Source: a virus
Direction: 5' to 3' (one strand)
Virus record (IMG/VR): IMGVR_UViG_3300000101_000006
Span: 62,001 to 126,000 of that record
Length of the DNA stretch: 64,000 bases
Shown: positions 1-64,000 of the stretch, piece by piece
Numbering within the stretch: the first letter of the stretch is position 1
How the letters are laid out: every line of letters begins with the position of its first letter
Notes under the pieces: generated by a model
What the model saw: the letters and a program-made list of their open reading frames with translations, nothing else
The model's database searches: none
What the model was told of the DNA's origin: nothing
Translations under genes and position numbers: made by a program

Positions 1-1256
1 CAACAGCCTCAACCATTCACGACGTGTGGCATAGTGGCTCTCAAGCCTCAACAGTATTGACTTTCGGACCAAATGTGCCCTCTAACGGGCCTTTGGCCAT
101 AAATTTTAGCCAACTAGGGACTTTTACTCTCACCTTTGATAATACAGCAGCGTCAACTGATGCAGATGTTGGAAACAAAGCTTCTACAGTTCTGACTTTT
201 GGACCAGAAGTGCCTTCCAATGGTCCGCTAGTAATAGCCTTCGGCGAAGTTGGTACGTTTACTCTCACTTTTGATAGTGCAGCCGGCTCAACAGATCCCG
301 ATATCGGATCTGATAATGCTGCAACAATAGACCCATCCGCGGAAAGAGATTCAGCAGGCAACGCTCAGAGAGTCTTATTGTTGTTGAGAGATGGTGTAGA
401 AGGAGATGTGATTAAAAACGCTTATGATTTTGCTTATGATGGGTCGAGTGTTGGCGCCGAGACTGTGACGATTACTGCTAAAGAAAAAGGTTCAACGCAC
501 AACATTACTGTGACGGAAACATTAAGCAACATTTCTTCTGTTGTAACTACTGGCTCTGATAATACTGCGACAATAAATCAATCGATAGAGGGAGACTCAG
601 CTGGAAACGCCCAGAGAACATTGTTGTTGTTACGAGACGGAGTCACTGGCGATAGGATTAAAAATGCTTATGATTTTGCTTATGATGGATCGAGTGTCGG
701 TGCTGAAACTGTTACAATTACTGCTAAAGAAAAAGGACCGACACACAATATAGTCGTAACGGAAACATTGGACTATGTTTCTTCCGTTGTGTCCAACGGA
801 AGTATGATCAATTATCACTCTGGAACCATTGACGTTAAGCAATCCACAGCAATCACTGCTGCACCCGATAATAATCTAGTGGTAACGGTATCAAACAATC
901 GAAGCTTCCACTATAAAGATCAGACAAGTAGATTCTATCTCTACATTAGACAGAAGAATTGGTCACCCAACATCTTCACCACAGCAACAACCGTGCCTCA
1001 AACTGAAGTGTTTGAGAACCTTTATTATAAAATTATTAAAGTTGCCACAGATGAAACAATCTTTGACTACGACACAACAAACAACTCGACTTTGCTATCA
1101 TACGATTCTCGAGGGAACTATTTTGATTTGGACATAGGAATGTTGGAGCCCAACTACACTTACCAAGTTGAACTATCCTTGTATAACGTCGCGACCAAGT
1201 CGTATGAACAACTTTCTTTCAAGCACAAGTTTAGAGTGGTGAACAATGAGTATTAA
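1..1256 (+). CDS. Repeat-containing virion (tail/fibre) protein, 5' end missing
   Basis: The reading frame is open to the left edge (codons from base 3), so the true start lies outside the window; GTG at 24 is only an internal candidate. The visible 418 codons contain two tandem duplications: a 45-residue unit (bases 45-179 and 180-314, core STVLTFGP.VPSNGPL) and an 82-residue unit (bases 306-551 and 552-800, core IKNAYDFAYDGSSVGAETV). Both are Ser/Thr/Gly-rich and beta-strand-like, as in phage fibre or adhesion domains. The C-terminal 150 residues are non-repetitive and end 11 bases inside the next gene. No family recognised. Position at the head of a run of huge virion genes suggests a tail or baseplate structural role; this is inference. 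Confidence 0.7.
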   Translation, partial: TASTIHDVWHSGSQASTVLTFGPNVPSNGPLAINFSQLGTFTLTFDNTAASTDADVGNKASTVLTFGPEVPSNGPLVIAFGEVGTFTLTFDSAAGSTDPDIGSDNAATIDPSAERDSAGNAQRVLLLLRDGVEGDVIKNAYDFAYDGSSVGAETVTITAKEKGSTHNITVTETLSNISSVVTTGSDNTATINQSIEGDSAGNAQRTLLLLRDGVTGDRIKNAYDFAYDGSSVGAETVTITAKEKGPTHNIVVTETLDYVSSVVSNGSMINYHSGTIDVKQSTAITAAPDNNLVVTVSNNRSFHYKDQTSRFYLYIRQKNWSPNIFTTATTVPQTEVFENLYYKIIKVATDETIFDYDTTNNSTLLSYDSRGNYFDLDIGMLEPNYTYQVELSLYNVATKSYEQLSFKHKFRVVNNEY

Positions 1257-4200
1257 AAATCTTTTCGGAAAAACCGTAACAAGCTACAATGACGTAGCAG
1301 CAGATGTAGAATCAACTGACTTTATCGACGAAGTTGTTGCTAAAAGAGATACCTACTTACCACCAATCGACTTTTCTGATCCAAAGAACTTTGTATTCTA
1401 CGGCTCAGCAGAGCTTTACTATGAAGCAGCCATCAAGAGAATCTATGAAGACTATCCTTATGATGGATCAAAAGCCGAACAGATTGACTTTGAAGAGCGG
1501 TCATCATACTTGGAACGTTGGCTATACGACAACAAGTATCCAAAGACAACCGGGCATGTTGTGCTCGGAACTTCTGCTAACCTAACTGCAGCCACTGGCG
1601 ATTATTTAAACACAACAGTACCTGAGTACATCCGAGTCTGGGGTGGGTTGCATACCGATTCAACATCCAATGATTTGGATTATCAACTAGACAACTCTGC
1701 AAAGTATGACGCAGAAAATAACAGAACTCAAAATTTCAATTGCGACTTTGGAAACAAAGGTATTACTATCGAATTTTGGATGAAAAAGTCTACATACACC
1801 TCTACAAACAAAGAGGTCATCTTGGATCTTTCTAACGGCATCACTGGCCCAACACCAAGCCGCTCTAGGATACTTGTTGAGACTTTTGACGATGCCGGAA
1901 TTAAGAAGATGGCCATAACTATCGCCCAAGGCGCAGCATCTACAACTGTGACTTTTGCAATGGGCACCACTGAGACCGATTGGAACCATTATGCAATCTC
2001 AGTTGTAGATATCGCATCAGCCCAATCGTTGGCTAGATTTTACACAAATGGAGAAGAGTCATCATCACAATCCATCGCCGGACCATACGGAATCTTGGAA
2101 GGTAGATTAGACGGCTTCATTGGCGCACTTCAGGCTGCGTCACCGAACGGTGGTGGTGCAACCAATGGTGGTAAACTATCCGCCCAACTCGACGAGTTCC
2201 GCTTTTGGAAAACTCGAAGAACATCGAGACAAATCAAGCTCAACTGGTTCCGCGAAATTGGTGGTGGAGCAAACACTGACGACGCAACATCGGATTTGGG
2301 AGTATATCTCAAATTCAACGAAGGCATCACAGGGACAAGCTCAATTGACTCCAACGTTCTAGATTACTCAGGACGCTTGGCAAACGGAACTTGGATTGGC
2401 TACTCAAGCACAACGAGCGCAAGATCAACAGACTCCGCATTGACTGCTGCTGGCTACACAGAAAAGCCAAGTCCAATCATCTATTCAACCCACCCTTCCG
2501 TCACCGCTCTCGAAGCAGAGATGACCCTTAGTGGATCTGATTATGATTCTGGTAGAGGAGAGGCGTTCTATCGCTCTCTTCCAAATTGGCTTGTCGAAGA
2601 CGACAAGACCCTTGGAGACGAGAACTTAAGAAAGATTTCTCACATTATGTCAAGCTATATGGACACCTTGAAGGTTCAAATCGATTCACTCAGTAGTTTG
2701 CAAGATAAACAATATCTATCGTCTAGCTATAAATCATCCCCATTCTCCGAGGAGCTCTTGAAGGGCAAAGGGTTCACAACGAGTGAAATGTTTCTTTCAT
2801 CGGAAGTATTCGAGGCATTCTCAGACGTTGATTATGATGCTAGACAATTCGACCTCAATATTGATGAAATTAAGAATCTCATCTTCACAAACATTTACAA
2901 CAACCTCGAGAACATCTACAACTCAAAGGGAACTGAAAAGTCAATTAGAAACCTCATCCGATGCTTCGGTATTGATGATGAACTAATCAAACTAAACCAA
3001 TATACAGACAATGGAACGCAATATCTTGGAGACAAATATAGAACAACATCTGTAAAGAAGAAGTACATCAATCTTAATAGTGCAACCCTGTTTTCTGGGA
3101 CAATGTATCAAAGCGGCTCTAGAACATTCATTTCCGGCTCCAACAATGCCTCTGTAGCTGCGTTTACGATGGAAGCTGATATAGTAGTGCCCAACAAGAA
3201 AGAAATAGGAGAGAATGGATTCTTCGCAACACCATTCCTATCTGCATCCGTGATGGGTTTTCACGAGGCAATGCCGACCGATGCTTCGAACTTTACTTGG
3301 TGGGCAGATCAGCTTGCTGCAACTGCAGCTGCAACGGGTCAAATAACTCTCAATAGTACTGCCGCAGTATCAACGTGGGAAGGTGAAACGATAACATTGA
3401 CGTCCACCAGTGGAGTTACTAGAACTTATGAATTTACAGCAACAGGCACTGGAACCAGTGGTAACCTATTGCCCAATGGAAATATTGAGGTAGTAATAGG
3501 TGTGCTGTGGTTGACTACTAGGAATCTTCGTGATGCAATCAATTCCGTTAACGGACATGGCGCTACGATAACGGCAACATGGACAGCCGCTTCCCCAAAT
3601 TACAACATTGGACTAACGCAAGACCTATCCGGCGCAAACGGAAACACTATTATAACTTCGACATTTCCTCTGTCAATAATTACGATTACCAACTTCACCG
3701 GTGGAACTTCAACATTCAAAGAAGCTCGAGACCTCCAAGTCTATCTTGTTCGAGACTCAAGTGAGTCAAAGCATGGAAAGTTCGTAATAAAGAACCAAAC
3801 CGAAACAATCTATCAAGAGTCGGATTATGTCTATGATATTTACGAAGAAGAACACTACAATGTCGCTTTAAGAATTAAGCCTCAAACTTATCCGTACGCT
3901 GGTAACGTTACAAACATAACACCAGATTATGACATTGAACTATATGCAGTATCTCACAACTTCGACGAACTTAAGGAAGAAGTATTGGTCACAACAACTG
4001 TAGATAACGCCACGGGATCTGCCTATCTTCAAGCACCAAAGAGGATCTATGCAGCATCACATTACGAAAACTTCACAGGCTCCGTACTTCACAAGACTGA
4101 TTTGGAGTTTGGTAGAGTCTCTGCATGGCTTGACTACTTACCTAATAGCTCTATTCAAGAGCACAATAAAGATGTCTTAAACTATGGTAACTTTAAATCC

Positions 4201-7200
4201 ATAGATGGCTCAAATGCCTTCGCAATTACCGACACCCAAATTCCAACAATGGACTTATCCATTTTAAATTGGGACTTTGATACCGTTACGACTTCCGACT
4301 CTTCTGGAGAATTCGTCATAGAAGATACTACTTCTGGCTCTTCCGATACAATCTATGGATGGGTTGACAACATCATCCGCCGAGAGCACGATGGTAAAGG
4401 AGATAACTTCCCAACAACTTCAACTGCATTTTTGGAAAATGAATTCCTCTATGCGACCAAGAAGGAGTTACCGGAGACCTCATTCAATTCTAACAATATC
4501 TTCATCAAAGGCGATAGACAGATCTTCTTCGGAGAAGACGAAGATGTGAGCGACAACTTATTCGTTCTAGAAAAGTCACCCGCTGCAACCGTCTCAGAGG
4601 AGATGCTTAAGTTATTCTCAACAACTCAAGAGTTTTCTAATCTATTTGGACGTCATGTTGATAGATATAGAATAGAATACAAAGACGTGAACAGAGCAAG
4701 ACAACTGTTCTATCAGAGAGTAGACACTGGATTAGACTTTGACAAGTTCTTCACATACTTCAAGTGGATAGACCAGTCCATTTCTGAAATGATAAATCAA
4801 CTCATACCGGCTTCTGTTAACTTTGCTGGTGGAGTAACCGATATCATCGAACCACATCTTCTCGAAAGAGACAAATATCAAAGGCAAATTGGCTTACTAA
4901 CAACTGTTACATCCACCGAAGCATCTGCTCGTGGAGTGCAAGAGCTGAACTACAATTGGAGAATCGGCCACGCTCCTCTTCCAACGGAAGATCAAGACTC
5001 AAACTCTTTGTGGCAAAGTGAGCGTAGAGAAAGAGCAACAACGGATGCTGAAATCATCCGCGAAGTTATTATTCGACAAACAGACCAAGAGTTCACAAAC
5101 CCAATCAACCTTCCAACAGCTCCAAACTCCAAAACGTTATATTCTGGAAGTGTATATGCAACCCGAAGATTCTCGAGACCATATTCTGTCGAAACAGACT
5201 TCAGCGACTCAATTCATGGTGGGATCAATTATGTTAAGAGCAAAGACCGAGACTTGTTCAAGTCTGGTATCGGGCTTCACTCACCAATAGGCTCTACCGG
5301 TGCCCCTAAGAACGTCATAACATTCGGTGCCGGACTTGGTGATGGTTTGAATGTTCTCGAGGTTGATATGGACAAGGACACCCGTAAACCCAACGAGATG
5401 ATCAGGTACGATGGATTTGGGTTGATGGGTAGATATACAGATTTTGTACATTCGGAATATGCACCAGTATCTCCAGAAGTTGATTACTACAGTAGGAGAA
5501 AAGTTTGCAATCTTTTTATTGGAAATATCGTCTCTAGTAGTGTTGATACTGGATACAATGCTTTAATTAATGTCTCTGGTTCTGGTTTTCGTGTTGGCGT
5601 TAATGTAGTAAATCTACATTCCGACACGACAGACATCACAAACGTCATCCCCCTTCAGGGCCCATTCACGAATCGTTGGATTGGAGGTAGACAATCTAGA
5701 CATACTGCTTTGAACAATCCCGGCAAGTTTAGAAACTCGCCTAGTGCCGTACCTAACGACTTGGATTGCGAATTTTCAAGACCAGAAGAGTATCGACTCT
5801 TGGTTGGAAAAAACCCTATTCTCAATACTGGATCGATAGGAGACTTAAATCCTATTGAGCCAGATCAAGATGGAGCATTAGGATTCACGGCACCTGACTA
5901 TGGACTTACAAGTACAAACACGTGGCCTGATACTGACCGATTATATTCAATATTTTATCGTGAAGAGCGAGCAAAGCGTCCATTGAATATCAAGAATATT
6001 CAAACAACCACATCTTCTGTATCTCACGGAAACTACCAACATGAGTACGAGGTATTCTCAACGTTTGGAGATCAGGGTTATTTCTTAAAGAGAGCCGGAA
6101 ACCTATTACCACCAGCCATCGCTAGCGAACTACCTGAGACTACAAATTATTCTACCTTGATCGCACAATCCGAAGGGACGCCTGCAGGAAATATCGGTAA
6201 TTTACAACTGAACCAACCTGGTGGTCCTCAAAGTAATCGATTAGTAAATTCCAACATTACTCCGACTCAAGACCGCACAACAGGATCTGGACATGTTATT
6301 CGAACTAGGTTTTCCGCTCCTGGTGGCCCTGAAATCAACACATCTGGTTATTTAGACATAGCGACTCAACAATATTCTGTTTATAATTCAATGAACTTTA
6401 GAAACTTATCTGTGCGAACCAATGGTTCCGGAGAAACTGATACACCCAGAGTGAACTCTCACTCGGACCGTAGAGAGGGCTTGAGGACTCTATTATCGCG
6501 ACATCAGGGAAAGTTTGGAATTGACTCAAAGCATGGTTCCATCAATTCTTCCGATTACGTTTCCGAAGCTTCATTTCACAAGCAACACAGAAACACAACA
6601 AAAGTTGCTAAGCTTGGGGACTTCACAAATCCAAAATGGACAACTGAGACATCTGGTACGACCAATCGTTACGACAGTGCCGTAATTAACACTCCGATTC
6701 CTGCTTCTGATTTCCAATATTCTTGGATCAATGCTGCGATTAGTGGGTCTAACTGGGAAGCGGATCAAAAGGTCTTAACTTATGCACCAAAGAACGGTAT
6801 GATGAGTTCCTCTGTAGGTTTTACCGAGGCAATTATCTTTCCGGCAATTTCGGACATCTCTTGTTGCTTTGATGAACTAGCCTTCAGAATAGTGTATGAT
6901 TTAAGTGAAGGGGCAACTAACACTATCACAACTGATACAACATTGACTGTTAGCTCCTCCGATAGCGGAACTACAGGTAATGGACAAATCTACCAAAATG
7001 ATATAGTGAATATGGATGTTCAAATTACAAACCTTGGTTGCTGCGAAGACGACACTTTGAAATATCGAATTGTATCAGTACCATCCACTGGTGATACCGT
7101 AGACACCGGTTGGCAAACCTCGGAACAAGACCCGCCAAGCAACATAATTAAGGATAATAACGAAGACAACCCTGGATCAATCGTCATCACCTTCTATGTT

Positions 7201-7266
7201 GAAGATTGCGATGGAAATGTTAAAACCATCGTAGTAACACTTCTAAAGGCAAAGTTTAATACATAA
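1246..7266 (+). CDS. Giant LamG-containing tail/baseplate virion protein (2006 aa)
   Basis: Starts at ATG 1246, overlapping the previous stop by 11 bases. An N-terminal region of about 100 residues with a tyrosine-rich segment (VFYGSAELYYEAAIKRIYED) is followed by a concanavalin-like LamG jelly roll at about residues 165-375 (ITIEFWMKKS; DGFIGALQAA; LDEFRFWKTRRT). Around residues 695-825 lies a Thr/Ser-rich beta module (ITLTSTSGVTRTYEF to FTGGTSTF) that resembles an insertion in the tail sheath of this phage. The rest is unrecognised; the C-terminal 150 residues hold the pairs CC (FPAISDISCCFDE; LGCCEDD). LamG modules on phage virions normally bind glycans or other host surface polymers. Most likely a baseplate or adsorption-apparatus component. 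Confidence 0.7.
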   Translation: MSIKNLFGKTVTSYNDVAADVESTDFIDEVVAKRDTYLPPIDFSDPKNFVFYGSAELYYEAAIKRIYEDYPYDGSKAEQIDFEERSSYLERWLYDNKYPKTTGHVVLGTSANLTAATGDYLNTTVPEYIRVWGGLHTDSTSNDLDYQLDNSAKYDAENNRTQNFNCDFGNKGITIEFWMKKSTYTSTNKEVILDLSNGITGPTPSRSRILVETFDDAGIKKMAITIAQGAASTTVTFAMGTTETDWNHYAISVVDIASAQSLARFYTNGEESSSQSIAGPYGILEGRLDGFIGALQAASPNGGGATNGGKLSAQLDEFRFWKTRRTSRQIKLNWFREIGGGANTDDATSDLGVYLKFNEGITGTSSIDSNVLDYSGRLANGTWIGYSSTTSARSTDSALTAAGYTEKPSPIIYSTHPSVTALEAEMTLSGSDYDSGRGEAFYRSLPNWLVEDDKTLGDENLRKISHIMSSYMDTLKVQIDSLSSLQDKQYLSSSYKSSPFSEELLKGKGFTTSEMFLSSEVFEAFSDVDYDARQFDLNIDEIKNLIFTNIYNNLENIYNSKGTEKSIRNLIRCFGIDDELIKLNQYTDNGTQYLGDKYRTTSVKKKYINLNSATLFSGTMYQSGSRTFISGSNNASVAAFTMEADIVVPNKKEIGENGFFATPFLSASVMGFHEAMPTDASNFTWWADQLAATAAATGQITLNSTAAVSTWEGETITLTSTSGVTRTYEFTATGTGTSGNLLPNGNIEVVIGVLWLTTRNLRDAINSVNGHGATITATWTAASPNYNIGLTQDLSGANGNTIITSTFPLSIITITNFTGGTSTFKEARDLQVYLVRDSSESKHGKFVIKNQTETIYQESDYVYDIYEEEHYNVALRIKPQTYPYAGNVTNITPDYDIELYAVSHNFDELKEEVLVTTTVDNATGSAYLQAPKRIYAASHYENFTGSVLHKTDLEFGRVSAWLDYLPNSSIQEHNKDVLNYGNFKSIDGSNAFAITDTQIPTMDLSILNWDFDTVTTSDSSGEFVIEDTTSGSSDTIYGWVDNIIRREHDGKGDNFPTTSTAFLENEFLYATKKELPETSFNSNNIFIKGDRQIFFGEDEDVSDNLFVLEKSPAATVSEEMLKLFSTTQEFSNLFGRHVDRYRIEYKDVNRARQLFYQRVDTGLDFDKFFTYFKWIDQSISEMINQLIPASVNFAGGVTDIIEPHLLERDKYQRQIGLLTTVTSTEASARGVQELNYNWRIGHAPLPTEDQDSNSLWQSERRERATTDAEIIREVIIRQTDQEFTNPINLPTAPNSKTLYSGSVYATRRFSRPYSVETDFSDSIHGGINYVKSKDRDLFKSGIGLHSPIGSTGAPKNVITFGAGLGDGLNVLEVDMDKDTRKPNEMIRYDGFGLMGRYTDFVHSEYAPVSPEVDYYSRRKVCNLFIGNIVSSSVDTGYNALINVSGSGFRVGVNVVNLHSDTTDITNVIPLQGPFTNRWIGGRQSRHTALNNPGKFRNSPSAVPNDLDCEFSRPEEYRLLVGKNPILNTGSIGDLNPIEPDQDGALGFTAPDYGLTSTNTWPDTDRLYSIFYREERAKRPLNIKNIQTTTSSVSHGNYQHEYEVFSTFGDQGYFLKRAGNLLPPAIASELPETTNYSTLIAQSEGTPAGNIGNLQLNQPGGPQSNRLVNSNITPTQDRTTGSGHVIRTRFSAPGGPEINTSGYLDIATQQYSVYNSMNFRNLSVRTNGSGETDTPRVNSHSDRREGLRTLLSRHQGKFGIDSKHGSINSSDYVSEASFHKQHRNTTKVAKLGDFTNPKWTTETSGTTNRYDSAVINTPIPASDFQYSWINAAISGSNWEADQKVLTYAPKNGMMSSSVGFTEAIIFPAISDISCCFDELAFRIVYDLSEGATNTITTDTTLTVSSSDSGTTGNGQIYQNDIVNMDVQITNLGCCEDDTLKYRIVSVPSTGDTVDTGWQTSEQDPPSNIIKDNNEDNPGSIVITFYVEDCDGNVKTIVVTLLKAKFNT

Positions 7267-7274
7267 ACTATTTA
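7267..7274 (+). promoter_or_regulatory. Putative late promoter core ACTATTTA
   Basis: ACTATTTA sits 18 bases before the start codon at 7293 in the short gap after the 2006-aa gene. The same octamer recurs in front of many virion genes here. Function as a gp55-type late promoter is inferred from recurrence and position. Confidence 0.5.
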
Positions 7275-7292
7275 GTCTAAAAAGGAACTGCA

Positions 7293-10200
7293 ATGTCTAA
7301 TTTTAAAGATTTCGTTGGAATAAATATTTGTATTTATGAGCCAACCCTCAACGATTCCGGCGCTATAGGGGGAAATACTCTTGGATATGATCCAAACAAT
7401 GCATTTTTCTACACAGATAATGTGGGCATTGGGAATGTTGGGCCCCTTACGAAGGCTCCCGTCTCGAAAACGCTAGTGTTACTAAACCTCCACAGGAATG
7501 GACCATATGGATATCCAATGTGGAAACAGATGAGGACATCTCAGAATCACTTGACTCGAGCCCTGAATGCGAAAAACACATTTACATATGTACAAGAGCC
7601 GGGTGCCTTGTTGGGTACAAAGCAGGCAAAGTATGGAAACATCATCAGCTTAAAGGAACCGACAATTTCGAGTAACTTACCGATTTCACTTATAGGTGAA
7701 GTTGCGATCTACAATGAAGAGTTGGGAATATTTGAAAAGAAACCAGTTGAAATCAAAACAGCATTCAATAATGAGACAGTATTTTTTGCGAACCAACAAG
7801 CCAATGAATACTTTAATACAATATCTCAAACCGATGAGAACTATGAAACCTTAAAAGAAATGTATTTAGACGGAGGTCTCGACGACGAAGGTTCTTTGCT
7901 TGACTCATTCTCTCTTTTGACTTATCGTCAAACGATTTGGCCAAAGCAACAATTCACATACCTCAATAGGACAAGATCTAGAACCTTCTATGTTAACACA
8001 TTTTGGAGAAGTGCGAGAGATGACCGATCGCAACTAAATGTGGATAATGGCTTCGGCGCAACAGTCCCATCACAATCCATGTGGTCTTTAGACGCAAGAT
8101 TGGATTTCAAAACAAGAACCGCGAAAACAAATACTGCAGTTCCAGCAGACCCATTCGCTAAATTTGAATTTGATATCGGAGGTACGTCAGCAGATGATAC
8201 TGAAAATTCTCCAGGACAATTATTAAATAGGTACTCAACATTCACTTTAGCTGGATTTTACAACAAAACAACTGGTGAACCAGCATTTGCCCAAAACTTT
8301 TTGACGGCATCTTTGACTTTGGATGTTGGATCGGCGTTAACAGCATCCGCGATTTATTCGAGACTACATACTTTGAAGAATCTTTTTTCAGGCATTAACC
8401 CAAGCGGCCCGTTCCTCATAAACAATGAAATGGTAGATGATCAGGTCGCGGGAGCACCCCTGTGGCCTTCAAATAGTACTGGGTCGATATTCAACGGACA
8501 CGCAAATTGGGATGCTCCAGCATTGTCGGGAAAAGAACCATTCTATGATTCATATGAGAAATTTTCCGAAGACATTAAGAGAAAAGGGAAGGGATATTCA
8601 ATTATTCCGGAATTCAAGATAAGCGCTCATGTAGAAGAGTATCAAACCAAAGGAGTTACAGCGAAACTTAGTAACATTTTTGAATTGTCTGGTGGATTAT
8701 CTCAAAATACAACAACAGAAAGCGAGCCAAATTTCTACAAGATACTTTCTACAACTGATTTTTTAAAACATTTTGATCTAGTGAAAAAAGACCACAAAGG
8801 CTTCGCAGACGAAAAGATATTGACAATAAAATGTAAAGCAATTAAAAAGTTCGTTCCCTATGAGGGATTCTACCCTAATCAACGAACTATGGACATATCC
8901 CGTCAATTCTCATCTAGCTATGGTCAAAACATCAGTGTAAGCACTTCTGGCTCAAATGTTACGATTTCTAATTATGATCAATTTTCAATAAAACCTCTCC
9001 TTACTCCCATTTGTGCCCCGGGAATCTTGTTCAATACGATAAAATCTGGGATTGCTGTTGATTTTCCATTGATTTTTCAAGAAGACATTATCAAGAATAC
9101 TGGTGAAGGCTTCAATACTTTCATCTATGCAGATGATATAGGTAGAAGAATTAACGGCACTACGACATCTGGATCGTACACACCAAGTGACACGAACAAT
9201 ATGTTGCTGGGCCATACCGAAAGAACCCCATTGGATAAGTATGATTCGATTTATTCAAGCAGAATTCCATTCGAAGCTCTTGTAGAGCCAGAGGTGTATT
9301 TAGCAAATGAGAACTTGATTCTACAAGAACCACACGTATTTGGACTAAGCGACTTTGAAATTGAAGCCAACTGGGACGGTGGTGGAAACTCTCTATATAA
9401 AAAAATGATTTCCAACTTCCTCGCAGAAGTACCTGAATTCTTTATAAGCAATAAAAACTTCAAAACAATCTCGTCGTTAGAAGAGCAAAACCCAGAATTT
9501 GGAAATGCAATCTCAGGGACTTATTATTTGATGCGAGTTAAAATGACTAAGAGCAGAGAGGGTACAAATAAGACCCTTGGAGGTCTTGGTGGCTTCCCAG
9601 TAGTTCCTCCTCAAGATGTTGTGTCACAAGGTATCAACACTCTAGGTCAAAACCCATCTGGTGGTTTTGCGACTGGTAGATCTAGAACCGTTAGAGAGTC
9701 GATCACAATGTATTCTAGACCTAGCTCTTTTGGCCCACCTTCAATAGGAGATGGCGGAAATATTGAAATTAATGGTCTCAGCTTTTGGATGGGATCATCT
9801 TGGGGATTTAATTTCCCATATACTCCACCTTACTATCACGGAGAATCTTGGTGCGATTTGGTTTTCTATGCCGATGAAACAAAGAAGTATACTTTGGACG
9901 AGATCCTTTCAGGATCAAAAGAATATCCTTACTTTACCAGATATTGGAACCCATCATTTCATGATGCACTAAGGGACCTTAGTGGATATCGAAATAGCCA
10001 AGATCCACTGAGTGCAACCACCGGGATCAGCGGAAGTAGGTATGAAAAATACTACGACTCCCCATGGGCAGATCTGATGACGAACCCAGTAACAAGAATT
10101 TATGAATCTATCGAACCAATTTCTCAAAGCTCTGCAAACCTTGACTACGATTGGGAGGTTTGGGGTAATATGGTTAGAAACAACGTCACATCCAGCTGGA

Positions 10201-11504
10201 AAGCTCCGCAAACTGTTCCCGGTGGAACCCAAGCCCAAAACGAAGCAGCGTGGAGATATACAGGTCCGCAATCACCAGTCTTTTTAAACTACAATGCAAT
10301 GCAGCTCGATTCCAGTATAAACTTGTTTGGAAAAGGAACCGTCAGGGAGGTACTAGATAGGGAGGTAGATACAATCAGTGAAGTCGCCAGCTCAGATACC
10401 ATTAAAGGCAAAACTAGATGGATTATCCAATCTAAATTTGAGTGTCCAATTTTAAACTTCAATAAGTATGACGACCTTAATCAGACCAATTTGACTCGCC
10501 CTAACGTTGGCCGTTCTCAGGTTCCACGGGGTATGTGGCATCAATATGGAGATATTCCATCGGAAGATGAAGGTATACATTTGCAAGTTTCCGACATTCC
10601 TCAGTTTTGGCTTCGTGGAGCACTGGGTATAGCCAGAGGTCGACCGCAGATCAAATCCTTAGCAGATCTTGTTGGTTTCTCAAAAGACCCAGTAAGACTT
10701 GGAGAGGTTGCTTCTCAAAAAGAAATATCAGAATGTGTCGTGGCCGTTCCATTTATTGAACAATCTGCAACTCGAAAGTTCTTTTCTATACCTAGAGCAG
10801 ACATCAATTCATGCATTGACGCAGCACGTCGTGAGATTGGTGGTCAATTCCCCGCTGGTGGTCCTCCAAAGGCTGGAGATACAGTCTACCAAATGGTCAA
10901 AAAGATGCAGAAATATGTATTTCCGCCTTCAATGGATTTTATAAGATATGAAGAAATTGATCCATTCGCAATGTATATTTTTGAATTCAAACACACTCTC
11001 TCGAAACAAGACCTCGCGGATATTTGGCAAAACCTATCACCAGAAATTGGAACAAAAATGGAAGAATCAGAGGCATCAATATCGCATGAACTATTATCTG
11101 CAGAGCTCTTAGGTGACGGGGCAGTTGTGAAAAACAACACTCTCGATGAGAACGCTGAGGGAAAAGGTATTCCATCTAACATTCAATGGATGATATTCAA
11201 AGTCAAAAAGAGAGCAAAAACAAACTATTTTGACAAGGTTGTAGCTAAGAAAGGAACAACGGATGATACCTCTGGTGTGGAACTTGTAGGTGTTACAAAT
11301 GCCGTTACAGGTAAGAAAGACAAAGACATTACATACAATTGGCCATATGATTTCTTTTCACTCGTAGAACTAGTTAAGATTGACGCCGAAGTCTCGTTTG
11401 CAAATATTGAAAACGACGATAAAGGACAGAAGTCGATCAAGAAGGTAGAGTCCAAAAAAGCTCGCAAGCCTTCATCAATTAACAAGGCGAGAGGAAAGGG
11501 ATAA
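7293..11504 (+). CDS. Very large virion structural protein, unknown family (1403 aa)
   Basis: ATG at 7293 has a ribosome site AAAGGAA 7 bases upstream. I do not recognise the family. The protein is rich in aromatic residues and asparagine, with no signal peptide, membrane segment or evident repeats. A glycine/proline-rich stretch (about residues 765-835, near GGLGGFPVVPPQDVV) looks like a linker. The C-terminal 60 residues are lysine-rich (KDKD, KSIKKVESKKARKPSS), ending in a basic tail. Flanking genes are all structural and the next gene follows after 4 bases, so it is probably co-translated with the tail/baseplate set. A baseplate or tail-body role is inference only. Confidence 0.65.
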   Translation: MSNFKDFVGINICIYEPTLNDSGAIGGNTLGYDPNNAFFYTDNVGIGNVGPLTKAPVSKTLVLLNLHRNGPYGYPMWKQMRTSQNHLTRALNAKNTFTYVQEPGALLGTKQAKYGNIISLKEPTISSNLPISLIGEVAIYNEELGIFEKKPVEIKTAFNNETVFFANQQANEYFNTISQTDENYETLKEMYLDGGLDDEGSLLDSFSLLTYRQTIWPKQQFTYLNRTRSRTFYVNTFWRSARDDRSQLNVDNGFGATVPSQSMWSLDARLDFKTRTAKTNTAVPADPFAKFEFDIGGTSADDTENSPGQLLNRYSTFTLAGFYNKTTGEPAFAQNFLTASLTLDVGSALTASAIYSRLHTLKNLFSGINPSGPFLINNEMVDDQVAGAPLWPSNSTGSIFNGHANWDAPALSGKEPFYDSYEKFSEDIKRKGKGYSIIPEFKISAHVEEYQTKGVTAKLSNIFELSGGLSQNTTTESEPNFYKILSTTDFLKHFDLVKKDHKGFADEKILTIKCKAIKKFVPYEGFYPNQRTMDISRQFSSSYGQNISVSTSGSNVTISNYDQFSIKPLLTPICAPGILFNTIKSGIAVDFPLIFQEDIIKNTGEGFNTFIYADDIGRRINGTTTSGSYTPSDTNNMLLGHTERTPLDKYDSIYSSRIPFEALVEPEVYLANENLILQEPHVFGLSDFEIEANWDGGGNSLYKKMISNFLAEVPEFFISNKNFKTISSLEEQNPEFGNAISGTYYLMRVKMTKSREGTNKTLGGLGGFPVVPPQDVVSQGINTLGQNPSGGFATGRSRTVRESITMYSRPSSFGPPSIGDGGNIEINGLSFWMGSSWGFNFPYTPPYYHGESWCDLVFYADETKKYTLDEILSGSKEYPYFTRYWNPSFHDALRDLSGYRNSQDPLSATTGISGSRYEKYYDSPWADLMTNPVTRIYESIEPISQSSANLDYDWEVWGNMVRNNVTSSWKAPQTVPGGTQAQNEAAWRYTGPQSPVFLNYNAMQLDSSINLFGKGTVREVLDREVDTISEVASSDTIKGKTRWIIQSKFECPILNFNKYDDLNQTNLTRPNVGRSQVPRGMWHQYGDIPSEDEGIHLQVSDIPQFWLRGALGIARGRPQIKSLADLVGFSKDPVRLGEVASQKEISECVVAVPFIEQSATRKFFSIPRADINSCIDAARREIGGQFPAGGPPKAGDTVYQMVKKMQKYVFPPSMDFIRYEEIDPFAMYIFEFKHTLSKQDLADIWQNLSPEIGTKMEESEASISHELLSAELLGDGAVVKNNTLDENAEGKGIPSNIQWMIFKVKKRAKTNYFDKVVAKKGTTDDTSGVELVGVTNAVTGKKDKDITYNWPYDFFSLVELVKIDAEVSFANIENDDKGQKSIKKVESKKARKPSSINKARGKG

Positions 11505-11508
11505 GTGA

Positions 11509-12453
11509 ATGACGTTTTTTAACAAGAAAGAAGATGTTCTTAAAATTGAATTAACACCATATGGACGTTCGCTTCTCTCTAACGGGAAGCTTATGCCTAA
11601 ATTCTATACGTTTTTCGATGATGATATCATTTACGATCTTGAATTCGGCGGCGACACTGAGACCCAAGTGAATATCAAGAATAGAATCTTGGCGGAAACA
11701 CCACGGTTACGACCCCAACGAGATTTAATCTCCCCAGAGTCCCTAATTTTTACTTCTGAGAGGTCCGAGGACTCCTCTAGACCTTACAGTCAAGTTGCGA
11801 TGAATCACCTCACAGCACCACTTGGTACGTCCGACGGAACCTTTATTGATGCGCCAAGTTGGAATGTGGCGTTCCTATTGGGAGAGATATCAAATGTCGA
11901 CGCTATCATCCAACAAGATAATACGAGCACAAAGAGAATACCACAGATCAATACGACCCTAGAGTATACAATGGAGATCAATAACATTAGAAATGACTCT
12001 CCCGTTAGAGGTCAAACAGTATCTCCCAATGTCCCCGTCTCATCAGTGCAACCAGACGGAACATATATTGACTTAATTGACGAGCAAATTATATGCAAAA
12101 TTCTGGAAGAAAAAGGATTTATGCAGAAAGACGGCCTAGAAATGGAAGTGTTTCTCTACGAAGAAAACGAAGAAACTCCAAAGAAATTAAAGTTCGCACC
12201 TAGACAAAAGACCATTATCGATGGAATGCTCATGGACGATGATATTGCCTCAATTACCTTAACAGAAGATTATGTCGAATACTGGTTAAATATTGAGCTA
12301 GATTCTCAAATACCTGACTCTGAAATATGCAAAGGTGTCCAACACCTTAAGTCACAAGATATCCTTGTCGATGTTAGTGTTGTATGTCCTGACCTTGAAG
12401 GTACTGATTATGATATTTATAGAACAAACATAACAGACGTGGAGGATTGCTAA
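11509..12453 (+). CDS. Virion protein, paralog of the 17398 product at the N-terminus
   Basis: The start ATG at 11509 follows the preceding stop by 4 bases with AAAGGG as ribosome site. The first 50 residues (VLKIELTPYGRSLLSNGKL then FYTFFDDDIIYDLEF) align by eye with those of the protein at 17398 (ILDVVLTDHGRMLLAKG then ITKFALSDEEIDYSLY), so the two share an N-terminal domain, perhaps a docking module. The middle and C-terminus differ. It is acidic, 314 residues long and has no membrane segment. Widespread type of phage structural protein in my recollection, but I cannot name a function. Overlaps the next start by one base. Confidence 0.65.
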   Translation: MTFFNKKEDVLKIELTPYGRSLLSNGKLMPKFYTFFDDDIIYDLEFGGDTETQVNIKNRILAETPRLRPQRDLISPESLIFTSERSEDSSRPYSQVAMNHLTAPLGTSDGTFIDAPSWNVAFLLGEISNVDAIIQQDNTSTKRIPQINTTLEYTMEINNIRNDSPVRGQTVSPNVPVSSVQPDGTYIDLIDEQIICKILEEKGFMQKDGLEMEVFLYEENEETPKKLKFAPRQKTIIDGMLMDDDIASITLTEDYVEYWLNIELDSQIPDSEICKGVQHLKSQDILVDVSVVCPDLEGTDYDIYRTNITDVEDC

Positions 12454-15377
12454 TGTCTAATAGTCTTGTAGGTCTCGAGAACCTTCCAAATGTTTACGTC
12501 AAAAAGATTTCACTTTACAAGTTAAAAGTGGACGTAGAGATTCTGATGTTGGATGTCGAGTCCAACGGAACTTTTGTATGGTCAGATGACGATCTAATAC
12601 TTGACTACCTAAAGGTCGCGGTAATTGCTACGTCAAACCAGCAACTGATCTCTAGAATATCGGAAGGATTGATCAATCCCATGCCTACTAACATAAAGCG
12701 TTCGATGGTTGCGGGCGTTGGATCTCTAATGACTGGTACGACAATAATCGAAACCTCAGCAAAAGAAATGAAGACCACCAACCGCCCCAGAAGCCTAGAA
12801 AGGAGGTATTCAAAAAAGATATCTATTCCAAGGTCCATGAGTGCCCCTACAATGACTTTGTTTGCTTTTGCCTACATAGACGCTCAAGAGATGTCTAAAG
12901 CGCTTAGGATAAGCCTTACTGGCCCTCTGAGTAGCTATTGTGGATCAATTGTCTCTGAGAATGTAATTGAAGACGGAGAAATTGAGACAACAACGTATAT
13001 TTATAAGGAATCTAGTGGAAACGTATGGTCAGGCCCAGTGCACCAACACACTGATGGGCGATGGATGGCTGGATCATTTCATTCATCCAAGCCACACCCA
13101 AGACTTACGAGGGAAGCTGTCCTTAACACAAAGATTGTTGACAAGAGAGAGGGTTCGTACAGTTTGCGCTCTGAAATTGATTTTAAGAAAAAAGCAACAC
13201 TATCGGAACTATCGCTATCTTTCAACAACTCAGCAGACGCGATTGGTATGTTCTCAGTCGATGTTAGAAACTTGGTGCTAACAAAAACAAAGTATGGAAG
13301 AAAGATGTTCAATGTTTCCAAACAACTGTTTGAATCGTTCGCGAAAAGTGTTGAACTAAACTCGCTAGAAATTAGAAGACAACAGGTCAAGCTCAATGCG
13401 CAAACAAATCGCCTTGGGACCAGAAAGTACAATCAAAAACTTATAGGCTCATACAATATCGTCGCCGCTATTGCTGGTAGCAACAATGCTACGGCAGAAT
13501 CAGACAATCTAACTCAGATGTATATTGTTTCTGACCCACTGATTAAAACTTATCAATACATTGATGAAGAAATGTCCGAAAGAACGAGGGGTGAGTATCG
13601 CTATGAAGCGATCATTACATTTGTGGATAAATCTCAAAATTTCCTAGCAAATCTTTTGTCTCAAATGGAATCCAACATATCGGAACTTAAAGTTCAGAGA
13701 GAATTCTTGTTTAGGCCATCTAGATACAACAGAGTCGATGATAATTTAGAGCCTGTAACCATTATGCCCAGTGTATTCTCGGCATCAATCGAAAATTATT
13801 ATCAGAATCTATCAATCCTCATGGATATAGATGATGAAGCAAAAAGCAAGTTGATTAAAGACAAGAAGACAGCCTTCACATCGGACAACTATACGAACAA
13901 GGAAGCGGAAAGATTCATATTTGAATATTCAAGCCTCATGGATAAATTGATAAGAAGATTTGGTATCCAAAAGAAAACAGAAAGGCTATCCGCAGGGTCT
14001 TGGCCATCCAATGCCTACCCACCTGGATTTATAACAATTAAGCACGTATTTGAAAATACGGCCAAGTTTGACAACGTCGTCGCATCATATGACTTTCTCG
14101 GCGTACAATCAAACAAATCATTGGTATCCTTAACAAAAGATCAGTACAATAAAAGAGCAAACTTGGAAGTTAGTAGGTTCTTCGATACAAACCGATCAAC
14201 AGTATCAACAGATTTAGCGGATCTTGACAAGGAAGATATGATGGCGATCAAAGACTTGTCCTCATCTAAAGTATCGTTTTTCTCCCCACTTAGTTTCAAA
14301 TATGGCGCCCAAAGTAAAGATTTGACATCCTTACAAGACCTAGACTCGGACGGAATATCAACCAACTTCATTTCTTATATGACCGAGAAACAAAGCGACC
14401 CTATTTTTTCTTCAGCAACAGTTCGAAAAGAGAAAAAGTCTGAGGCCAAGCCTTCAAAAACAAAAAAAAGAAGAGCATTGAAGAAGAGAAGATTCGGTAG
14501 ATCTACATTTAACTTTAAGAGAACTCCGTTCAAAATAAACAATCTAAAACCAGAAGAGTATTTGGAGGTATCAAACTATCTCGGGAAAGACTCTGAGATG
14601 GTCAATGTTGATCCGAACTTATCCGACACAGTTCCGAATCCTCAGACTGAACAAGTCATGATTAAGTTAGCCACAACCAATGGTCTAAGCGTAAAGCGCG
14701 AGAAAGCCACTTTCGATTTACAAACCAAGAATAATGTTTTCGAAAAATTTAAGTCTTCTCCCAAGTTTGATCGAAAGAAGTTGACAATGATGCCTATTTC
14801 AATCAAAGCTCTCATCAATTCCCGCTCAACAGCTGCGAAGAACAACATCTTGGAGTCGGAATCGGATATCCTCAAAGATTCTGAAACTAAAATCGCAACC
14901 GAGATGATTTTCCACGCAACGCAAAAAGTTCAATATTTTTCTGGATTTGAAGTAGACTCTAGTGGTCTACCAGATGTGTCTCAACCAAAATGGGAAGACA
15001 TTACTCCAACCTCTCTAGAAAACAACAAGCGTTTGATTTGCAGAATGAGATACACCCAAATACCAGAACTAGACATCAAACCGGCCACAGAGTTGAAGCT
15101 AATGGCTCAAAATGAAATATTCGCAATCTCAAACGAACCACTCTCTACTGTTCCAATTTTCAACGAAAACAATGATGAAAATATAAGTTTAGAGCAAGAA
15201 CTATCAGAAGTACAGGATATTGTCTATGCTTCATCCAATTATGTTAAGCAAGACAGTTCTAGGAAAGCTCAACTAATACAATCTACCACACAACCAATGG
15301 GATCTCGAGCACAACCAGTGAGATCTAATACACAATCAACTGGAGGAACAACGAATGCCCAAAGTAGTCGTTACTGA
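12453..15377 (+). CDS. Large virion-associated protein, unknown family (974 aa)
   Basis: I choose ATG 12453 (MSNSLVGLENLPN), inside the previous TAA, because GGAGG sits 8 bases upstream; a TTG two codons earlier is less likely. The protein is strongly charged. It has a very basic patch near residues 672-685 (KTKKRRALKKRRFGR) and a low-complexity Gln/Ser/Thr-rich C-terminus with three imperfect repeats of a short unit (TTQPMGSR, AQPVRSN, TQSTGGT). No recognised domain. It overlaps the following gene by 23 bases, which implies coupled translation. Function unknown; the neighbourhood suggests tail or baseplate. Confidence 0.6.
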   Translation: MSNSLVGLENLPNVYVKKISLYKLKVDVEILMLDVESNGTFVWSDDDLILDYLKVAVIATSNQQLISRISEGLINPMPTNIKRSMVAGVGSLMTGTTIIETSAKEMKTTNRPRSLERRYSKKISIPRSMSAPTMTLFAFAYIDAQEMSKALRISLTGPLSSYCGSIVSENVIEDGEIETTTYIYKESSGNVWSGPVHQHTDGRWMAGSFHSSKPHPRLTREAVLNTKIVDKREGSYSLRSEIDFKKKATLSELSLSFNNSADAIGMFSVDVRNLVLTKTKYGRKMFNVSKQLFESFAKSVELNSLEIRRQQVKLNAQTNRLGTRKYNQKLIGSYNIVAAIAGSNNATAESDNLTQMYIVSDPLIKTYQYIDEEMSERTRGEYRYEAIITFVDKSQNFLANLLSQMESNISELKVQREFLFRPSRYNRVDDNLEPVTIMPSVFSASIENYYQNLSILMDIDDEAKSKLIKDKKTAFTSDNYTNKEAERFIFEYSSLMDKLIRRFGIQKKTERLSAGSWPSNAYPPGFITIKHVFENTAKFDNVVASYDFLGVQSNKSLVSLTKDQYNKRANLEVSRFFDTNRSTVSTDLADLDKEDMMAIKDLSSSKVSFFSPLSFKYGAQSKDLTSLQDLDSDGISTNFISYMTEKQSDPIFSSATVRKEKKSEAKPSKTKKRRALKKRRFGRSTFNFKRTPFKINNLKPEEYLEVSNYLGKDSEMVNVDPNLSDTVPNPQTEQVMIKLATTNGLSVKREKATFDLQTKNNVFEKFKSSPKFDRKKLTMMPISIKALINSRSTAAKNNILESESDILKDSETKIATEMIFHATQKVQYFSGFEVDSSGLPDVSQPKWEDITPTSLENNKRLICRMRYTQIPELDIKPATELKLMAQNEIFAISNEPLSTVPIFNENNDENISLEQELSEVQDIVYASSNYVKQDSSRKAQLIQSTTQPMGSRAQPVRSNTQSTGGTTNAQSSRY

Positions 15378-17355
15378 AAATCTAAAAGACGCTGCCTTAG
15401 TATCCTCAGGCGTAGGACACGTCGTAGCTGAAACGGGCTATGGAACACAGAGGATTGAAGCACCTGTCAGTGTGAAAAAGTATAACGTAGAATTCCTTGA
15501 AAGTGAGATCAAGCACGACGAAGGGTTTCAATATGAAGTCGCAAAGATTAAAGTTAGTCCCATAATAACAATGTCCAACTTCTTTTCCAGCGTCAGAGCC
15601 GACTTCTCAAGTGGCCAAAAATCGAATCACTATTTTAAAATGCCCGAAATGGTAGATCTTGGAGAAACACATACTGAAAATTATTCGACTTCTAAGTCTC
15701 AAGGGTCTTATTCATTTGAAACAATATTCAATTACATATCAGAGGAGTATGACAAACTACAAGTCGGAATATCAGAATATAATCTCTATGCCCCATTTGA
15801 TAAGGCATCAAAGCAAGACTTCTTGAACATCCGAGACCGCAACACTGAGATAATAAACTTCTCGCGTGGAAACCAAATGAGGAACCTCGTAGTACCAACT
15901 ATGAAAGTCGATCAAGGATCAGATGAAACGCCTTATTATAATTATTTAAGAATTAATCAACGTTTAGATAATGGTATATCTCATTTCGCAATTAAACTCG
16001 GGATTTTTGATGAGCTGTTGCAAGACTATTTATTTGGTCGACGGACGAGTATATCTTTTGATATCCAAACAGGCCGAGAAGTCTCGCAAGATTCTTCCAT
16101 GTCCATCTATAACTTAGAGTCTTTTTTAACATCAGACACAGACTTGGACTTGGACAACTTTTTTACTCTCAATAGATCAATCCAGCCTTCTAGAATGTCT
16201 TTAGATTTGCGCAAGCACCTCATGAAGGGATTTCTCAAGGAGACCTCCAAGACAGGATTTAGGACTTATGAAGATATTCACAACAATATTGAGTCACACA
16301 AGGAAGTATTTTGTTATTCTGTAGATAAGTATGCAGCCACAGTTCAAGATAGTACAAAGATTCAAACGCTTTATGCACCAGCTCTTAGGGAGTCGACACC
16401 AGTTATCGACACTCAAGTCAAGTACGGAAAACACTATGCATACAAGGTGACTGGTCACTATATGATCGTAGGGAATAATTACGAGTACAGACAGATGATG
16501 TCCTCAAGTGACCCCGAGGACACATACTCGATCATTGAGGTGACGAATAGACCAAGCGTTGTTATTATTCCATTCCACATTTTCTCCAAACAAATCAATA
16601 TTGTACAAATGCCTCCGGTATATCCACAGGTATCATTCAAAACAGAGAATGATTCAAGCAAATCTATATCGATGTATCTTTCTCCGACAAAAACCGAAGT
16701 GATTGCTCCATTTATAAAGGTTACTCCTGATGACGATATACAATTGCGAGAATTAGAACGATTACCAAACATCCGAGAACCTGACGGGAAATTTAGATTT
16801 AAGACATATGGCGACCAAGGATTGTTCGAAGTTTTTAGGTTGGACTCTCCACCATCGTCGTTTTCTGACTTTAAGAATGCGAAGATTGGAGAAGTAAGTA
16901 TGCCTTTCAAAACTATGAGTGGTATCTTCAAAGATGTCGTTATTCCAAATAAAAAATATTATTATTTGTTCAGATCTATCAATCAAAAAGGACTGGTCTC
17001 AAATCCAACATCCATCTATGAAGCGACACTGTTGATAGATGCAGACGACTCTCAAGTCATAACAGATGTATATCATTTCCCAAAACCTAGAGATATGGAA
17101 TCAGCTCTTGGATTTAGAAAACTACTTAGAGTAACCCCTGCGGTGGAGCACATCTTGTTTGACGCTGCTCAAGACGCATTATTCGGAAAGAGAACTCTTG
17201 TTGGTACATTGGACGATTTAAAACTTGGAATTAGAGACAAGGCAGTGTGGGGTCGTAAATTCAAAATTCGAATCAAATCGAAAACTTCGGGAAAAATGAT
17301 AGACATTATTTTGAACGTTGATTTAACAAAAAACAAAACAGAGGAAGAATTCTAA
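15355..17355 (+). CDS. Virion-associated protein, unknown family (666 aa)
   Basis: ATG 15355 lies within the end of the previous gene and has GGAGGAAC 7 bases upstream. No family recognised. The central part looks beta-rich, and a region around residues 490-560 (FRFKTYGDQGLFEVFRLD to YYYLFRSINQKGLVSNP) reads like a fibronectin type III-like or Ig-like domain often found in phage tail proteins. The end is lysine-rich. Fits the tail/baseplate run; role otherwise unknown. Confidence 0.6.
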   Translation: MPKVVVTENLKDAALVSSGVGHVVAETGYGTQRIEAPVSVKKYNVEFLESEIKHDEGFQYEVAKIKVSPIITMSNFFSSVRADFSSGQKSNHYFKMPEMVDLGETHTENYSTSKSQGSYSFETIFNYISEEYDKLQVGISEYNLYAPFDKASKQDFLNIRDRNTEIINFSRGNQMRNLVVPTMKVDQGSDETPYYNYLRINQRLDNGISHFAIKLGIFDELLQDYLFGRRTSISFDIQTGREVSQDSSMSIYNLESFLTSDTDLDLDNFFTLNRSIQPSRMSLDLRKHLMKGFLKETSKTGFRTYEDIHNNIESHKEVFCYSVDKYAATVQDSTKIQTLYAPALRESTPVIDTQVKYGKHYAYKVTGHYMIVGNNYEYRQMMSSSDPEDTYSIIEVTNRPSVVIIPFHIFSKQINIVQMPPVYPQVSFKTENDSSKSISMYLSPTKTEVIAPFIKVTPDDDIQLRELERLPNIREPDGKFRFKTYGDQGLFEVFRLDSPPSSFSDFKNAKIGEVSMPFKTMSGIFKDVVIPNKKYYYLFRSINQKGLVSNPTSIYEATLLIDADDSQVITDVYHFPKPRDMESALGFRKLLRVTPAVEHILFDAAQDALFGKRTLVGTLDDLKLGIRDKAVWGRKFKIRIKSKTSGKMIDIILNVDLTKNKTEEEF

Positions 17356-17362
17356 TAAATAA

Positions 17363-17370
17363 GCTATTTA
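17363..17370 (+). promoter_or_regulatory. Putative late promoter core (GCTATTTA)
   Basis: CTATTTA preceded by G, 27 bases before ATG 17398, in a 42-base gap. A second T4-like element, AATAAATA, lies just upstream (17355-17362). Either or both could be the late-promoter core. Confidence 0.4.
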
Positions 17371-17397
17371 GGGTTTAGAATCGTAGGAGAAAATTTA

Positions 17398-18336
17398 ATG
17401 GGCTTTTTGGACAACAGTGGAGACATCATACTTGATGTAGTTTTGACGGACCACGGTCGAATGTTATTGGCGAAGGGAGACGGCTCCTTTCAAATCACTA
17501 AGTTTGCACTTAGTGACGAAGAGATCGACTATTCCTTATATGACAAGAACCACCCAAGTGGATCTGCATACTATGACTTAGAAATTCTTCAAGCTCCCAT
17601 TTTGGAAGCTTTTACAAACAACGGGTCAACTATGAAGACTCGCCTTCAAACTTATACAAATATGGAATTATTATTCCTTCCTGTGTTGAGATTGAATGAA
17701 AGAGTAAGCATCAACAAGCGAGCCTCAAACGGTGCATTTATGATACCAACCAATGCAGAAACGGAAGATAATTCTGGCTCAAGCACAGCATTAACTGGTA
17801 TTGGACGAAACACCGATGGCTCAATCCGTGAAGGATTCTTGTTTGGCGAATCTCTGGTCGGCACAATTATCAAAGTCGATGAAGGGTTGGATACAACTGA
17901 AATCTCTCCGATGCGTCGTCTTGATGACGAACTGAAAGAAACCAGTTACACAATCCAAATGGACAATAGACTTTGTAAGCTTGTAGACTCACAAGGCACA
18001 CTTGCTTCATTTGACTATTTAGACGACGACAACATCGCATATTATACTGTTGATTTAGGTGATACTTTCATAACAGACATTACCAACAACACAGTGAGCG
18101 CCTCTGAAGTAATTCAAGGTCCACGCGGAACTCGATTAGAATTCAGATTACAATCTTCAATGGATTTAAATACAAGTTCATATTTGTTTGAACAGTTGGG
18201 CGGCGAAGTATCGATGCCTACGCAGGTATCAGCAGTCAACGCTGATACTCTCTTTATTGATTCTAACATCAGAGTTGTCGGAGTTAAAACGGGAGTCATG
18301 ATGGACATCCCAGTAAGATTTTTAAGATTGAAATAA
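17398..18336 (+). CDS. Virion protein, N-terminal paralog of the 11509 product
   Basis: ATG 17398 with TAGGAGAA upstream. The first 50 residues match the product at 11509 in pattern (DVVLTDHGRMLLAKG versus KIELTPYGRSLLSNG), and total length is almost the same (312 versus 314), so the pair probably arose by duplication. The remainder is acidic and beta-rich. This type of protein occurs in tail regions of large marine phages as far as I recall, but no function can be named. It is followed after 13 bases by two further paralogs, forming a likely operon from the promoter motif at 17363. Confidence 0.65.
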   Translation: MGFLDNSGDIILDVVLTDHGRMLLAKGDGSFQITKFALSDEEIDYSLYDKNHPSGSAYYDLEILQAPILEAFTNNGSTMKTRLQTYTNMELLFLPVLRLNERVSINKRASNGAFMIPTNAETEDNSGSSTALTGIGRNTDGSIREGFLFGESLVGTIIKVDEGLDTTEISPMRRLDDELKETSYTIQMDNRLCKLVDSQGTLASFDYLDDDNIAYYTVDLGDTFITDITNNTVSASEVIQGPRGTRLEFRLQSSMDLNTSSYLFEQLGGEVSMPTQVSAVNADTLFIDSNIRVVGVKTGVMMDIPVRFLRLK

Positions 18337-18349
18337 TAAGGGAAAACAA

Positions 18350-19438
18350 ATGACTTTCAAACCATTAAACGAAAATGATACAGTAAACACTAGAACGCTT
18401 CTTCATGAAGCAATCCCTTTAACCGGTGCGATTGTTAGTGGCACATACGGCACAAACAACATCAAAACATACTCACATGGAATGTTTGAGTCTGTCTATG
18501 ATTATCCATATCTTAGCTCCTCAGCGAATCACATTTTTGATCTTACAGCTGGATTGCACCCTGATGGACCCTTAGCTTCCACTGATACGCAATTTACAAA
18601 GAAGCGCAACATTTATAATCAAATGTCTCAAGTTCTAATGGGTTATGATGCAACCGGATCCATTCAAAAGTTTGACGAAGACGGCGATCTCTTAGCAGGT
18701 GGGGCAAAGATGCAAGAAGTAATCGTTATGCCTTTCTCGAGATTACTAACGAAAGATGAGATCAAGAAAGAGAGTTTCGAATTGACTCTTGGAATCAACA
18801 ATGGTTATGGCTCAGCAATGAATACTTTAATTACAATTTCTGATGTTAGCGCCTCAAATGAATACAGAGTAAATTCACCTGTCGGTGATTATGGTATCCT
18901 ATACGCTACAGCTTCAGCTGGTACTGATCTCTTAAACTTAGCAGCATCGAATACGCATACAGCATCAATCGGCGGCGTTAAGTATTGGAATGCTGGATTG
19001 ATTTTTTACCAAGCCGGAATTGTGGTCTTGACTGGCTCTATCTTTGGAACTCAACTAAAATCAACATTCACTCCAGCAATGGATAGCGCAGGTATTTTGA
19101 TTGACGAACTAATGACTGGTTCAACGATTGACCAGATATCGGATGCATTTCGACACAGAGTGTACAATATGCAATTCAACAACACAACCGAACTAAACTC
19201 AACTGTTTACTTTTGTCGCATCAATCACAATGAGTTCAACTACTCTTCGAACCCAACTTACTTGAGCGGCTCGAGAATTCAAGTTAAAAACCAAGCAACT
19301 GACGAACCGGTTGCATATATCACCACAGTTGGTCTCTACAACGACAACAATGAATTGCTAGCAACCGCTAAACTTTCAGAACCATTGAAGAAATCATCAA
19401 GCAACGAATTTACAATCCGCACACGATTGGACTACTAA
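18350..19438 (+). CDS. Tail-fibre-like virion protein, first of a paralogous pair
   Basis: ATG 18350 preceded by AAGGGAAAA. It pairs with the product at 19452: both have mid-protein segments of the form IVVLTGSIFG/IIVLTGSTPLG, an FNHxxxSNNPTYL-like segment (NEFNYSSNPTYLSG versus GELNHSNNPTYLKY), and the same ending pattern (ATAKLSEPLKK..NEF versus GICKLATPIRK..NEY). No catalytic motifs. Probably two subunits of one tail-fibre or baseplate structure made by gene duplication; specific role unknown. Confidence 0.65.
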   Translation: MTFKPLNENDTVNTRTLLHEAIPLTGAIVSGTYGTNNIKTYSHGMFESVYDYPYLSSSANHIFDLTAGLHPDGPLASTDTQFTKKRNIYNQMSQVLMGYDATGSIQKFDEDGDLLAGGAKMQEVIVMPFSRLLTKDEIKKESFELTLGINNGYGSAMNTLITISDVSASNEYRVNSPVGDYGILYATASAGTDLLNLAASNTHTASIGGVKYWNAGLIFYQAGIVVLTGSIFGTQLKSTFTPAMDSAGILIDELMTGSTIDQISDAFRHRVYNMQFNNTTELNSTVYFCRINHNEFNYSSNPTYLSGSRIQVKNQATDEPVAYITTVGLYNDNNELLATAKLSEPLKKSSSNEFTIRTRLDY

Positions 19439-19451
19439 TCGGAGGGCTTCT

Positions 19452-20624
19452 ATGTCTTATTATGAATTGAAGGACAATGATGTCTTCATTAACACCATAG
19501 AGGCGTATCCTAACTATAAGTTCTATATTCAAAGCGGGTCCATTTATATAAACGACCAACAAGCTGTTTCCGGAACTTATTCGGATAATATCCTTGGAGT
19601 ACCAGAAGGTTTCATATCCCTGTTTGAATACAACGTCAACCGCGATGTAGGCGAGAGAATATATCCATTTGTGACAAAGAGTGGTCAAAAGCAAAAATTT
19701 AAAACAATCTCAGATACAGACTTTAATACTCAGTTTGGATACGATGGTTCAATAATATCTTCAAGCTACAACATGTCTTCGTCAATCTCAAAGATTACGA
19801 TAGACTCAGTCACGGACACGGACTATAAATACTTGAGATCTCTCAAGTCTAGCTTTAATCATTATTCATTTTGGTCTCAACGTTTCAATTTCAGCAATTT
19901 TGAAACTCCAACCGTAAGCAACCCAGTTGTTCTTTTGAACGTTCCATCGATCTTTTATGGAAACTCTCTAAAGAAAGGCGAAGTTACTCTTAATGCATAC
20001 ATTTCCGGAACTCTAGTCGGGACACTTAATGATTCACGACAAAACGGTGAACTAGTTCAAACATTTGGACCAACAACCGGTAGTGTAGAAGGTGTAGTTA
20101 TGTATGACGAGGGGATTATAGTTCTGACCGGCTCCACTCCACTAGGTACATATTCTTTTGTGCCTGGATCACCAGCGGAATCTGCCGGCTTTCCGATACA
20201 GCCCAGTTGGATAAGTTTTGCCTACGGTATTGAATCCGGAGACACAATGATTGAAGAGGATGTCTCTGGTTCATTCTCTCTAGAGTTTGACACAGTATCT
20301 CAATTGCAAAACATGACGATCTTAGCAAAGGCTCCATATGGAGAGCTTAATCACTCCAACAACCCGACCTATCTGAAGTACACGGGTCAAGAGCCAACCT
20401 ACTCCACAAGTTCATATCAATTTATCGAGACCAATCGAGAGATCAAAAATGTTGTCCCAGCAGCACAGACCGACATTGAGCCTCCGTTTCAAAAAGAAAC
20501 TTACATTTCCAAGATCTGTATCTACGACAAGGACAAGAGACTCATTGGTATTTGCAAGCTAGCCACTCCAATCAGAAAGACCGAAGTCAACGAATATCTA
20601 TTTAAGATGAAATTAGACTTGTAA
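19452..20624 (+). CDS. Tail-fibre-like virion protein, second of a paralogous pair
   Basis: Begins 13 bases after the preceding paralog with the strong ribosome site GGAGGG. Compared with the 18350 product it has a different N-terminal 100 residues but shares the C-terminal half (NPTYL and KICIYDKDKRLIGICKLATP segments). It is the last gene of the left structural block: the next gene is preceded by a sigma70-like promoter that overlaps its stop codon, marking a switch from virion to nucleic-acid genes. Confidence 0.65.
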   Translation: MSYYELKDNDVFINTIEAYPNYKFYIQSGSIYINDQQAVSGTYSDNILGVPEGFISLFEYNVNRDVGERIYPFVTKSGQKQKFKTISDTDFNTQFGYDGSIISSSYNMSSSISKITIDSVTDTDYKYLRSLKSSFNHYSFWSQRFNFSNFETPTVSNPVVLLNVPSIFYGNSLKKGEVTLNAYISGTLVGTLNDSRQNGELVQTFGPTTGSVEGVVMYDEGIIVLTGSTPLGTYSFVPGSPAESAGFPIQPSWISFAYGIESGDTMIEEDVSGSFSLEFDTVSQLQNMTILAKAPYGELNHSNNPTYLKYTGQEPTYSTSSYQFIETNREIKNVVPAAQTDIEPPFQKETYISKICIYDKDKRLIGICKLATPIRKTEVNEYLFKMKLDL

Positions 20625-20647
20625 AACCCTCGCGTATGTGCTATAAT
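20619..20647 (+). promoter_or_regulatory. Sigma70-like promoter for RuvC-like gene
   Basis: TTGTAA (20619-20624), 17-base spacer, TATAAT (20642-20647), with TGC directly before the -10 (extended -10). The gene starts 18 bases downstream of the -10. Confidence 0.7.
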
Positions 20648-20664
20648 ATATAAAAGGAGTATTC

Positions 20665-21183
20665 ATGATTTTAGGCTTAGACGTATCAACCTCAAGAACC
20701 GGTTGGGCAATTATTACAGACGAAGGAGGATATGTAGACTCAGACTTCTTCAAGATGAAACCGAAGACCCCATTGGAAGAACGAGCAACTTTATTAGAAG
20801 AACAAGTTCTCGAACCACTCTTCGCAAAGTACATAATCAATGAAGTCAGAATTGAAGAGCCATTCTCGATGTTCTCAGGTGGAAAGACCACAGCAAAGAC
20901 TATGAGCTCCTTACAGCGGTTTAACGGCATGGTAAGCCTCTTGGCCTATCAACACCTAGGCAAGCCACCAACGATGGTTGGAGCCACAACAGCACGCTCT
21001 AGATGCGGCATTAAGGTCCCAAGAGGAACAAAGGCAAAGGTTGTTGTCCTTCAATGGGTTAATGATAATATCGAAGACTTTATCATGGAATACACACGAC
21101 ATGGAAACCCAAAGCCGGGACTTGATGATGAAGCAGATGCAATTATTGTTGCGATGTCTCATTTTGATGTTCGAGAAAAATAA
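20665..21183 (+). CDS. RuvC-like Holliday junction resolvase
   Basis: An RNase H-fold nuclease of 172 residues, the usual RuvC size. Visible acidic catalytic candidates are Asp6 in LGLDVS, Glu64/Glu65 in RIEEPF, and the C-terminal cluster LDDEADA (Asp154, Asp155, Glu156, Asp158). The family cleaves branched DNA; in phages such enzymes resolve recombination or replication intermediates before packaging, a job done in T4 by the unrelated gp49. ATG has AAAGGAG 8 bases upstream. First gene of a block in which each unit carries its own strong promoter. Assignment rests on motif spacing; the exact junction preference is unknown. Confidence 0.85.
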   Translation: MILGLDVSTSRTGWAIITDEGGYVDSDFFKMKPKTPLEERATLLEEQVLEPLFAKYIINEVRIEEPFSMFSGGKTTAKTMSSLQRFNGMVSLLAYQHLGKPPTMVGATTARSRCGIKVPRGTKAKVVVLQWVNDNIEDFIMEYTRHGNPKPGLDDEADAIIVAMSHFDVREK

Positions 21184-21193
21184 AACTTTTAAC

Positions 21194-21222
21194 TTGACAA
21201 GAATCTCCAAACGTGTTACATT
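21194..21222 (+). promoter_or_regulatory. Extended -10 sigma70-like promoter
   Basis: TTGACA (21194-21199), 17 bases, TACATT (21217-21222) preceded by TGT. One of four promoters sharing TTGACA and TGTTAYATT. The downstream gene starts at 21243. Confidence 0.8.
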
Positions 21223-21242
21223 ATAAATAACACGGAGGACAT

Positions 21243-21758
21243 ATGCAATACACAATTTTAATTCCTGGCGGTTTCAAACCACCTCATAAAGGTCACTACG
21301 ACTACATCAAGTTCTATCTCGATAACCCACAGGTCGATAAGGTCATCTTATTCTGTGGAGACAAGTCAAGAGACGGCGTGACGTTAGAACAGACAGAAGC
21401 CGCTCTAAGCCTCTATGGTTTGATGGACCACCCCAAGTTAGACTATCGTCGTGCGAAGACTAGAGAGGGCAAGAAGAAGACCTACACGAACCCTTTGGCT
21501 GACTGCTTTGACTGGGGTGATGAGAACGAAGATGTTAAGTTCGGCCTTGCCTGCTCTGGTAAAGATTGTAACTATCAGGCATCGTTCGGCGATTACTTTT
21601 ACGGAAATGAGAATTACGTAACTGCTCCAATGTTTCAAATGGCTGACGACTTATCCGCAACAGACTTCCGAGAAGCGTTGAGAAACAATGGTCCAATCGC
21701 AAAGTTTTTGCCCGATGGAGTAAGTGAAGAAGCCGTTAGGTTACTATTTAAAGCATAG
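21243..21758 (+). CDS. Cytidylyltransferase-fold nucleotidyltransferase
   Basis: The N-terminus IPGGFKPPHKGHYDY carries the HxGH signature (His15-His18) of the nucleotidyltransferase alpha/beta-phosphodiesterase family (NMN adenylyltransferase, phosphopantetheine adenylyltransferase, glycerol-3-phosphate cytidylyltransferase). A second family motif of the ISSTxIR type is present as LSATDFREAL near residue 140. Length 171 is normal for a single-domain member. The substrate cannot be told from sequence; NAD metabolism is a common guess for phage members. Strong ribosome site CGGAGGAC 5 bases before ATG. Followed after 23 bases by a small gene with the shared MKLTKETLK leader. Confidence 0.8.
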   Translation: MQYTILIPGGFKPPHKGHYDYIKFYLDNPQVDKVILFCGDKSRDGVTLEQTEAALSLYGLMDHPKLDYRRAKTREGKKKTYTNPLADCFDWGDENEDVKFGLACSGKDCNYQASFGDYFYGNENYVTAPMFQMADDLSATDFREALRNNGPIAKFLPDGVSEEAVRLLFKA

Positions 21759-21781
21759 CAAATCACTAACGGAGAACCCAA

Positions 21782-22126
21782 ATGAAACTTACAAAAGAAA
21801 CTTTAAAAAGAATTATTAAAGAAGAATTGGAAGCAACTTTGAATGAAGTGGGAGAAAACCTTGATCCACGCGTCAAGAAAATAGAAGCAGCCACCGGCGG
21901 CATTTTTGAGGCAGGCAAGGGCTCAGCCCACGTCCAAAGCGTAATGAATGCGAAGGGCTTAGGCACATTTCTGGCTGAGTTTGACGACGGCGAAGACACG
22001 TTCGTTTATTTGTTTGACGCCGGCAACGGAATGGTAAAGTTTGAACAAGACGGAAAAGCAACAAAAGAAATGACACCAGAACAAGCGGGTCAATATCTTA
22101 AGACACAATCGTCTCATCATTTTTAA
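21782..22126 (+). CDS. Small protein with putative capsid-targeting leader (copy 1)
   Basis: A protein of 114 residues whose first 15 (MKLTKETLKRIIKEE) are identical to those of the products at 24819 and 32857, while the rest is unrelated. The leader is basic and amphipathic, followed by an acidic run, like the leader of T4 internal proteins; IKE fits the [IL]xE cleavage rule of gp21-type proteases. The remaining body (from about residue 25) is acidic at its middle (FDDGEDTFVYLFDAGNG), with a predicted beta hairpin, no known domain. Ribosome site GGAGAA. I infer a virion-packaged cargo protein; alternatively the leader could be a shared regulatory or binding helix. Confidence 0.7.
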   Translation: MKLTKETLKRIIKEELEATLNEVGENLDPRVKKIEAATGGIFEAGKGSAHVQSVMNAKGLGTFLAEFDDGEDTFVYLFDAGNGMVKFEQDGKATKEMTPEQAGQYLKTQSSHHF

Positions 22127-22140
22127 TCTAAACTTTTTAC

Positions 22141-22169
22141 TTGACAAACCTTTAATAACGAGTTATCTT
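22141..22169 (+). promoter_or_regulatory. Sigma70-like promoter for primase gene
   Basis: TTGACA (22141-22146), 17-base spacer, TATCTT (22164-22169). The primase starts at 22187 after an AAAGGAGG ribosome site. Confidence 0.75.
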
Positions 22170-22186
22170 ATTAAAGGAGGACAACT

Positions 22187-23122
22187 ATGGAAGCAGATAA
22201 ATTAAAAATCCTAAATAATATTTTAGGTTATCCAAAGAGACAAGGGCAAAGTGAATACTATTACCACTGCCCTTTCTGTAATCATCACAAAAAGAAATTA
22301 GCAATCAATTTTAATAACGGGTTTCACTGCTGGATTTGTGATGCGAGAGGCAAGAACATTTACCGAATTGTAAGAAAATTCGGCACTTACCAGCAACGAC
22401 AAAAGTATCTTGAACTACAAGGACGGCTTGATCTAAACGAGTTCGACAATCTATTCAAAGAACTTAACAGTATCGAAGAGAAGCAACACATTGACTTGCC
22501 CGAAGAGTTCATCTCGTTGTGCAACAAAGACTTGCCAACGGAGACAACAGACGCATTCCGCTATCTATCATCTCGAGGCATTGGTCGGAGAGAAATATTA
22601 AAATGGAAAATTGGCTATTGTAAGGAGGGCCGTTATGCAGGAAGAATTATTATACCGTCGTTTGACATGGATGGAGATTGCAATTACTTCATCGCTCGCA
22701 GTTACGTTGGGCATTCTTATAGGTACCTCAACCCTCCAGCGGATCGTGACATCGTATTTAATGAATTGATGATTGACTGGGATGAACCAATCGTTCTCGT
22801 CGAAGGTGTGTTTGATGCTATCGCAGCAGGAGAAAACGCAATCCCAATCCTTGGCTCAACCCTTAGAGAACAGTCACGCTTGTTCCAAGCCATCGCAATC
22901 CACGACACACCAGTCTACATGGCTCTTGACTATGACGCCGAGAAGAAAGCGGAATGGATCATCAAGTCTCTTCTCAAGTATGACCTCGAAGTTTTCAAGA
23001 TTCCAATTGACGAAGAAGATGTTGGAGAAATGGGCGAGAAAGAGTTTAAAGAGAGAATGCAGACAGCAGCACCAATCAAGAACGAAATGTATTTCTTTGA
23101 AAAACTTTTAGAAAACATTTGA
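22187..23122 (+). CDS. DNA primase (zinc finger plus Toprim)
   Basis: Residues 28-51 hold a CxxC...CxxC zinc finger (CPFC and CWIC) of the CHC2-like type that recognises template in DnaG-type primases. A Toprim domain follows near residue 200: VLVEGVFDA gives the conserved glutamate, and ALDYDAE near 247 the Asp-x-Asp metal pair. Length 311 is short for DnaG and comparable with compact phage primases; a helicase domain is absent, so it would work with a separate replicative helicase outside the window. Very strong ribosome site. The last codons overlap the promoter of the next gene. Confidence 0.88.
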   Translation: MEADKLKILNNILGYPKRQGQSEYYYHCPFCNHHKKKLAINFNNGFHCWICDARGKNIYRIVRKFGTYQQRQKYLELQGRLDLNEFDNLFKELNSIEEKQHIDLPEEFISLCNKDLPTETTDAFRYLSSRGIGRREILKWKIGYCKEGRYAGRIIIPSFDMDGDCNYFIARSYVGHSYRYLNPPADRDIVFNELMIDWDEPIVLVEGVFDAIAAGENAIPILGSTLREQSRLFQAIAIHDTPVYMALDYDAEKKAEWIIKSLLKYDLEVFKIPIDEEDVGEMGEKEFKERMQTAAPIKNEMYFFEKLLENI

Positions 23123-23147
23123 CAAGTCATTTGAATCATGTTACATT
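23119..23147 (+). promoter_or_regulatory. Extended -10 promoter overlapping the primase stop
   Basis: TTGACA (23119-23124) contains the primase TGA; 17-base spacer; TACATT (23142-23147) preceded by TGT. Drives the gene at 23170. Confidence 0.8.
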
Positions 23148-23169
23148 ATTAACAACAACGGAGGATAAC

Positions 23170-24003
23170 ATGGGTGGGAACATCTTTAAAAACATCGCAA
23201 CGACAATTCCTAGAGATAGAGTTGAGCCAACAATAGAAGCATACACTAAGGCACTTGGAGAAATCTTTCCAATGAAAGCTCATTCTCTCACTTTCTTTAA
23301 GCCAGTAGGTTCCGCAGGCAAGAAACCGATCTCTGGTGACTTAGATCTTGCAATCGACTCAACCCACATCACACGCTCTTTCACTTCAACTGAATTGCAA
23401 AAGTGGGGAATCGAATGGGATGATTGGAACGATCTCTATACAAAGATACACAAACGTTCGCGAACGGCAACTTATGAAATGTCTAAGATGCGTGCATTGT
23501 TGACTCTAATCTCTGCAAAGATTGCGGAGAACAACATTGATGTAAATGATAGAGTTACAGCAGGCAACATCTTCACATGCTTTGAGCAGCATGACGATAA
23601 TGGCCCAACAGGAGAGTTTGTTCAAATTGATTGGATGGTCGGAGACATAGATTGGCTTCAATGGTCTTACTATTCACATGGAGAAATAAACCTTAAAGGG
23701 TTGCACAGGACTCAGTTTTTAGTGGCCTTATTTTCAGAGATTGGATACACATTTAGTCACTTTTCCGGCATCAAGAAGAAAAAGACCTCAGAATGGACAA
23801 TTATGTCGCCCGAGGATGCCCTAGAACTTCTTTCAGAGCACTATGGAATGGTAACACATAGCCAAACTCAAACATTCGCTCAGCTCCATTCTTGGTTGCT
23901 TAAGGCAGATTCGGAAGCTTATTTCAGGGTCATTTCTCGCTACAGAGAAATCCTGAGAATACAAAAAGAAAACATCCCAAATGCACTCAGGCATACTATT
24001 TAG
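23170..24003 (+). CDS. Polymerase-beta-like nucleotidyltransferase family protein
   Basis: I place the start at ATG 23170 (MGGNIFKN), which has CGGAGGA upstream and lies behind the promoter; the frame stays open further upstream into the primase end. Near residue 54 the segment KKPISGDLDLAID matches the GS...GDLD motif of minimal nucleotidyltransferases (DNA polymerase beta superfamily), where the two aspartates bind metal; a third could be the Asp of VQIDWMVGD near residue 160. Phage members of this type are usually of unknown substrate. 277 residues, no other domain seen. Confidence 0.65.
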   Translation: MGGNIFKNIATTIPRDRVEPTIEAYTKALGEIFPMKAHSLTFFKPVGSAGKKPISGDLDLAIDSTHITRSFTSTELQKWGIEWDDWNDLYTKIHKRSRTATYEMSKMRALLTLISAKIAENNIDVNDRVTAGNIFTCFEQHDDNGPTGEFVQIDWMVGDIDWLQWSYYSHGEINLKGLHRTQFLVALFSEIGYTFSHFSGIKKKKTSEWTIMSPEDALELLSEHYGMVTHSQTQTFAQLHSWLLKADSEAYFRVISRYREILRIQKENIPNALRHTI

Positions 24004-24013
24004 AAATGATTGT

Positions 24014-24084
24014 GGGGATATAGTATAACGGGATTACATCTGCTTTGCACGCAGAAAATTGCAGTTCGATTCTGCATATCTCCA
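24014..24084 (+). tRNA. tRNA-Ala (anticodon UGC)
   Basis: The cloverleaf is complete by hand folding: acceptor 24014-24020 with 24077-24083 (seven pairs, one G-T), D arm from 24023 with a 3-bp stem, anticodon stem TCTGC/GCAGA (24039-24043, 24051-24055) with loop TTTGCAC giving anticodon TGC at 24046-24048, and T arm TGCAG/CTGCA around loop TTCGATT (24060-24076). The discriminator is A84; CCA is not encoded (CTT follows). A terminator follows directly. Phage tRNAs usually help decode codons poorly served by the host; this phage has a giant alanine-rich protein. Confidence 0.93.
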
Positions 24085-24087
24085 CTT

Positions 24088-24116
24088 CCTTCTGTTTTTG
24101 GCAGAAGGTTTTTTTT
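24088..24116 (+). terminator. Rho-independent terminator after tRNA-Ala
   Basis: CCTTCTG (24088-24094), 7-base loop, CAGAAGG (24102-24108), then eight T. Begins 4 bases after the tRNA. Confidence 0.9.
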
Positions 24117-24127
24117 GCCTTACAATA

Positions 24128-24165
24128 GTTCACTTTGGGCTTTTGTAACTAGTTATAAAGTGAAC
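24128..24165 (+). repeat. Perfect inverted repeat upstream of HNH gene
   Basis: GTTCACTTT (24128-24136) and AAAGTGAAC (24157-24165) are perfect 9-base inverted arms separated by 20 bases, ending about 15 bases before the HNH start codon. It could be an operator, or an mRNA stem-loop that hides the ribosome site of the endonuclease gene, as in some T4 homing endonucleases. Confidence 0.6.
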
Positions 24166-24180
24166 CATGGAGAAAGAACA

Positions 24181-24687
24181 ATGTTAAAAGAAGATCTAAA
24201 AGTGATGCTTGATTCAGGAAGTAGCATAGCCGATATGTCAAACAAAACAGGGAAGAGTAAAACAACGATAAGATATTGGCTAAAAAAGTTTGATTTAAAA
24301 ACAAAGAACGCCATCTACAACAAAAAGAAAAAATACAAATGTGTTACTTGCGGAGAGACTGATAGAAAAAAGATGATGTCCAAAGGTGGCGATAGAAAGT
24401 CTTTTTCTACTTGCAAATCTTGTCATAACAAAGCGACAATAGATCGTGGCCGTCAGCGTAAAATTGAACTGGTAAAGCACATGGGCGGGAAATGTGTAGA
24501 CTGTGGCTACAATAAAAACTATGCAGCGTTTGATTTTCATCACTTAGATGAGACTAAGAAGGATGTAAATTTTAAAAGTATGAGATACTGGTCATCCGAT
24601 AGAGCGAAGGATGAAATGAAAAACTGTGTATTGCTGTGTTCCAACTGTCACAGAGAAAGACATAATCCAGAACAGAACACTATTTAA
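24181..24687 (+). CDS. HNH endonuclease with N-terminal helix-turn-helix (probable homing type)
   Basis: ATG 24181 is chosen because GGAGAAAG lies just upstream and the upstream frame runs through the tRNA. Residues 12-40 (SSIADMSNKTGKSKTTIRYW) form a helix-turn-helix. Cysteine pairs follow (CVTCG, CKSCH, CVDCG), then the HNH core: DFHHLDE with the general-base histidine, and a final NCHRERHN with CxxC (LLCSNC) and the second histidine. The order matches phage-borne HNH homing endonucleases. It sits as a single unit flanked by two terminators beside the tRNA, as expected for an inserted selfish gene. 168 residues. Confidence 0.88.
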   Translation: MLKEDLKVMLDSGSSIADMSNKTGKSKTTIRYWLKKFDLKTKNAIYNKKKKYKCVTCGETDRKKMMSKGGDRKSFSTCKSCHNKATIDRGRQRKIELVKHMGGKCVDCGYNKNYAAFDFHHLDETKKDVNFKSMRYWSSDRAKDEMKNCVLLCSNCHRERHNPEQNTI

Positions 24688-24729
24688 TTTAGAACCTATG
24701 TTCTTCGGAGCTCTCACGCATCCTCTTAG

Positions 24730-24753
24730 CCTCTCTTCGGAGAGGTTTTTTTT
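24730..24753 (+). terminator. Rho-independent terminator after HNH gene
   Basis: CCTCTC (24730-24735), loop TTCG, GAGAGG (24740-24745), then eight T (24746-24753). Confidence 0.92.
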
Positions 24754-24772
24754 GCATTATAGGCATTTAGTG

Positions 24773-24780
24773 ACTATTTA
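24773..24780 (+). promoter_or_regulatory. Putative late promoter core ACTATTTA
   Basis: ACTATTTA 38 bases before ATG 24819, just after the terminator. Its presence in front of a leader-bearing small gene fits late expression with the virion genes. Confidence 0.5.
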
Positions 24781-24818
24781 AGTGAAGATCACCAAACCAA
24801 AGACTTAGGAGTCCACAA

Positions 24819-25130
24819 ATGAAACTTACAAAAGAAACACTAAAAAGAATCATCAAAGAAGAGATGATGCAAGTTATGCATGAAATGGATTCCAACTCAC
24901 CACCATTGCATCCGGATTTAGAATCATTGCAAAAAGCACTTGAAACTTCAGGCCGATTTAAAATCGAACCAGACCAGAGAAATCCAGAAGAATTATCTAT
25001 CGAAACAGAAACTGACGAATGGACTGCTTCCGTGGACCCAGCTGGTGACCTAATTTTGGACTTCGACAACAGCAATAGCGAACAAATAGTTGGTAAAGAC
25101 GAAGCGCTTAAGTTTTTATTAAATCTATAA
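24819..25130 (+). CDS. Small protein with putative capsid-targeting leader (copy 2)
   Basis: 103 residues. The first 15 residues equal the leader of copies 1 and 4 (MKLTKETLKRIIKEE), followed by MMQVMHEMDS. The body is acidic and unlike the other copies (a short proline-containing loop NSPPLHPDLES, then two predicted strands WTASVDPAGDLILDF). No known domain. Ribosome site AGGAGTCC. A late-type promoter motif precedes it although it lies among early genes, which supports packaging of the product into the head. Function of the body unknown. Confidence 0.7.
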   Translation: MKLTKETLKRIIKEEMMQVMHEMDSNSPPLHPDLESLQKALETSGRFKIEPDQRNPEELSIETETDEWTASVDPAGDLILDFDNSNSEQIVGKDEALKFLLNL

Positions 25131-25133
25131 AAA

Positions 25134-25343
25134 ATGAAAGCACTAGACCTTCACGGGTCTAAACATAAAGACGCTAAACGCAAACTCGAACTATTTATTA
25201 ATAGCAATTGGCGCTGTAGAATGAAGGTTGTTACCGGAAACTCAGAAGCCATGAAGGATCTTGTTTGTTCTTTATTGAACTACTATGATCTAGAATATGA
25301 ACGAGGCGAGTTCCTCGGTTACATAATTGTTGTAGAGCACTAG
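25134..25343 (+). CDS. Minimal Smr-domain-like protein (69 aa)
   Basis: The start MKALDLHGSKHKDAKRKL carries the LDLHG motif of Smr domains (Asp5-His7), and VVTGNSEAMKDLV takes the place of the family's HGKG..L segment. Smr domains of MutS2 and stand-alone Smr proteins nick DNA or cleave RNA; the aspartate and histidine of DLHG are functional there. At 69 residues this is the shortest plausible form. ATG lies 3 bases after the preceding stop with no clear ribosome site, so translation is probably coupled to the upstream cargo-like gene. Confidence 0.65.
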   Translation: MKALDLHGSKHKDAKRKLELFINSNWRCRMKVVTGNSEAMKDLVCSLLNYYDLEYERGEFLGYIIVVEH

Positions 25344-25351
25344 GAGTTATC

Positions 25352-26269
25352 ATGCTATTAGCCTTATTTTTGGCCTGCGGTGGAGACATCGGAATTAGAA
25401 CAACGGACAAGATCCAAGTCTTAGACACAGCAGTCGACGACACAGACATCACAACGGAAGCTTCCACAGAACCTTCACTAGAGCCTTCTAGCGAGCCATC
25501 TATCGAACCATCAACGGAACCGTCCAACGAGCCTCTAGAGGGCACTGTTGGTCTTGTAAATTACAATCTAGAACAAATTGCTTGTCTACAATGCATGGGT
25601 GTTTCTCAAGAAATCACAATTCAGTTCGAAGCAAAGTTTCATGACAAAATAGGCGAGACACATCCAACCTGGTATCCACCATCTGGACAATGTGTGAGCT
25701 CAATGAACCCTGTGTCCATCTTTGTACAAGGAAAGAACATTGGCTCATCACTCAACGTATTCGGAAACCCAAACTCTTTTACAGCATTCAACAACAACTC
25801 AAACATTTATAGTGGGTTCTTGACCGAGTCTCAATATGACCGAGACACTCAGATGAACGTACAAACTCAAGACGGAACATCATTCCAGTTTAGATCAATT
25901 CACGGCTTTGACTTTATCGAGCCATACGAGATGCGCTATGTTGATCCTTCTTATGCCTTCGCAGCAGTTGTTTCAAAGTTTGGAACACAGTTCTCATGGG
26001 GACCATCTGGTGGTCAAGACTTGTTCAACATCACAATCGCAACCTATTCGCCCGATGGTAGTCAACTTCTCGGCGTTGTATCATGTTCTGGACCTGATGT
26101 TGGATACATGAATTTTGATGGATCTTACTTTCAAGCGTATCCTTATTGGTCACTTACTGCGATTCACATGACAAGATTTTCTCAACAAAGAGTTCCATAC
26201 GAAGGTCTCAATGGCTATGTTGATGTGCAACTTGAATGGTCCGTTGTAGGAACTGGTCATATCGAATAA
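25352..26269 (+). CDS. Putative lipoprotein with EPS-repeat linker
   Basis: 305 residues. The N-terminus MLLALFLACGG is a short hydrophobic stretch ending in a lipobox-like LAC (Cys9), followed by an acidic linker with six EPS-type units (TEPSLEPSSEPSIEPS and onward, residues about 38-60), then a 240-residue presumably extracytoplasmic domain with several cysteines (IACLQCMG, QCVSSM, VSCSGPD). Such Glu-Pro-Ser linkers behind a lipid anchor are typical of surface lipoproteins of Myxococcota/Bradymonadales-type bacteria. A phage lipoprotein made in infected cells could block superinfection or alter the cell surface; inference. Signal is unusually short, with no better start upstream. Confidence 0.65.
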   Translation: MLLALFLACGGDIGIRTTDKIQVLDTAVDDTDITTEASTEPSLEPSSEPSIEPSTEPSNEPLEGTVGLVNYNLEQIACLQCMGVSQEITIQFEAKFHDKIGETHPTWYPPSGQCVSSMNPVSIFVQGKNIGSSLNVFGNPNSFTAFNNNSNIYSGFLTESQYDRDTQMNVQTQDGTSFQFRSIHGFDFIEPYEMRYVDPSYAFAAVVSKFGTQFSWGPSGGQDLFNITIATYSPDGSQLLGVVSCSGPDVGYMNFDGSYFQAYPYWSLTAIHMTRFSQQRVPYEGLNGYVDVQLEWSVVGTGHIE

Positions 26270-26286
26270 CTTCCGCTAGTCTCGAC

Positions 26287-26294
26287 ACTATTTA
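26287..26294 (+). promoter_or_regulatory. Putative late promoter core ACTATTTA
   Basis: ACTATTTA 17 bases before GTG 26312, preceded by CCGCTAGTCTCGAC, a sequence also found at 44391. Confidence 0.45.
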
Positions 26295-26311
26295 ATAGTG
26301 GAGGGTCTCAT

Positions 26312-26518
26312 GTGGAGAAGTTTGAAGTCGGATGCTTGGTTAAGTTTTTAGAAGATTTTGAGAGCGAAACGATACCAAATGTTGGAATTGTTTTGGAAGT
26401 GATATCTTTTGATGAACTCGTCGGAGAAGATTTGGGCCAAGGCATTACATGGTACTCTGTTTTGTTCGGAGACATCGACATGGTTGTATCCTCGGAGATG
26501 ATTATTTTGCTTAGCTAA
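26312..26518 (+). CDS. Small hypothetical protein (68 aa), GTG start
   Basis: GTG at 26312 opens MEKFEVGCLVKFLEDFES; an overlapping ATG at 26310 is in another frame and stops after 13 codons. GGAGGG lies 10 bases upstream. The sequence suggests a small beta-barrel with alternating hydrophobics (VGCLVKFLEDF, GIVLEVISFD, WYSVLFGD), like SH3/KOW-type folds. No family recognised. Confidence 0.5.
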   Translation: MEKFEVGCLVKFLEDFESETIPNVGIVLEVISFDELVGEDLGQGITWYSVLFGDIDMVVSSEMIILLS

Positions 26519-26519
26519 C

Positions 26520-26548
26520 TTGACAGAACGGTTGCAACATGTTATATT
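26520..26548 (+). promoter_or_regulatory. Extended -10 sigma70-like promoter
   Basis: TTGACA (26520-26525), 17-base spacer, TATATT (26543-26548) preceded by TGT. Drives the gene at 26572. Confidence 0.8.
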
Positions 26549-26571
26549 ATCTTATACGATGGAGGTATAAC

Positions 26572-26892
26572 ATGAATAAATTTATAGATGACGGCATCAA
26601 GAAGGGTTACGAGTTTCTCGTAATAGAACCACAAGAATGTTACAACGAATCAATTGTTGCGTTCGACAAGGGTCGACTGGTCTATGATACAGAACAATTG
26701 ATGGATTGTTCGAGGAAATATTATGAGTGGGAATATGAGACTGCTATCGAGTGGTTTGAATACAACACCCTATCTCTCACCTACATGGAGGGTGGACCAC
26801 TTTTTTTTGAAGAAGATGAGCAATTCTACTTGACACATAACGATGAACGTGTTACATTAGAAGTACGAAACAAAATCCTGGAGGATAAATGA
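26572..26892 (+). CDS. Small acidic hypothetical protein (106 aa)
   Basis: ATG 26572 (MNKFIDDGIKKGY) has TGGAGGT 6 bases upstream and sits 23 bases after a promoter -10; an earlier in-frame start at 26539 would lie inside the promoter. The protein is acidic and rich in tyrosine and tryptophan (YYEWEYETAIEWFEY). No family recognised. Its last 60 bases contain the promoter of the next gene, and its stop overlaps that gene's ATG. Confidence 0.65.
   Translation: MNKFIDDGIKKGYEFLVIEPQECYNESIVAFDKGRLVYDTEQLMDCSRKYYEWEYETAIEWFEYNTLSLTYMEGGPLFFEEDEQFYLTHNDERVTLEVRNKILEDK
26830..26858 (+). promoter_or_regulatory. Promoter inside a coding region, for the Mre11-Rad50 fusion
   Basis: TTGACA (26830-26835), 17 bases, TACATT (26853-26858) preceded by TGT, all within the coding sequence of the upstream small gene. 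The next gene starts 31 bases after the -10. Confidence 0.75.
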
Positions 26893-29800
26893 AACGAATC
26901 GCACACATATCAGACACACATATCAGAAACCTCAAATACCATGACGAATATCGTCACGTCTTTAAGGAAATTTACGACAGTCTAAAGCAAGAGCAGCCAG
27001 ATTATATCGTCCACACAGGTGACTTGGCTCACACGAAGACCCAGTTGTCTCCGGAGTACTTCGAGGTCGCATCAAACTTCCTTAAGTCTTTAGCAGATAT
27101 TGCCCCAACTATTATGATCTTGGGGAACCACGATGGTAATTTAAAAAATGGAGACCGTCAAGATGCAGTCACGCCAATCATCGCAGCACTGCAGCATCCA
27201 AACTTCACTTTGCTGAAGAACTCTGGTGAATACTCCCCAGAACAAGGTTTGACCTTTAATGTTCTTTCTGTATTTGATAGAGACAATTGGCAAAAGCCAT
27301 CGAACAATAGTTCTGTAAATATTGCTTTGTACCATGGCGCCATACAGGGTTCTCTAGTAGGCTCAGATTTTTCCTTAGATCATGGGGAGGATGACGCGTC
27401 AATCTTCACAGACTTTGATTATGCTATGTTGGGAGATATTCATAGAACCCAATATCTAGATCGCGAAAAGCGAGTATGGTATGCTGGCTCTACCGTTCAG
27501 CAGAACTTTGGAGAAAGCGAACTCAAAGGATATCTTATTTGGAACATTCACTCAAAAGACAAGCATAGTGTTGAGAAACGCTTGTTCCGATCTCCGCGTC
27601 CGTTTATAACTGTTGAGCTAAACAAGGATGGGACACTACCCAAGAGAGATGTACCTCGAAGTTCTAGGTTGCGATTGGTATCAAAATACAATTTGCCCGT
27701 GGCGAAGCTCAAGAGGGCTTGTGATTACGCACAAGTTAAGTGGAAGCCATACTCTGTTAGTTTTGTAAACAAAGCGTCACATAGCTCCATGGGAGCCTTA
27801 GGTGATGGTAAATTAGGCAAAGCAATCAACATGAGAGATGAGAAGAATCAAGAAAAGTTCTTGATTGAATTCTTGAAGACAAAAGAAATAGAAGAACAAA
27901 TCAAAGATCGAGTTTTAGAGTTGTCTCGCGAGTACTTGAAGAAAGTAAGCAATGGTAATGACGTGTCAAGAAATGTTCTTTGGGATATTAGGAAAATGAC
28001 TTGGAACAACCTATTTAATTACGGAAAGGGCAATTCTATTGATTTCAGCAAGCTAAATGGTCTTGTTGGTATCTTCGGAAAAAACTATTCAGGCAAGTCA
28101 TCTATCATTGACGCTGCCTTGTTTGGGCTCTTTAATACAACATCCAAAGGAGAAAGAAAGAATGTCCATATCATCAATCAAAACAAGGAAAGAGCTATTT
28201 GTAACCTCGAGATCGCTGTCGGCGATGATGTTTATCAAATTACTCGAAGCCTCGAGAAAACAACCGGAAAGTCTAAAGGCAGGGAAGTCGTCTCGGCGAA
28301 AACTGAACTAGACTTCACAAAGCTTACTCTTGGGACTCAAGCAGAGTCCAAGAATGGCGATACTCGAAATAAGACAGATGAGAACATTCGAAAGACTTTT
28401 GGGTCGCTTGAAGACTTCATGATGACCTCCCTAGCAGCACAGAACGACTCTTTTGGTTTTCTAAACGAAGGATCAACCAAGCGCAAAGAGATACTTGCGA
28501 AGTTTCTTGACTTGCAAATCTTTGATCAAATGCACAAACTAGCTAAGTCAGATTCGTCAGAAATGCGGGGAGTCATCAAGCATCTAAATTCAGTTGATTG
28601 GTCCAAGAAGTTGGATAGAGCCAAAAGTGAATTTGAAGAAATAGTTGAAGATGTCGAAACACAACAGTTACTATGCGAAAAGCATACCGCCAGACTACAA
28701 GTGTTAAATGAAGAGCAGCAACTCATAAAAGAGCAAGTCGAAGCAGCATCTCAAAAAGACATCGATATTGATGCTTTAAAGAATACACTCTCAAAGGCTC
28801 AAAAATCCCTCCTAAAGAACTCTACCGAAATGGATAGACTATCTACCGAGATTAAGTCTAAGCGCTCGCAAATCGAAGCTTTGCACCTTAGATTGCCTAG
28901 TTTACTAGAAGAGTCAACTCTTGCTCAAGAAGAACTTGATACTCTCGAGATATTAAAGGAAGAACTTAAAAAGACTCAAAAGTCCCTAGATAAGTCAAAG
29001 CGAGAAAAAGCAAACCTTCAGTCCAAGATCGATATGCTCCATGACCACGAGTATGACCCAGATTGCAAATTCTGTTCTGATAATGAATTTGTCAAAAAGG
29101 CAGAAGAAGCAAAGGTTACCATTGTGGGAGTAGAGGATCGTGTTGAGACTCTTGTTTCTCAAATGCTTGACCTTAAGATGAAAGCATCATTGATCAATGA
29201 AGTTTATTTGAAAGCAGTTGTTAGAGACTACGAAGCAAGAAAGGACACATTGGCCAAAGCAAAGGCGGATTCTCGCAACCTATCTCTACAGCGGGAGAAT
29301 TGCGAAGGCAAGGTTTCTCTTATGGAACGTAGAATTAAAGATTGTGAAGCAGATATTGCTTATTATAACGATAACATCGAAGCCTATGAAAACTTAACTT
29401 CATTGCGTCGAGACCTGCAGGCTATAACTAAGACAGTCTCCATCAAGCAATCTGAGATTAAAAAGTGTGATGCGAAAGTTTTAGAGTTTATGTCCGAGAA
29501 GGGTTCTGCGAAGAGAACCATTGAAGAAGCGCAAGAGCGGATAAAACAGATTAAAGATGCCGAGAGAGATTATATAGCCTACGACTTGTTTGTGCAAGCA
29601 ACTCATGCAAATGGAATCTCTTATGAGGTAATCAAATCTATGCTTCCAGTTATCAACGAAGAAATCCAAAAAATACTTTCTTCAATTGTTGACTTCCAAG
29701 TGTTCTTCGCAGAGGATGGAGATAAATTAGAAATATATTTGCAACATCCAAAATACGATCCTAGACCATTGTCCATGGGATCAGGCGCAGAAAAAACTAT

Positions 29801-30050
29801 TGCTTCTATGGCTGTTCGTCTCGCACTAATCTCAGTGTCTTCTTTACCAAAACCATCACTGTTTGTTCTAGACGAACCAGCAACTGCTCTGGATGCGGAT
29901 CACATGGAGGGCTTTACAAGATTGTTGCAGATGATTAAGGCTCAATTTAAGACTGTTCTGCTAATTACTCACCTAGATACATTGAAAGATGTCGTTGATA
30001 AAACAATTGAAATCGATAAGTCTGATGGGTATGCGCACGTCAATTTGTAA
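26889..30050 (+). CDS. Single-chain Mre11-Rad50 (SbcDC; T4 gp47-gp46) recombination nuclease
   Basis: 1053 residues. The N-terminus is a metallophosphoesterase: ISDTHI (residues 7-12), HTGDLAH near 42, GNHDG near 79, and a later GDIHR motif. From about residue 370 a Rad50-type ATPase follows: Walker A GKNYSGKSS near 396, a long coiled coil, a zinc-hook DCKFC near 725, the signature SMGSGAEKT near 962, and Walker B FVLDEPATALD near 991. In T4 and bacteria these are two proteins (gp47 339 aa, gp46 560 aa; SbcD and SbcC); here they are fused in one frame without a stop. The complex resects DNA ends for recombination-dependent replication. Own promoter at 26830, ribosome site TGGAGGA. Confidence 0.93.
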   Translation: MKRIAHISDTHIRNLKYHDEYRHVFKEIYDSLKQEQPDYIVHTGDLAHTKTQLSPEYFEVASNFLKSLADIAPTIMILGNHDGNLKNGDRQDAVTPIIAALQHPNFTLLKNSGEYSPEQGLTFNVLSVFDRDNWQKPSNNSSVNIALYHGAIQGSLVGSDFSLDHGEDDASIFTDFDYAMLGDIHRTQYLDREKRVWYAGSTVQQNFGESELKGYLIWNIHSKDKHSVEKRLFRSPRPFITVELNKDGTLPKRDVPRSSRLRLVSKYNLPVAKLKRACDYAQVKWKPYSVSFVNKASHSSMGALGDGKLGKAINMRDEKNQEKFLIEFLKTKEIEEQIKDRVLELSREYLKKVSNGNDVSRNVLWDIRKMTWNNLFNYGKGNSIDFSKLNGLVGIFGKNYSGKSSIIDAALFGLFNTTSKGERKNVHIINQNKERAICNLEIAVGDDVYQITRSLEKTTGKSKGREVVSAKTELDFTKLTLGTQAESKNGDTRNKTDENIRKTFGSLEDFMMTSLAAQNDSFGFLNEGSTKRKEILAKFLDLQIFDQMHKLAKSDSSEMRGVIKHLNSVDWSKKLDRAKSEFEEIVEDVETQQLLCEKHTARLQVLNEEQQLIKEQVEAASQKDIDIDALKNTLSKAQKSLLKNSTEMDRLSTEIKSKRSQIEALHLRLPSLLEESTLAQEELDTLEILKEELKKTQKSLDKSKREKANLQSKIDMLHDHEYDPDCKFCSDNEFVKKAEEAKVTIVGVEDRVETLVSQMLDLKMKASLINEVYLKAVVRDYEARKDTLAKAKADSRNLSLQRENCEGKVSLMERRIKDCEADIAYYNDNIEAYENLTSLRRDLQAITKTVSIKQSEIKKCDAKVLEFMSEKGSAKRTIEEAQERIKQIKDAERDYIAYDLFVQATHANGISYEVIKSMLPVINEEIQKILSSIVDFQVFFAEDGDKLEIYLQHPKYDPRPLSMGSGAEKTIASMAVRLALISVSSLPKPSLFVLDEPATALDADHMEGFTRLLQMIKAQFKTVLLITHLDTLKDVVDKTIEIDKSDGYAHVNL

Positions 30051-30058
30051 GTGTCTCG

Positions 30059-30066
30059 ACTATTTA
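30059..30066 (+). promoter_or_regulatory. Putative late promoter core ACTATTTA
   Basis: ACTATTTA 19 bases before ATG 30086, preceded by GTCTCG as at 26281. Precedes the probable lysis cassette and terminase genes. Confidence 0.5.
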
Positions 30067-30085
30067 GTTCCAAAATGGAGGTACC

Positions 30086-30391
30086 ATGATGGGACTGAAA
30101 GAAGACATAGCTGAAAAGCTAGCAGGTATTGACTGCAAAGATAAGATTAAGGAGACTCTGAATGAACACAAAGAAGACATTCAGAGAGCTCTTTATCTTG
30201 ATACAAAAGACAAAGGATTATTTGATGCAGTTCAGGAAAAAGTTATTTCTCGCAAGCTGCTTGTATTTGGTGTGGCTACTGGGTTACTTTATTGGAACAC
30301 AGGTCTTGATGCCGATACTTGGGGCATGATCGCAATGACCTACATCGGTGGACAAACCGCAATAGACTTTGCGAAGGTATGGAAAGGATGA
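30086..30391 (+). CDS. Putative holin-like membrane protein (101 aa)
   Basis: The ATG pair at 30086/30089 follows TGGAGG. Residues 1-54 are charged and helical; from about 56 come two hydrophobic segments (LLVFGVATGLLYW and TWGMIAMTYIGGQTAI). The YIGGQ-type segment recalls class of short phage holins or holin-like proteins, which permeabilise the inner membrane at the end of infection. No endolysin gene is adjacent. Overlaps the next gene by ATGA. Confidence 0.5.
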   Translation: MMGLKEDIAEKLAGIDCKDKIKETLNEHKEDIQRALYLDTKDKGLFDAVQEKVISRKLLVFGVATGLLYWNTGLDADTWGMIAMTYIGGQTAIDFAKVWKG

Positions 30392-30756
30392 TTGAATGGT
30401 TAAAAGATAAGTGGGAATTACTAGTATCAGCCTTTGTTGTGCTGACTGTCTTTGTTCTCGGTCGTAAAAGCAAGCAATCACAAGTCCAAGCCGCCGAAGC
30501 AAAATCGGCAGCAAAAGAAAAAGAAATCGAAGTAATTACAAAGACAGCTTCAGACGAAAGACTAGAGAAGGCTCTAGCAAGAAAAAAATATTCTGAATCA
30601 CGACTTGCTTTAATGAAAAAGAGAAACACAGCGCAAACCGATTTGGAAAGACACGACATTGAAAGAAAGCTTGAACTCATCGAGTTGGCCAAAGAAGATC
30701 CTGATGCGATAGATCGTATCTTGATGGAAGAATACAATATCGCAAAACTAAAATGA
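30388..30756 (+). CDS. Membrane-anchored coiled-coil protein, candidate inner spanin
   Basis: ATG 30388 overlaps the previous stop (ATGA). A single N-terminal membrane helix (LLVSAFVVLTVFVLG, about residues 10-25) precedes a strongly charged, alanine-rich coiled coil (QVQAAEAKSAAKEKEIEV onward) of about 90 residues. This topology fits an inner-membrane spanin or another lysis accessory protein. 122 residues. The assignment relies on topology and the position between a holin-like gene and another secreted coiled-coil gene, not on a family match. Confidence 0.55.
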   Translation: MIEWLKDKWELLVSAFVVLTVFVLGRKSKQSQVQAAEAKSAAKEKEIEVITKTASDERLEKALARKKYSESRLALMKKRNTAQTDLERHDIERKLELIELAKEDPDAIDRILMEEYNIAKLK

Positions 30757-31160
30757 TTTTATTGCTAATTTCATTAGTCTCCGCGCAGCCGCTTATGACC
30801 TCTCTCGATGAAGGTCAGGCGGCTCCTTTTGGTGGCAGACTATTCAACGACGAAGCAGTTGCTTCAATAATAGCAGGTAAAGAGTTCGCAGAGCAACAAT
30901 GCGAGATCCAAATGTCTCTAGACTATTCTCTTCAATTAGCGGAAAAACAACTCCAGATTGACTATTTAGGCATTGAAAAGGAAACTTTGCAAAAGAAGCA
31001 CGATGCCTTGATTGAAATTCGAGATCAAGAAATCCAATCCTTGCGCAAACACATCAACCCGAAAAGATCTATGTGGGTCTTTTTTGGTGGGTTTACATTA
31101 GGAACAGCATCTTCTCTTGCGACATATTACGCAGTGGTGGGAATAAATGATACGAATTAG
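30753..31160 (+). CDS. Signal-peptide coiled-coil membrane protein, lysis cassette candidate
   Basis: 135 residues. A short signal peptide (MILLLISLVSA, predicted cut before QP) is followed by LDEGQAAPFGGRLFND, then a coiled coil (residues 45-105) and a C-terminal membrane segment (VFFGGFTLGTASSLATYYAVV). Proteins with this APF.G.L motif and layout lie in many phage lysis modules near holins and spanins. Start overlaps the previous stop by 4 bases and the end overlaps the next gene by 14. Confidence 0.6.
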   Translation: MILLLISLVSAQPLMTSLDEGQAAPFGGRLFNDEAVASIIAGKEFAEQQCEIQMSLDYSLQLAEKQLQIDYLGIEKETLQKKHDALIEIRDQEIQSLRKHINPKRSMWVFFGGFTLGTASSLATYYAVVGINDTN

Positions 31161-31575
31161 ATTAAAAAGAATGACTCAAAAGATAGTCGACATGGTTTGT
31201 CCAAAACCAACACAAGATCTAGAGCTGAATACAAGAAATAGAGACTCGGCAATCAAAGCTGAGCATATTAAGTACGGTCCTTTGAATGTCGATGATCCCG
31301 GAGACTATTGGAATGAAATAGCAGAACACTGGGATACAGACGTGGATGCAGCAAAGAAGTCGCTTTGTGGGAATTGTGTTGCTTTCGATATAAGCCCCAG
31401 AATGGATGAGTGTATGCCCGGCACAACATCTGATGATGATGGACGACTTGGCTACTGTTGGATGCACAATTTTAAGTGTCACTCCGCTCGTAGCTGCTAT
31501 ACGTGGGCAAAAGGTGGACCTATCGAAGAAGATAAGGTTTCTTATGATTGGCAAAAACGAGGTGAAAGTGAATAA
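31147..31575 (+). CDS. Cysteine-rich protein, possible metal or Fe-S cluster binder
   Basis: 142 residues. The C-terminal half has a regular cysteine pattern: LCGNCVAFD, DECMPG, GYCWMHNFKCHSARSCYTW, ending in KGGP. Seven cysteines plus one or two histidines in about 50 residues suggest a metal or iron-sulfur site, comparable with high-potential iron-sulfur-like phage proteins. No enzyme motif. ATG 31147 overlaps the upstream gene by 14 bases; ATG 31171 is an alternative start. Common next to terminase genes in marine phages as far as I recall; function unknown. Confidence 0.6.
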   Translation: MIRIRLKRMTQKIVDMVCPKPTQDLELNTRNRDSAIKAEHIKYGPLNVDDPGDYWNEIAEHWDTDVDAAKKSLCGNCVAFDISPRMDECMPGTTSDDDGRLGYCWMHNFKCHSARSCYTWAKGGPIEEDKVSYDWQKRGESE

Positions 31576-31939
31576 GAAAGATCCAAATTATGCTGTGAAG
31601 GTTGAGAAAGCCATCGCAGAGAAATATGGCAAAGAAGCCATAGTAAATCCCAAGTCAGAATGGGACGATGATAAAGAAAAAGAGTATCTAGCTGAACTAA
31701 AGAATAACTATCGCAATGATAAATCGGAAAGCGAAAGAGTTGAGCTTGGTGGAGTTTTAATATCAAAAGAACTACTTAATAAAGAATCCAAGCGTTCATG
31801 TCCAACCTGCAACACTTATTCATTCAAATCCGTTGATGACTTGTACATGACGAAATTTGATTGTTGCTACAAATGTTACATCCAATGGATAGAAGGTCGG
31901 GAAGAAAGATGGAAAAAAGGTTGGAGACCAAACAAATGA
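31568..31939 (+). CDS. Zinc-ribbon protein (123 aa), GTG start
   Basis: GTG 31568 is preferred: it has GAGGTG just upstream and overlaps the previous stop; the frame's earlier methionines lie inside the upstream gene. The C-terminal 50 residues form a zinc ribbon, SCPTCNTYSF and FDCCYKCYIQWIEG, followed by a basic tail WKKGWRPNK. The N-terminal half is charged and helical. Sits two genes before cargo-like genes and three before the terminase; DNA or RNA binding is plausible, function unknown. Confidence 0.6.
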   Translation: MNKKDPNYAVKVEKAIAEKYGKEAIVNPKSEWDDDKEKEYLAELKNNYRNDKSESERVELGGVLISKELLNKESKRSCPTCNTYSFKSVDDLYMTKFDCCYKCYIQWIEGREERWKKGWRPNK

Positions 31940-32496
31940 GCAAAGAAACATTAGAAATTATTAGAGGACTTTCCCAAGCAGCAGCCAACGGTTCATACGA
32001 TGGCGGCCAGCATATGGAAAACTACTCACACGACGGACAAGTTCGAAAGACAGGGCTTATGCGAGAAGAAGGAATTCCTCTTCTTGACAAGCGAGTCATC
32101 GACGGCTTCAAGGTCAAGTTCTATGGGGACTCAATGATTATCAATTATCAATCCGATGTTATGATGAGAGATTTAAAGGATGATGGATTCGAAAATGAAA
32201 TCGTAAGAACATTGAACGAAGTCAAGAAGTTCTTGCAAAAAGAATATAAGACAATCACCGGTAAATCAGTATCTTTGTCTGCTAAAGGTGATCCACAAAT
32301 TATCGTACAAACAACGTCTAGAGTTCGTACATTTGTGCAAGCATATCAACACTATAAGATTGGTGGCTTGAAGATGGATCAAATCAATGCGCCATCAGAA
32401 ACCAACACTCGAGACATCACAAAGAAATTCTTAGAGACCGCAAAAGCAAAGCGCCCTCAAAATGAAAAGATCAACCCAAAGGATAATCAGAAATGA
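31936..32496 (+). CDS. Hypothetical protein upstream of terminase (186 aa)
   Basis: ATG 31936 overlaps the previous stop. The protein has a flexible start (GSYDGGQHMENYSHDGQVRK), an alpha/beta middle (VIDGFKVKFYGDSMIINYQ; FVQAYQHYKIGGLKMDQIN), and a basic C-terminus ending KINPKDNQK. The last nine codons and stop are repeated 360 bases downstream in the micro-ORF at 32786, so the 3' end of this gene marks a duplication boundary. No family recognised; position between accessory genes and terminase suggests head assembly or packaging. Confidence 0.6.
   Translation: MSKETLEIIRGLSQAAANGSYDGGQHMENYSHDGQVRKTGLMREEGIPLLDKRVIDGFKVKFYGDSMIINYQSDVMMRDLKDDGFENEIVRTLNEVKKFLQKEYKTITGKSVSLSAKGDPQIIVQTTSRVRTFVQAYQHYKIGGLKMDQINAPSETNTRDITKKFLETAKAKRPQNEKINPKDNQK
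32472..32496 (+). repeat. Direct repeat, copy A (end of 31936 gene)
   Basis: The sequence CAACCCAAAGGATAATCAGA and the following AATGA at the 3' end of the gene reappear, apart from the first base, at 32836-32860. Both copies run directly into a MKLTKETLK-type gene. Confidence 0.85.
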
Positions 32497-32786
32497 AACT
32501 CACGAAAGAAACATTAAAGCAAATCATCAAAGAAGAGATGGAAGCTGCTCTGGAAGAGGGTGAATTTAAATCTCCAACATTTCAAGCAAAAGTGGATGCT
32601 GAGAGAAATAAAGATGCTATTGAACCTCTAGTCAACAAATATCAGACTGATCAAGATTATAAAGCTCCTCAGTATATTGATGACATCATGAGCGTTGCTC
32701 CTCAAATTACTCGTGAGCAAGCTATTGCCATAGCAGAATTGTTCTCTAGTGAAGTTGGAATGGAAGACGAATACTATAGTAAGTAA
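32493..32786 (+). CDS. Small protein with putative capsid-targeting leader (copy 3)
   Basis: 97 residues beginning MKLTKETLKQIIKEEMEAALEE, one change (R to Q) from the other leaders. After the leader the protein is an acidic helical body (SPTFQAKVDAERNKDAIEP; ITREQAIAIAELFSSEVG) unlike copies 1, 2 and 4. The [IL]xE rule for gp21-type proteases is met at IKE and again at ALEE. ATG overlaps the upstream stop and its TAA overlaps the micro-ORF at 32786. Two genes upstream of the terminase, thus beside the head genes, consistent with a packaged internal protein. Body function unknown. Confidence 0.7.
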   Translation: MKLTKETLKQIIKEEMEAALEEGEFKSPTFQAKVDAERNKDAIEPLVNKYQTDQDYKAPQYIDDIMSVAPQITREQAIAIAELFSSEVGMEDEYYSK

Positions 32787-32860
32787 TGAAACTCACCAAA
32801 AATGAAATTCTTAGAACTCTCAAAACGAAAAAAATTAACCCAAAGGATAATCAGAAATGA
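32786..32860 (+). pseudogene. Chimeric micro-ORF, recombination scar between cargo genes
   Basis: A 24-codon frame. Its first 23 bases (ATG to AAAAATGAAAT) are identical to the start of the terminase gene at 33222, giving MKLTKNEI; its last nine codons, KINPKDNQK plus stop, equal the end of the gene at 31936. It is therefore a fusion of a terminase start and a 31936 end, exactly what a tandem duplication of [31936 end, cargo gene, terminase start] would leave. It may be translated through coupling (ATG overlaps the upstream TAA) but is unlikely to be functional. Confidence 0.85.
32836..32860 (+). repeat. Direct repeat, copy B (end of micro-ORF)
   Basis: Second copy of the 24-base repeat that ends the gene at 31936, again running into a MKLTKETLK-type start codon at 32857. 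Confidence 0.85.
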
Positions 32861-33213
32861 AACTAACGAAAGAAACATTGAAGCGCATCATCAAAGAAGA
32901 GATGGAAGCTGTTATGGAATATAACAGAGAGCTCGTTGGCGGCGACTCCAGTCTGGATCGGATTGAAGGAATCAAGACTACACTATCTAAAGTTAACTTT
33001 ACCAGCGACCCAGATGATCAGTTCATGTATAAACTGGCCAAGCAGCTTGGAGATAATCAATACGTCATGATGCCTGATCGTGGAGATGGATTTCTCTTCG
33101 TCAAAGGACCAGATGGAACTCTTTTGTTTGCTGCGAATCATCGTAACAAACAACGCGCCACGGAAGCTCAAAAGGAATTGGAAGCAAAAGGATACAAAAA
33201 AGTAGACTTATAA
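32857..33213 (+). CDS. Small protein with putative capsid-targeting leader (copy 4)
   Basis: 118 residues: leader MKLTKETLKRIIKEEMEAVME, then a mixed alpha/beta body (GIKTTLSKVNFTSDPDDQFM; VMMPDRGDGFLFVKGPDGTLLF; a C-terminal helix RATEAQKELEAKGYKKVDL). The body resembles none of the other copies. Overlaps the micro-ORF stop by four bases and ends 8 bases before the terminase start. Upstream boundary and downstream boundary match those of copy 3, so the two payloads occupy equivalent, duplicated slots. Confidence 0.7.
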   Translation: MKLTKETLKRIIKEEMEAVMEYNRELVGGDSSLDRIEGIKTTLSKVNFTSDPDDQFMYKLAKQLGDNQYVMMPDRGDGFLFVKGPDGTLLFAANHRNKQRATEAQKELEAKGYKKVDL

Positions 33214-33221
33214 GAGGCTAG

Positions 33222-34799
33222 ATGAAACTCACCAAAAATGAAATCGTTAAAGAACTTGTAAAATGCGGAAAAGACCCTCAATATTTTATTGATAACTACT
33301 GCAAGATCTCCCATCCAATGCATGGGCAAATTCCTTTTAAGACTTATGACTATCAAAAGGACATGCTCAAGAACTTTAACGATTATCGTTTTAACGTAAT
33401 ACTAAAAGCAAGACAGCTTGGGATCTCAACCATCTCGGCTGCTTATGTTGCTTGGTTCATGCTGTTTCATCGAGAAAAGAATGTTCTCGTTATCGCAACG
33501 AAACTATCCACAGCGGTAAACCTCGTAAAGAAGGTCAAAATGATCTTCAAGAACCTTCCGTCTTGGATGATGATCGCGAAAATTGCTACAGACAACAAGC
33601 AATCATTCGAGTTGACAAACGGCTCTCAAGTAAAGGCTGGAACCACATCAGGCGATGCTGGTCGTTCAGAAGCCCTGTCGCTTCTCATTATAGACGAGGC
33701 AGCGTTCGTTGATGGCCTCGAAGAGCTTTGGACGGGTCTTTACCCTACTTTGTCTACAGGGGGCCGCTGTATCGCTCTGAGCACCCCTAACGGCGTTGGA
33801 AACTGGTTTCACAAGTCCTACACTGAAGCTGAGAATGAGATGAATGATTTCTTTCCCACAAAGTTAATGTGGGATGTCCACCCAGAAAGAGACGAAGAGT
33901 GGTTCTCAAAAGAGACGCGAAATATGTCCAAGAGACAAATAGCGCAGGAGCTTGAATGTTCATTTAATGCATCAGGCGAAACAGTTATCAACCCTGAAGA
34001 TTTACAGAGGATAAGCCACTTAGTTAAAGACCCAGTCTATAGAGCTGGGTATGATAGAAATTATTGGATTTGGGAAAAACACCAAGAAGGCATTCCCTAT
34101 TTGTTAGTAGCGGACGTTGCCCGCGGCGATGGTGCAGACTTTAGTTGTTTCCACATTGTGAGAATCGACAACATGACCGTGGTCGCTGAATATCAGGGCA
34201 AGCCAGACTTGGATATGTATGCCGATATTTTATATTCTGCAGGAAATGAATACGGCAGTTGTCTATTGGTAGTTGAAAATAACGGCATCGGCATTGCTGT
34301 ATTGGAGAAGCTTAAGGACCTTGACTATAAGAAACTTTACTATTCTATCAAATCAACACATGATTATGTCGAGTCCTATCTAGCCGAAAATGACGACAGA
34401 GCCGTACTTGGCTTTACAACATCAACCAAGACAAGACCCTTAATCGTAGCTAAATTGGAAGAATACGTTAGAAACAAACTAATTAATATACACTCCAATC
34501 GTGTTTTTCACGAACTAAAAACTTTTATTTGGCACAACGGAAAGCCTCAAGCTATGCGCTCTTACAATGATGATTTGGTTATGTCCCTCGCAATTGCATG
34601 TTGGGTACGCGACACGGCCCTCTCAGAAAACGAAAGAGATATGGCTTACAAAAAGGCAATGATCGGTGGTTTGATGAAGTCTACAACGACTATGAACACT
34701 CAAATCAAGGGCCAAAAGATCTATAAAGAAACGTTCGAGCAGAAATACGAGGAGGAGATAGAAAAAGCAAAAAACTTTTTGTGGATATACAAAGGATAA
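33222..34799 (+). CDS. terL: Large terminase subunit, DNA packaging ATPase/nuclease (gp17-like)
   Basis: 525 residues. ATPase: Walker A-type KARQLGIST near 62-70 and Walker B LLIIDEAAF near 156. Nuclease: ADVARGDGADF near 296, VVENNGIG near 348, and SYNDDLVMSLAIA near 446, which supply the acidic RNase H-fold residues that cut concatemers. The protein docks on the portal and pumps DNA into proheads. Somewhat shorter than T4 gp17 (610). ATG has AAGAGG upstream. Start of the head operon: portal follows after 3 bases. The small terminase subunit is not identifiable nearby; one of the unknown genes upstream could serve. Confidence 0.97.
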   Translation: MKLTKNEIVKELVKCGKDPQYFIDNYCKISHPMHGQIPFKTYDYQKDMLKNFNDYRFNVILKARQLGISTISAAYVAWFMLFHREKNVLVIATKLSTAVNLVKKVKMIFKNLPSWMMIAKIATDNKQSFELTNGSQVKAGTTSGDAGRSEALSLLIIDEAAFVDGLEELWTGLYPTLSTGGRCIALSTPNGVGNWFHKSYTEAENEMNDFFPTKLMWDVHPERDEEWFSKETRNMSKRQIAQELECSFNASGETVINPEDLQRISHLVKDPVYRAGYDRNYWIWEKHQEGIPYLLVADVARGDGADFSCFHIVRIDNMTVVAEYQGKPDLDMYADILYSAGNEYGSCLLVVENNGIGIAVLEKLKDLDYKKLYYSIKSTHDYVESYLAENDDRAVLGFTTSTKTRPLIVAKLEEYVRNKLINIHSNRVFHELKTFIWHNGKPQAMRSYNDDLVMSLAIACWVRDTALSENERDMAYKKAMIGGLMKSTTTMNTQIKGQKIYKETFEQKYEEEIEKAKNFLWIYKG

Positions 34800-34802
34800 A
34801 AA

Positions 34803-36743
34803 ATGGCTCGCAACGAAAGAAACCCGAACAACAATCAAAACGACTTGTTCAAAGCTCTAACAAGAATGTTCTCTGGACCTATAACTCAGAGAAGAACCCA
34901 ATCAGGTAGACAATTAAGGCGGCGGCATTTAGATAATTACGCAAAAAGATTTAGAACCGCATCAGGTCAACAATTCAAAAAGACTGAATATAATCCAATG
35001 AACGTCATGGCCTTGAACATGATTACAAATAGAAATCGTACTGAGCGATATGTTGACTTTGACCAAATGGAATTTACACCAGAGATCGCATCATCTCTTG
35101 ATATCTATGCAGACGAGATGACAACCCACTCGGCTCTAACTCCAATGTTGCACATTAAGTGTCCGAATGATGAAATTAAATACATCCTTCATGCACTATA
35201 TTATAATGTAATGAACATCGAACACAACCTCTTTGGTTGGGCAAGAACCATGTGCAAGTACGGAGACATGTTTTTATACTTGGATCTAGACGAAGAGAAG
35301 GGTCTGCAAAACTGCATTGGACTTCCTCCACAAGAAGTTGAAAGACTTGAGGGTGAAGATCCAACAAACCCAAATTATGTCCAGTTCCAATGGAACTCAG
35401 CAGGTTTGACTCTAGAGAATTGGCAAATGGCCCACTTTCGAGTCCTTGGAAACGACAAGCATGCTCCATACGGAACATCAGCTTTAGAGCCCTCTAGACG
35501 CATCTGGAGACAACTTACGCTTCTCGAAGACGCAATGATGGCCTATCGCATTACTCGATCACCAGAGCGACGTGTGTTTAAGATTGATGTTGGCGGTATC
35601 GCACCACAAGATGTGGAAGGATACATGCAAAAAGTTATGACACAAATGAAGCGACACCAAGTTGTGGACCCCACCTCGGGCCGTGTAGACTTGCGTTATA
35701 ATCCACTATCAATTGAGGAAGATTACTTCATTCCCGTCAAAGGCGGACAATCATCTACAAACATTGAGAACCTACCCGGTGGTGCATTCACAGCACAAAT
35801 CGAAGACGTTAAGTATCTTCGAGACAAATTGTTCTCGGCATTGAAAGTTCCACAATCTTATCTTTCAATGGGAGATGGTGCTAGTACCGAAGACAAGACA
35901 ACACTCGCACAGAAAGACATTAGGTTCGCAAGAACAATTCAGAGACTACAGAGAGTCTTGATTACTGAACTTGAGAAGATCGGAATCATCCATCTTTATA
36001 CTCTCGGCTATCGTGGCGATGACCTGCTAGGCTTTAAACTATCTCTCAATAATCCATCAAAAATCGCAGAGATGCAAGAGCTTGAACACTGGAAGACTAA
36101 GTTTGATATCGCCGGAGCAGCAACTGAGGGATACTTTTCTCGTCGTTGGGTTTCAGAAAATCTGCTTGGATTATCACAAGATGAATATTTGCGAATGCAA
36201 AGAGAAATGTTCTCAGACAAGAAGTTCATGGCTGGTCTTGAGGCCGCCGCTTCTGCACCAGAAGGCGGTGACGCCGGTGGTGGTGACCTTGGAGGAGATC
36301 TTGGAGGAGACCTAGGTGGTGATTTAGGTGGTGATTTAGGTGGTGATGATGCCGGAGGAGATCTTGGCGGAGACACAGGTGGAGATACAGGCGGAGACAC
36401 AGGTGGAGATACAGGTGGAGATGAACCAGACCTATTGGCTGAACCTCCAGCTAAGCGTGACGACGACGCAAAACCTCGAGGCAAATACAAAAGACACAAA
36501 TCTTCTTATCGCAAAGGCGGCTTCTCAAAGCAAATGAAGAACCAAGCCTTTAGCGGCGAAGTTCGTGGATCAACCTCCAGAACAACATTTCCCGGAAAAG
36601 TCGGCTTCGGCGGATTGGATTCTCTAGCTAGAGGGATTTACGAATCAAATGAAAACGAAGAAGAGAAACTATTTAACACAAGTAGTGAGATGAAATCACT
36701 AATTGAATCATTGAACAAAAAGGAAAATACAGATGAAACATAA
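34803..36743 (+). CDS. 20: Portal protein (gp20-like) with Gly-Asp repeat insert
   Basis: 646 residues versus 524 in T4. It forms the dodecameric ring at the packaging vertex and nucleates head assembly. Recognisable gp20-type segments: VDFDQMEFTPEIASSLDIYA, FSALKVPQSYLSMGDG, LAQKDIRFARTIQRLQR, and ISNLV-like C-terminal part around MQELEHWKTKFDIAGAA. Residues about 486-541 are a low-complexity run of GGDLGGD and GGDTGGD units, followed by a basic stretch and a glycine-rich tail. Located directly after terL (3-base gap) with the next gene overlapping its end by 11 bases. Confidence 0.93.
   Translation: MARNERNPNNNQNDLFKALTRMFSGPITQRRTQSGRQLRRRHLDNYAKRFRTASGQQFKKTEYNPMNVMALNMITNRNRTERYVDFDQMEFTPEIASSLDIYADEMTTHSALTPMLHIKCPNDEIKYILHALYYNVMNIEHNLFGWARTMCKYGDMFLYLDLDEEKGLQNCIGLPPQEVERLEGEDPTNPNYVQFQWNSAGLTLENWQMAHFRVLGNDKHAPYGTSALEPSRRIWRQLTLLEDAMMAYRITRSPERRVFKIDVGGIAPQDVEGYMQKVMTQMKRHQVVDPTSGRVDLRYNPLSIEEDYFIPVKGGQSSTNIENLPGGAFTAQIEDVKYLRDKLFSALKVPQSYLSMGDGASTEDKTTLAQKDIRFARTIQRLQRVLITELEKIGIIHLYTLGYRGDDLLGFKLSLNNPSKIAEMQELEHWKTKFDIAGAATEGYFSRRWVSENLLGLSQDEYLRMQREMFSDKKFMAGLEAAASAPEGGDAGGGDLGGDLGGDLGGDLGGDLGGDDAGGDLGGDTGGDTGGDTGGDTGGDEPDLLAEPPAKRDDDAKPRGKYKRHKSSYRKGGFSKQMKNQAFSGEVRGSTSRTTFPGKVGFGGLDSLARGIYESNENEEEKLFNTSSEMKSLIESLNKKENTDET
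36262..36423 (+). repeat. Gly-Asp tandem repeats within the portal gene
   Basis: About ten imperfect 12- to 15-base units encode GGDLGGD-type repeats, first with leucine and then with threonine (GGDTGGDTGGD). Synonymous changes between units (ggaggagac, ggtggtgat) show it is old enough to diverge. Its copy number probably varies between relatives. Confidence 0.9.
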
Positions 36744-37548
36744 TAAGAAAAGAAATACCGCTTTTCTTTACGAATGTCTGATTCGTGAATTAACAAAAGC
36801 AATTTTACAAGAAGACAAAATGAGACAGTCAAAAGTCAAGGGTCTTTTACGCGAATTCTATACAAAAGGAAAGCCTCTTTCGAAAGAGTTGGATCTATAC
36901 AAGTCGCTCTTAGAAAGCAAGTCGCTTAAGCAAGACTTCTCAAAGAGACTCATGGTCGAGACAAAGAAAGACTTCGATAACCTAAACAGGAAAGATATCT
37001 TCAACGAACAAACCTCGTTGATCAACAAGATCAACAAGGCCTTGGGCAACAAAGCGTTTTCAAACTTTGTTCCAAACTATAAAGACATCGCGACAATAGG
37101 TCTATACTTTCAAAACTCAAACCTTGGAGCAAAAAAGAGAATCATGCTCGAAGACAAAGTGGTAAGTTTTCTTACTAGATTGGACGAAAACCAAACAGAA
37201 ATGAAACCAGTTGATCAACTTGAGTTTAAAATGTTTGTCAAAAGATTCAACAACACATACCAACACTCTTTACTTAAAGAACAGAAAGAACTGCTAAGCA
37301 ATTTTATAGTGTCTTTTTCCGACAATGGACTGGGCCTGAAGTCTTATCTAAATGATGAAATCGGTCGCCTCAAGGAAGCCGTTGCTACCGAAATTGTAGA
37401 AGGAAGCGTTTCGCCTATAAATGAAAATTTCAAGAAAGTTAGAGCAAAGCTGGATGGTTATGCGAAAACTCCTTTAAATTCGAAGATTATTGAAGAAATA
37501 TTTTATATTCAAGATCTCTTAGCGGAGGTAAAGCGAAATGTCAATTAG
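36733..37548 (+). CDS. Hypothetical head-operon protein after portal (271 aa)
   Basis: Starts with MKHNKKRNTAFLYECLIREL behind AAAAAGGA and overlaps the portal end by 11 bases. Predominantly alpha-helical and lysine-rich with coiled-coil character, no membrane segment. A very similar gene style follows portal in other T4-like marine phages, in my recollection as an uncharacterised protein. By position it could be a head-assembly factor or prohead core component. No cleavable leader of the MKLTKE type. Confidence 0.6.
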   Translation: MKHNKKRNTAFLYECLIRELTKAILQEDKMRQSKVKGLLREFYTKGKPLSKELDLYKSLLESKSLKQDFSKRLMVETKKDFDNLNRKDIFNEQTSLINKINKALGNKAFSNFVPNYKDIATIGLYFQNSNLGAKKRIMLEDKVVSFLTRLDENQTEMKPVDQLEFKMFVKRFNNTYQHSLLKEQKELLSNFIVSFSDNGLGLKSYLNDEIGRLKEAVATEIVEGSVSPINENFKKVRAKLDGYAKTPLNSKIIEEIFYIQDLLAEVKRNVN

Positions 37549-38116
37549 TATTAATGTGGTAGATAATGAAGAACAGGTTGACCCAGTAGATACTCCGGAT
37601 GATGGGATTACCATCAATGTTGTTGAAAAAGATAGAATTGAAGCAAAATTAAAACTTCGATCCTCCATCAATGGCGACTTGATGATTATGGACCACAAAG
37701 ACATTGATATCGTAATAAAGCAAAATGATAAGAAAGTCGTGGCTTTTGCGAAAGAAACTTTATCCGATCTTGTCTATGGTGCCGAATCTAGATTGTTCGA
37801 ATACTTGAGACAGAATGGTTTGATAGAAATAGATTCAATCCAAGGCGGTAACATTTATGGTTCGCTTGAGGCTAAGTTACAAGAAGGCGAAAAGGTTGTG
37901 GAGATTACAATAATGAAGATAGCCGAGTGGATGGAAGGCGAAGAGCCCATGACCACAGGACGAACTGGATATGACGATATGCAAGATGACCATTTGTTAG
38001 AACCAGATGGGGAATATTCTACAGAACTTGGAGAGGTACCAGCAGCCGAAAGAAAGGGTTCGATGAACCAGAGTCCTCTTTTCGCACCATACATGTATGG
38101 GAGATATGCATACTAA
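37538..38116 (+). CDS. Hypothetical head-operon protein (192 aa)
   Basis: ATG 37538 has GCGGAGGT upstream and overlaps the previous gene by 11 bases. The N-terminus contains a duplicated short strand motif (ISINVVDNEE then ITINVVEKDR). The middle (DLMIMDHKDIDIVIKQNDK; ESRLFEYLRQNGLIEIDSI) looks alpha/beta; the C-terminus is acidic with a tyrosine-rich end (YMYGRYAY). Function unknown; genomic position suggests head assembly. Confidence 0.6.
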   Translation: MSISINVVDNEEQVDPVDTPDDGITINVVEKDRIEAKLKLRSSINGDLMIMDHKDIDIVIKQNDKKVVAFAKETLSDLVYGAESRLFEYLRQNGLIEIDSIQGGNIYGSLEAKLQEGEKVVEITIMKIAEWMEGEEPMTTGRTGYDDMQDDHLLEPDGEYSTELGEVPAAERKGSMNQSPLFAPYMYGRYAY

Positions 38117-38850
38117 TGAATCAAAAGCTTATCATGGAAAATTGGAGACGCTTTCTCAAAGAAGAAAAAAAGAGAGGCATCCGCCTAGGTGATGAAGTTG
38201 TCTGCCTGAGAGCAGAGATTAGTCCCAAAAGCGATGCAGAGTTCACACTCTATACTCCAGGAACTGGAACAGAAACAGCCGAGAAGATCGCAGGATTAGA
38301 AATAATTGGCCAAATAAACATATCAAGTCTTAAAAGTAGTGGACCATGCCTGACGGCAGATGGGAAGAAACCATCTTGGCACGTAGAAGCAATCCACACA
38401 GCAGAGAAGTATAGAAACGTCGGCTACGGTGGTCTGCTTTATGGGTTTGCATTTTATGTAGCAAAGAATGATAACGCCGGTCTCACATCAGACAAAGACT
38501 CGGGATCAAAAGAAGACGCTGTTATCAAGTGGAATTCATTCGAGAAGAATACTCAAACGTTTGATAAGGTAACGACTCCTGCTGGTAACGATACTTTTGA
38601 CTATGATAGTACAACTCCAGATCCAGACGATGATTGTGACGTATTGGTTGGCGATGAAGAAAATGCTACCGACTTTAGTTTCGACCACAAGAATCCCCAA
38701 ATCTACGAACAGTCAATGGCGACCTACGAAGGGAACCACATGGAATTCCTTGATGAGGTAGTTGACTCTGGTTTTATGAGCGAGAGAGAGTTCAATAAGT
38801 TTTTGGACCAAGCCGCTTTCAAGAGCTTTGCAATCGAATACGACGGCTAA
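38116..38850 (+). CDS. GNAT-like acetyltransferase with putative capsid-targeting leader
   Basis: 244 residues. After a basic helical leader (MNQKLIMENWRRFLKEE, with LKE fitting the gp21 cleavage rule) comes a GNAT-type core: WHVEAIHTAEKYRNVGYG near 88-103, where RNVGYG fits the RxxGxG acetyl-CoA loop, followed by the helix LLYGFAFYVAKNDN. The C-terminal third is acidic (PDPDDDCD). It lies between portal and protease genes, where T4-like phages often keep prohead core or internal proteins. I infer an acetyltransferase packaged in the head and injected, similar in concept to T4 Alt. Start overlaps the previous TAA. Confidence 0.65.
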   Translation: MNQKLIMENWRRFLKEEKKRGIRLGDEVVCLRAEISPKSDAEFTLYTPGTGTETAEKIAGLEIIGQINISSLKSSGPCLTADGKKPSWHVEAIHTAEKYRNVGYGGLLYGFAFYVAKNDNAGLTSDKDSGSKEDAVIKWNSFEKNTQTFDKVTTPAGNDTFDYDSTTPDPDDDCDVLVGDEENATDFSFDHKNPQIYEQSMATYEGNHMEFLDEVVDSGFMSEREFNKFLDQAAFKSFAIEYDG

Positions 38851-38865
38851 CAACAAGAGGTCCGC

Positions 38866-39195
38866 TTGGAACTTTTACATTTTATTTTAGCCGCATACGG
38901 CATGACGTTTATGATTGTCTATGGAAAAATCTTTGAAGACATCCGTCCCAAGAAAGACTACACAAAGAAATGGAACACTCTATGGAACTGTCCATTGTGC
39001 GTCGGTTTTCACGTAGGTTGGGTTTTAATGCTCCTTTCCCCATTTACGGAACTATTTAGTTTCGAGTATTCTTTCGGGAATGCATTTGTTCTTGGTTGCA
39101 TTTCAGCCGGAACATCTTATTTAATTTCGGTCTTAGTCGATGATTTTGGACTAAGGCTATCATCGAGACCAGGGGGTGATTATGTCGATGATTAG
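38866..39195 (+). CDS. Small membrane protein with CPLCVGFHVGW motif, TTG start
   Basis: TTG 38866 has AAGAGG upstream. Three hydrophobic segments: LLHFILAAYGMTFMIVYG (about 3-20), CPLCVGFHVGWVLMLLSPF (43-62) and FVLGCISAGTSYLISVL (74-90). The CxxCxGFHxGW motif recalls DUF1360-type small membrane proteins, which carry such cysteines. Its location between cargo and protease genes is unusual for a membrane protein. Function unknown. Confidence 0.6.
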   Translation: MELLHFILAAYGMTFMIVYGKIFEDIRPKKDYTKKWNTLWNCPLCVGFHVGWVLMLLSPFTELFSFEYSFGNAFVLGCISAGTSYLISVLVDDFGLRLSSRPGGDYVDD

Positions 39196-39198
39196 TAC

Positions 39199-39265
39199 GC
39201 GCTGGATGTTACAACCAGTTCGTCGCTGCTGCTCAGGTTCGTAGCGCAAGCGGGTAACGCCCGCT
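39199..39265 (+). ncRNA. Possible structured RNA between membrane protein and protease genes
   Basis: Directly after the stop codon, GCGCT (39199-39203) can pair with AGCGC (39243-39247), enclosing a CTGG/CCAG hairpin, followed by a 7-bp hairpin AGCGGGT/GCCCGCT (39249-39265) and then a terminator. The stretch is more GC-rich than its neighbours. A small RNA or a structured mRNA end; not a tRNA by my folding. Confidence 0.35.
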
Positions 39266-39268
39266 AAG

Positions 39269-39297
39269 GGTGGAGCCTAGCTCTGCCCACCTTTTTT
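39269..39297 (+). terminator. Rho-independent terminator before protease gene
   Basis: GGTGG (39269-39273) with CCACC (39287-39291), inner AGC/GCT pairing, then six T (39292-39297). Lies 13 bases before the protease start codon. Confidence 0.75.
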
Positions 39298-39310
39298 ATT
39301 GGAGAGAAGA

Positions 39311-39934
39311 ATGAGTAAACAATTATTAAGAGAGTTCCATGCACTATGCCCCGATGGTCGATGCTTGGATCTTCTAACAGAAAGAGAAAAGAAAGAAGTT
39401 GTCGAAGAAGGCGTGGTCTACTTGACTGGACGTATTCAGACAGCAGACAAAAAGAATGGTAACGGTCGCAAGTATCCACACAAAGTTCTCAAGAGAGAGA
39501 TGGATAACTACATGGCCATCGTTAAAGACAACCGAGCGTGTGGTGAATTAGATCACCCTGACGACTCCGTAATTAACCTTAAGAACGTTTCTCACATGGT
39601 CACCGACTGTTGGTGGGAAGGCAAGGACGTAATGGGCAAGATCAAGGTCCTAGACACTCCTAGTGGTAGAATCCTGAAGGATCTCATCAATGCTGGTGTG
39701 AAACTTGGGATATCATCACGAGGACTTGGATCGGTTCGAGAATCAATGGGATCAACAATTGTTGAAGAAGACTTTCAACTAATTTGTTTTGATATCGTAT
39801 CAGAACCATCAACCCCAGATGCTTATGTTTATCCGGGCGAAAGCTCTAGAAAGCCAACTAGATTCTCGACAAAGTTGCGAGAACAAAAAGAAAACAATAT
39901 TGACAATCTATTTAAAAAGATTCTTGGAGATTAA
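39311..39934 (+). CDS. 21: Prohead core protease (gp21-like)
   Basis: ATG 39311 follows TTGGAGAG. 207 residues, close to T4 gp21 (212). The herpesvirus-type serine protease signature is visible: His about 81 in GELDHPDD and Ser about 135 in GISSRGLG, with an N-terminal VYLTGRIQTADKKNGNGR strand region. The enzyme sits in the prohead core and cuts scaffold, capsid and internal proteins after [IL]xE. Within this phage the leaders MKLTKETLKRIIKEE and MNQKLIMENWRRFLKEE and the capsid segment ELLRE all fit that rule, which supports their being its substrates. Confidence 0.93.
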   Translation: MSKQLLREFHALCPDGRCLDLLTEREKKEVVEEGVVYLTGRIQTADKKNGNGRKYPHKVLKREMDNYMAIVKDNRACGELDHPDDSVINLKNVSHMVTDCWWEGKDVMGKIKVLDTPSGRILKDLINAGVKLGISSRGLGSVRESMGSTIVEEDFQLICFDIVSEPSTPDAYVYPGESSRKPTRFSTKLREQKENNIDNLFKKILGD

Positions 39935-40360
39935 ATGAACAAAGAACAATTAAGAAAAACCTTAAAGCCACTCATCAAAGAGTGTATCAAAGAGGTTATT
40001 TTTGAAGAAGGAGTTCTCTCCGGAATTATTTCAGAGGTTGTCAAGGGAACAGGCGGTCAACGTATTGTCGAAACCCAAGCTCAACCCACTTATCAAAAAC
40101 CACAAATAGATCAAGAAGCACAACAGAGAAAACTAAGAGAACAGCGACGAAGAATGCTTGACTCAATTGGGTCAGATGCATACAATGGCGTGGACTTGTT
40201 TGAAGGCACAAAGCCCTTAAGTCAACAAGCAGCCGGCAAATCTTCCGGAGGTCATGGTTCAAAAGCCCTAGAGGGTGTTGCACCAAGCGATCCCGGAGTT
40301 GATATCTCAGCTTTCGGAATGTCTTCAGCTATTTGGTCAAAATTAGCAAAGGGAAAATAA
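39935..40360 (+). CDS. Small prohead core/head protein with cleavage-like leader
   Basis: 141 residues starting immediately after the protease stop, behind TTGGAGAT. The N-terminus MNKEQLRKTLKPLIKECIKE is a basic amphipathic helix followed by VIFEEGVLSGII, again with IKE/IFE sites. A Gln/Arg-rich middle (QEAQQRKLREQRRRML) and a Ser/Gly-rich linker follow; the end SAFGMSSAIWSKLAKGK is conserved-looking. Similar small genes follow gp21 in marine T4-like phages. Probably a prohead core protein; function unproven. Confidence 0.65.
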   Translation: MNKEQLRKTLKPLIKECIKEVIFEEGVLSGIISEVVKGTGGQRIVETQAQPTYQKPQIDQEAQQRKLREQRRRMLDSIGSDAYNGVDLFEGTKPLSQQAAGKSSGGHGSKALEGVAPSDPGVDISAFGMSSAIWSKLAKGK

Positions 40361-40554
40361 TGGCTACCAATTACAAAATGAAACCTCGCAAAGGCGAGGC
40401 GATGGAAAAATTCATCAAGCGCTTCACAAAAAAGTGCAAAAAGCTTGGAATAATCCAAGAAGCTCGAGACCACAGACATTTCACTTCTGAGTCTGAAAAA
40501 AAGAGACTTGCTCGTAAAAAGTGGAGAGCGCGCATAAAGAAGAATAAGGATTAA
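40360..40554 (+). CDS. rpsU: Ribosomal protein bS21 homolog
   Basis: 64 residues, very basic. The sequence follows the bS21 pattern: an N-terminal strand, GEAMEKFIKRFTKKCKKLGI (helix with the R-F-x-x-x-C spacing), IIQEARDHRHFTSESEKKR, then a lysine/arginine-rich helix. Phage bS21 homologs are known from other aquatic phages and are thought to replace or supplement the host protein on the 30S subunit, where it acts at initiation near the anti-Shine-Dalgarno. ATG 40360 overlaps the previous TAA. Within the head cluster rather than the early block. Confidence 0.75.
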   Translation: MATNYKMKPRKGEAMEKFIKRFTKKCKKLGIIQEARDHRHFTSESEKKRLARKKWRARIKKNKD

Positions 40555-40561
40555 CTATTTA
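40554..40561 (+). promoter_or_regulatory. Putative late promoter core ACTATTTA
   Basis: ACTATTTA begins in the bS21 stop codon, 23 bases before ATG 40585; heads the surface-protein block. Confidence 0.5.
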
Positions 40562-40584
40562 GTCCTAAAAGAGAGGAGAGATTT

Positions 40585-41010
40585 ATGAGTTCAAATTTTT
40601 ACACAGCTGGATTAAGCCACGTTGGTGCATACCAAGTAAGTGGAGTCCCATACCTTAGCGGCTCAAACCTACCAGCAAACACAACAGATTCTCTAAGGTT
40701 TCAATTTCCAACTGTAACTAAGTCAATAACGGTAAAGTCAAATCACGGTGACCCCATTCGTGTACACTTTGCTCCATTTTCTGTTGGCGTATCTCCATAT
40801 GTAAAGGGAGCAACTACAAACAACAATTTCGTTACAATAGTAGGAGATGGTTCACAAACATTTGATGTGAAGTGTAAGGAGATTTTCATCTCAAAAACAG
40901 CCGGAACGTCAGGTACCACAAATGACGACGTTCAGATATTCGCAGAACTTACGACAATCCCCAATGACAGAATGTTTAGTCTAGACAATGTAGAAGGGGT
41001 GGCGACCTAA
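40585..41010 (+). CDS. Virion surface protein, short form (141 aa)
   Basis: Strong ribosome site GAGAGGAG. N-terminus SNFYTAGLSHVGAYQVSG and C-terminus FDVKCKEIFISKTAGTSG...NDRMFSL are shared with the larger product at 41010, which has a LamG domain between them. The protein appears all-beta, without membrane segments, and probably is a small capsid-decorating or vertex/head protein. Family common in marine myophages in my recollection; function not established. Confidence 0.6.
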   Translation: MSSNFYTAGLSHVGAYQVSGVPYLSGSNLPANTTDSLRFQFPTVTKSITVKSNHGDPIRVHFAPFSVGVSPYVKGATTNNNFVTIVGDGSQTFDVKCKEIFISKTAGTSGTTNDDVQIFAELTTIPNDRMFSLDNVEGVAT

Positions 41011-42056
41011 TGAGTTTTAAATATACAACAGGTCTCAACAACATGGGGTCATATCAAGTCTCTGGTCGACCATGGATGAAGAATCATGAGTTTATTGGGG
41101 TAGAGAGTAAGTTTTATGAATTTCCAAACGTTACTGATTACATCAAAGTAATGAATGACGTTAATGGAACTAAATCTGGTAACATAGATATCGTTTTCTG
41201 TGAGCCAAGGCGGGGTCTTCAAATGGGCAATGCTGGGACAAATCCAGACGTCAGCTACTCAGCCTCCGGCTTTTCTCTTACTGAGTTTTCTATTTCTCTT
41301 TGGATAAAAATTACCGATGTTGAGATAACAAAATTCTTTGACTTGAAAACTGCTGGTGGTAATTCATTTAGAGTTCAAATACATAGTACGACTGGTACAG
41401 GCTCAACAAGATTTATAGTAAACAATCAACCTAGTATAATTTCCGGTGTACCATTTTCTGCAGGTCAATACTATAATATTATATGTACATTTTCGAATGG
41501 AGATTCAAATTTTTTCGTCAACAATGTATTAACAAGGTCGTCTACAGAATCTTTTTCTGACCCGATAACTAATATCACATTGGGATCAACAGACACTAAT
41601 GGATTTGACGGAGTTTATGAACAGGTTTTACTATTCAACAAAGCTTTGACGAAATCAGAGGCAAGTAGTGTTTACTCTGCCTATGAATCAATTAGTAATT
41701 TAGACCAATCATTACAAGGCTCAATCGTTGCAAGATATGAATTTGAAGACAATACTTATAAGAACTTTTTTCCCGTAGCCGATACCACCACTACAATCCA
41801 AGATAGGGCTGGTGTGTTTAATTTATCAAGAACCAACACTGCCACCGAGGCTTTTGTTGACGGACGAGCATTGGTCAACGCACTTTCACATCACAAAATT
41901 ACTCTTATTGATCAACAAGAAATAACGTTAAACTGCAAAGCAAAGCAAATCTTTCTACGATCTACTGCCGATGCCGATGTTAGCATCTGTGCTGGTCTTA
42001 CTGGAATTCCAACTGAGAGAATGTATGAACTAACTGGACCGGGAATCGATGAGTAA
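41010..42056 (+). CDS. Virion surface protein with LamG insert (long paralog)
   Basis: 348 residues. N-terminal 60 (FKYTTGLNNMGSYQVSGRPW) and C-terminal 60 (ITLNCKAKQIFLRSTADADV to PTERMYEL) match the 40585 product. Between them, about residues 70-280, lies a concanavalin-like LamG domain (FSISLWIKITD; NFFVNNVL; DGVYEQVLLFNKAL). LamG domains bind carbohydrate or other surface ligands. It thus looks like the same scaffold subunit carrying an exposed binding domain, perhaps displayed on the head. Overlaps the previous gene by one base (TAATG). Confidence 0.7.
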   Translation: MSFKYTTGLNNMGSYQVSGRPWMKNHEFIGVESKFYEFPNVTDYIKVMNDVNGTKSGNIDIVFCEPRRGLQMGNAGTNPDVSYSASGFSLTEFSISLWIKITDVEITKFFDLKTAGGNSFRVQIHSTTGTGSTRFIVNNQPSIISGVPFSAGQYYNIICTFSNGDSNFFVNNVLTRSSTESFSDPITNITLGSTDTNGFDGVYEQVLLFNKALTKSEASSVYSAYESISNLDQSLQGSIVARYEFEDNTYKNFFPVADTTTTIQDRAGVFNLSRTNTATEAFVDGRALVNALSHHKITLIDQQEITLNCKAKQIFLRSTADADVSICAGLTGIPTERMYELTGPGIDE

Positions 42057-44377
42057 TGGCAAAGGAATTTGGATGGGCATACGTTGCTGGTACGCAAGCT
42101 TCCGGACCTAAAGGTTCAGTTCAACTTGCTGGTATCACGACTGCATTAGAGCACGACCCTAACCTTCTATGGTCAGATGAAGAGAACGCTTTGATGGTGT
42201 CTGGGAATATCATTGCCCACAACTTCGAGATCCAAAACCAAACCAAAACAGTATTTCATTTTGAAGTTTCCGGATCTTCAATCTTTGGAGACACTCTAGA
42301 TGATGTACATCAATTTACTGGTTCTCTAAACATTACAGGGAACGTTTCAGCGTCAGCCTTTTATGGTTGGGGTGGGGACCTTGATGGTCTTGCGATCAAC
42401 GAATACAATAATTTTGGTGACAACAGGCTTGTAACCTCGATTGGAGAAAAGTCGGTAAACGCAGAAGCAAATCTTCTATTCGATGGTACATTACTCTCAG
42501 TCACAGGTAATGTCCAAGCATTGGAAGTGAAAGCCGATGAGGTCAGTGGAACCTTGGGTTTCTTTGAAGATGTAGCTATGGAAACATTGTCTGCAATCGA
42601 TATAACTTCATCCGCATTAACATCAACTACCGCAGTGATTCCCAACACAACCTTGGGTGACGTCATTCTCACAGGACGTATCGTGGATGTAAATGGAAAT
42701 GTTATATTGGGAACTCCAACTGCGCAAACAGAATTCAACATCTCATCAAACAGCAACGGTCAAACGCAAATTGCTAGCAACAACTTTAGCAATGTCAATA
42801 GCACCAATGCAGTCGGAATGGATTTCGCAGTAATCAACGAAGGATTAGCTGTTGCGACAAACAGATTCTTCGTAGGCTCTGCCGGTAAATCTGGTTTCGG
42901 AACAAACGACCCCGAAAAGAAAGTTGAAATATATGACCCATCTGGTACACAATTGAGATTATCTTCAGTTGGTGCAGACCAAATTGTAAACGGTGGAGTC
43001 TTATTTAACCCAACCCGACACCACACAGACTTAACAACTGATTCCAGTGGTGCGTTCTCAATAATGCCTACAGCACAAAAGCTAGGTATCAACACACCAT
43101 CGCCAGAACATGCACTCGATGTATCCGGAGATGCAAGAATAACAGGAAACCTGATAGTATCAGGTACACTCACAGCACACACCACAGACTTTGTAGTTTC
43201 AGCTGATACTTTAACATTCGGAGATGAAGCCAGCGACACAATTATAATGAACGCAAACACAATCTCAACTCCCAATGGTTTGGTCATTGACAACAGCTTC
43301 TATGTGCAAAGTGGAAGTGTTGGTGTTGGAAACTATGCAACATCCAAATTTGGTGTATCAGCAACCTCAAATCAATTTTCTGTTGGAGATGGGACCAAAA
43401 CACTCTCTATTAACGTCGAGAATAGTTCCACAACACTTTCAACAAACTCTACGACACTAGACATAGCTAACTCAACAAACGTTCTTGGTGAGCTTGTGGT
43501 GGGCTCTAATGCCGACATAATTCTTAATAACGTTGGAGAAGTTTCTTCCTCTGTTTCTGTGTCCTCACATTTGGGTCATTTTACAAACATTACATCGGAC
43601 AGTATCACAAACGGAAACACAACAATCAGTAGCGACAACATTGTGACTCCAACTCTTGATGCGACAACAGTAAACTCCACAAATCTTGGAGGTACACTTA
43701 GTACCGCTGCACAGCCGAATGTAACAAGTTTAGGAACACTAACTTCACTTAATGTTGCGAATGCAGCATCCGTGAATGGTAGCTTGAATGTTGGGTCTTC
43801 CATAGCCGTTGGAACAAACAGTGCCTCTCGAAAGGTCGAGATCAAAGATGCAAATCCTCAAATGCGACTGACTAATACGGACGCAGTTTTCGGATTATCA
43901 AATCATACATATGCAGATTTGCATGTGCAACCAACTGGAGATTTATCTCTATTACCATCTTCTGGTAAAGTAATCATACCTCAATTGAACTTGTCAAACA
44001 TCCCAGAAGGAAGCTCATTTAAACACTTGTCGCTAGATGAGAATGGAAACGTTGTGATTTCTCCAAACTTACAACACGGGATAGAGGTTAGGTCTAGAGT
44101 TGTCGCAACGCAAGATTACCAAGTTCAAACCAGCGACTACTTCGTAGGAATTCAATCTCAACAAAACCTTGTGGTCACACTACCTGATGCTAGTAGTTTA
44201 ATTAATGGACAGATATTCATCATAACTGATGAATTAGCGAATGCACAGGTACATAATCTCGTGATCCAAGCATCGAACAATCAAACAATCGATGGACTAC
44301 CTCAACTTACATTGGCGTCCCCACGATCTTCCATAAGCATATATACAGATGGGCAATCAAACTTCTTCTTGTTCTAA
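42056..44377 (+). CDS. Fibre-like virion protein (773 aa)
   Basis: N-terminus FGWAYVAGTQASGPKGSVQL is a likely attachment domain, followed by a long series of Ser/Thr/Asn/Gly-rich strand repeats (GSLNITGNVSASAFYG; ALDVSGDARITGNLIVSGTL; ISSDNIVTPTLDATTVN) typical of triple beta-helix phage fibres. The C-terminal 100 residues (VVATQDYQVQTSDYFVGIQS to YTDGQSNFFLF) look like a compact trimer cap. No intramolecular chaperone (S74-type) signature seen. Belongs with the surface-protein group inserted between gp21 and gp22. Confidence 0.7.
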   Translation: MAKEFGWAYVAGTQASGPKGSVQLAGITTALEHDPNLLWSDEENALMVSGNIIAHNFEIQNQTKTVFHFEVSGSSIFGDTLDDVHQFTGSLNITGNVSASAFYGWGGDLDGLAINEYNNFGDNRLVTSIGEKSVNAEANLLFDGTLLSVTGNVQALEVKADEVSGTLGFFEDVAMETLSAIDITSSALTSTTAVIPNTTLGDVILTGRIVDVNGNVILGTPTAQTEFNISSNSNGQTQIASNNFSNVNSTNAVGMDFAVINEGLAVATNRFFVGSAGKSGFGTNDPEKKVEIYDPSGTQLRLSSVGADQIVNGGVLFNPTRHHTDLTTDSSGAFSIMPTAQKLGINTPSPEHALDVSGDARITGNLIVSGTLTAHTTDFVVSADTLTFGDEASDTIIMNANTISTPNGLVIDNSFYVQSGSVGVGNYATSKFGVSATSNQFSVGDGTKTLSINVENSSTTLSTNSTTLDIANSTNVLGELVVGSNADIILNNVGEVSSSVSVSSHLGHFTNITSDSITNGNTTISSDNIVTPTLDATTVNSTNLGGTLSTAAQPNVTSLGTLTSLNVANAASVNGSLNVGSSIAVGTNSASRKVEIKDANPQMRLTNTDAVFGLSNHTYADLHVQPTGDLSLLPSSGKVIIPQLNLSNIPEGSSFKHLSLDENGNVVISPNLQHGIEVRSRVVATQDYQVQTSDYFVGIQSQQNLVVTLPDASSLINGQIFIITDELANAQVHNLVIQASNNQTIDGLPQLTLASPRSSISIYTDGQSNFFLF

Positions 44378-44380
44378 CGT

Positions 44381-44429
44381 TCTACAACTTCGCTAGTCTC
44401 GATAATGTAGAGTGCTAAATTTTTTTTTT
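44381..44429 (+). terminator. Weak terminator-like element
   Basis: TCTACA (44381-44386) pairs with TGTAGA (44406-44411); ten T follow at 44420-44429 after 8 bases. The loop contains CGCTAGTCTCGA, also found at 26274. Confidence 0.45.
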
Positions 44430-44504
44430 AATGTTTTGAAAGCTTAATTAAAAACTGTGTATTTTTTATCTTCCTTTAAGTTTTCGAGAGTGTAGTTATG
44501 TGTA

Positions 44505-44536
44505 GCTCTCTGTCCGCCACTGATGAGACAGAGAGC
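44505..44536 (+). promoter_or_regulatory. Perfect 10-bp hairpin in the leader of the alanine-rich gene
   Basis: GCTCTCTGTC (44505-44514) and GACAGAGAGC (44527-44536) pair perfectly around a 12-base loop. No T-run follows; the ribosome site GGAGGAA is 16 bases downstream. More likely a 5' mRNA-stabilising stem than a terminator. Confidence 0.6.
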
Positions 44537-44564
44537 ACATTATATTCTTATGGAGGAATAAATA

Positions 44565-47500
44565 ATGGCTAAATTTAATAATGGAGTTATCGTATATGAT
44601 GCACAAGTTGCTCAATTCGACATGACTCTCATGGCTGCTGAAAACATTGATTTTCCAGCTAACGTAATTAAGAATCTTAACTACTTCTCATCTGAAGTTG
44701 CTTATGAATTTGATTTGTCTTTCGACATCGCTGCAATCCGTCAAGGCGAATTGCAAAAGTTTTCACGCATGGGTCACATCCAAGCTGCTAAAGACTTTAC
44801 AGCTGCTGAAGCATTAGCTGCAGATCAAGCTCGTGTTGCTTTAAAAGGTCAAATGGAAGGATATGCTGATCAAGCTGAAGCTGACGCAATCTCTTCTGCT
44901 GGTGCTTACACTGATGGACGCGAAGTTGTTCTTCAAGGTAACATCAATGCTGAAATCGCTAGAGCTACAGCTGCTGAAGCTGCTAACGCATTGGCTCACA
45001 GCACATTTAAAACTGCTCAAGAAACTTTCAATGGCGACATTGGAATGGAAATCGCTGCTAACAAAACCGCTTCTGAAGCTGCTGATCAAGTATTGACTGA
45101 TGGTTTGGCTCAAGAAGTTTCTGATCGTATCGGTGCAGTTAATTTGGTTACCGTTTCTTTGGCGACTGAATCTTCTACATCTCGTGCTGCAGAAGCTGCA
45201 AACGCTGCTGCAATCACTGCTGAGCAAGTACGCGCAGAAGCTGCAGAACTTGGTCTTCAAGGAAACATCAATGAAGTTACTGTTTCTTTAGCAACTGAAG
45301 CTTCTACTGCTCGTGCTGCTGAAGCTGCAAATGCTGCAGCAATCACTGCAGAAGCAGCTCGTGCTTCTGGTGAAGAAACATTGATTCGTGGCGAATTCGC
45401 TGCTGCTGATGCTGCAAAGCTTCAAGAAGCAAAAGGTTACACTGATCAAGAAGTTCTTGCTGAAAAAACTCGTGCTGAAGCTGCTGAAGCTGGTCTTCAA
45501 TCTTCTATCGATGCAGAAGCTGCAACAGCTCGTGCTGCTGAAGGAGTAAACGCTGCTGCGATTACTGCTGAAAATGTTCGTGCTTTGGCTGCTGAAACTC
45601 AGTTGGCAAACGCTTTGGCTCAAGAAGAGACAGACCGTTTGGCTGGAGAAGCTGTATTGGAAGGTAAGATCGATACTGAAAAAGGTCGTATTGACGCTAT
45701 CTTGTTGGCTTCTGATGCTGATAAAGATTCATTTGCTGAAATCGTAACTTTGGTTAACTCTATCGATGCTGAAAATGATCAAGCTTTTGCTGGACACGTT
45801 TCTGCTTATAACACCAAGATGGGTGAATTGGATGCAGCTAATGCTGCTGAAGAAGCTGCTCGTATTGCTGGTGATGCTGCTGTTGCTCAAGACCTTGCTG
45901 ACTACGAAGCCTCTAACGACGCTGCGTTGGCTGCTGAAGTTTCTAGAGCAAGTGTTGCTGAAGCTGCATTGCAAGCTGGTTTGGATGCTGAAATTGCTTC
46001 TACCAATGCTGATTTTGTTTCTGCTGCTACTGATCGTGGTGCTATCCGTTCTGAGTTTGCTGCTGCAGACTCTGCAATGGAAACTGCTTTCACTGCTGAA
46101 ATTGACGCTCTTAAAGTTCAAGATGGAACTCACACCGCTGCTATCTCTGCAAACGCTTCTGCTGTATTGACCGAGAAAGCTCGTGCTGAAGCTGCTGAAG
46201 GTGTTTTGACTGCTGCTGTTTCTGCTGAAGAAACTCGTGCACTTGGTCAAGAAGCTGCGATTCGTTCTGAATTTGCTGCTGCTGATGTTGCTCTTAAAGG
46301 TCAGATGGAAATCTACACCGATGGTGCTGTTGACGGAGAAAAAGTTCGCGCTGAAGCTGCTGAGCTTGTATTGACTAATGCTGTTTCTACTGAGCAAGCT
46401 GCTCGTCTCGCTGGCGATGGCGCAATTCGTGGGACAACACCAGAAGGTGCTGTATTCGGTGGATCTTTGTTTGGACTTGACCAAGCAATGGCTACAAAAG
46501 AAGCAGCTTCTAATGCTGCAGATGCTGCATTGCAAGCTGGTTTGGATGCTGAAGAAGCTGCACGTATTGCTGGTGATGCTCAAGGTTTAGTTGACGCTAA
46601 AGCTTATACTGATGCTGAAGTTTCTTCTGAAGCTGCTCTTCGTGTTGCTGCTGATGCAGGTCTCCAAGGCCAAATCAACACAGTTGACGGAAAAGTTGAC
46701 GGTGAAAAAGTTCGTGCAGAAGCTGCTGAATTGGCTTTGTCTAACTCAATCTCTGCTGAACAACAACGTGCAACTGCTGCTGAAGGCGCAATTGCTGCTG
46801 ATTTAGCTCAAGAGCTTTTAGATCGTGCTGCTGCTGAATCAGCTGCTGCATCTTTCAACTTGGCTGCTCGTAATGCAATCCAAGCTGATGTTGACGCTAA
46901 CGAAGCTTCTGCTTCTGGTTCTTTCGCTGATGCTTTGGCTGCTCGTGGTGTAATCGCTGGAAACTTGGCTCAAGAGCTTCTTGACCGTGCTGCTGGTGAT
47001 GTTCAAGGTTTGGCTGACGCTAAAGCTTACACTGATGCTGAAATTGCTACAATGCAATCTTCTTTGGATGCTGAAATTGCTGCGACTAATGCTGACTTCG
47101 CTGCTGCTGAACAAGCTCGTATCGGTCTTGCTGGTGAAATCGGTGTTGAGAAGGGACGTATTGATGCTATCTTGGCTGGTGCTGATGCCGACAAAGATTC
47201 ATTTGCTGAAATCGTAGCTTTGGTTAACTCTGTTGACACAGAAAACGACACTGCATTTGCTGGTCATGTTTCTGCTTACAATACTAAGATGGGACTTTTG
47301 GACGGTGTAGATGCTGCTGCAACTACTGATCGTGCTGCGATCCGTTCTGAATTGGCTTCTGAAAAAGCTGCTTTACAAGCTGAATTTGCTGCTGCTGATG
47401 CAGTTGTAACTGCTGCTTACGAAGCTGCTGATCTTGCTATGAAGACTGGTCTTGAAAGCGATATCGATGATGAAATCGCTGCTCGTGTTGCTGGCGATTT

Positions 47501-47951
47501 GGCTTTGGATGCTGCATACAAAGCTGCTGATGCTGCTGAAGAGTTTGCTCGTATCACTGCTGACAATAACCTTACAGCTTCTTTGAATGCTGAAGTTGTT
47601 CGCGCGACTACTGCTGAGGGTCAATTGCAAAGCAAGATTACTGATATGCACAATGGTGAAACTACTGTTAACCACATTACTAATGTGGTTGCTTCTGCTT
47701 CTATCATGTTGCCTAGCGGTTTCGCACATCAAATCGTTGTTAACTCTGGTGCTTCTGCAATGGCAACATTGCCGGTAATGGGTCCAAACTTCAAAATGAC
47801 TTTGAGCCTTGCTGCTTCAAGTTCTGAAGCTATGGAATTCCACGCTCCTGCAGGAATGACTATTGATGGAGAAGCTGACGGTAAGATCAAACTTTACTCA
47901 GGCGCTTCTGTTTCTTTCGTTGAACATGCAGGCGTATACTACATGGTATAA
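44565..47951 (+). CDS. Giant alanine-rich coiled-coil virion protein (1128 aa)
   Basis: An N-terminal domain of 75 residues (FNNGVIVYDAQVAQFDMTLM) leads into almost 950 residues of Ala/Glu-rich heptads (ARAAEAANAAAITAE, repeated many times). The segment GRIDAIL.ADADKDSFAEIV and FAGHVSAYNTKMG occurs twice, near residues 371 and 861. The last 100 residues (NVVASASIMLPSGFAHQIV to FVEHAGVYYMV) form a beta cap. This is the plan of a long trimeric fibre or whisker. Codons are strongly biased (Ala mostly GCT, Arg CGT, Ser TCT), a sign of very high expression as for the major capsid gene. Strong ribosome site; monocistronic, with its own terminator. Confidence 0.75.
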   Translation: MAKFNNGVIVYDAQVAQFDMTLMAAENIDFPANVIKNLNYFSSEVAYEFDLSFDIAAIRQGELQKFSRMGHIQAAKDFTAAEALAADQARVALKGQMEGYADQAEADAISSAGAYTDGREVVLQGNINAEIARATAAEAANALAHSTFKTAQETFNGDIGMEIAANKTASEAADQVLTDGLAQEVSDRIGAVNLVTVSLATESSTSRAAEAANAAAITAEQVRAEAAELGLQGNINEVTVSLATEASTARAAEAANAAAITAEAARASGEETLIRGEFAAADAAKLQEAKGYTDQEVLAEKTRAEAAEAGLQSSIDAEAATARAAEGVNAAAITAENVRALAAETQLANALAQEETDRLAGEAVLEGKIDTEKGRIDAILLASDADKDSFAEIVTLVNSIDAENDQAFAGHVSAYNTKMGELDAANAAEEAARIAGDAAVAQDLADYEASNDAALAAEVSRASVAEAALQAGLDAEIASTNADFVSAATDRGAIRSEFAAADSAMETAFTAEIDALKVQDGTHTAAISANASAVLTEKARAEAAEGVLTAAVSAEETRALGQEAAIRSEFAAADVALKGQMEIYTDGAVDGEKVRAEAAELVLTNAVSTEQAARLAGDGAIRGTTPEGAVFGGSLFGLDQAMATKEAASNAADAALQAGLDAEEAARIAGDAQGLVDAKAYTDAEVSSEAALRVAADAGLQGQINTVDGKVDGEKVRAEAAELALSNSISAEQQRATAAEGAIAADLAQELLDRAAAESAAASFNLAARNAIQADVDANEASASGSFADALAARGVIAGNLAQELLDRAAGDVQGLADAKAYTDAEIATMQSSLDAEIAATNADFAAAEQARIGLAGEIGVEKGRIDAILAGADADKDSFAEIVALVNSVDTENDTAFAGHVSAYNTKMGLLDGVDAAATTDRAAIRSELASEKAALQAEFAAADAVVTAAYEAADLAMKTGLESDIDDEIAARVAGDLALDAAYKAADAAEEFARITADNNLTASLNAEVVRATTAEGQLQSKITDMHNGETTVNHITNVVASASIMLPSGFAHQIVVNSGASAMATLPVMGPNFKMTLSLAASSSEAMEFHAPAGMTIDGEADGKIKLYSGASVSFVEHAGVYYMV

Positions 47952-47974
47952 TAGCTGACTAAAAGAGTAGTCCT

Positions 47975-47992
47975 CAATGCTATTGAGCATTG
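47975..47992 (+). repeat. Small hairpin before terminator
   Basis: CAATGCT and AGCATTG pair perfectly (7 bp) around loop ATTG, directly upstream of the terminator at 47999. Confidence 0.6.
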
Positions 47993-47998
47993 CTCTTG

Positions 47999-48030
47999 GC
48001 CCCGAGGAGAAATCTTCGGGGCTTTTTTTT
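47999..48030 (+). terminator. Strong rho-independent terminator
   Basis: GCCCCGA (47999-48005) with TCGGGGC (48016-48022), then eight T. Ends the alanine-rich gene transcript. Confidence 0.92.
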
Positions 48031-48064
48031 AACAAGACACTTAAAATTCATTGGAGGAAACAAA

Positions 48065-48538
48065 ATGTCTATGAAATTAAATAAAACACTTGCTGCACTA
48101 TCTCAGCCTACTCCCTCAACTGATGGGATGTTAGCGCAAGGAAATGCTACAGCACAATCCGTGATCATTGTTGGCTTTGCTAACGTTGATATTTACGGAA
48201 AACAGAACGGAGCATGGTCTTTGATTGATGAACTCAGACCGGCTTCTATTCTAATTGATGATGAAGCACATGATGGTGGTGGAATTTATAATTCTGCACA
48301 TGATACATATGCCGTTGATTTATCGCAATACGAAGACGTATATTTCACATCTGCTTCTGGTAAAGAAGAAACTATGAGATACTTCTTTGTTGAAGATACC
48401 GTTGTCGCACCAACCGTAGAGGGTTCGAAGGCCAACAAGCTTGAAGACATCTCTGATATGCCTGCATTTACCGTTGCTGATGCAGGAAAGGTACTGACCG
48501 TTGATGCACTAGGAAGTTTAATCTGGGTTACCAGATAA
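48065..48538 (+). CDS. Virion surface protein, short form of second LamG pair (157 aa)
   Basis: ATG 48065 is chosen for the TGGAGGAA site; an upstream in-frame start would lie in the terminator. The sequence aligns by eye with the first 145 residues of the next gene: VDIYGKQNGAWSLIDEL versus VKIYGFDGQSWSLLHDT, YEDVYFTSASGKEETMRYFF versus HQKYYLESKTGSEQTVRVSF, and GKVLTVDALGSLIWV versus GAMLTVMSDGSLAWL. It thus appears to be the bare base domain, probably a virion surface or fibre-base protein. Confidence 0.65.
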   Translation: MSMKLNKTLAALSQPTPSTDGMLAQGNATAQSVIIVGFANVDIYGKQNGAWSLIDELRPASILIDDEAHDGGGIYNSAHDTYAVDLSQYEDVYFTSASGKEETMRYFFVEDTVVAPTVEGSKANKLEDISDMPAFTVADAGKVLTVDALGSLIWVTR

Positions 48539-48548
48539 GGAGAACATC

Positions 48549-51500
48549 ATGAAAAAAACTACACTTTTAAGAGGGACGGCTTACGTGTCAGCACCACAAA
48601 TGGCGGATGGTTTTGTACCACCTGCAGGTTTTGATTACAAAATCTCAGTCAGTCTCCATGAAGTAGATGTCAAAATCTACGGCTTTGATGGCCAAAGTTG
48701 GTCATTATTGCACGACACAGATGGTACAATACCATCATACATAGCTGATATTCAGCATCAAAAATATTATTTAGAATCTAAAACAGGATCCGAGCAAACT
48801 GTTCGAGTTTCATTCTTATCTTCTGAGGATGAAGATTCTGGTATTAGAACAGGTGGAACACCTGGGAATACAAGATTTTACGACATTGAAGAGATCCCTG
48901 TTTATAATGGTTCTCGTGATGGCGCAATGCTTACAGTTATGTCTGACGGTTCGTTGGCTTGGTTGTTAGTAAATGAATCATTCATCGTCCCAGAGGAAGG
49001 CGGTTCATCGTCTACTCCAACAGGCGTTGGAACGTTCTTGGAAGAGTTTACAATGTTTGGAGGAGGAGCACTCACTGATGGCGTTCTTTCGACATCTGCT
49101 GTGACTCCTTCTTACTACAAGAAGTCTGGAATGGTTGTTCCGAGCACAACTGCAACAACAGCAGTGTTCTCAATGTGGTTCAATCCAGAACAATCTCAGA
49201 TGGGACTATATTCGGATCAACACTATCCATCGGAAGTTGACTTTGGACTAAGAATGTTTAGTTCTTCGCTTCTCCATATTTCAACTCCAATCGGTGGAGC
49301 AAATGGGGTCACCTTGTCAACACCGCTAACTCTCAATGAGTGGCACCATGCCTTAGTTACTGTTGAAACGGATATCGCTTACACTTCTACCAGCTCTAAA
49401 TCTATGACTGTAAAGTTGTTTATTGACGGTCAAGAAGTCTACACCAAAACCGGAAACTCTTCTTCTAAGAGAATTAGAGCTTACGCTGGGATCGCTAATG
49501 GAACTAAGCACTACATAGGTGCTGAGAACTACAACGGTTCTGTAAGCTATAAAGGTAATGGGCAATTTGACTTCATGGAGTGGGTTGATGATGTTACACT
49601 ATCCGACGCTCAAATCTTGGCTATGTATAATAGCGGGACACGAGGTTGGTCTGTAGCCGATGCAGCTGCTTATGAAGAGGAACAAAGCGGCGGCGGAAAC
49701 GTCATTGCTGGAACTTTTATCGAAGAACTAACATCAGCTTCTAACAACCTCAGTAATGGTGCATTGATTACAAACAATGTGTTTGTGAAGCCAGCTAATG
49801 CTTCTGTTACTTTGGTGTCCCTAGACACAGATGGTATCGTTGACTTTAATGTCGACGGCACAAGAACTGAGGAAGAAATGACTCTTTCTATGTGGTTCAA
49901 TCCTGATAGCACAAGTTGGACTGGTTGGAAATACATAGCAGGTAACGCAGCAGATTCGAATAACGAGTTCCGTCTTGCGATATCTAAAGATGGTTCCGGT
50001 AACATAGAATTTAAAACAATTTTGTGGGACTTGTGGACTGGTTCTCCAAAGGGTATCAGTAGCAAACCACTTGTTGCAGGTGAATGGACGCATCTTGCAA
50101 TGACTTGGAGTTACAACGGCTCGACATATGACCTGAAGCTTTTTGTTGACGGCGTTAAGTGTGGAGAATTATTAAACCAAAATAGAAACCTCATGAAGAT
50201 GGCTTCGAATAGAAACTTCGCATTGGGTGCTCTTGCTTTTGGTGGATCCGTAACTGGTAGCTCTCTACCTTGCTCTATGGATTCAGTTCAGATCAAGTCT
50301 GGAACTGCATTAACTGATTCTCAAGTTGCTGCAATTGCTGGACAAGCTGATCGTCAAATGTCTATCGAGACTGCTGCTGGTGGTGAGGCCCCTTCGGCTG
50401 GCTCTATCGTGGGTCTTGAGGAGAGCGCAGGCCTAACTCTTCATGGAAATGCTCAGTTGATTGACGGCGTTCTTCATGTTGATGGAACTAATGGAACCTA
50501 TGCTTCACTTCCACACTCTACTGATTACGATAGAGAGAGTGGAGATCTATCCATTTCTATGTGGTTCAAAGCTAACTCACTACCTAATAATTGGAACGCG
50601 GCTCTTGTCTCAAAGATGGGCACAGGATGGGATGGCTACATCGCAGCGATTTCAACTATGGCTGCTGATGATGGCTCTGGTAACATGACTTCTGGTGGTC
50701 TACAGACAACGAGTTGGGTAGGTGGAAGCAATCCAACTGCAAACAATCGCGCAGCTCCGTCTGGTGGAATCTCTTTGAACGCATGGCATCACGTGACGTA
50801 TGTAATGCCTGCTACTGGAGATTACAAAATGTACTTCAACGGCGTAGAGGTTCACTCTTATGTTCCAACTGCTAGAAACACATCTACATCTGGAGAGTTG
50901 AGAATTGGTGGTTGGTTTAATGGTAGTTACTCAGGCTATTTCAATGGACAAATTGATGGCCTTAGTTTTACTAAGTCTGTAAAATCAGCACAAGATATTC
51001 ATGATGAATACACTGGTGGCATTGGAACTTCAGATAGTTCAAGCTATCTTGAGTCATCTGCAACTCTCTATGGAGATGCTAACTTAAGTAATGGTTCTCT
51101 TGTTCTCGACGGAACAGGTGACTATGCGGTTATCGACGATGGTTTCAGATTTACAGACAAGATGACTACATCTGTTTGGTTTAAGACTACAGCAACTGGC
51201 GATAGAAGAATCTACTCTTCTCATGTTAGAGGCTTAAGTGGCGGGGATTTCCGCAATGGTTTCTTTGCAAGACTAAACGATGGTCAGTTGAAATATAGAC
51301 ACCCTGCAGGTGGAACAGGCGAACTCACTGGACCTAGTGGTCTAAATGATGGCGCATGGCATCACTTAGCATTGTCTTGGGAAGCGTCTGTTGGTTATAC
51401 TCTATATGTTGACGGAGTCCAAGCAGGCTCTGGCGGCTCAAGTGTTTCTGATGGCTATGTTTCTGACTGGGGTCTCTACATTGGAGCGAACCCGTGGAAC

Positions 51501-51605
51501 AACAATGATCCATATGCTTTATTTGAAGGCGAGATCAAGAAGTTTGAAGTTCTAAACGAAGTTTTAACCTCTCAACAGGTAGCCGATCGATTCAACGAAG
51601 GTTAA
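48549..51605 (+). CDS. Multi-LamG virion adhesin (1018 aa, four LamG domains)
   Basis: The N-terminal 145 residues are a paralog of the 48065 product. Four concanavalin-like LamG domains follow, marked by SMWFNPEQ (about 207), SMWFNPDS (445), SMWFKANS (668) and SVWFKTTA (873), each with a WHH/WTHL strand (NEWHHALV, GEWTHLAM, NAWHHVTY, GAWHHLAL) and a DG strand. Such arrays bind polysaccharide or glycoprotein ligands; here they probably mediate attachment to cells or matrix. GGAGAA precedes ATG 10 bases after the previous gene, so both are co-expressed. Followed by a terminator. Confidence 0.8.
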   Translation: MKKTTLLRGTAYVSAPQMADGFVPPAGFDYKISVSLHEVDVKIYGFDGQSWSLLHDTDGTIPSYIADIQHQKYYLESKTGSEQTVRVSFLSSEDEDSGIRTGGTPGNTRFYDIEEIPVYNGSRDGAMLTVMSDGSLAWLLVNESFIVPEEGGSSSTPTGVGTFLEEFTMFGGGALTDGVLSTSAVTPSYYKKSGMVVPSTTATTAVFSMWFNPEQSQMGLYSDQHYPSEVDFGLRMFSSSLLHISTPIGGANGVTLSTPLTLNEWHHALVTVETDIAYTSTSSKSMTVKLFIDGQEVYTKTGNSSSKRIRAYAGIANGTKHYIGAENYNGSVSYKGNGQFDFMEWVDDVTLSDAQILAMYNSGTRGWSVADAAAYEEEQSGGGNVIAGTFIEELTSASNNLSNGALITNNVFVKPANASVTLVSLDTDGIVDFNVDGTRTEEEMTLSMWFNPDSTSWTGWKYIAGNAADSNNEFRLAISKDGSGNIEFKTILWDLWTGSPKGISSKPLVAGEWTHLAMTWSYNGSTYDLKLFVDGVKCGELLNQNRNLMKMASNRNFALGALAFGGSVTGSSLPCSMDSVQIKSGTALTDSQVAAIAGQADRQMSIETAAGGEAPSAGSIVGLEESAGLTLHGNAQLIDGVLHVDGTNGTYASLPHSTDYDRESGDLSISMWFKANSLPNNWNAALVSKMGTGWDGYIAAISTMAADDGSGNMTSGGLQTTSWVGGSNPTANNRAAPSGGISLNAWHHVTYVMPATGDYKMYFNGVEVHSYVPTARNTSTSGELRIGGWFNGSYSGYFNGQIDGLSFTKSVKSAQDIHDEYTGGIGTSDSSSYLESSATLYGDANLSNGSLVLDGTGDYAVIDDGFRFTDKMTTSVWFKTTATGDRRIYSSHVRGLSGGDFRNGFFARLNDGQLKYRHPAGGTGELTGPSGLNDGAWHHLALSWEASVGYTLYVDGVQAGSGGSSVSDGYVSDWGLYIGANPWNNNDPYALFEGEIKKFEVLNEVLTSQQVADRFNEG

Positions 51606-51641
51606 TCTGGTTAATTTCAATTAAACTTTGAAGTGATTTGT

Positions 51642-51677
51642 CCTTGGGCCGAGTTGGCTCAGGGGCATTTTCTTTTT
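51642..51677 (+). terminator. Rho-independent terminator after LamG gene
   Basis: A 9-bp stem (51642-51650 with 51656-51664, including G-T pairs) around loop GAGTT, followed by an interrupted T-run. Confidence 0.65.
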
Positions 51678-51700
51678 AAGGCTTGTTTTGGACTTTAAAG

Positions 51701-51717
51701 TCTATTTACACTATTTA
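51701..51717 (+). promoter_or_regulatory. Tandem putative late promoter cores
   Basis: TCTATTTA (51701-51708) and ACTATTTA (51710-51717), 32 bases before the scaffold gene start. The doubled motif precedes the scaffold/capsid unit. Confidence 0.5.
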
Positions 51718-51749
51718 TTGGAGAAAAACAAAATTCGGGAGATAAATTA

Positions 51750-52913
51750 ATGTCTAGCATGTTAGAACAAGCAATTGCCGATGCTGCGGCTCTCAGAGAG
51801 CAGGCCATCAAGAACGCAGAACAATCCGTTCTCGACAAATACTCAAAGCAAATCAAAGAAGCTGTTGATCAAATGCTTGAAGTAGATGATGCTTCCAATA
51901 GAGTTGATGAAATCATAAACGAAGTTGAAGAAGAACTCATGCAAGAAGAAGAAGCTGCTGCCGCAGCTGCACCTGCACCTGAAGGTTCTACACCAATCGA
52001 GGCAACCGCTGCATACGATAGTCGACCCGGTGCTCAAGACTTATATACGAAAATCTCAGCAGTCATCGCAGACTTACCAGTAGGACCAGATGGAATGGTT
52101 GAATTGGATTTTGGAGATGTCTCACTAGAGCAAGATGAACTGGATGCCGCTGAAGGTGGCGCAGATGACTCTCTAGGTGGCCTTGACGATCTTGGAATGG
52201 ATACACCCCCTGACGATGCTGCAGGTGGTTTAGACGACATCCTTGACGACGGTGGAGACGACATGGATTTGCAATTGCAAGAAGTCTTAGATATGCTATC
52301 TGAAGAATCAGAGGAAGTTATCGAGGAAAAAGTTGAGATAGACAAAAATCCAATTCTTGATACCCTCGGCGGAAACGGCGTTGGATCCCAACACAGAAAA
52401 ATGTATAATGCAGCAATGGCTGACGTTGTATATCCAGACGAAGAAGAAGAGGAAGCCGAAGAAGCTTCTGAAGATGAAGACGACACGATGGGTGTCGTAA
52501 ACGAATTAACCGAGACATTAGAGTTTCTGACGAACCAGAACAATCAAATGGAAAGCGTCCTATCCAAGATGGAAGTCTATCTTGAGGAAACACTGTTGTC
52601 CAACGCAAAACTTTTATATCAAAACCGTACATTGAATGATGCCTCCCTGAATGAGCGACAAAAATCAAAAATTGTCGAAGCCATCGCCAATGCGGAGTCT
52701 CCGAAAGAAGCTAAAAAACTTCATGAGACACTCAAAGCCACAGTGGGATCGACGCCTAATAGCAAAAGAGGTCCACAATCACTGAGCGAGTCTGTCAACC
52801 GAAGATCGAACTTAAGTTCTATGTTGAATTCGAGACAAAACATTAAAGAAAGCAAGCAATCTGAAGATTCTTTTAAAGAGAAGATGCAGAAGCTTGCAGG
52901 CATAAAAAAATAA
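51750..52913 (+). CDS. 22: Prohead core scaffolding protein (gp22-like)
   Basis: 387 residues, highly acidic. The N-terminal 75 residues are a coiled coil (IKNAEQSVLDKYSKQIKEAV), then an Ala/Pro linker and a Gly/Asp-rich central part (GGLDDLGMDTPPDDAAGG). The C-terminal half has helices (LEFLTNQNNQMESVLSKMEV) and ends in MQKLAGIKK, typical of gp22-type scaffolds that bind the capsid interior and are then degraded by gp21. Longer than T4 gp22 (269). Directly upstream of the major capsid gene with a 17-base gap, the conserved gp22-gp23 order. Confidence 0.85.
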   Translation: MSSMLEQAIADAAALREQAIKNAEQSVLDKYSKQIKEAVDQMLEVDDASNRVDEIINEVEEELMQEEEAAAAAAPAPEGSTPIEATAAYDSRPGAQDLYTKISAVIADLPVGPDGMVELDFGDVSLEQDELDAAEGGADDSLGGLDDLGMDTPPDDAAGGLDDILDDGGDDMDLQLQEVLDMLSEESEEVIEEKVEIDKNPILDTLGGNGVGSQHRKMYNAAMADVVYPDEEEEEAEEASEDEDDTMGVVNELTETLEFLTNQNNQMESVLSKMEVYLEETLLSNAKLLYQNRTLNDASLNERQKSKIVEAIANAESPKEAKKLHETLKATVGSTPNSKRGPQSLSESVNRRSNLSSMLNSRQNIKESKQSEDSFKEKMQKLAGIKK

Positions 52914-52930
52914 TTTAAGGAGATTTTACA

Positions 52931-54721
52931 ATGTCTATTATCGAAACTCTAACAGAAGGTATCGTCAACCGCGATATGCAAAAAGAAGGTGCTGCTCTGT
53001 TAAACAAATGGTCACAAACTGGTCTTTTAGAAGGCTTGTCTGATGATAACCAAAAAGCTTCAATGGCTCGTCTATTGGAGAATCAAGCTCGCGAATTATT
53101 GCGTGAGTCTAACACAATGGCTGGTGGATCTGTCGAAGGTTTTGCTGCTGTTGCATTCCCAATCGTTCGTCGTGTATTCGCTGGATTGATTGCGAACGAC
53201 TTGGTTTCTGTACAACCAATGTCTCTTCCAAGTGGATTGATTTTCTTCTTGGACTTCACATTCAACAGCTCTCGTCTTGGAAATACAGCGACCGAATCAA
53301 TCTACGGTACTGACCGTGTTGGTTCTGAAGTAACTGGTGGTGTTAACTTGGTTGACGCACGAGGAATTTCTGAAGGCTCTGGTCCTCTTCGTGCTGGTGC
53401 AACTGGTTATGCTTACGCATCTCCAACTGGATCTAACGCAGAAATCATCGTTGCTTCTATGAAAGTACACGCTGCTTTCAACTTGGACGGCACCGTCCCA
53501 GATCGTGCAGCAAAAGCTATTAGATTTGATGCTGATCTTCTTAACATCACAGATGGTACTGGTATCATTGTTGTTGATGTGAAAAACAGTGTAATCAAAG
53601 ACTCAACGACATCCAACTCACCAGCAGACTTTGATAATCTTTCTGCTTTTGTATGGGCTATTACACAAGCAACAGTTGAAACTCAAGCAAACACTGCATT
53701 GACTCAACTTCGTCGTTTGACTTCAAAAGTTAAAGCCAACGCCACCGCATTGGGCGAAACTGCTACTAGATTCGTATTCACTCAAACCGCAGGCGCCAGC
53801 TTGGATGCTGAAGTTACCTCTGATACAGCACCGGCAGCAGTTTCCGCAGCAGGGGCCCTTAAGTTCCCAATGATTGATAATATTGCTGCATCGTCAACCC
53901 CTGGTGGGATCATTGGACAACAATTGTGGGGACTTGAAAACAATGTTGATATCCCTGAGATCGACATCAAGGTAGACTCAATCGCTATTACAGCACAAAC
54001 CAAGAAGTTGAAAGCAAAGTGGACTCCAGAATTGGGTCAAGACTTGAACGCTTACCACAACTTGGATGCTGAAGTAGAATTGACTTCTATCCTTTCTGAG
54101 CAAATCGCTCTTGAATTGGATCGTGAAATCTTGGCTGACCTTGTAAACGGCGCAACTGCTGCGACTTACTACTGGTCTCGTTCACCTGGTTTGTTTGTAA
54201 ACCGTGAAACTGGTGCTGAGCTTGGCGCAACTTCTGCTGCTCCTGACTTCACTGGTACTGTTTCTGAATGGTATGAAACTTTGATCGAAACTATCAACGA
54301 CGTTTCTGCACAAATCCATCGTAAGACTTTGCGTGGTGGTGCTAACTTCTGTGTCGTAGGACCTGAAGTTGCGAACGTTTTGGAATTCACTGCTGGTTTC
54401 CGTGCGAACGTTACTGCTGACGCTGACAAAGGCGACATCGGTGCTGTTAAGGTTGGTTCTTTGAACCGTAAGTTCGACGTTATCGTTGATCCTTACTTCC
54501 CACGTAACGCAATCTTGGTTGGTCGTAAAGGTTCTTCTTTCTTGGAAAGTGGATATGTTTACGCTCCATATGTACCATTGCAAACAACTCCTACCATCTT
54601 TGGACCTGAAGACTTCGTTCCTCGCAAAGGTGTTATGACTCGTTACGGTAAGAAAATGGTTCGTCCTGACATGTACGGTCTTGTTATCGTTCGTGGATTA
54701 GCAGGCGAGTCTGGATCCTAA
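52931..54721 (+). CDS. 23: Major capsid protein (gp23-like)
   Basis: 596 residues versus 521 in T4. The N-terminus is the typical gp23 start, with ARLLENQARELLRESNT (about 46-62) followed by EGFAAVAFPIVRRVFAGLI and SLPSGLIFFLDF. LRE at 57-59 fits the gp21 cleavage rule and is the probable maturation site. The C-terminus shows the usual GRKGSSFLESGYVYAPYVPL. Codons are strongly biased to GCT, CGT and GGT, in keeping with the most abundant virion protein. AAGGAG ribosome site and a strong terminator behind. Confidence 0.96.
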   Translation: MSIIETLTEGIVNRDMQKEGAALLNKWSQTGLLEGLSDDNQKASMARLLENQARELLRESNTMAGGSVEGFAAVAFPIVRRVFAGLIANDLVSVQPMSLPSGLIFFLDFTFNSSRLGNTATESIYGTDRVGSEVTGGVNLVDARGISEGSGPLRAGATGYAYASPTGSNAEIIVASMKVHAAFNLDGTVPDRAAKAIRFDADLLNITDGTGIIVVDVKNSVIKDSTTSNSPADFDNLSAFVWAITQATVETQANTALTQLRRLTSKVKANATALGETATRFVFTQTAGASLDAEVTSDTAPAAVSAAGALKFPMIDNIAASSTPGGIIGQQLWGLENNVDIPEIDIKVDSIAITAQTKKLKAKWTPELGQDLNAYHNLDAEVELTSILSEQIALELDREILADLVNGATAATYYWSRSPGLFVNRETGAELGATSAAPDFTGTVSEWYETLIETINDVSAQIHRKTLRGGANFCVVGPEVANVLEFTAGFRANVTADADKGDIGAVKVGSLNRKFDVIVDPYFPRNAILVGRKGSSFLESGYVYAPYVPLQTTPTIFGPEDFVPRKGVMTRYGKKMVRPDMYGLVIVRGLAGESGS

Positions 54722-54744
54722 TTTAACGATCTTGAAAAAAAGAG

Positions 54745-54771
54745 ACCCTCGGACTTCGGTTCGGGGGTTTT
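54745..54771 (+). terminator. Rho-independent terminator after capsid gene
   Basis: ACCCTCGGA (54745-54753), loop CTTCGG, TTCGGGGGT (54760-54768) then T; nine pairs with two G-T. Confidence 0.88.
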
Positions 54772-54783
54772 CTATTTCTAGAC

Positions 54784-54791
54784 ACTATTTA
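54784..54791 (+). promoter_or_regulatory. Putative late promoter core ACTATTTA
   Basis: ACTATTTA directly after the capsid terminator, 54 bases before ATG 54846. Confidence 0.5.
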
Positions 54792-54845
54792 ATAAGAAAC
54801 AAGGGCACCTTTGCCCAAGATCATATATTTTAAGGAGATTATATT

Positions 54846-55295
54846 ATGGCTAAAGTTGGAAGAGCGGCAAGAGTCGCAAGTCGTCAAAGAACAGAAATTA
54901 TCACAGGTAATAAGACAATTGCAAGCGCCGAAACTGGAGAACTGTATTTGATCAATTATAATGCTGCTGCTGGTATTAGCATCACACTACCAGCTGCTCA
55001 AGAGGGTGCTTACTTCAGATTTCAATTTATGTCTGAGATGAGCAATGGAGCCGCACAAGTTGATATCGTAGCATCGGGCGCCGCTACAATGAAAGGTACG
55101 ATACTGAATGTTGTATATCATGCAGCCAACGATACAGAAGTCAGAACAAGAAAAGATGATGGAACCGACACCAAAGTTGAATTTACTGATGTAACACACG
55201 TTGGATCTTACATAGATGTTTATTGTGATGGCACAAACTGGCAAGTTAGTGGTGTTGCGATTGCTACCGCTGGTGCAACAGCCGTATTCGCATAA
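54846..55295 (+). CDS. Small virion (capsid decoration-like) protein
   Basis: 149 residues behind AAGGAGAT. The N-terminus is basic (KVGRAARVASRQRTE), then an all-beta domain (TGELYLINYNAAAGISITLP; YIDVYCDGTNWQVSG) of the type found in short marine-phage structural proteins near gp23. No lysine-zipper or membrane parts. A capsid accessory or decoration protein is the likeliest role given its place between capsid and neck genes. Confidence 0.6.
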   Translation: MAKVGRAARVASRQRTEIITGNKTIASAETGELYLINYNAAAGISITLPAAQEGAYFRFQFMSEMSNGAAQVDIVASGAATMKGTILNVVYHAANDTEVRTRKDDGTDTKVEFTDVTHVGSYIDVYCDGTNWQVSGVAIATAGATAVFA

Positions 55296-55305
55296 GAGGT
55301 AACTA

Positions 55306-55710
55306 ATGGGTCGTAGATCAAAAAGAAAAAAGCTTCTATTACGAAAACACCGTCTTTTGGGGATTGAGTTAGATCCCCAAGAGGCTCGTCGTGTAGGGCT
55401 TGGTCATATCATTGACGAACAAGAAAGAATTAAGGCAGAAGTCGCAGAAGCAATCGAAGAAGTTGTTGAAACAATCGAAGAGGTTGCAGAGACAGTTGAA
55501 GAGACAATTGAAGAAGCCGTTGAAGAGGTCAAGGAAGTCGCACAAAAGACTAAGAAGACCGCTAAGAAGGTAGCAAAGGTTGTTGAGGAAGCTGTTGAAG
55601 AAGCAATGGAAACTGCTGCTGATATAGTGGAAGAAGCCAAAGAGGCTGTTGAAGAAGTTAAAGTAAAAAAGACAACTCGCAGACGCTCTAGGAAATCTAC
55701 TAAAAAGTAA
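55306..55710 (+). CDS. Glu/Val/Ala coiled-coil protein with basic ends
   Basis: 134 residues. The first 30 residues are basic (GRRSKRKKLLLRKHRLLGIE). Residues 40-115 consist of near-perfect acidic repeats (EAIEEVVETIEEVAETVEE), predicted as one long helix. The end is a lysine/arginine tail (KKTTRRRSRKSTKK) like histone H1-type tails. It could bind DNA inside the head or bridge capsid and genome; it may also be a head accessory. AGAGGT ribosome site, 10 bases after the previous gene; terminator follows. Confidence 0.65.
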   Translation: MGRRSKRKKLLLRKHRLLGIELDPQEARRVGLGHIIDEQERIKAEVAEAIEEVVETIEEVAETVEETIEEAVEEVKEVAQKTKKTAKKVAKVVEEAVEEAMETAADIVEEAKEAVEEVKVKKTTRRRSRKSTKK

Positions 55711-55729
55711 AATAATTAAGTTTCATTTT

Positions 55730-55767
55730 AACCTCCTTTCCTCTGAATACCTTGGTGTTCGGAGGTT
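55730..55767 (+). terminator. Rho-independent terminator
   Basis: AACCTCC (55730-55736) with GGAGGTT (55761-55767), an inner GAATACC/GGTGTTC hairpin, then TACTTTT. Confidence 0.75.
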
Positions 55768-55780
55768 TACTTTTAATTAA

Positions 55781-55788
55781 ACTATTTA
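55781..55788 (+). promoter_or_regulatory. Putative late promoter core ACTATTTA
   Basis: ACTATTTA 19 bases before ATG 55808, heads the neck gene unit. Confidence 0.5.
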
Positions 55789-55807
55789 CAATGACGGAGG
55801 GTTTTAT

Positions 55808-57046
55808 ATGTCATTTCCTGATCTTACACCAACATCAACAGTATCAGCTATTGTATTATCCGAAAAGGGAACAGAGGCTGATGTTGTCGAGTCATTAGCG
55901 ATTGGTTTTTACACATCAGATGCTTTTTTATCAGGTGCTGCGGCACAGGTAGCATTCACATACAAGAGACTTGGTGGAGACGTTCTTGATATCGAGATCA
56001 CAAACAAAAACGTCTACAATCACTACGAGGAAGCCTGTTTAGAGTATTCCTATATCGTGAACCTACATCAAGCACGGAACGCCTTAGGGAGCGCCCTAGG
56101 AGGCCCTACAGGGTCTTTTGATCACAAGGGTGAAGTATCCGGATCAGACTCCGTATCTCTTAAGTATCCCAAGTTTCAATTCGACTATGCCTTCAGAGGT
56201 GCAGATAAGTTTTCAACAGAAGCAATGGTCGGTGGTACTCAGCCAATCTATTCAGCATCCTTTGATAGAGTTGTGGATCGACAAGACTATGACCTTCAAC
56301 ATGTCGTATCCAGCTCTCAAGATGGAACTCCTTGGGCCGGAATGGATAACAAGAGAATCAAGATCAGACAAGTATATTACATATCTCCAAGACAAATGTG
56401 GAGATTCTATGGATATTACGGTGGCCTAAATGTTACTGGTGATATGCACAGTTACGGACAGTATGCCGATGACTCATCATTTCAAGTAATACCACCTTGG
56501 CAAAACAAGCTTCAAGCTATACAATATGAAGACCACTTATACACAAGGACATCTCATTACTCATATGAGTTGGTTGATAACAAATTAATACTCTACCCAC
56601 CACCAGACAGTGTCTCACCAGAAAAATTTTGGTTTAGATTTACTGTTGAAACTGGTAACGAAGCATTCACTACTGGTTCATATGACTCTGGTATTGATGG
56701 AGTCAACAACATGAACACTATGCCTATGGAGAACATTCCTTTTAATAAGATTAACTCCATCGGTCAACAGTGGATTAGAAGGTTCTCCTTAGCGCTCTCT
56801 AAAGAGACTCTGGGGCAAGTTAGAGGTAAGTTTGGGGGTAGCATACCTATTCCCGGAGATACGGTCTCCTTGAACGCCTCAGACCTTCTAGGACAAGCCT
56901 CTAGCGAACAGCAGACATTAAGAGAAGAGCTCAACAAGCAACTTGATGAAATGCTCTATGCTAAGATTGCCGAGACAGATAAAGCAATGGTGGACAACAT
57001 GGACGCAATCGTCTCAAAGACTCCGCTAAAGATTTTTGTGGGGTAA
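55808..57046 (+). CDS. 13: Neck protein (gp13-like)
   Basis: 412 residues (T4 gp13 309). The order relative to gp14, gp15, sheath and tube is the T4 one. Recognisable segments include EEACLEYSYIVNLHQARNAL, the RQVYYISPRQMWRFYGYYG region and the C-terminal RRFSLALSKETLGQVRGKFG followed by SLNASDLLGQASSEQ. gp13 and gp14 form the neck that closes the filled head and binds the tail. TGACGGAGG ribosome site. Call based on context and on memory of marine gp13 sequences. Confidence 0.8.
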   Translation: MSFPDLTPTSTVSAIVLSEKGTEADVVESLAIGFYTSDAFLSGAAAQVAFTYKRLGGDVLDIEITNKNVYNHYEEACLEYSYIVNLHQARNALGSALGGPTGSFDHKGEVSGSDSVSLKYPKFQFDYAFRGADKFSTEAMVGGTQPIYSASFDRVVDRQDYDLQHVVSSSQDGTPWAGMDNKRIKIRQVYYISPRQMWRFYGYYGGLNVTGDMHSYGQYADDSSFQVIPPWQNKLQAIQYEDHLYTRTSHYSYELVDNKLILYPPPDSVSPEKFWFRFTVETGNEAFTTGSYDSGIDGVNNMNTMPMENIPFNKINSIGQQWIRRFSLALSKETLGQVRGKFGGSIPIPGDTVSLNASDLLGQASSEQQTLREELNKQLDEMLYAKIAETDKAMVDNMDAIVSKTPLKIFVG

Positions 57047-57051
57047 TCTAG

Positions 57052-57537
57052 ATGGGCAAATGGGAAAGACCAGCACAACCACCTGCGCCTTTATTTTTAG
57101 GCGAGAAAGAGAAGAACCTTGTAAAACAGATCAACGATGAGATCATCGAGAGAGTTGTTGGTCAACAGGTCCTGTACTTCCCCATCGACGTTGATAATAC
57201 AGAATTCCATCCATTATATGGAGAGGCAATAGAAAAGACCTTTTTGCATCCAATAAGAGTTTACGCTTTGGTTACCTACAATGGTGTTGAGACAGCAGAC
57301 TTAGAAAACATCGCACTCGACAAGTCGACAAAAATTACCGTCAACTTCCACAAGAGAAGATTGACTGAAGATCAAAACCTATTTGTCCGAGAGGGTGACT
57401 TTGTAAGGTTTGGATCTATCTACTATGAGATAGTCAAGCTAAACGAGCCCAAGCTTCTCTTTGGACAACCAGAGAGTCGGTTTGAGATATCAGCTGACTG
57501 TATAAGAGCAAGAGACGGAGTATTCAATGCAGGATAG
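57052..57537 (+). CDS. 14: Neck/head completion protein (gp14-like)
   Basis: 161 residues, starting 5 bases after the gp13 stop. LYGEAIEKTFLHPIRVYALV and YYEIVKLNEPKLLFGQPESR match the pattern of gp14 neck proteins (beta barrel around a LYGE motif), and the position between gp13 and gp15 fits. Shorter than T4 gp14 (256). No ribosome site stronger than GGGGT; probably coupled. Overlaps the next gene by 11 bases. Confidence 0.75.
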   Translation: MGKWERPAQPPAPLFLGEKEKNLVKQINDEIIERVVGQQVLYFPIDVDNTEFHPLYGEAIEKTFLHPIRVYALVTYNGVETADLENIALDKSTKITVNFHKRRLTEDQNLFVREGDFVRFGSIYYEIVKLNEPKLLFGQPESRFEISADCIRARDGVFNAG

Positions 57538-58333
57538 TCAAGTTCCAGAAGTACCATCAACATTAGAGAACATAGACACTGCTGTGTTTAGGTTTGTAGA
57601 TGAGACACTTAATGCGCATGTAAGAACAAATCAGGGCATCGAGAAGGTTAAGGTGTTGTGGTTTGGATCAGAAAGAGCTTATCAGATAAAAAACAACAAA
57701 GACTTGAGAGATAGTGTTGGCAAGCTAAGGCTTCCAATCATCACCGTCGCACGAACTGGTGTCTCAAAAGATGACGCTTTTAAAGGCGCAGTTCAATCGG
57801 AAGAGCTCGACAATAACAAGATTATGATAAAGAGAGTCATCAAACAAGACAAGACTCAAAACTTTAAGAACGCTGACCGACGTAGAGAGACCGGAGACAA
57901 TACCGGACCTACTTCTTCAAAGAAAGTTGTCTACGAAACAATATCAATACCAAGACCCGTATATGTGGCTTGCACATTTGAAGTATTTATCCGAACAGAA
58001 TATCAACAACAAATGAATCAGATCTTGCCTCTCCTTATTTCCGAGAGAAAAAGAAACTTCACTGTTCAAAATGGTGGATACAAATATGAAGCGTTTATTG
58101 ACTCGGACTTTGGTACATCAAGCTCCGGTAACCTTGGGGAAGAAGAAAGAATATTCACAGCAAAAGCAACCATTAAGATCCTTGGTTACTTAACAGGAAA
58201 CGACCATAATGATGACGAACCTTTCATTCAAAGAAAGGAGTCAGTGGTTGAGGTCAAGATTTCCAGAGAGCGCGTGATTGTTGGAGATAGTAAACCTTGG
58301 GATAAGTCGGGTGAGAAATTTAGAGATTTATGA
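57527..58333 (+). CDS. 15: Tail completion and sheath stabiliser (gp15-like)
   Basis: 268 residues, nearly the T4 gp15 length (272). FEVFIRTEYQQQMNQILPLL resembles the conserved gp15 segment of the form WTQYxxQMN, and the C-terminus carries the YLTGNDHNDDEPFIQRKESV region. gp15 caps the finished tail and joins it to the neck. GGAGTATTC ribosome site and 11-base overlap with gp14 confirm operon structure. Confidence 0.85.
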   Translation: MQDSQVPEVPSTLENIDTAVFRFVDETLNAHVRTNQGIEKVKVLWFGSERAYQIKNNKDLRDSVGKLRLPIITVARTGVSKDDAFKGAVQSEELDNNKIMIKRVIKQDKTQNFKNADRRRETGDNTGPTSSKKVVYETISIPRPVYVACTFEVFIRTEYQQQMNQILPLLISERKRNFTVQNGGYKYEAFIDSDFGTSSSGNLGEEERIFTAKATIKILGYLTGNDHNDDEPFIQRKESVVEVKISRERVIVGDSKPWDKSGEKFRDL

Positions 58334-58350
58334 CTTTGGGCTTTTATTTA

Positions 58351-58358
58351 ACTATTTA
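58351..58358 (+). promoter_or_regulatory. Putative late promoter core ACTATTTA
   Basis: ACTATTTA 33 bases before the sheath gene start at 58392. Confidence 0.5.
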
Positions 58359-58391
58359 CTAGGAAAATAAAATTTTATTAGGAGTAAATTA

Positions 58392-61300
58392 ATGCCTACC
58401 AAGTTTGACTTTGCGTCTCCCGGAATTGAGCTGAGAGAGATCGACCAATCACAAGTAACCCTAGTACCTGAAGAAGATGGATTGCTTCTCATCGGTAGAT
58501 CTAGAAAAGGGCCCTCAATGAAACCTGTCAAGGTTAACAGTTTGGAAAACTTTATCGAAGTTTTTGGAAGACCAATGGATGGGGTTAAGAGCCAAGATCC
58601 ATGGCGAGAAGGAAACACTGGTGCTCCTTCGTATGCTGGCTATGCTGCTCAAGCCTATTTGGCTGCCGGAGTTGGCCCTGTTAAATTCCTTCGCTTAGCT
58701 GGAATTAAAGAATCAGGTGCATCTTATGAAGCTGGTTGGAGTGTCCCTCAGAAGGATATCACAAGTGCAATCGGTACCGTACCCGAAGTTGAATCTGCCG
58801 TTGGTATCTTTGTCGCAGAAAACACAAACCCTGCTACTCAAGCTGCTTCTGTGACGATACAAGTCAGAGATTTGGGTCGCGCGAACCTCACAGTCGGAGA
58901 CACCATCGACATTCAAAATGCATCAGGCGTCGCCCAGCAATTTACATGGGTCGCTAGTAGTCCCGGAGTTGACGAATTAGACATAAGCGTAGCTTCTGTA
59001 ACAAAAGAAGCCGCTGCTGCTCATATTGCCTCAGTAGTCGCTCTTCACGCTGATTTCCAAGCCGTTCAAGTTGGGTCAACAGACGAACTTACGATAACTC
59101 AAGCGGTCTCCGGCCCTACTGGTAATACTCGAACAATCGCTTATGTAAGTGCATCTGGAGAGAATCTATTCACAGTTGCCTCTGGAGCCATAACATTTGC
59201 AGGCGGTCTTCCAACGACAGCTGCATTGAGCGGAACACTTGCTGCAGTTCTTTACATGAGTGCAAGTAACATCACATTATCTGGTAACGGACGTTTTGGA
59301 ACAGCCATCTCCAAAGATGGAGCAACCGCTATTGTTAAAGGAACAAATGGCTGGAATGCTTTTATCGGCGATGGTACAAATGAAGATGAGTTTACTTTCA
59401 ACTTCGACTCAGCATCACCAAACTTTATCAGAAATGTTTTTAACACAGATGCTACAGAATTCGCAGATGGAACAGGTGCTAATACTTTGAACTACTTCTT
59501 AGGCGAGACCTTTGAACATGCAGTTAATAGACTAGATGCTAGCAATGACCTCATTGCTTTCACAGCAGCGATTCGTTCTGGATCAAATGGTGAATTCACT
59601 GATTGGCAATCCGAAGCCACAGCAGCAAAGTCTGGTTGGTTTATCGGTGCGAAGCCTGCTCAAAAGAAATTGTTTAGATTGGTAGCTTTAGAAGAAGGCT
59701 CAGACTTTCACAAGAATCACGTCGTGAGAATCAAAGATATTCGTCGCGGTACTGCTCTTAGTCCAAATGCTACATTCTCTTTGGAGATCGCTGGTGTTGG
59801 AATGAAAGCTTCTCAATACATTGAAAAGTTTGTAAACTTAACTTTAAATCCTGCTGATGCGAATTATATCGAAAAGAAAATTGGAAACATCAATCAAGAA
59901 TGGAATGGCAAAAAAGTTATTACCACTGGTACATACACTAACAATTCTAACTTAGTCAGAGTTGAAATGCCTACAGCTACAGCCACAATCGGAGCTGACT
60001 TTCCAGTTGGATTCGTTGGACCAAGAACTTATGTTGGGGATGCTGAAATCCCAGAAGGCAGTAGTCTTGCATCTAAAGATTGGATCTTCGGTAAGGATAC
60101 TTTACCAAACGGTGCAACTAATCTAATTGACGAACTCAAAGTTGGCGATACAGTAACTGTTTCTTATCCGAAATACGGACTTTCAGAGCAAAACACTAAC
60201 GTTAGAAATGGAAACTATGGATCCACTGCACTACTTGGACTCTCTTACGATGCTCAAAAAGGCGATGAGAACTTCGGAGACTTAGGTCAATTAAGAGCAG
60301 ACTCCCTCTTTCAACCACATTTAGCAGAAGGTGATGCACTGACTGAAGCATCGTACACGTTCACTTTGGACGAAATCGAGACAACAGGTGGTAAATACTA
60401 CTTTAAGGCAGCAGCCTCAAGTCCCGTAGCGCTTGCTACTCTTATCGACACTGATGGTGTTAAGCAATTTGTCGCACCATTCTTCGGTGGATTTGACGGA
60501 CTTAACATTAAATTGCAAAACCCATTCAACAAAGTTGAGTTGGATGCAAGCGGATACGCTCAATACTCAATGGAATCTGCACTTAACATGGTAGCCGATA
60601 GAGACGTTATTCGTTATGACTTGATCTCTATACCGGGCGTTACAAACCGTTCAGTAAATCAAGACTTGATTTCACAAACTGAGGCTCGTGGGGATGCATT
60701 AGCAATTATCGATGTTGAAGGTATTTATTCACCAGCAGTTGATAATGGTACCGCAAACGATACTCCTCAAACCATCTCTGGTGTTGTTGCTGAAATAAAT
60801 GCTGCCGGATTGGACAGCTCTTACGCTGCGACTTACTATCCAAATGTCCGATTGGCTGATACTTTAAATGGAAACGGAACTGTTATTGTAACTCCTCCAT
60901 CAGTAGCGGCCCTTGGAGCAATCGCAAAATCAGAAGCTGACTCTCAGCCATGGTTCGCACCTGCTGGGTTCCAAAGAGGTGGATTAAACCCTCTTGGTGG
61001 ATCTGGAGGTCCTGCGATACTAGGAACAATCGAACACTTAACTAAAGCTGATCGTGATAGCTTATATGAAGTAAACATCAATCCAATCGCACGATTCCCT
61101 GCAACAGGTGACACCGTGATTTTTGGACAGAAAACTCTTCAACAATCAGCTTCTGCTCTTGACCGAATCAATGTTCGTCGCTTGATGAACTATCTCAAGA
61201 AAGAAATTGGAGATATCGCTGATACTATCTTGTTTGACCAAAACGTTCAAGCAACTTGGAATCGCTTTAAGGCACAAGCTGACGTTGTATTATCAGGAGT

Positions 61301-61472
61301 AAAAGCTGAGTTTGGTGTTACCGAATACAAGCTTGTTCTTGATGAAACAACCACTACCCCAGATCTTCAAGATCGAAACATTTTGTACGCAAAGGTTTTT
61401 GTTAAGCCTGCCCGTGCAATCGAGTTTATCGCTGTTGACTTTGTTATCACTCAAAGTGGCGTAGAATTCTAA
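58392..61472 (+). CDS. 18: Contractile tail sheath protein (gp18-like) with insertions
   Basis: 1026 residues, much longer than T4 gp18 (659). The start FDFASPGIELREIDQSQVTL and the end (RLMNYLKKEIGDIADTILFD and ILYAKVFVKPARAIEFIAVD) are the canonical sheath ends. Residues about 155-275 form an extra beta module (VTIQVRDLGRANLTVGDTID to SGAITFAGGL) resembling one in the 2006-aa tail protein. The extra length thus lies in surface domains; the contraction core appears intact. Strong ribosome site TTAGGAG. Followed directly by tube genes. Confidence 0.94.
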   Translation: MPTKFDFASPGIELREIDQSQVTLVPEEDGLLLIGRSRKGPSMKPVKVNSLENFIEVFGRPMDGVKSQDPWREGNTGAPSYAGYAAQAYLAAGVGPVKFLRLAGIKESGASYEAGWSVPQKDITSAIGTVPEVESAVGIFVAENTNPATQAASVTIQVRDLGRANLTVGDTIDIQNASGVAQQFTWVASSPGVDELDISVASVTKEAAAAHIASVVALHADFQAVQVGSTDELTITQAVSGPTGNTRTIAYVSASGENLFTVASGAITFAGGLPTTAALSGTLAAVLYMSASNITLSGNGRFGTAISKDGATAIVKGTNGWNAFIGDGTNEDEFTFNFDSASPNFIRNVFNTDATEFADGTGANTLNYFLGETFEHAVNRLDASNDLIAFTAAIRSGSNGEFTDWQSEATAAKSGWFIGAKPAQKKLFRLVALEEGSDFHKNHVVRIKDIRRGTALSPNATFSLEIAGVGMKASQYIEKFVNLTLNPADANYIEKKIGNINQEWNGKKVITTGTYTNNSNLVRVEMPTATATIGADFPVGFVGPRTYVGDAEIPEGSSLASKDWIFGKDTLPNGATNLIDELKVGDTVTVSYPKYGLSEQNTNVRNGNYGSTALLGLSYDAQKGDENFGDLGQLRADSLFQPHLAEGDALTEASYTFTLDEIETTGGKYYFKAAASSPVALATLIDTDGVKQFVAPFFGGFDGLNIKLQNPFNKVELDASGYAQYSMESALNMVADRDVIRYDLISIPGVTNRSVNQDLISQTEARGDALAIIDVEGIYSPAVDNGTANDTPQTISGVVAEINAAGLDSSYAATYYPNVRLADTLNGNGTVIVTPPSVAALGAIAKSEADSQPWFAPAGFQRGGLNPLGGSGGPAILGTIEHLTKADRDSLYEVNINPIARFPATGDTVIFGQKTLQQSASALDRINVRRLMNYLKKEIGDIADTILFDQNVQATWNRFKAQADVVLSGVKAEFGVTEYKLVLDETTTTPDLQDRNILYAKVFVKPARAIEFIAVDFVITQSGVEF

Positions 61473-61508
61473 TCAACACTAATTATTAATAAATAGGAGA
61501 ATTACATT

Positions 61509-62063
61509 ATGTCATTTTGGACAGAAGCATCGATAGAGCCTAAAAGAAATTTTAGATTTAAAGTAGAAATTGTTGGATTTGGGGACAACTCTGTTATCTG
61601 GTGGGCGAAGAATTTCAAGACCCCATCATATGATATCGCAGAGGCGACTCACGACTTCATGGATAACAAGTATTACTTCCCTGGTCGTTTGACTTGGACT
61701 GACTGTAGCATGTCTCTTGTGGACCCAGTCTCTCCAAATGCGACTCAACTAACTAACAACATTATATTAAATGCTGGTTTTAAAGTAAAGACTGCGACTG
61801 ATGTTTCCAGCGACTCTTTGACTACAATGTCAAAAAACAATTCCGTTGATGGAACAAAATCGATAATCGTTACAATTTTAAATTCAGACGGGAAAATGAT
61901 TGAAGAATGGACTCTTCGCAATGCTTGGTTGAAAGGGGCTTCGTTTTCTGACTTATCTTATGATAATGACGACTTGAGAACAATCGACTTGACTTGGCGA
62001 TATGACTGGGCTGAATGTGCTCACGGCGACGGAAACGCATCACAATTTACGACTAACAACTAA
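61509..62063 (+). CDS. 19: Tail tube protein (gp19-like), first copy
   Basis: 184 residues. SFWTEASIEPKRNFRFKVEI, KTPSYDIAEATHDFMDNKYYF and GRLTWTDCSMSLVDP follow the gp19 tube pattern, and the end RTIDLTWRYDWAECA is typical. The tube lines the sheath and conducts DNA. A T4-like AATAAATA (61485-61492) and AGGAGAAT precede the ATG. Longer than the second copy at 62076, mostly by loops. Confidence 0.9.
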   Translation: MSFWTEASIEPKRNFRFKVEIVGFGDNSVIWWAKNFKTPSYDIAEATHDFMDNKYYFPGRLTWTDCSMSLVDPVSPNATQLTNNIILNAGFKVKTATDVSSDSLTTMSKNNSVDGTKSIIVTILNSDGKMIEEWTLRNAWLKGASFSDLSYDNDDLRTIDLTWRYDWAECAHGDGNASQFTTNN

Positions 62064-62075
62064 TAGAGGCTATAC

Positions 62076-62567
62076 ATGACCTTTTGGACGGAAGCAAGTC
62101 TTGAACCTAAAAGAAACTTTAGATTTAAATTGTTAGATGGCGATCAGGCAACTTGGTGGTGGGCTAAGTCGGTTGATAAGCCATCTTTCGACATTTCTAA
62201 CAACGAATATCAACTTATTAATCACAAATTCAAGTATCCCGGTATTGCTACATGGAAGCCAATCTCACTAATCGTAGCAGATGTTGGAGATGTTATCAAC
62301 CTACTAATGGACGAGCTGGGAGAACTAGGATATATAGACCCCAATAGTAAAGTACCCATGGAAGGTTTGGCAAAAGATAACAAGGGATTCATTGAAGGGC
62401 TTTCGATTCAACAATTGAATGCTGATGGTCAGCCGCTTGAGACTTGGACAGTCAAAGGAGCCTTCATGACTTCGCTAGCCTTCTCTAGACTTGATTATGG
62501 AAGTGACGACATAACAGAAATAACAATCGAAGTGGCCTATGACTATGCTACTTTTGACTTAAATTAA
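62076..62567 (+). CDS. 19: Tail tube protein paralog (gp19-like), second copy
   Basis: 163 residues, the length of T4 gp19. The first 18 residues (TFWTEASLEPKRNFRFKL) are nearly identical to the upstream copy, then it diverges (KPSFDISNNEYQLINHKFKY; GIATWKPISLIVADVG). The gap is 12 bases with TAGAGGCT as ribosome site. One copy may be the main tube and the other a tube initiator or terminator (compare T4 gp54, gp3), but which is which cannot be told here. Confidence 0.87.
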   Translation: MTFWTEASLEPKRNFRFKLLDGDQATWWWAKSVDKPSFDISNNEYQLINHKFKYPGIATWKPISLIVADVGDVINLLMDELGELGYIDPNSKVPMEGLAKDNKGFIEGLSIQQLNADGQPLETWTVKGAFMTSLAFSRLDYGSDDITEITIEVAYDYATFDLN

Positions 62568-62578
62568 TTGGAGATATA

Positions 62579-63412
62579 ATGGGAAGAAATTCCAATCGTC
62601 TGGGAACAGACAGTAAACCAGAGCATTCAGATGCTCCACCAATGAGTCCACTAAATTTTGTGGCTCCGACGGAGGTCGTTGATCTCCCATCAAAAGGTCA
62701 GGGATATCCAGAAGACCATCCTCTAAACGGGATTGACTTTGTTGAGATTAAATTCATGACCGCAAAAGATGAAGACACACTTTCAAACCAATCTCTTATA
62801 AGAAAAGGGATCGCACTAGAGAGAGTGCTTCAAAACATCATTGTAGACGCCGAAATTGACCCTCTAAGCCTTCTTGTGTGTGACCGCAACGCAATACTCA
62901 TCAAAGCTCGTGCGACGGCTTACGGGGCGAATTACGACGCCATAGTTAACTGCCCTAAGTGTGGGACCAAGAACATGATGACGTTTGATTTGATGTCACC
63001 AAAGATCGAAGGTGGTCTTGACGAAGAAGGAATGAACATTGTTCAATATGCTGGTGATGGTTTATATCAAACAACAATGCCCGGCACAAAGTTCACGGTT
63101 AAGTTTAGACTCGCAAATGGTGAAGACGAAAATAGAATCATGGAAATGGCCATTCAAGGCAAAACAGTTGAATATGGCGCAGTGGAGCAATACAAGAAGA
63201 TGATCAAGTCAGTTGAGAATTTCACAGAAGAAGAAGTGATCCACTCTTACGTTGACAACATGATCGTATCAGATGCTTCACACTTTAAGAAATGTTTGAG
63301 AAGTTGTACTACAAGCGTCAGAATCGCACAGACTCTTACTTGCAAGAGTTGCTCTAACGAGCAGGAGGTCGACGTTCCATTTGGAACGGACTTTTTTTGG
63401 CCTAACATCTAA
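62579..63412 (+). CDS. 26: Baseplate hub subunit (gp26-like, T4_baseplate family)
   Basis: 277 residues; T4 gp26 has 208. LNFVAPTEVVDLPSKGQGYP followed by IKFMTAKDEDTLSNQSLIRK and RVLQNIIVDAEIDPLSLLVC are typical of the gp26-like family. Two CxxC pairs (NCPKCGTKN near 125 and CKSCSNEQ near 261) make a split zinc site. Immediately after the tube genes. The 3' end contains a run of seven T (63392-63398) where the +1 frame opens into the next gene. TTGGAGAT ribosome site. Confidence 0.8.
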   Translation: MGRNSNRLGTDSKPEHSDAPPMSPLNFVAPTEVVDLPSKGQGYPEDHPLNGIDFVEIKFMTAKDEDTLSNQSLIRKGIALERVLQNIIVDAEIDPLSLLVCDRNAILIKARATAYGANYDAIVNCPKCGTKNMMTFDLMSPKIEGGLDEEGMNIVQYAGDGLYQTTMPGTKFTVKFRLANGEDENRIMEMAIQGKTVEYGAVEQYKKMIKSVENFTEEEVIHSYVDNMIVSDASHFKKCLRSCTTSVRIAQTLTCKSCSNEQEVDVPFGTDFFWPNI

Positions 63413-63416
63413 GTTC

Positions 63417-63584
63417 ATGGAAGGAGTCTATGAACAGTTCTTCATTTTAAAACATTTTGGAGGCTGGTCATTGACTGAAGCTTATAACCTTCCAATCGGT
63501 TTGAGGAGTTGGTTTGTTGAAAGAATGAAAAAACAGTTCGAAGAAGAAGCCAAGGAAATAAAGAAAGCCCAAAAGAGACGGTAA
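63417..63584 (+). CDS. Small gp51-like protein, possibly made by frameshift
   Basis: From ATG 63417 (MEGVYEQFFILKHFGGWSLT) 55 residues; in the same frame a TTG at 63381 would add 12. The segment LTEAYNLPIGLRSWFVERM is typical of the small proteins that follow gp26 in T4-like phages (gp51 position, hub assembly catalyst). No ribosome site precedes ATG 63417, which lies 4 bases after the upstream stop, so it is made by translational coupling or as a C-terminal extension of gp26 through a shift on the T7 run. Confidence 0.65.
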   Translation: MEGVYEQFFILKHFGGWSLTEAYNLPIGLRSWFVERMKKQFEEEAKEIKKAQKRR

Positions 63585-63600
63585 CGTCCTTTGGGTTTTT
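63568..63600 (+). terminator. Rho-independent terminator overlapping gene end
   Basis: CCCAAA...TTTGGG outer stem and GACG/CGTC inner stem around GTAA, followed by five T. The stem includes the stop codon of the gp51-like gene. Confidence 0.85.
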
Positions 63601-63639
63601 GTTTTCGAAGCTAATTAGGGAATAACGAGGGACAACACA

Positions 63640-64000
63640 ATGGCAGAACCAACAGATCCAACAGCACCAACAATGGCGCAGATCCTTGAGGCAATCAAAA
63701 ATGCCTCAACGGAGAACATCAAAGCGTTCAAAGATGCCCTTGGAGTATCTGAAACAACATCGACTTCTAGGGATACCTCGGAGTTAGATGCGAAAGCCTT
63801 GGATATGCTAGCCAAACGCGCACAACTTACTTCTCAAATTAGCAAGATGAAAGACCTCGAATACAAAGCTGAGAAAACAAGAGTACTCGAGATTGCGCAA
63901 TTATTGGAAGAAAATGGAGACATTTTAGAAGCCGATAGACAGGCAGCCGAGGACATGATAGCAGCACTAGAGTCTGGTCAGGATTTAGCATCCACGAGGT
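63640..64000 (+). CDS. Coiled-coil protein, start of a tail gene cut by the window edge
   Basis: ATG 63640 opens MAEPTDPTAPTMAQILEAIK; the frame runs past base 64000 (120 codons visible). The visible part is a Pro/Thr-rich start followed by helical, charged heptads (KMKDLEYKAEKTRVLEIAQL). A tape-measure or hub-related tail protein would fit this position after gp26, but too little is visible to decide. AACGAGGGAC serves as ribosome site. Confidence 0.65.
   Translation, partial: MAEPTDPTAPTMAQILEAIKNASTENIKAFKDALGVSETTSTSRDTSELDAKALDMLAKRAQLTSQISKMKDLEYKAEKTRVLEIAQLLEENGDILEADRQAAEDMIAALESGQDLASTR

Follow-up and report, generated by a model that had tools for sequence, protein, structure and literature searches.

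Four small proteins encoded in the window, the 64,000-nucleotide stretch of viral DNA analyzed here, share an N-terminal leader that is best read as part of a propeptide system resembling the one used by T4 internal proteins, but with an additional, new class of leader and far more cargo. We put the probability that this leader is a T4-type capsid-targeting propeptide, entailing cutting by gp21, packaging and ejection, at roughly 0.84; without virion proteomics for these uncultured phages, that estimate rests on sequence. Packaging and cutting are strongly inferred and ejection into the host is inferred; none has been shown. Docking on the prohead core is likewise an inference. The evidence consists of the common leader, which is conserved at the protein level, is exchanged with a second class, lies in the head operon and has an end that matches the capsid-cleavage motif of the clade.

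The start MKLTKETLK(R/Q)IIKEE is common to four open reading frames on the plus strand, whose bodies then diverge; a sequence-only reading of this DNA had claimed as much, and the reading frames and a pattern search agree with it. With slashes at the putative cuts, the 114 aa protein at 21782-22126 reads MKLTKETLKRIIKE/ELEATLNE/VGEN... and the 103 aa protein at 24819-25130 reads MKLTKETLKRIIKE/EMMQVMHE/MDSN..., neither body belonging to a family. The 97 aa protein at 32493-32786, MKLTKETLKQIIKE/EMEAALEE/GEFK..., is akin to leader genes of L008 and L009 (39% over 91 aa), while the gene for the 118 aa protein at 32857-33213, MKLTKETLKRIIKE/EMEAVMEYNREL..., lies directly upstream of terL and has orthologs at the equivalent place in L005 and L006. 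Pfam and PHROGs searches of the four bodies gave no convincing family, and the AlphaFold model of the 32857 protein (pLDDT 50) was usable solely for its helical leader. Across the entire 127,431-base record, a degenerate leader pattern matched exactly these four window genes and a reversed control pattern matched nothing. A leader profile added two genes outside the window, G000:30445 (26.7 bits) and G000:24512 (20.2 bits). At a threshold of at least 20 bits, five phage genomes (839 kb) together gave 30 matches to the profile, whereas 1.05 Mb of IMG/VR contigs drawn at random gave none, so the leader is not a product of chance.

A common start might also reflect a gene start (its promoter, ribosome site and first codons) that was duplicated recently and is carried by the DNA, without function in the protein. 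The bases immediately upstream of 32493 and 32857 are nearly identical, and local duplication therefore did happen. However, six pairwise comparisons of the window leaders gave 29 synonymous codon differences versus 3 nonsynonymous; by this measure the leader is conserved at the protein level and is not a recent DNA copy. Within loci, the ratio of synonymous to nonsynonymous differences was 669:535 for leader codons and 113:2602 for bodies, and the motif is retained across many distant phages. The codon test refutes duplication as the main cause, and we give that explanation practically no chance of being correct.

The window leader is one member of a class (class A, MKITKxxLKQIIKEEL) present on hundreds of unrelated proteins of uncultured T4-like phages, and the same phages carry a second leader (class B, MKLLxENWRKFLxE). 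Because the scans used to collect class A fixed several leader positions, the residue frequencies of those positions are partly by construction; a less biased frequency set was also computed. The sequence-only reading had proposed searching related phages for the leader on unrelated bodies, and that search bore it out, yielding 564 unique leader proteins in 397 body clusters. Among the bodies are P-loop kinases, NUDIX proteins, guanylate kinase, M23 peptidase, GDSL lipase, a TseH-like domain and a GNAT-like protein; class A bodies are mostly small and have no family assignment. In a few cases the leader is internal or C-terminal, which counts against the propeptide reading. Some leaders sit inside longer frames, and both classes can occur within one phage.

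Homologous bodies carry class A in one phage and class B in another: L095 (A) and L407 (B) at 64% over 210 aa, L135 (A) and L079 (B) at 76%, L092 (A) and L408 (B) at 62%, and L118 (A) and L335 (B) at 35%. In a fifth case L042 and L007, both with class A, are homologous to 13 class B proteins, including one from the window. A single lysine-rich cross-class body cluster was left out of the evidence. Natural exchange of leader class on one body is the nearest thing to evidence that the leader alone directs a foreign body into the head, which remains an inference. The window member of the fifth case, a 244 aa protein with a GNAT-like fold (38116-38850, plus strand; MNQKLIMENWRRFLKE/EKK...), is encoded between portal and protease, and its related second leader was overlooked in the first reading. 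The only segment of its predicted structure below pLDDT 50 is residues 1-17, in agreement with an end at FLKE16. Two leaderless relatives of class B cargo also lie in the window, on the plus strand. One (23173-24003) starts M-GGNIF, the same point at which its leader versions read (F/Y)(L/V)xE/GGN(V/I)F. The other (31147-31575) has a cysteine-rich body (DLELNTRNRD...CGNC); its relatives bear the annotation high potential iron-sulfur protein, which is untested. Leaderless homologs and predicted structure thus place the apparent start of the body at the leader's end motif; the cutting itself is inferred.

That end motif, hydrophobic-hydrophobic-x-E, is the same as at the cleavage site of the clade's capsid protein and meets the gp21 motif (I/L)xE. 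The capsid protein has a predicted cut at LL(R/K)E/(S/A/T), aligned with FLTE/A of T4 gp23; in the window, Gp23 (52931-54721, plus strand) has LLRE/S (E59) at the aligned site, resembling the leader end. Another point against the propeptide reading is the residue at P1', which in class A is nearly always Glu, whereas S/A/T follows the capsid site. Besides the first site, 110 of 307 class A leaders have a second, which ends near residue 22, compared with 7-8 in equal windows further in; so do three of the window's four class A genes (TLNE is one example). The earlier remark that IKE fits the gp21 cleavage rule holds in that the leader ends in a gp21 motif, but since about one-third of class A leaders have this second site, the cut is probably not solely after IKE.

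The protease itself, recognized as a gp21 homolog in the first reading, is encoded at 39311-39934 (plus strand; PF03420, Peptidase_S77, E = 3e-33), with conserved DHP and GISSRG motifs. The window phage has the gp20 portal (34803-36743) as well as the gp23 capsid protein, and the large terminase subunit gp17 is at 33222-34799, both genes again on the plus strand.

Beyond the window, a search of 257 Gb of genomes found eight leader stretches, several on short or clearly phage-derived contigs; the figure for viral contigs was at least 120. On these counts the leader appears virus-restricted, and a bacterial, non-phage origin was rejected. PF03420 was found in 29 of 50 leader contigs; among random contigs 30 kb or longer, 4 of 32 had it (Fisher p = 6e-5). 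We dismissed the 21 leader contigs without it as counter-examples since Gp23 is absent from them too, and in the four that have a portal it lies near the contig end. Judged from these contigs, the leader is confined to phages with T4-type heads. Placement was measured in 80 loci fetched solely by the gp21 protease, and thus unbiased for the leader. Fifty contained leaders, and every one of the 94 leader genes ran in the same direction as the protease. They cluster either next to the protease or upstream of terL, with 45 at most 2 kb from the protease start and 46 lying 6-10 kb upstream. There were no matches 2-12 kb downstream of the protease in these loci, and none in 354 kb of downstream sequence. 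In G018 and G023, some genes matching the leader profile are far from the head operon.

Such outlying genes would suit a leader that has nothing to do with packaging and whose helix docks on another complex of phage or host (membrane, replication or transcription machinery), and a common amphipathic helix is by itself unspecific. Nevertheless, the tight tie of the leader to the head operon, its strand and T4-type heads, its head-protease motif and its exchange with the T4-like class B make this very unlikely. A somewhat stronger competitor, though still improbable, holds that leader proteins are parts of the prohead core (scaffold), the helix building the core and the bodies being fillers or core peptides that are degraded or kept in the head, not delivered effectors. 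Leader genes do occupy the position of T4 gp67/gp68, the class A bodies are largely small and unclassified, and the conserved gene immediately 3' of the protease (39935-40360, plus strand) has a leader-like N-terminus, MNKEQLRKTLKPLIKECIKEVIFEEG, with the tandem hydrophobic-hydrophobic-x-E plan of class A. Yet a core part would be expected to be conserved, whereas the set of bodies changes from one related phage to another and has folded enzymes in it. The 39935 product is possibly both a core protein and the source of the leader, an inference, and looks a better core candidate than the genes in the gp67/gp68 slot. Another conserved head-operon gene, after the portal (36733-37548, plus strand), encodes an N-terminal YECLIRE that fits the leader spacing in 43 of 63 homologs; it is only a weak core candidate.

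Under the propeptide reading, the N-terminal helix, with its hydrophobic-x-x-hydrophobic-hydrophobic-x-Glu spacing, would dock its protein on the core of the prohead as the head is assembled. A gp21-type protease would then cut after the Glu and, in many class A leaders, again after the second site eight residues on, freeing the folded body inside the head to be packaged alongside the DNA and ejected with it at infection. The functions of the bodies are unknown, counter-defence or early takeover enzymes being likeliest. We lean, by a little over even odds, toward a general protein delivery system in uncultured T4-like phages: two interchangeable leaders would mark cargo from several hundred families, an open set that takes in enzymes (kinases, nucleotide hydrolases, peptidases and an acetyltransferase-like protein) and a few multi-leader polyproteins for the head protease to split; the head would carry all of these and infection would deliver them.

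Proteins that phages eject are difficult to recognize, since their bodies have nothing in common; T4 Ip1, Ip2 and Ip3 block one restriction enzyme each, a different one in every case (PMC12373910). Hundreds of unrelated proteins bear the tags described here, so a simple search for these may expose a large hidden set of phage-delivered proteins. Should the leaders function as proposed, searching with just 15 residues would list candidate ejected proteins of uncultured phages, here several hundred families with mostly unknown bodies, and would provide new tags for loading proteins into phage heads. Of the papers searched that use the phrase 'capsid targeting sequence', none, judging by title and abstract, seems to report a comparable system for environmental phages. 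The propeptide reading can be tested in Flavobacterium phage immuto (vB_FspM_immuto), a cultured relative whose host is Flavobacterium sp. LMO8; no published virion proteomics of it was found in the literature searched. It has class A leaders on QQO92331, QQO92332 and QQO92346, and FLxE leaders on QQO92334, QQO92349 and QQO92350. These leaders came to light only when its head region was inspected, a direct search of cultured phages with 22-residue leader queries having given no useful match (short queries are weak).

Phages of the phiKZ/SPN3US group offer one parallel, in that inner-body and ejection proteins start with propeptides that a gp21-related protease removes by cutting after Glu (PMC5694885). 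Unlike here, several of those propeptides exceed 100 residues, there is no shared short leader, and the reported sites AQE, ALE and AVE differ from our motif. T4 Alt, an ADP-ribosyltransferase that is packaged and ejected, is likewise a larger head-carried enzyme trimmed by gp21, but its propeptide MELITELFDE differs from our leaders, and none of the leader proteins was confidently identified as an Alt homolog. T4 gp67 and gp68 are encoded between gp20 and gp21, as here; they are core parts, whereas the same slot here holds variable cargo.

The closest match is T4 IPI-IPIII, where, as here, an N-terminal leader of 10-20 residues ending in a gp21 motif is found on unrelated small proteins and the cargo varies between phages (PMC9026906, PMC3012670). 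By genetics, T4 leader residues 4, 7, 8 and 10 matter for targeting and processing (PMC9026906). These are positions -6, -3, -2 and 0 relative to the Glu, where class B has W, F/Y, L/I and E and class A, with the same spacing, has L, I, I and E; class B thus matches the T4 sequence at all four, aromatic residues at T4 positions 4 and 7 included, whereas class A has Leu and Ile there. Among 1122 T4 starts, IPII and IPIII rank 4th-5th with the class B matrix, while the T4 internal proteins rank 226th or lower with that of class A. Both class A observations count against the propeptide reading. The T4 likeness proposed in the sequence-only reading is therefore borne directly by class B and not by class A, although the propeptide reading built on it is supported. 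Class A further differs from the T4 leaders in its often tandem second site, and the system as a whole has many more cargo families, with many enzymes among them, places two leader classes in one phage and includes some leaders internal to longer frames.

The sequence-only reading had proposed that four genes share one N-terminal leader and then diverge completely. This was borne out by the open reading frames at window positions 21782, 24819, 32493 and 32857, each of which begins with MKLTKETLK(R/Q)IIKEE (the class A leader) and differs from the others thereafter. When all 127,431 bases of the record were searched with a pattern, only these four genes matched, and a control pattern matched nothing; a profile built from environmental leaders added two leaders of this phage that lie beyond the window (G000:30445 and G000:24512). 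Among the six pairs of window leaders, codon differences were 29 synonymous versus 3 nonsynonymous, indicating conservation at the protein level. The same held over many loci, where the counts were 669 versus 535 for leader codons and 113 versus 2,602 for the bodies, that is, the remainder of each protein. Near-identical DNA precedes leader genes 32493 and 32857 (window 32456-32496 and 32786-32860), both ending in ...INPKDNQK followed by a stop. Between the two genes there is also a 24-codon frame, MKLTKNEILRTLKTKKINPKDNQK. We read this DNA and the 24-codon frame, on sequence alone, as a sign that local duplication of leader junctions may precede the gain of a new body. The terminase (window 33222) starts with MKLTKNEIVKEL, like the short frame just upstream, but does not match the leader motif.

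A degenerate DNA pattern for class A (consensus MKITKSQLKQIIKEELxxVLxE) matched at least 120 stretches in viral contigs, often two or three at one locus. In bacterial and archaeal genomes totalling 257 billion bases it matched 8 stretches, of which several are on short or phage-derived contigs. Gene 38116 begins with MNQKLIMENWRRFLKE, a second leader type (class B, consensus MKL(L/I)(L/M)ENWRK(Y/F)L-x-E), for which a search also gave at least 120 stretches, some on contigs shared with class A. Five leader phages (839 kb) contained 30 leader matches of at least 20 bits, while random IMG/VR contigs (1.05 Mb) contained none at that threshold. The class A search pattern itself fixed several leader positions, and conservation was rechecked in a set found only via the protease gene; it was the same there (L8 96%, I11 86%, I12 95%, E14 98%). 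Looking in related phages for the leader on unrelated bodies, a check that the sequence-only reading had suggested, yielded 564 unique leader proteins, of class A or class B, in 397 body clusters. Two random control loci (L313:4024 and L219:6874) encode longer proteins with a weaker leader-like KxKQLRRIIREAIxEVLNE about 15 residues past a possible start Met; the L313 locus additionally has terminase, portal and protease homologs.

The window contains a terminase, a T4-type portal, a gp23 capsid protein and a gp21-type protease, the last as previously claimed. Of 50 leader contigs, 29 have the protease family, compared with 4 of 32 random contigs no shorter than 30 kb (p = 6e-5). Because gp23 is absent from all 21 leader contigs without the protease, and the portal, present in four of them, each time lies near a contig end, these contigs look like fragments. 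For placement, we used 80 loci fetched by the protease alone. Leader genes were present in 50, and every one of the 94 matches has the orientation of the protease. The starts of 45 are no more than 2 kb from the protease start, another 46 are found 6 to 10 kb upstream, in the region around and before terL, and the stretch 2 to 12 kb downstream of the protease (354 kb in total) has none. The conserved order is terL, portal, gene 36733, gene 37538, a slot, gene 38866, a slot, protease and gene 39935; in T4, core genes 67 and 68 sit between portal and protease. A ribosomal protein S21 homolog adjoins the head operon (window 40345-40554) and is shared by relatives including Microcystis phage Mel-JY01.

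The clade's capsid protein has LL(R/K)E/(S/A/T) at the exact position of the T4 gp23 cleavage (FLTE/A), and the conserved part of the leader ends in II(K/R)E in class A and (F/Y)LxE in class B. A second such site falls within residues 17-25 in 110 of 307 class A leaders, compared with 7 and 8 for stretches of equal size deeper in the protein. The residue after it is usually G, A, Q, D or S, and the site is present in three of the four leaders of the window (TLNE, VMHE, ALEE). Body boundaries agree with the predicted cut site, cutting itself being inferred. For example, members of a nucleotidyltransferase-like family read FLNE/GGNVF with a leader and M-GGNIF without (window gene 23173), and Flavobacterium phage immuto has a similar leaderless start, M-GGNVF. 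In a phosphatase family the first motif begins directly after the leader site, and AlphaFold modelling of gene 38116 leaves residues 1-17 as the sole segment below pLDDT 50, with the site at residue 16.

In several of the 397 body clusters both classes occur on homologous bodies (one lysine-rich cross-class cluster was set aside), as expected if both serve the same machine. A P-loop kinase body carries class A in L095 and class B in L407 (64% over 210 residues); other cross-class pairs are L135/L079 (76%), L092/L408 (62%) and L118/L335 (35% over 151). In the gene 38116 family, class A is found on L042 and L007 and class B on 13 relatives. Class B bodies match zeta-toxin-like and other P-loop kinases, NUDIX, guanylate kinase, M23 peptidase, GDSL lipase, protein kinase and 2H phosphoesterase; class A bodies mostly have no known match, apart from TseH-like, pentapeptide, sigma-70 region 2 and kinase. 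The modelled gene 38116 product looks GNAT-like, its top PDB matches being acetyltransferases with an E-value of only 1.7e-3 and low TM-scores. A few frames have two or more leaders, the first N-terminal and a further one internal or C-terminal (G023:146355-148322, G001:187873, L106:6560, L082:3518, L113:4345 and L045:4959); in one case the first is class B-like and the internal one class A. These frames are possibly polyprotein cargo that the protease could split, or fused genes. Class B bodies at L182:13254-14360 and L033:4765 begin VVYHYT(N/A)G..., reminiscent of ADP-ribosyltransferase folds in the sequence start only. Actinomycetia phage DSL-LC01, otherwise different, has a homolog of the cysteine-rich window 31147 protein (L431:19656-20390) directly preceding genes annotated as capsid maturation protease. 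Window 26889-30050 encodes a single 1053 aa protein joining an SbcD/gp47-like phosphoesterase to an SbcC/gp46-like ATPase, whereas the T4 counterparts are two genes.

Gene 39935, conserved after the protease, begins with MNKEQLRKTLKPLIKECIKEVIFEEG, in which two leader-type sites stand at nearly leader spacing; the first motif is kept in 31 of 44 homologs. When the genes predicted in this phage were scanned for the general motif close to the protein start, seven gene-like matches were obtained, namely the four window leaders, 38116, 39935 and 36733; two others were minus-strand reading frames that were not gene-like. By inference, the class A leader may derive from the 39935 protein, or both may bind the same partner.

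Among cultured phages, immuto (47%) and Mel-JY01 (44%) are closest by terminase. Because immuto carries leader proteins, three with class A and three with FLxE leaders, all upstream of the terminase, the claim is testable in a cultured phage.

In the T4 sequence MKTYQEFIAE, targeting depends on residues 4 and 7 and processing on residues 8 and 10 (PMC9026906), which are -6, -3, -2 and 0 when numbered from the Glu. The likeness to this sequence that had been proposed holds for class B, which has W, F/Y, L/I and E at the four positions. With a class B matrix, T4 IPII and IPIII rank 4th and 5th among 1122 T4 starts, which may lend modest support to relatedness; the class A matrix gave them no comparably high rank among those starts. 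At the four positions class A reads L, I, I and E, differing at the two for targeting. Class B fits every tested membership feature except a decisive sequence match to T4, and class A is a variant in which other residues occupy the targeting positions. The leaders share the feature set of the T4 capsid-targeting system, and there is a high probability that they work like it, with virion presence, cutting and ejection all inferred. The T4 internal proteins are themselves diverse defence proteins with only the targeting sequence in common (PMC3012670), and Ip1, Ip2 and Ip3 block restriction enzymes (PMC12373910).

Follow-up and report, generated by a model that had tools for sequence, protein, structure and literature searches.

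Organization of the locus

The window, a stretch of 64,000 nucleotides covering positions 62001-126000 of a 127,431-base virus record, derives from an uncultured and probably marine phage of T4-like type. Its T4-type genes include those for the terminase large subunit (terL), the portal, a head protease and the capsid protein; the genes listed in this paragraph are all on the plus strand. A conserved gene with a product ending in GWRPNK (31568..31939) precedes a second conserved gene encoding 186 aa (31936..32496), here called the 31936 gene, to which no function is assigned and which has no PHROG or Pfam match. Two small genes sharing an N-terminal leader, cargo 1 (97 aa, 32493..32786) and cargo 2 (118 aa, 32857..33213), separate the 31936 gene from terL (33222..34799). 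The start of cargo 1 overlaps the stop of the 31936 gene and a 75-nt micro-ORF, MKLTKNEILRTLKTKKINPKDNQK (32786..32860), lies between the two cargos. Downstream are genes for a portal of T4 gp20 type (34803..36743), a T4 gp21-type head maturation protease (39299..39934; phrog_207, E=1.3e-59) and the major capsid protein (52931..54721; phrog_138). Two more leader-bearing genes, encoding 114 and 103 aa, are found at 21782..22126 and 24819..25130.

In the window and its relatives most leader genes occupy one of three positions: upstream of the 31936 gene (site U), upstream of terL (site T) or directly downstream of the portal gene (site P). Site T is bounded on the left by the last ~45 nt of the 31936 gene, which include a Shine-Dalgarno-like AAAGGAT, and on the right by the terL ribosome-binding region (GAGG.., 33213..33221) and terL start. 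In relatives the 3′ end of the 31568 gene, GGTTGGAGACCAAACAA, is the left border of site U, and site P, +3464 to +4462 relative to the start of terL, holds up to three leader genes in tandem. The portal gene of one relative, L027, ends with codons for KKDNQK, much as the 31936 gene does. At its own start the 31936 gene has ATGAGCAAAGAAACATTAGAAATT (MSKETLEII), with AAAGAAACATTA in common with the leader, and it may be descended from a leader gene.

Relatives identified by terL gave 80 loci, and the 31936 gene was found in 69 loci, the window included. Scored by leader pattern, the interval between the 31936 gene and terL holds no leader gene in 22 of the 69, one in 37, two in nine and three in one. 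Eighteen of the 22 are truly empty, with 7-20 bases between the flanking genes; L017 and L040 have a Cys-rich mini-ORF only, L062 has a leader gene that the pattern missed and L045 is also counted here. The loci include near-duplicate contigs (L006/L007/L074, L011/L012, L036/L038, L055/L056 and L063/L064), so that these counts do not equal independent lineages. Across about 90 loci the leader genes form 62 body clusters. The sequence-only reading had described a cargo-swapping site and predicted that related phages would carry variable numbers and types of leader genes between the same flanks. Both statements agree with the occupancy of zero to three and with the exchange of cassettes among relatives documented below.

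The Cys-rich mini-ORF (72 nt, about MNNLEEKCCGNCCPCCSCECCEE) is often seen at site T, alone as above or, in L021, L025, L029, L041 and L055, ahead of the first cargo and after the homologue of the 31936 gene; its product looks like a small metal-binding peptide. Four more distant relatives recognized by their capsid protein (G001-G004, 106-187 kb, which hold L102, L120, L149 and L166) each give 5-9 matches, with E values of up to 1, to a profile of leader genes, so that the leader extends past the terL group.

The leader peptide

The leader has the consensus MKLTKETLK[QR]IIKEELEAVMNE (MKLTKETLK[QR]IIKEELxxVMxE), 22 residues in length, and conservation ends at residue 22. Of 60 bodies, 45 have the motif [LIMV]-x-E at residue 22 and nine have it at residue 21 (54 together), against a frequency of 0-10% at each position from 23 to 41. 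In cargo 1, where the 22 leader codons span 32493..32558, the motif is LEE/G. It resembles T4 prohead-protease sites, a match in sequence only, and the gp21-type enzyme encoded in the window would be the protease expected to remove the leader. An invariant I-K-E at leader residues 12-14 provides a second possible cut site. In the capsid protein L-L-[R/K]-E is invariant in 78 sequences, precedes mostly S, A or N and a gap-prone stretch, and lies where a capsid cut is expected; the candidate site in the window is LLRE59/S60. The residue after E22 of the leader is instead E in 13 of 49 cases.

Over codons 2-15 the leader has a pN/pS of 0.17 with a pS of 0.53, and over codons 16-22 a pN/pS of 0.57, values drawn from pairs that are not independent. 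Since the leader is conserved as protein, its first role is a protein function. An AF2 model of cargo 1 (pLDDT 81, with 65-75 around the leader and linker) displays a leader helix at residues 5-22, a short linker and a body starting at residue 28. The model of cargo 2, with pLDDT 50, was left unused. We consider it likely that the leader is a capsid-targeting propeptide.

A second N-terminal tag, (K)LIMENWRRFLKEE, is present at 38116-38850 in the window and on 16 ORFs of related loci, attached to several unrelated bodies. It has an aromatic-x-x-F-[IL]-x-E pattern resembling that of the T4 CTS.

The leader peptide, too short a query, had no match by tblastn in 50,697 phage records, and neither the interval DNA, the 31936 gene nor a post-portal cargo matched phages. 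Pfam searches with 59 cargo bodies returned single weak matches, taken as noise; the bodies have no recognizable domain, and so none that tests a defence-blocking role. The structure of cargo 1 had no PDB match at E<0.001, terL had none among bacterial and archaeal genomes in a host search, and leader strings in the literature gave unrelated matches only. Among isolates, Microcystis phage Mel-JY01 had no leader match and Flavobacterium phage immuto one weak match (E 0.096). In immuto (L091; features at 3154-3912, 13544-14626, 14626-15207 and 16862-18472) there is a leader-like start, MKKSQLRQIIKEALDA, as well as a protein containing HFIAEAR; motifs of the form [L/I/V]-x-E occur near the starts of the protease (LLTE/S) and capsid protein (IVSE/A). 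Leader-like proteins of the immuto phages include immuto136C_190. This phage would be a good system for virion proteomics.

The scar and the origin of two cargos

The micro-ORF is a composite. As the sequence-only reading had noted, 23 bases at its 5′ end are identical to the start of terL at 33222 and its 3′ end, AACCCAAAGGATAATCAGAAATGA, is identical to the final 24 bases of the 31936 gene. The resemblance goes further on both sides. Positions 32786-32818 align to terL with 89-91% identity, exactly so over 32786-32808, whilst 32819-32860 match the final ~41 nt of the 31936 gene; BLASTN places the join near 32818/32819. Two repeat pairs result, one of 28 nt (32786 versus 33222, 93%) and one of 91 nt (32465-32555 versus 32829-32919, 91%), the longer pair extending through the leader. 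From the join onward 32819-33298 forms an unbroken alignment with L031, 94.6% identical over 480 nt (BLASTN). The exact join can be read as terL to 32818 followed by CTCAAAACG of the 31936 gene, or as terL to GAAAT followed by the 31936-gene TCTTAGA with ~17 nt lost later; the order of parts is the same in both cases. What the two parts of the junction have in common is not the leader but a short match of the AAAATGAAA/GAAAT type, linking terL with the 3′ end of the 31936 gene; the match comprises ~5-9 bases, and the junction has mutated since. The scar also provides cargo 2 with a ribosome-binding-like AAAGGAT immediately before the leader ATG. This could explain why the 31936-gene piece persists at site T.

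The linker between the cargos scores 33 against 31936-gene ends and 30 against terL starts. The maxima from 200 shuffles were 21 and 18, and the 60 nt upstream of 73 leader genes at other sites scored at most 17 and 18, respectively. The scar therefore exceeds what chance would give.

Similar remnants recur. A second, independent terL/31936-gene scar was found by a pattern scan of IMG/VR in L036 and L038, near-identical contigs from two samples, and the hybrid junctions there and in the window share a few bases at non-allelic sites through AAAATGAAA/GAAAT-type matches, a feature of short-homology unequal crossover. The 31936-gene end is present in the inter-cargo linkers of the window, L036, L049, L028 and L032 (scores 28-35) and the terL start in those of the window (30) and L036 (27). 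The L049 linker has a decayed terL start with a score of 17, the level of the shuffle maximum. At site U the two cargos of L006 are separated by a repeat of the 3′ end of the gene that precedes this site (25 against a shuffle maximum of 16), and such remnants also lie in front of the 31936 gene in L044 and L040. Among the multi-cargo loci, L067, L029 and L020 show no remnant and L051 only a weak one.

Each cargo occurs singly at site T elsewhere. A homologue of cargo 1 (76% aa identity) is present in L071 and cargo 2 is present in L030 and L031; when the two bodies were searched with individually, the collection gave no further examples. Between the window and L031 the cargo 2 body shares 95.1% DNA identity (terL 81.3%, 31936 gene 80.8%), far above that of the flanks, from which we conclude that cargo 2 was transferred horizontally. 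With L071, in contrast, the window shares 73% DNA identity in cargo 1 and 77-80% in the flanks, so that cargo 1 shows no such excess. Cargo 1 has therefore probably occupied the site for longer, and cargo 2 was gained recently. At this identity of cargo 1 L071 is a distant stand-in for the putative cargo 1 parent. The locus nearest to the window by terL and the 31936 gene, L006 (88%), has a different cargo. Such transfer is also evident in a cassette of body cluster 2 common to L006, L028 and L049, 94-96% identical where the flanks are 70-82%. The identities are 95.9% for L006-L028 (terL 82.1, 31936 gene 69.8), 94.8% for L006-L049 (78.9, 76.6) and 94.4% for L028-L049 (79.7, 71.1).

If cargo 2 came from an L031-like donor, the switch back to recipient terL must lie within the first ~600 nt of that gene. 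There the window and L031 are about 91% identical against a mean of about 84%, an excess that is suggestive only as the region is conserved in all pairs. In relatives the first 600 nt of terL are 80-89% identical in pairs, and 71-75% at 600-1200. One microhomology-mediated unequal crossover and one ordinary crossover would account for the arrangement in the window, and the unrelated bodies are explained in a single step because each single-cargo allele exists in a relative.

Interpretation and comparison with T4 systems

How might such a locus work? A cassette consists of a leader-tagged small gene between the 31936 gene and terL, with its ribosome-binding site held in the last codons of the 31936 gene. 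Co-infecting relatives would swap cassettes, and an occasional illegitimate crossover, at the few bases common to the start of terL in one genome and the end of the 31936 gene in another, would set a second cassette beside the first. In the window this would have left the chimeric micro-ORF, an ancestor with cargo 1 having probably acquired cargo 2 from an L031-like phage before the recipient terL was brought back by another, ordinary crossover within the first ~600 nt of the gene. The leader would carry its cargo into the prohead, where the gp21-type protease would cut after E22 (or E21/E14), and the cargo would then be injected with the DNA, as are T4 internal proteins, perhaps to act against host defences. 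We infer the packaging, cleavage, injection and anti-defence role of the cargos. We hold the recombination part of the explanation with considerable confidence and judge the whole, namely that this T4-like phage has a hypervariable locus for cargos with a capsid-targeting propeptide as leader, to be probable.

Other origins for the two cargos deserve attention. The sequence-only reading, which took the scar for the trace of a tandem duplication of one cargo with the payload exchanged during or after it, fits the fact that the cargo flanks repeat one another, and horizontal cassette exchange is clear enough to make a later replacement possible. Its recognition of a recombination scar stands, as an unequal crossover between a terL start and a 31936-gene end. 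The duplication of one cargo is unneeded, with single-cargo alleles for each payload in L071, L030 and L031. It calls for two events where one is enough, and body clustering found no site-T locus with two copies of one cargo cluster; we regard it as improbable. The record is metagenome-assembled, which raises the prospect that the chimeric segment is an artefact, but the junction homology is too short for an assembler join, the segment has diverged from both of its sources, and the equivalent, independent junction in L036 and L038 comes from two other samples. On the strength of those similar junctions an artefact was rejected as scarcely credible.

The leader can also be viewed in other ways. 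It might be some other shared N-terminal helix that is never removed, docking for example onto a scaffold, tail or replication component. The AF2 model gives a plain helix and the leader genes at 21782 and 24819 are near replication genes, away from the head module, which speaks for such docking; against this, 90% of bodies have a protease-type motif where the conserved stretch stops, and leader genes are found repeatedly next to terL and portal. We consider a docking helix doubtful. That the leader acts as recombination homology, as had also been proposed, is plausible, its near-identical DNA being repeated at several sites, but the match at the junction involves terL and the 31936-gene end. 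It is very improbable that the leader is maintained chiefly for its DNA homology, or as a promoter-like element for recombination, with synonymous changes common and amino-acid changes rare, and a role as DNA only was rejected on the pN/pS value.

The capsid-targeting propeptide remains our preferred reading of the leader, and a broader suggestion can be built on it, albeit tentatively. The ribosome-binding tail and leader could together form a portable 5′ adaptor, such that small genes recombined behind it at three docking sites (before the 31936 gene, before terL and after portal) become capsid cargo. This phage group might then draw on a large common pool of injected proteins that is reshuffled by recombination; most would be of unknown type, and they would probably act against defences. 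Should the leader prove to be a capsid-targeting tag, it offers a sequence handle for injected phage proteins in uncultured viruses. The scars reveal natural array building, crossover by crossover, and that in the window lets the direction of gain, cargo 2 beside cargo 1, be read in a single genome.

The T4 internal proteins provide the closest comparison. They carry N-terminal targeting propeptides of 10-19 residues, which are removed by gp21 cleavage after L/I-x-E (PMC9026906). Ip1, Ip2 and Ip3 each block one particular GmrSD restriction enzyme (PMC12373910), and variable ip loci are described in T-even phages (Repoila 1994, as cited in PMC12373910). Like IPI, IPII and IPIII, the leader genes join unrelated small bodies to a common short N-terminal tag, occur several to a genome and vary between relatives, and the same genome encodes a gp21-type protease with L/I-x-E specificity. 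Unlike them, the leader in the window has 22 residues, its main form is by eye dissimilar to the T4 CTS in sequence, and the arrays adjoin terL, the 31936 gene and portal.

T4 also recombines at homologies of 2-10 bp, including around genes 16-18, which hold the terminase gene, to yield tandem amplifications (PMC9391042; for genes 16-18, Wu 1991 on Hp17 mutants, as cited there). The scar is similarly the product of an unequal crossover at few common bases near the terminase gene that gives a tandem arrangement; here two different alleles, and hence two different cargos, were joined in a natural virus.

T4-type phages are reportedly also subject to modular shuffling by mobile cassettes of promoters and stem-loops. 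Short common flanks that permit accessory-gene exchange are a shared feature, whereas the 5′ element of the group described here is a ribosome-binding site and protein-coding leader rather than a promoter. The locus appears to work like a T4 internal-protein locus, and we provisionally assign it to that system.

Follow-up and report, generated by a model that had tools for sequence, protein, structure and literature searches.

Why should a phage keep the gene of a ribosomal protein among the genes that build its head, and what might the product do there? The locus that raises this question lies in a window of 64,000 nucleotides, i.e. the whole stretch of DNA analyzed here, from a 127,431-base IMG/VR record of a T4-like myovirus, a record with one S21 match. 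Phage-encoded bS21, its incorporation into ribosomes, its location near protease and capsid genes and its late expression have already been described (Mizuno et al. 2019, PMC6375957; Chen et al. 2022, PMC9723584). An earlier note on this DNA had stated that bS21 homologs are known in some aquatic phages; both studies describe such cases, the former also reporting an aquatic bias (PMC6375957).

The bS21 gene (40360..40554, plus strand) runs from an ATG at 40360 to a stop codon at 40552-40554, and its product, MATNYKMKPRKGEAMEKFIKRFTKKCKKLGIIQEARDHRHFTSESEKKRLARKKWRARIKKNKD, fits the family in being small and basic, with 64 amino acids compared to the approximately 55-75 expected. The earlier note had read this ORF as bS21 and proposed a profile search; the reading held with its coordinates exact, as significant matches were obtained in Pfam, NCBIfam and PHROGs as well as with a family profile against the PDB. 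The Pfam domain Ribosomal_S21 (PF01165) matched with 41.5 bits (cut-off 27) in a nearly full-length alignment of residues 9-59 to profile positions 4-54 out of 55. The NCBIfam equivalog TIGR00030 (S21p) was passed by a narrow margin, with 29.6 bits where the cut-off is 28.95, and PHROG 21469, "ribosomal protein S21", matched with E=3e-4. A profile built from the window protein together with 27 relatives matched 28 distinct PDB sequences at E<=0.01, all named S21 chains. The AlphaFold model has three helices, which is what one expects of bS21 (residues 15-29, 31-40 and 44-63; mean pLDDT 85). With this model of a 64-residue helical protein, the best Foldseek matches had E-values of 3.8 and above, none of them significant, and VIA gave two chains with Z above 2 (3.9 and 3.1), from plant mitochondrial and chloroplast ribosomes. 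Direct tblastn against 50,697 phage records returned no match, the query being too short and divergent. Judged by these matches, the ORF is a genuine bS21. A chance origin is excluded by 28 distinct 64-codon homologues with a median dN/dS of 0.07 (synonymous sites near saturation). The gene is under purifying selection and, with the prohead protease at 0.06, is constrained to about the same degree as a core head gene; the 141-aa gene downstream reaches 0.20.

The neighborhood is that of head assembly, with TerL, portal, protease, both 141-aa genes and the major capsid gene on the plus strand. The block opens with the large terminase subunit (TerL, 33222..34799; PHROG 2, E=5e-52) and the portal protein (34803..36743; PHROG 213, E=1e-71), continues with proteins of 271, 192, 244 and 109 aa, and reaches bS21 by way of the T4 gp21-like prohead protease (Peptidase_S77, 39299..39934 with an ATG at 39311; PF03420, 115 bits; PHROG 207, E=1e-59) and a 141-aa protein (39935..40360). 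The latter, without any significant family match in Pfam or PHROGs, is syntenic in close and distant clades. Downstream of bS21 follow a second, syntenic and faster evolving 141-aa protein (40585..41010), proteins of 348 (LamG-like), 773 and 1128 aa, and later, approximately 12 kb away, the major capsid protein (52931..54721; PHROG 138, E=6e-70). The head-cluster location claimed by the earlier note is real, and conserved in relatives, but bS21 does not follow the protease immediately; the latter lies two genes upstream with the 141-aa gene intervening, and with TerL and portal further upstream. Some features of the surroundings may be recorded on their own account. The C-terminal part of the portal gene (36200-36450) encodes a Gly-Gly-Asp repeat (GGDLGGDLGGD...GGDTGGDTGGD), and the 1128-aa protein (44565-47951) is repetitive, rich in alanine and glutamate, and without Pfam or PHROG match. 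A single tRNA-Ala (TGC) gene is situated inside a called ORF at 24014-24085; an Rfam search found nothing but a tRNA.

The position of bS21 is nearly fixed among relatives. A protein search of IMG/VR with bS21 yielded 57 loci, namely 37 at 77-98% identity, one short fragment and 19 at 36-53% local identity, and all but one of these (L047) have the gene order around bS21 in common. Seeding the search with the protease instead gave 80 loci, where bS21 was found downstream at the same place in 75 out of 75 informative cases; in the remaining five the contig ends at most 430 bases from the protease. In a more distant clade bS21 follows the protease in 62 of 69 informative contigs, and in the clade of Microcystis phage Mel-JY01 in nine of ten; the order is kept also in a clade whose bS21 is just 31-38% identical. 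These sets are redundant, and the numbers count contigs rather than independent events. The gene is on the same strand as its neighbors in the window, and likewise in every one of the 145 contigs with bS21 from the three sets. Eight informative contigs of these sets do not have bS21, some of them carrying a large gene instead, and in one (L273) it was lost together with its upstream gene. Furthermore, Flavobacterium phage immuto (MW353176), whose TerL (47%), portal (38%) and protease (48%) are related to those of the window and ordered alike, has no bS21 near the protease, and none of the 59 informative contigs around it has one. From these absences, bS21 is not essential everywhere.

How its translation starts is part of the same arrangement. 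The ATG of bS21 shares bases with the stop codon of the preceding 141-aa gene (TAATG), and a Shine-Dalgarno-like (SD) AAAGGGA is found in the last codons of that gene (40345..40360, plus strand). Among its last conserved codons, of which AAG GGA is invariant, the top codon has a mean share of 0.93, compared to 0.67 for the remainder of the gene, and this synonymous conservation suggests that the initiation signal of bS21 is itself under selection. The overlap may be a simple means of tying bS21 output to head-gene output. In the window as a whole, the SD core motif precedes 79% of the 53 predicted genes, against 14% at random positions. The corresponding values are 72%, 64% and 52% in the bS21-bearing contig sets (background 13-17%), and 5% in the immuto set (background 21%), whose clade thus is without SD usage. 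Among the related lineages sampled, the bS21-bearing ones use SD sites and the one without bS21 does not.

Promoter searches gave no further signal: T4-type late promoters (TATAAATA) were not enriched, with four found against 2.2 expected, and sigma-70-like sites in the region stayed at chance level (24 against 25.7). Upstream of the protease, the stop codon of the 109-aa gene is overlapped by the ATG of a tiny ORF (MISTRWMLQPVRRCCSGS, 39188-39244), which had no match in phage records. A peptide of this kind follows the 109-aa gene in all 96 related contigs where that gene and the protease are adjacent and in 35 of the 36 where they are separated. Its 59 distinct versions carry a coding signature (pN/pS 0.19, with some residues fixed by the search pattern itself), seen also in the variable third codon position and in swaps between TCA and AGC for Ser and TTA and CTT for Leu. 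Just 3' of it lies a hairpin (GCGGGTAACGCCCGC, 39250-39264) that 54 of the 59 distinct relatives have, and whose third stem position varies in a paired manner (G-C in 46, C-G in six, A-T in two). In contigs with a more distant protease, the hairpin remains beside the tiny ORF. We considered the conserved element upstream of the protease as a regulator of bS21 and rejected the idea, since it follows the 109-aa gene and not the protease when the two separate. Right before the ribosome-binding site of the protease there is also a strong terminator-like stem with a T run (39268-39288) and paired stem changes in relatives; if it works, expression of the protease and bS21 would depend on read-through. 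The stretch 39244-39299 is furthermore an insertion hot spot, as many relatives have the tiny ORF separated from the protease by at least several hundred bases.

Taking the observed identity, purifying selection, conserved same-strand position, upstream overlap and strong SD sites as a starting point, we consider it likely that the window encodes a functional phage bS21 within the head-assembly block, which replaces or supplements the host protein on the 30S subunit and favors initiation on phage mRNA. The gene would be co-transcribed with the head genes and expressed late, as is the case in lake phages, where bS21 is transcribed along with the structural genes (PMC9723584). The product would then enter the host ribosome, most likely taking the place of host bS21 or adding to it on 30S subunits, at a time that probably coincides with the making of structural proteins late in infection. 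Situated beside the anti-SD tail, it could give preference to phage mRNA, a role in tuning initiation that has been put forward as a hypothesis in the literature. Weighing against this reading are the lack of enrichment of T4-type late promoters and the related contigs that do without bS21.

The best surviving alternative, though an unlikely one, is that phage bS21 shuts off host translation by leaving ribosomes poor at host mRNA, from which phage mRNA escapes through strong SD sites or leftover ribosomes. It draws on the bS21 of the Pelagibacter phage HTVC008M (AGE60443; Mizuno et al. 2019, PMC6375957), from a marine T4-like myovirus, which was shown to enter E. coli 70S ribosomes and alter their activity, leaving them nearly inactive in vitro at approximately 5% (PMC6375957). 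A general inhibitory effect of phage bS21 is possible on this basis, and the strong SD sites of the window genes would suit such an escape. However, that assay used ribosomes of a non-native host, and a conserved site among the virion genes agrees more with a protein that supports late synthesis than with an early shut-off. The HTVC008M protein is 32% identical to that of the window, and its gene lies elsewhere, approximately 15 kb past the capsid gene, where it is flanked by cobS and a heat shock gene region.

Less probable still is a role in the virion or its assembly, in which the protein, being small and basic, would bind DNA or the prohead core outside the ribosome and keep only the sequence family of bS21. 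The location of the gene, flanked in nearly all relatives by protease and structural genes, would agree with this. So would the loss of "YEKPS", a motif frequent among cellular S21 proteins, in the window's clade (here HFTSESE). Yet the distant clade retains YEKPS, the family cut-offs are still passed, the equivalog model included though narrowly, and a known phage bS21 does enter ribosomes (PMC6375957). That bS21 is a mere passenger, a recently acquired host gene without a lasting role, is barely credible: repeated pick-up of host bS21 by phages is known (PMC6375957), but selection on the gene is strong, the same locus is kept over deep divergence, and two scans of cellular genomes confirmed no near relative of it.

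Bacteroidia ribosomes do not read SD sequences, as bS21, bS18 and bS6 hide the anti-SD, with a contribution from Tyr54 of bS21 (PMC9976891; PMC9723584). Aligned to F. johnsoniae bS21 (sequence taken from 7jil), none of 28 phage bS21 sequences carries an aromatic at the Tyr54 position, where the helix alignment is uncertain; the equivalent is R, N or V in all those aligned and, with the same uncertainty, A57 in the window protein if no gap is allowed. An invariant Trp55 is close to this position in the window's clade. One could imagine that a bS21 without the blocking aromatic reprograms ribosomes toward SD-rich phage mRNA, and if this were true and the hosts SD-blind, the virus would switch the mode of initiation, but we regard it as improbable. 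The plainer reading, that hosts simply differ in SD use, is more likely, and strong SD sites on the phage genes argue for an SD-using host and against an SD-blind one. Together with the missing aromatic, a host that uses SD sequences is the simplest reading of these data. The two scans of cellular genomes did not name the host, nor did any gene among 39 further proteins from the record that were compared with Pfam.

Besides HTVC008M and immuto, the closest known counterparts are the lake phages and Mel-JY01. The Bacteroidetes phages that Chen et al. 2022 described from lakes (PMC9723584) are likewise aquatic myoviruses, with bS21 a few genes from TerL, portal, prohead protease and major capsid protein, and bS21 is close to the prohead protease in 310 of 900 published phages (PMC9723584). 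In the lake phages, however, bS21 is on the opposite strand to the structural genes and has an aromatic at the Tyr54 position, whereas in the window it is on the same strand and has none there, given an uncertain helix alignment; the strong SD usage of the window genes is a further difference. In the cultured Mel-JY01 (PP395634), RpsU is annotated at the same place and on the same strand as in the window, and the order is the same: TerL, portal, small genes, prohead protease, one small gene, bS21, further genes and capsid. The two bS21 proteins are just 28% identical, and the capsid gene is much nearer in Mel-JY01.

What is new here is thus a bS21 gene in a same-strand, overlapping and nearly fixed position over a wide SD-using lineage, without the Tyr54 feature. 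This suggests that head-cluster bS21 is not confined to Bacteroidetes phages, and experiments could start from the cultured relative Mel-JY01. In these viruses bS21 belongs to the head block in a nearly fixed, syntenic way and is no stray auxiliary gene, which agrees with the published proposal of a phage bS21 that serves the late synthesis of virion proteins.
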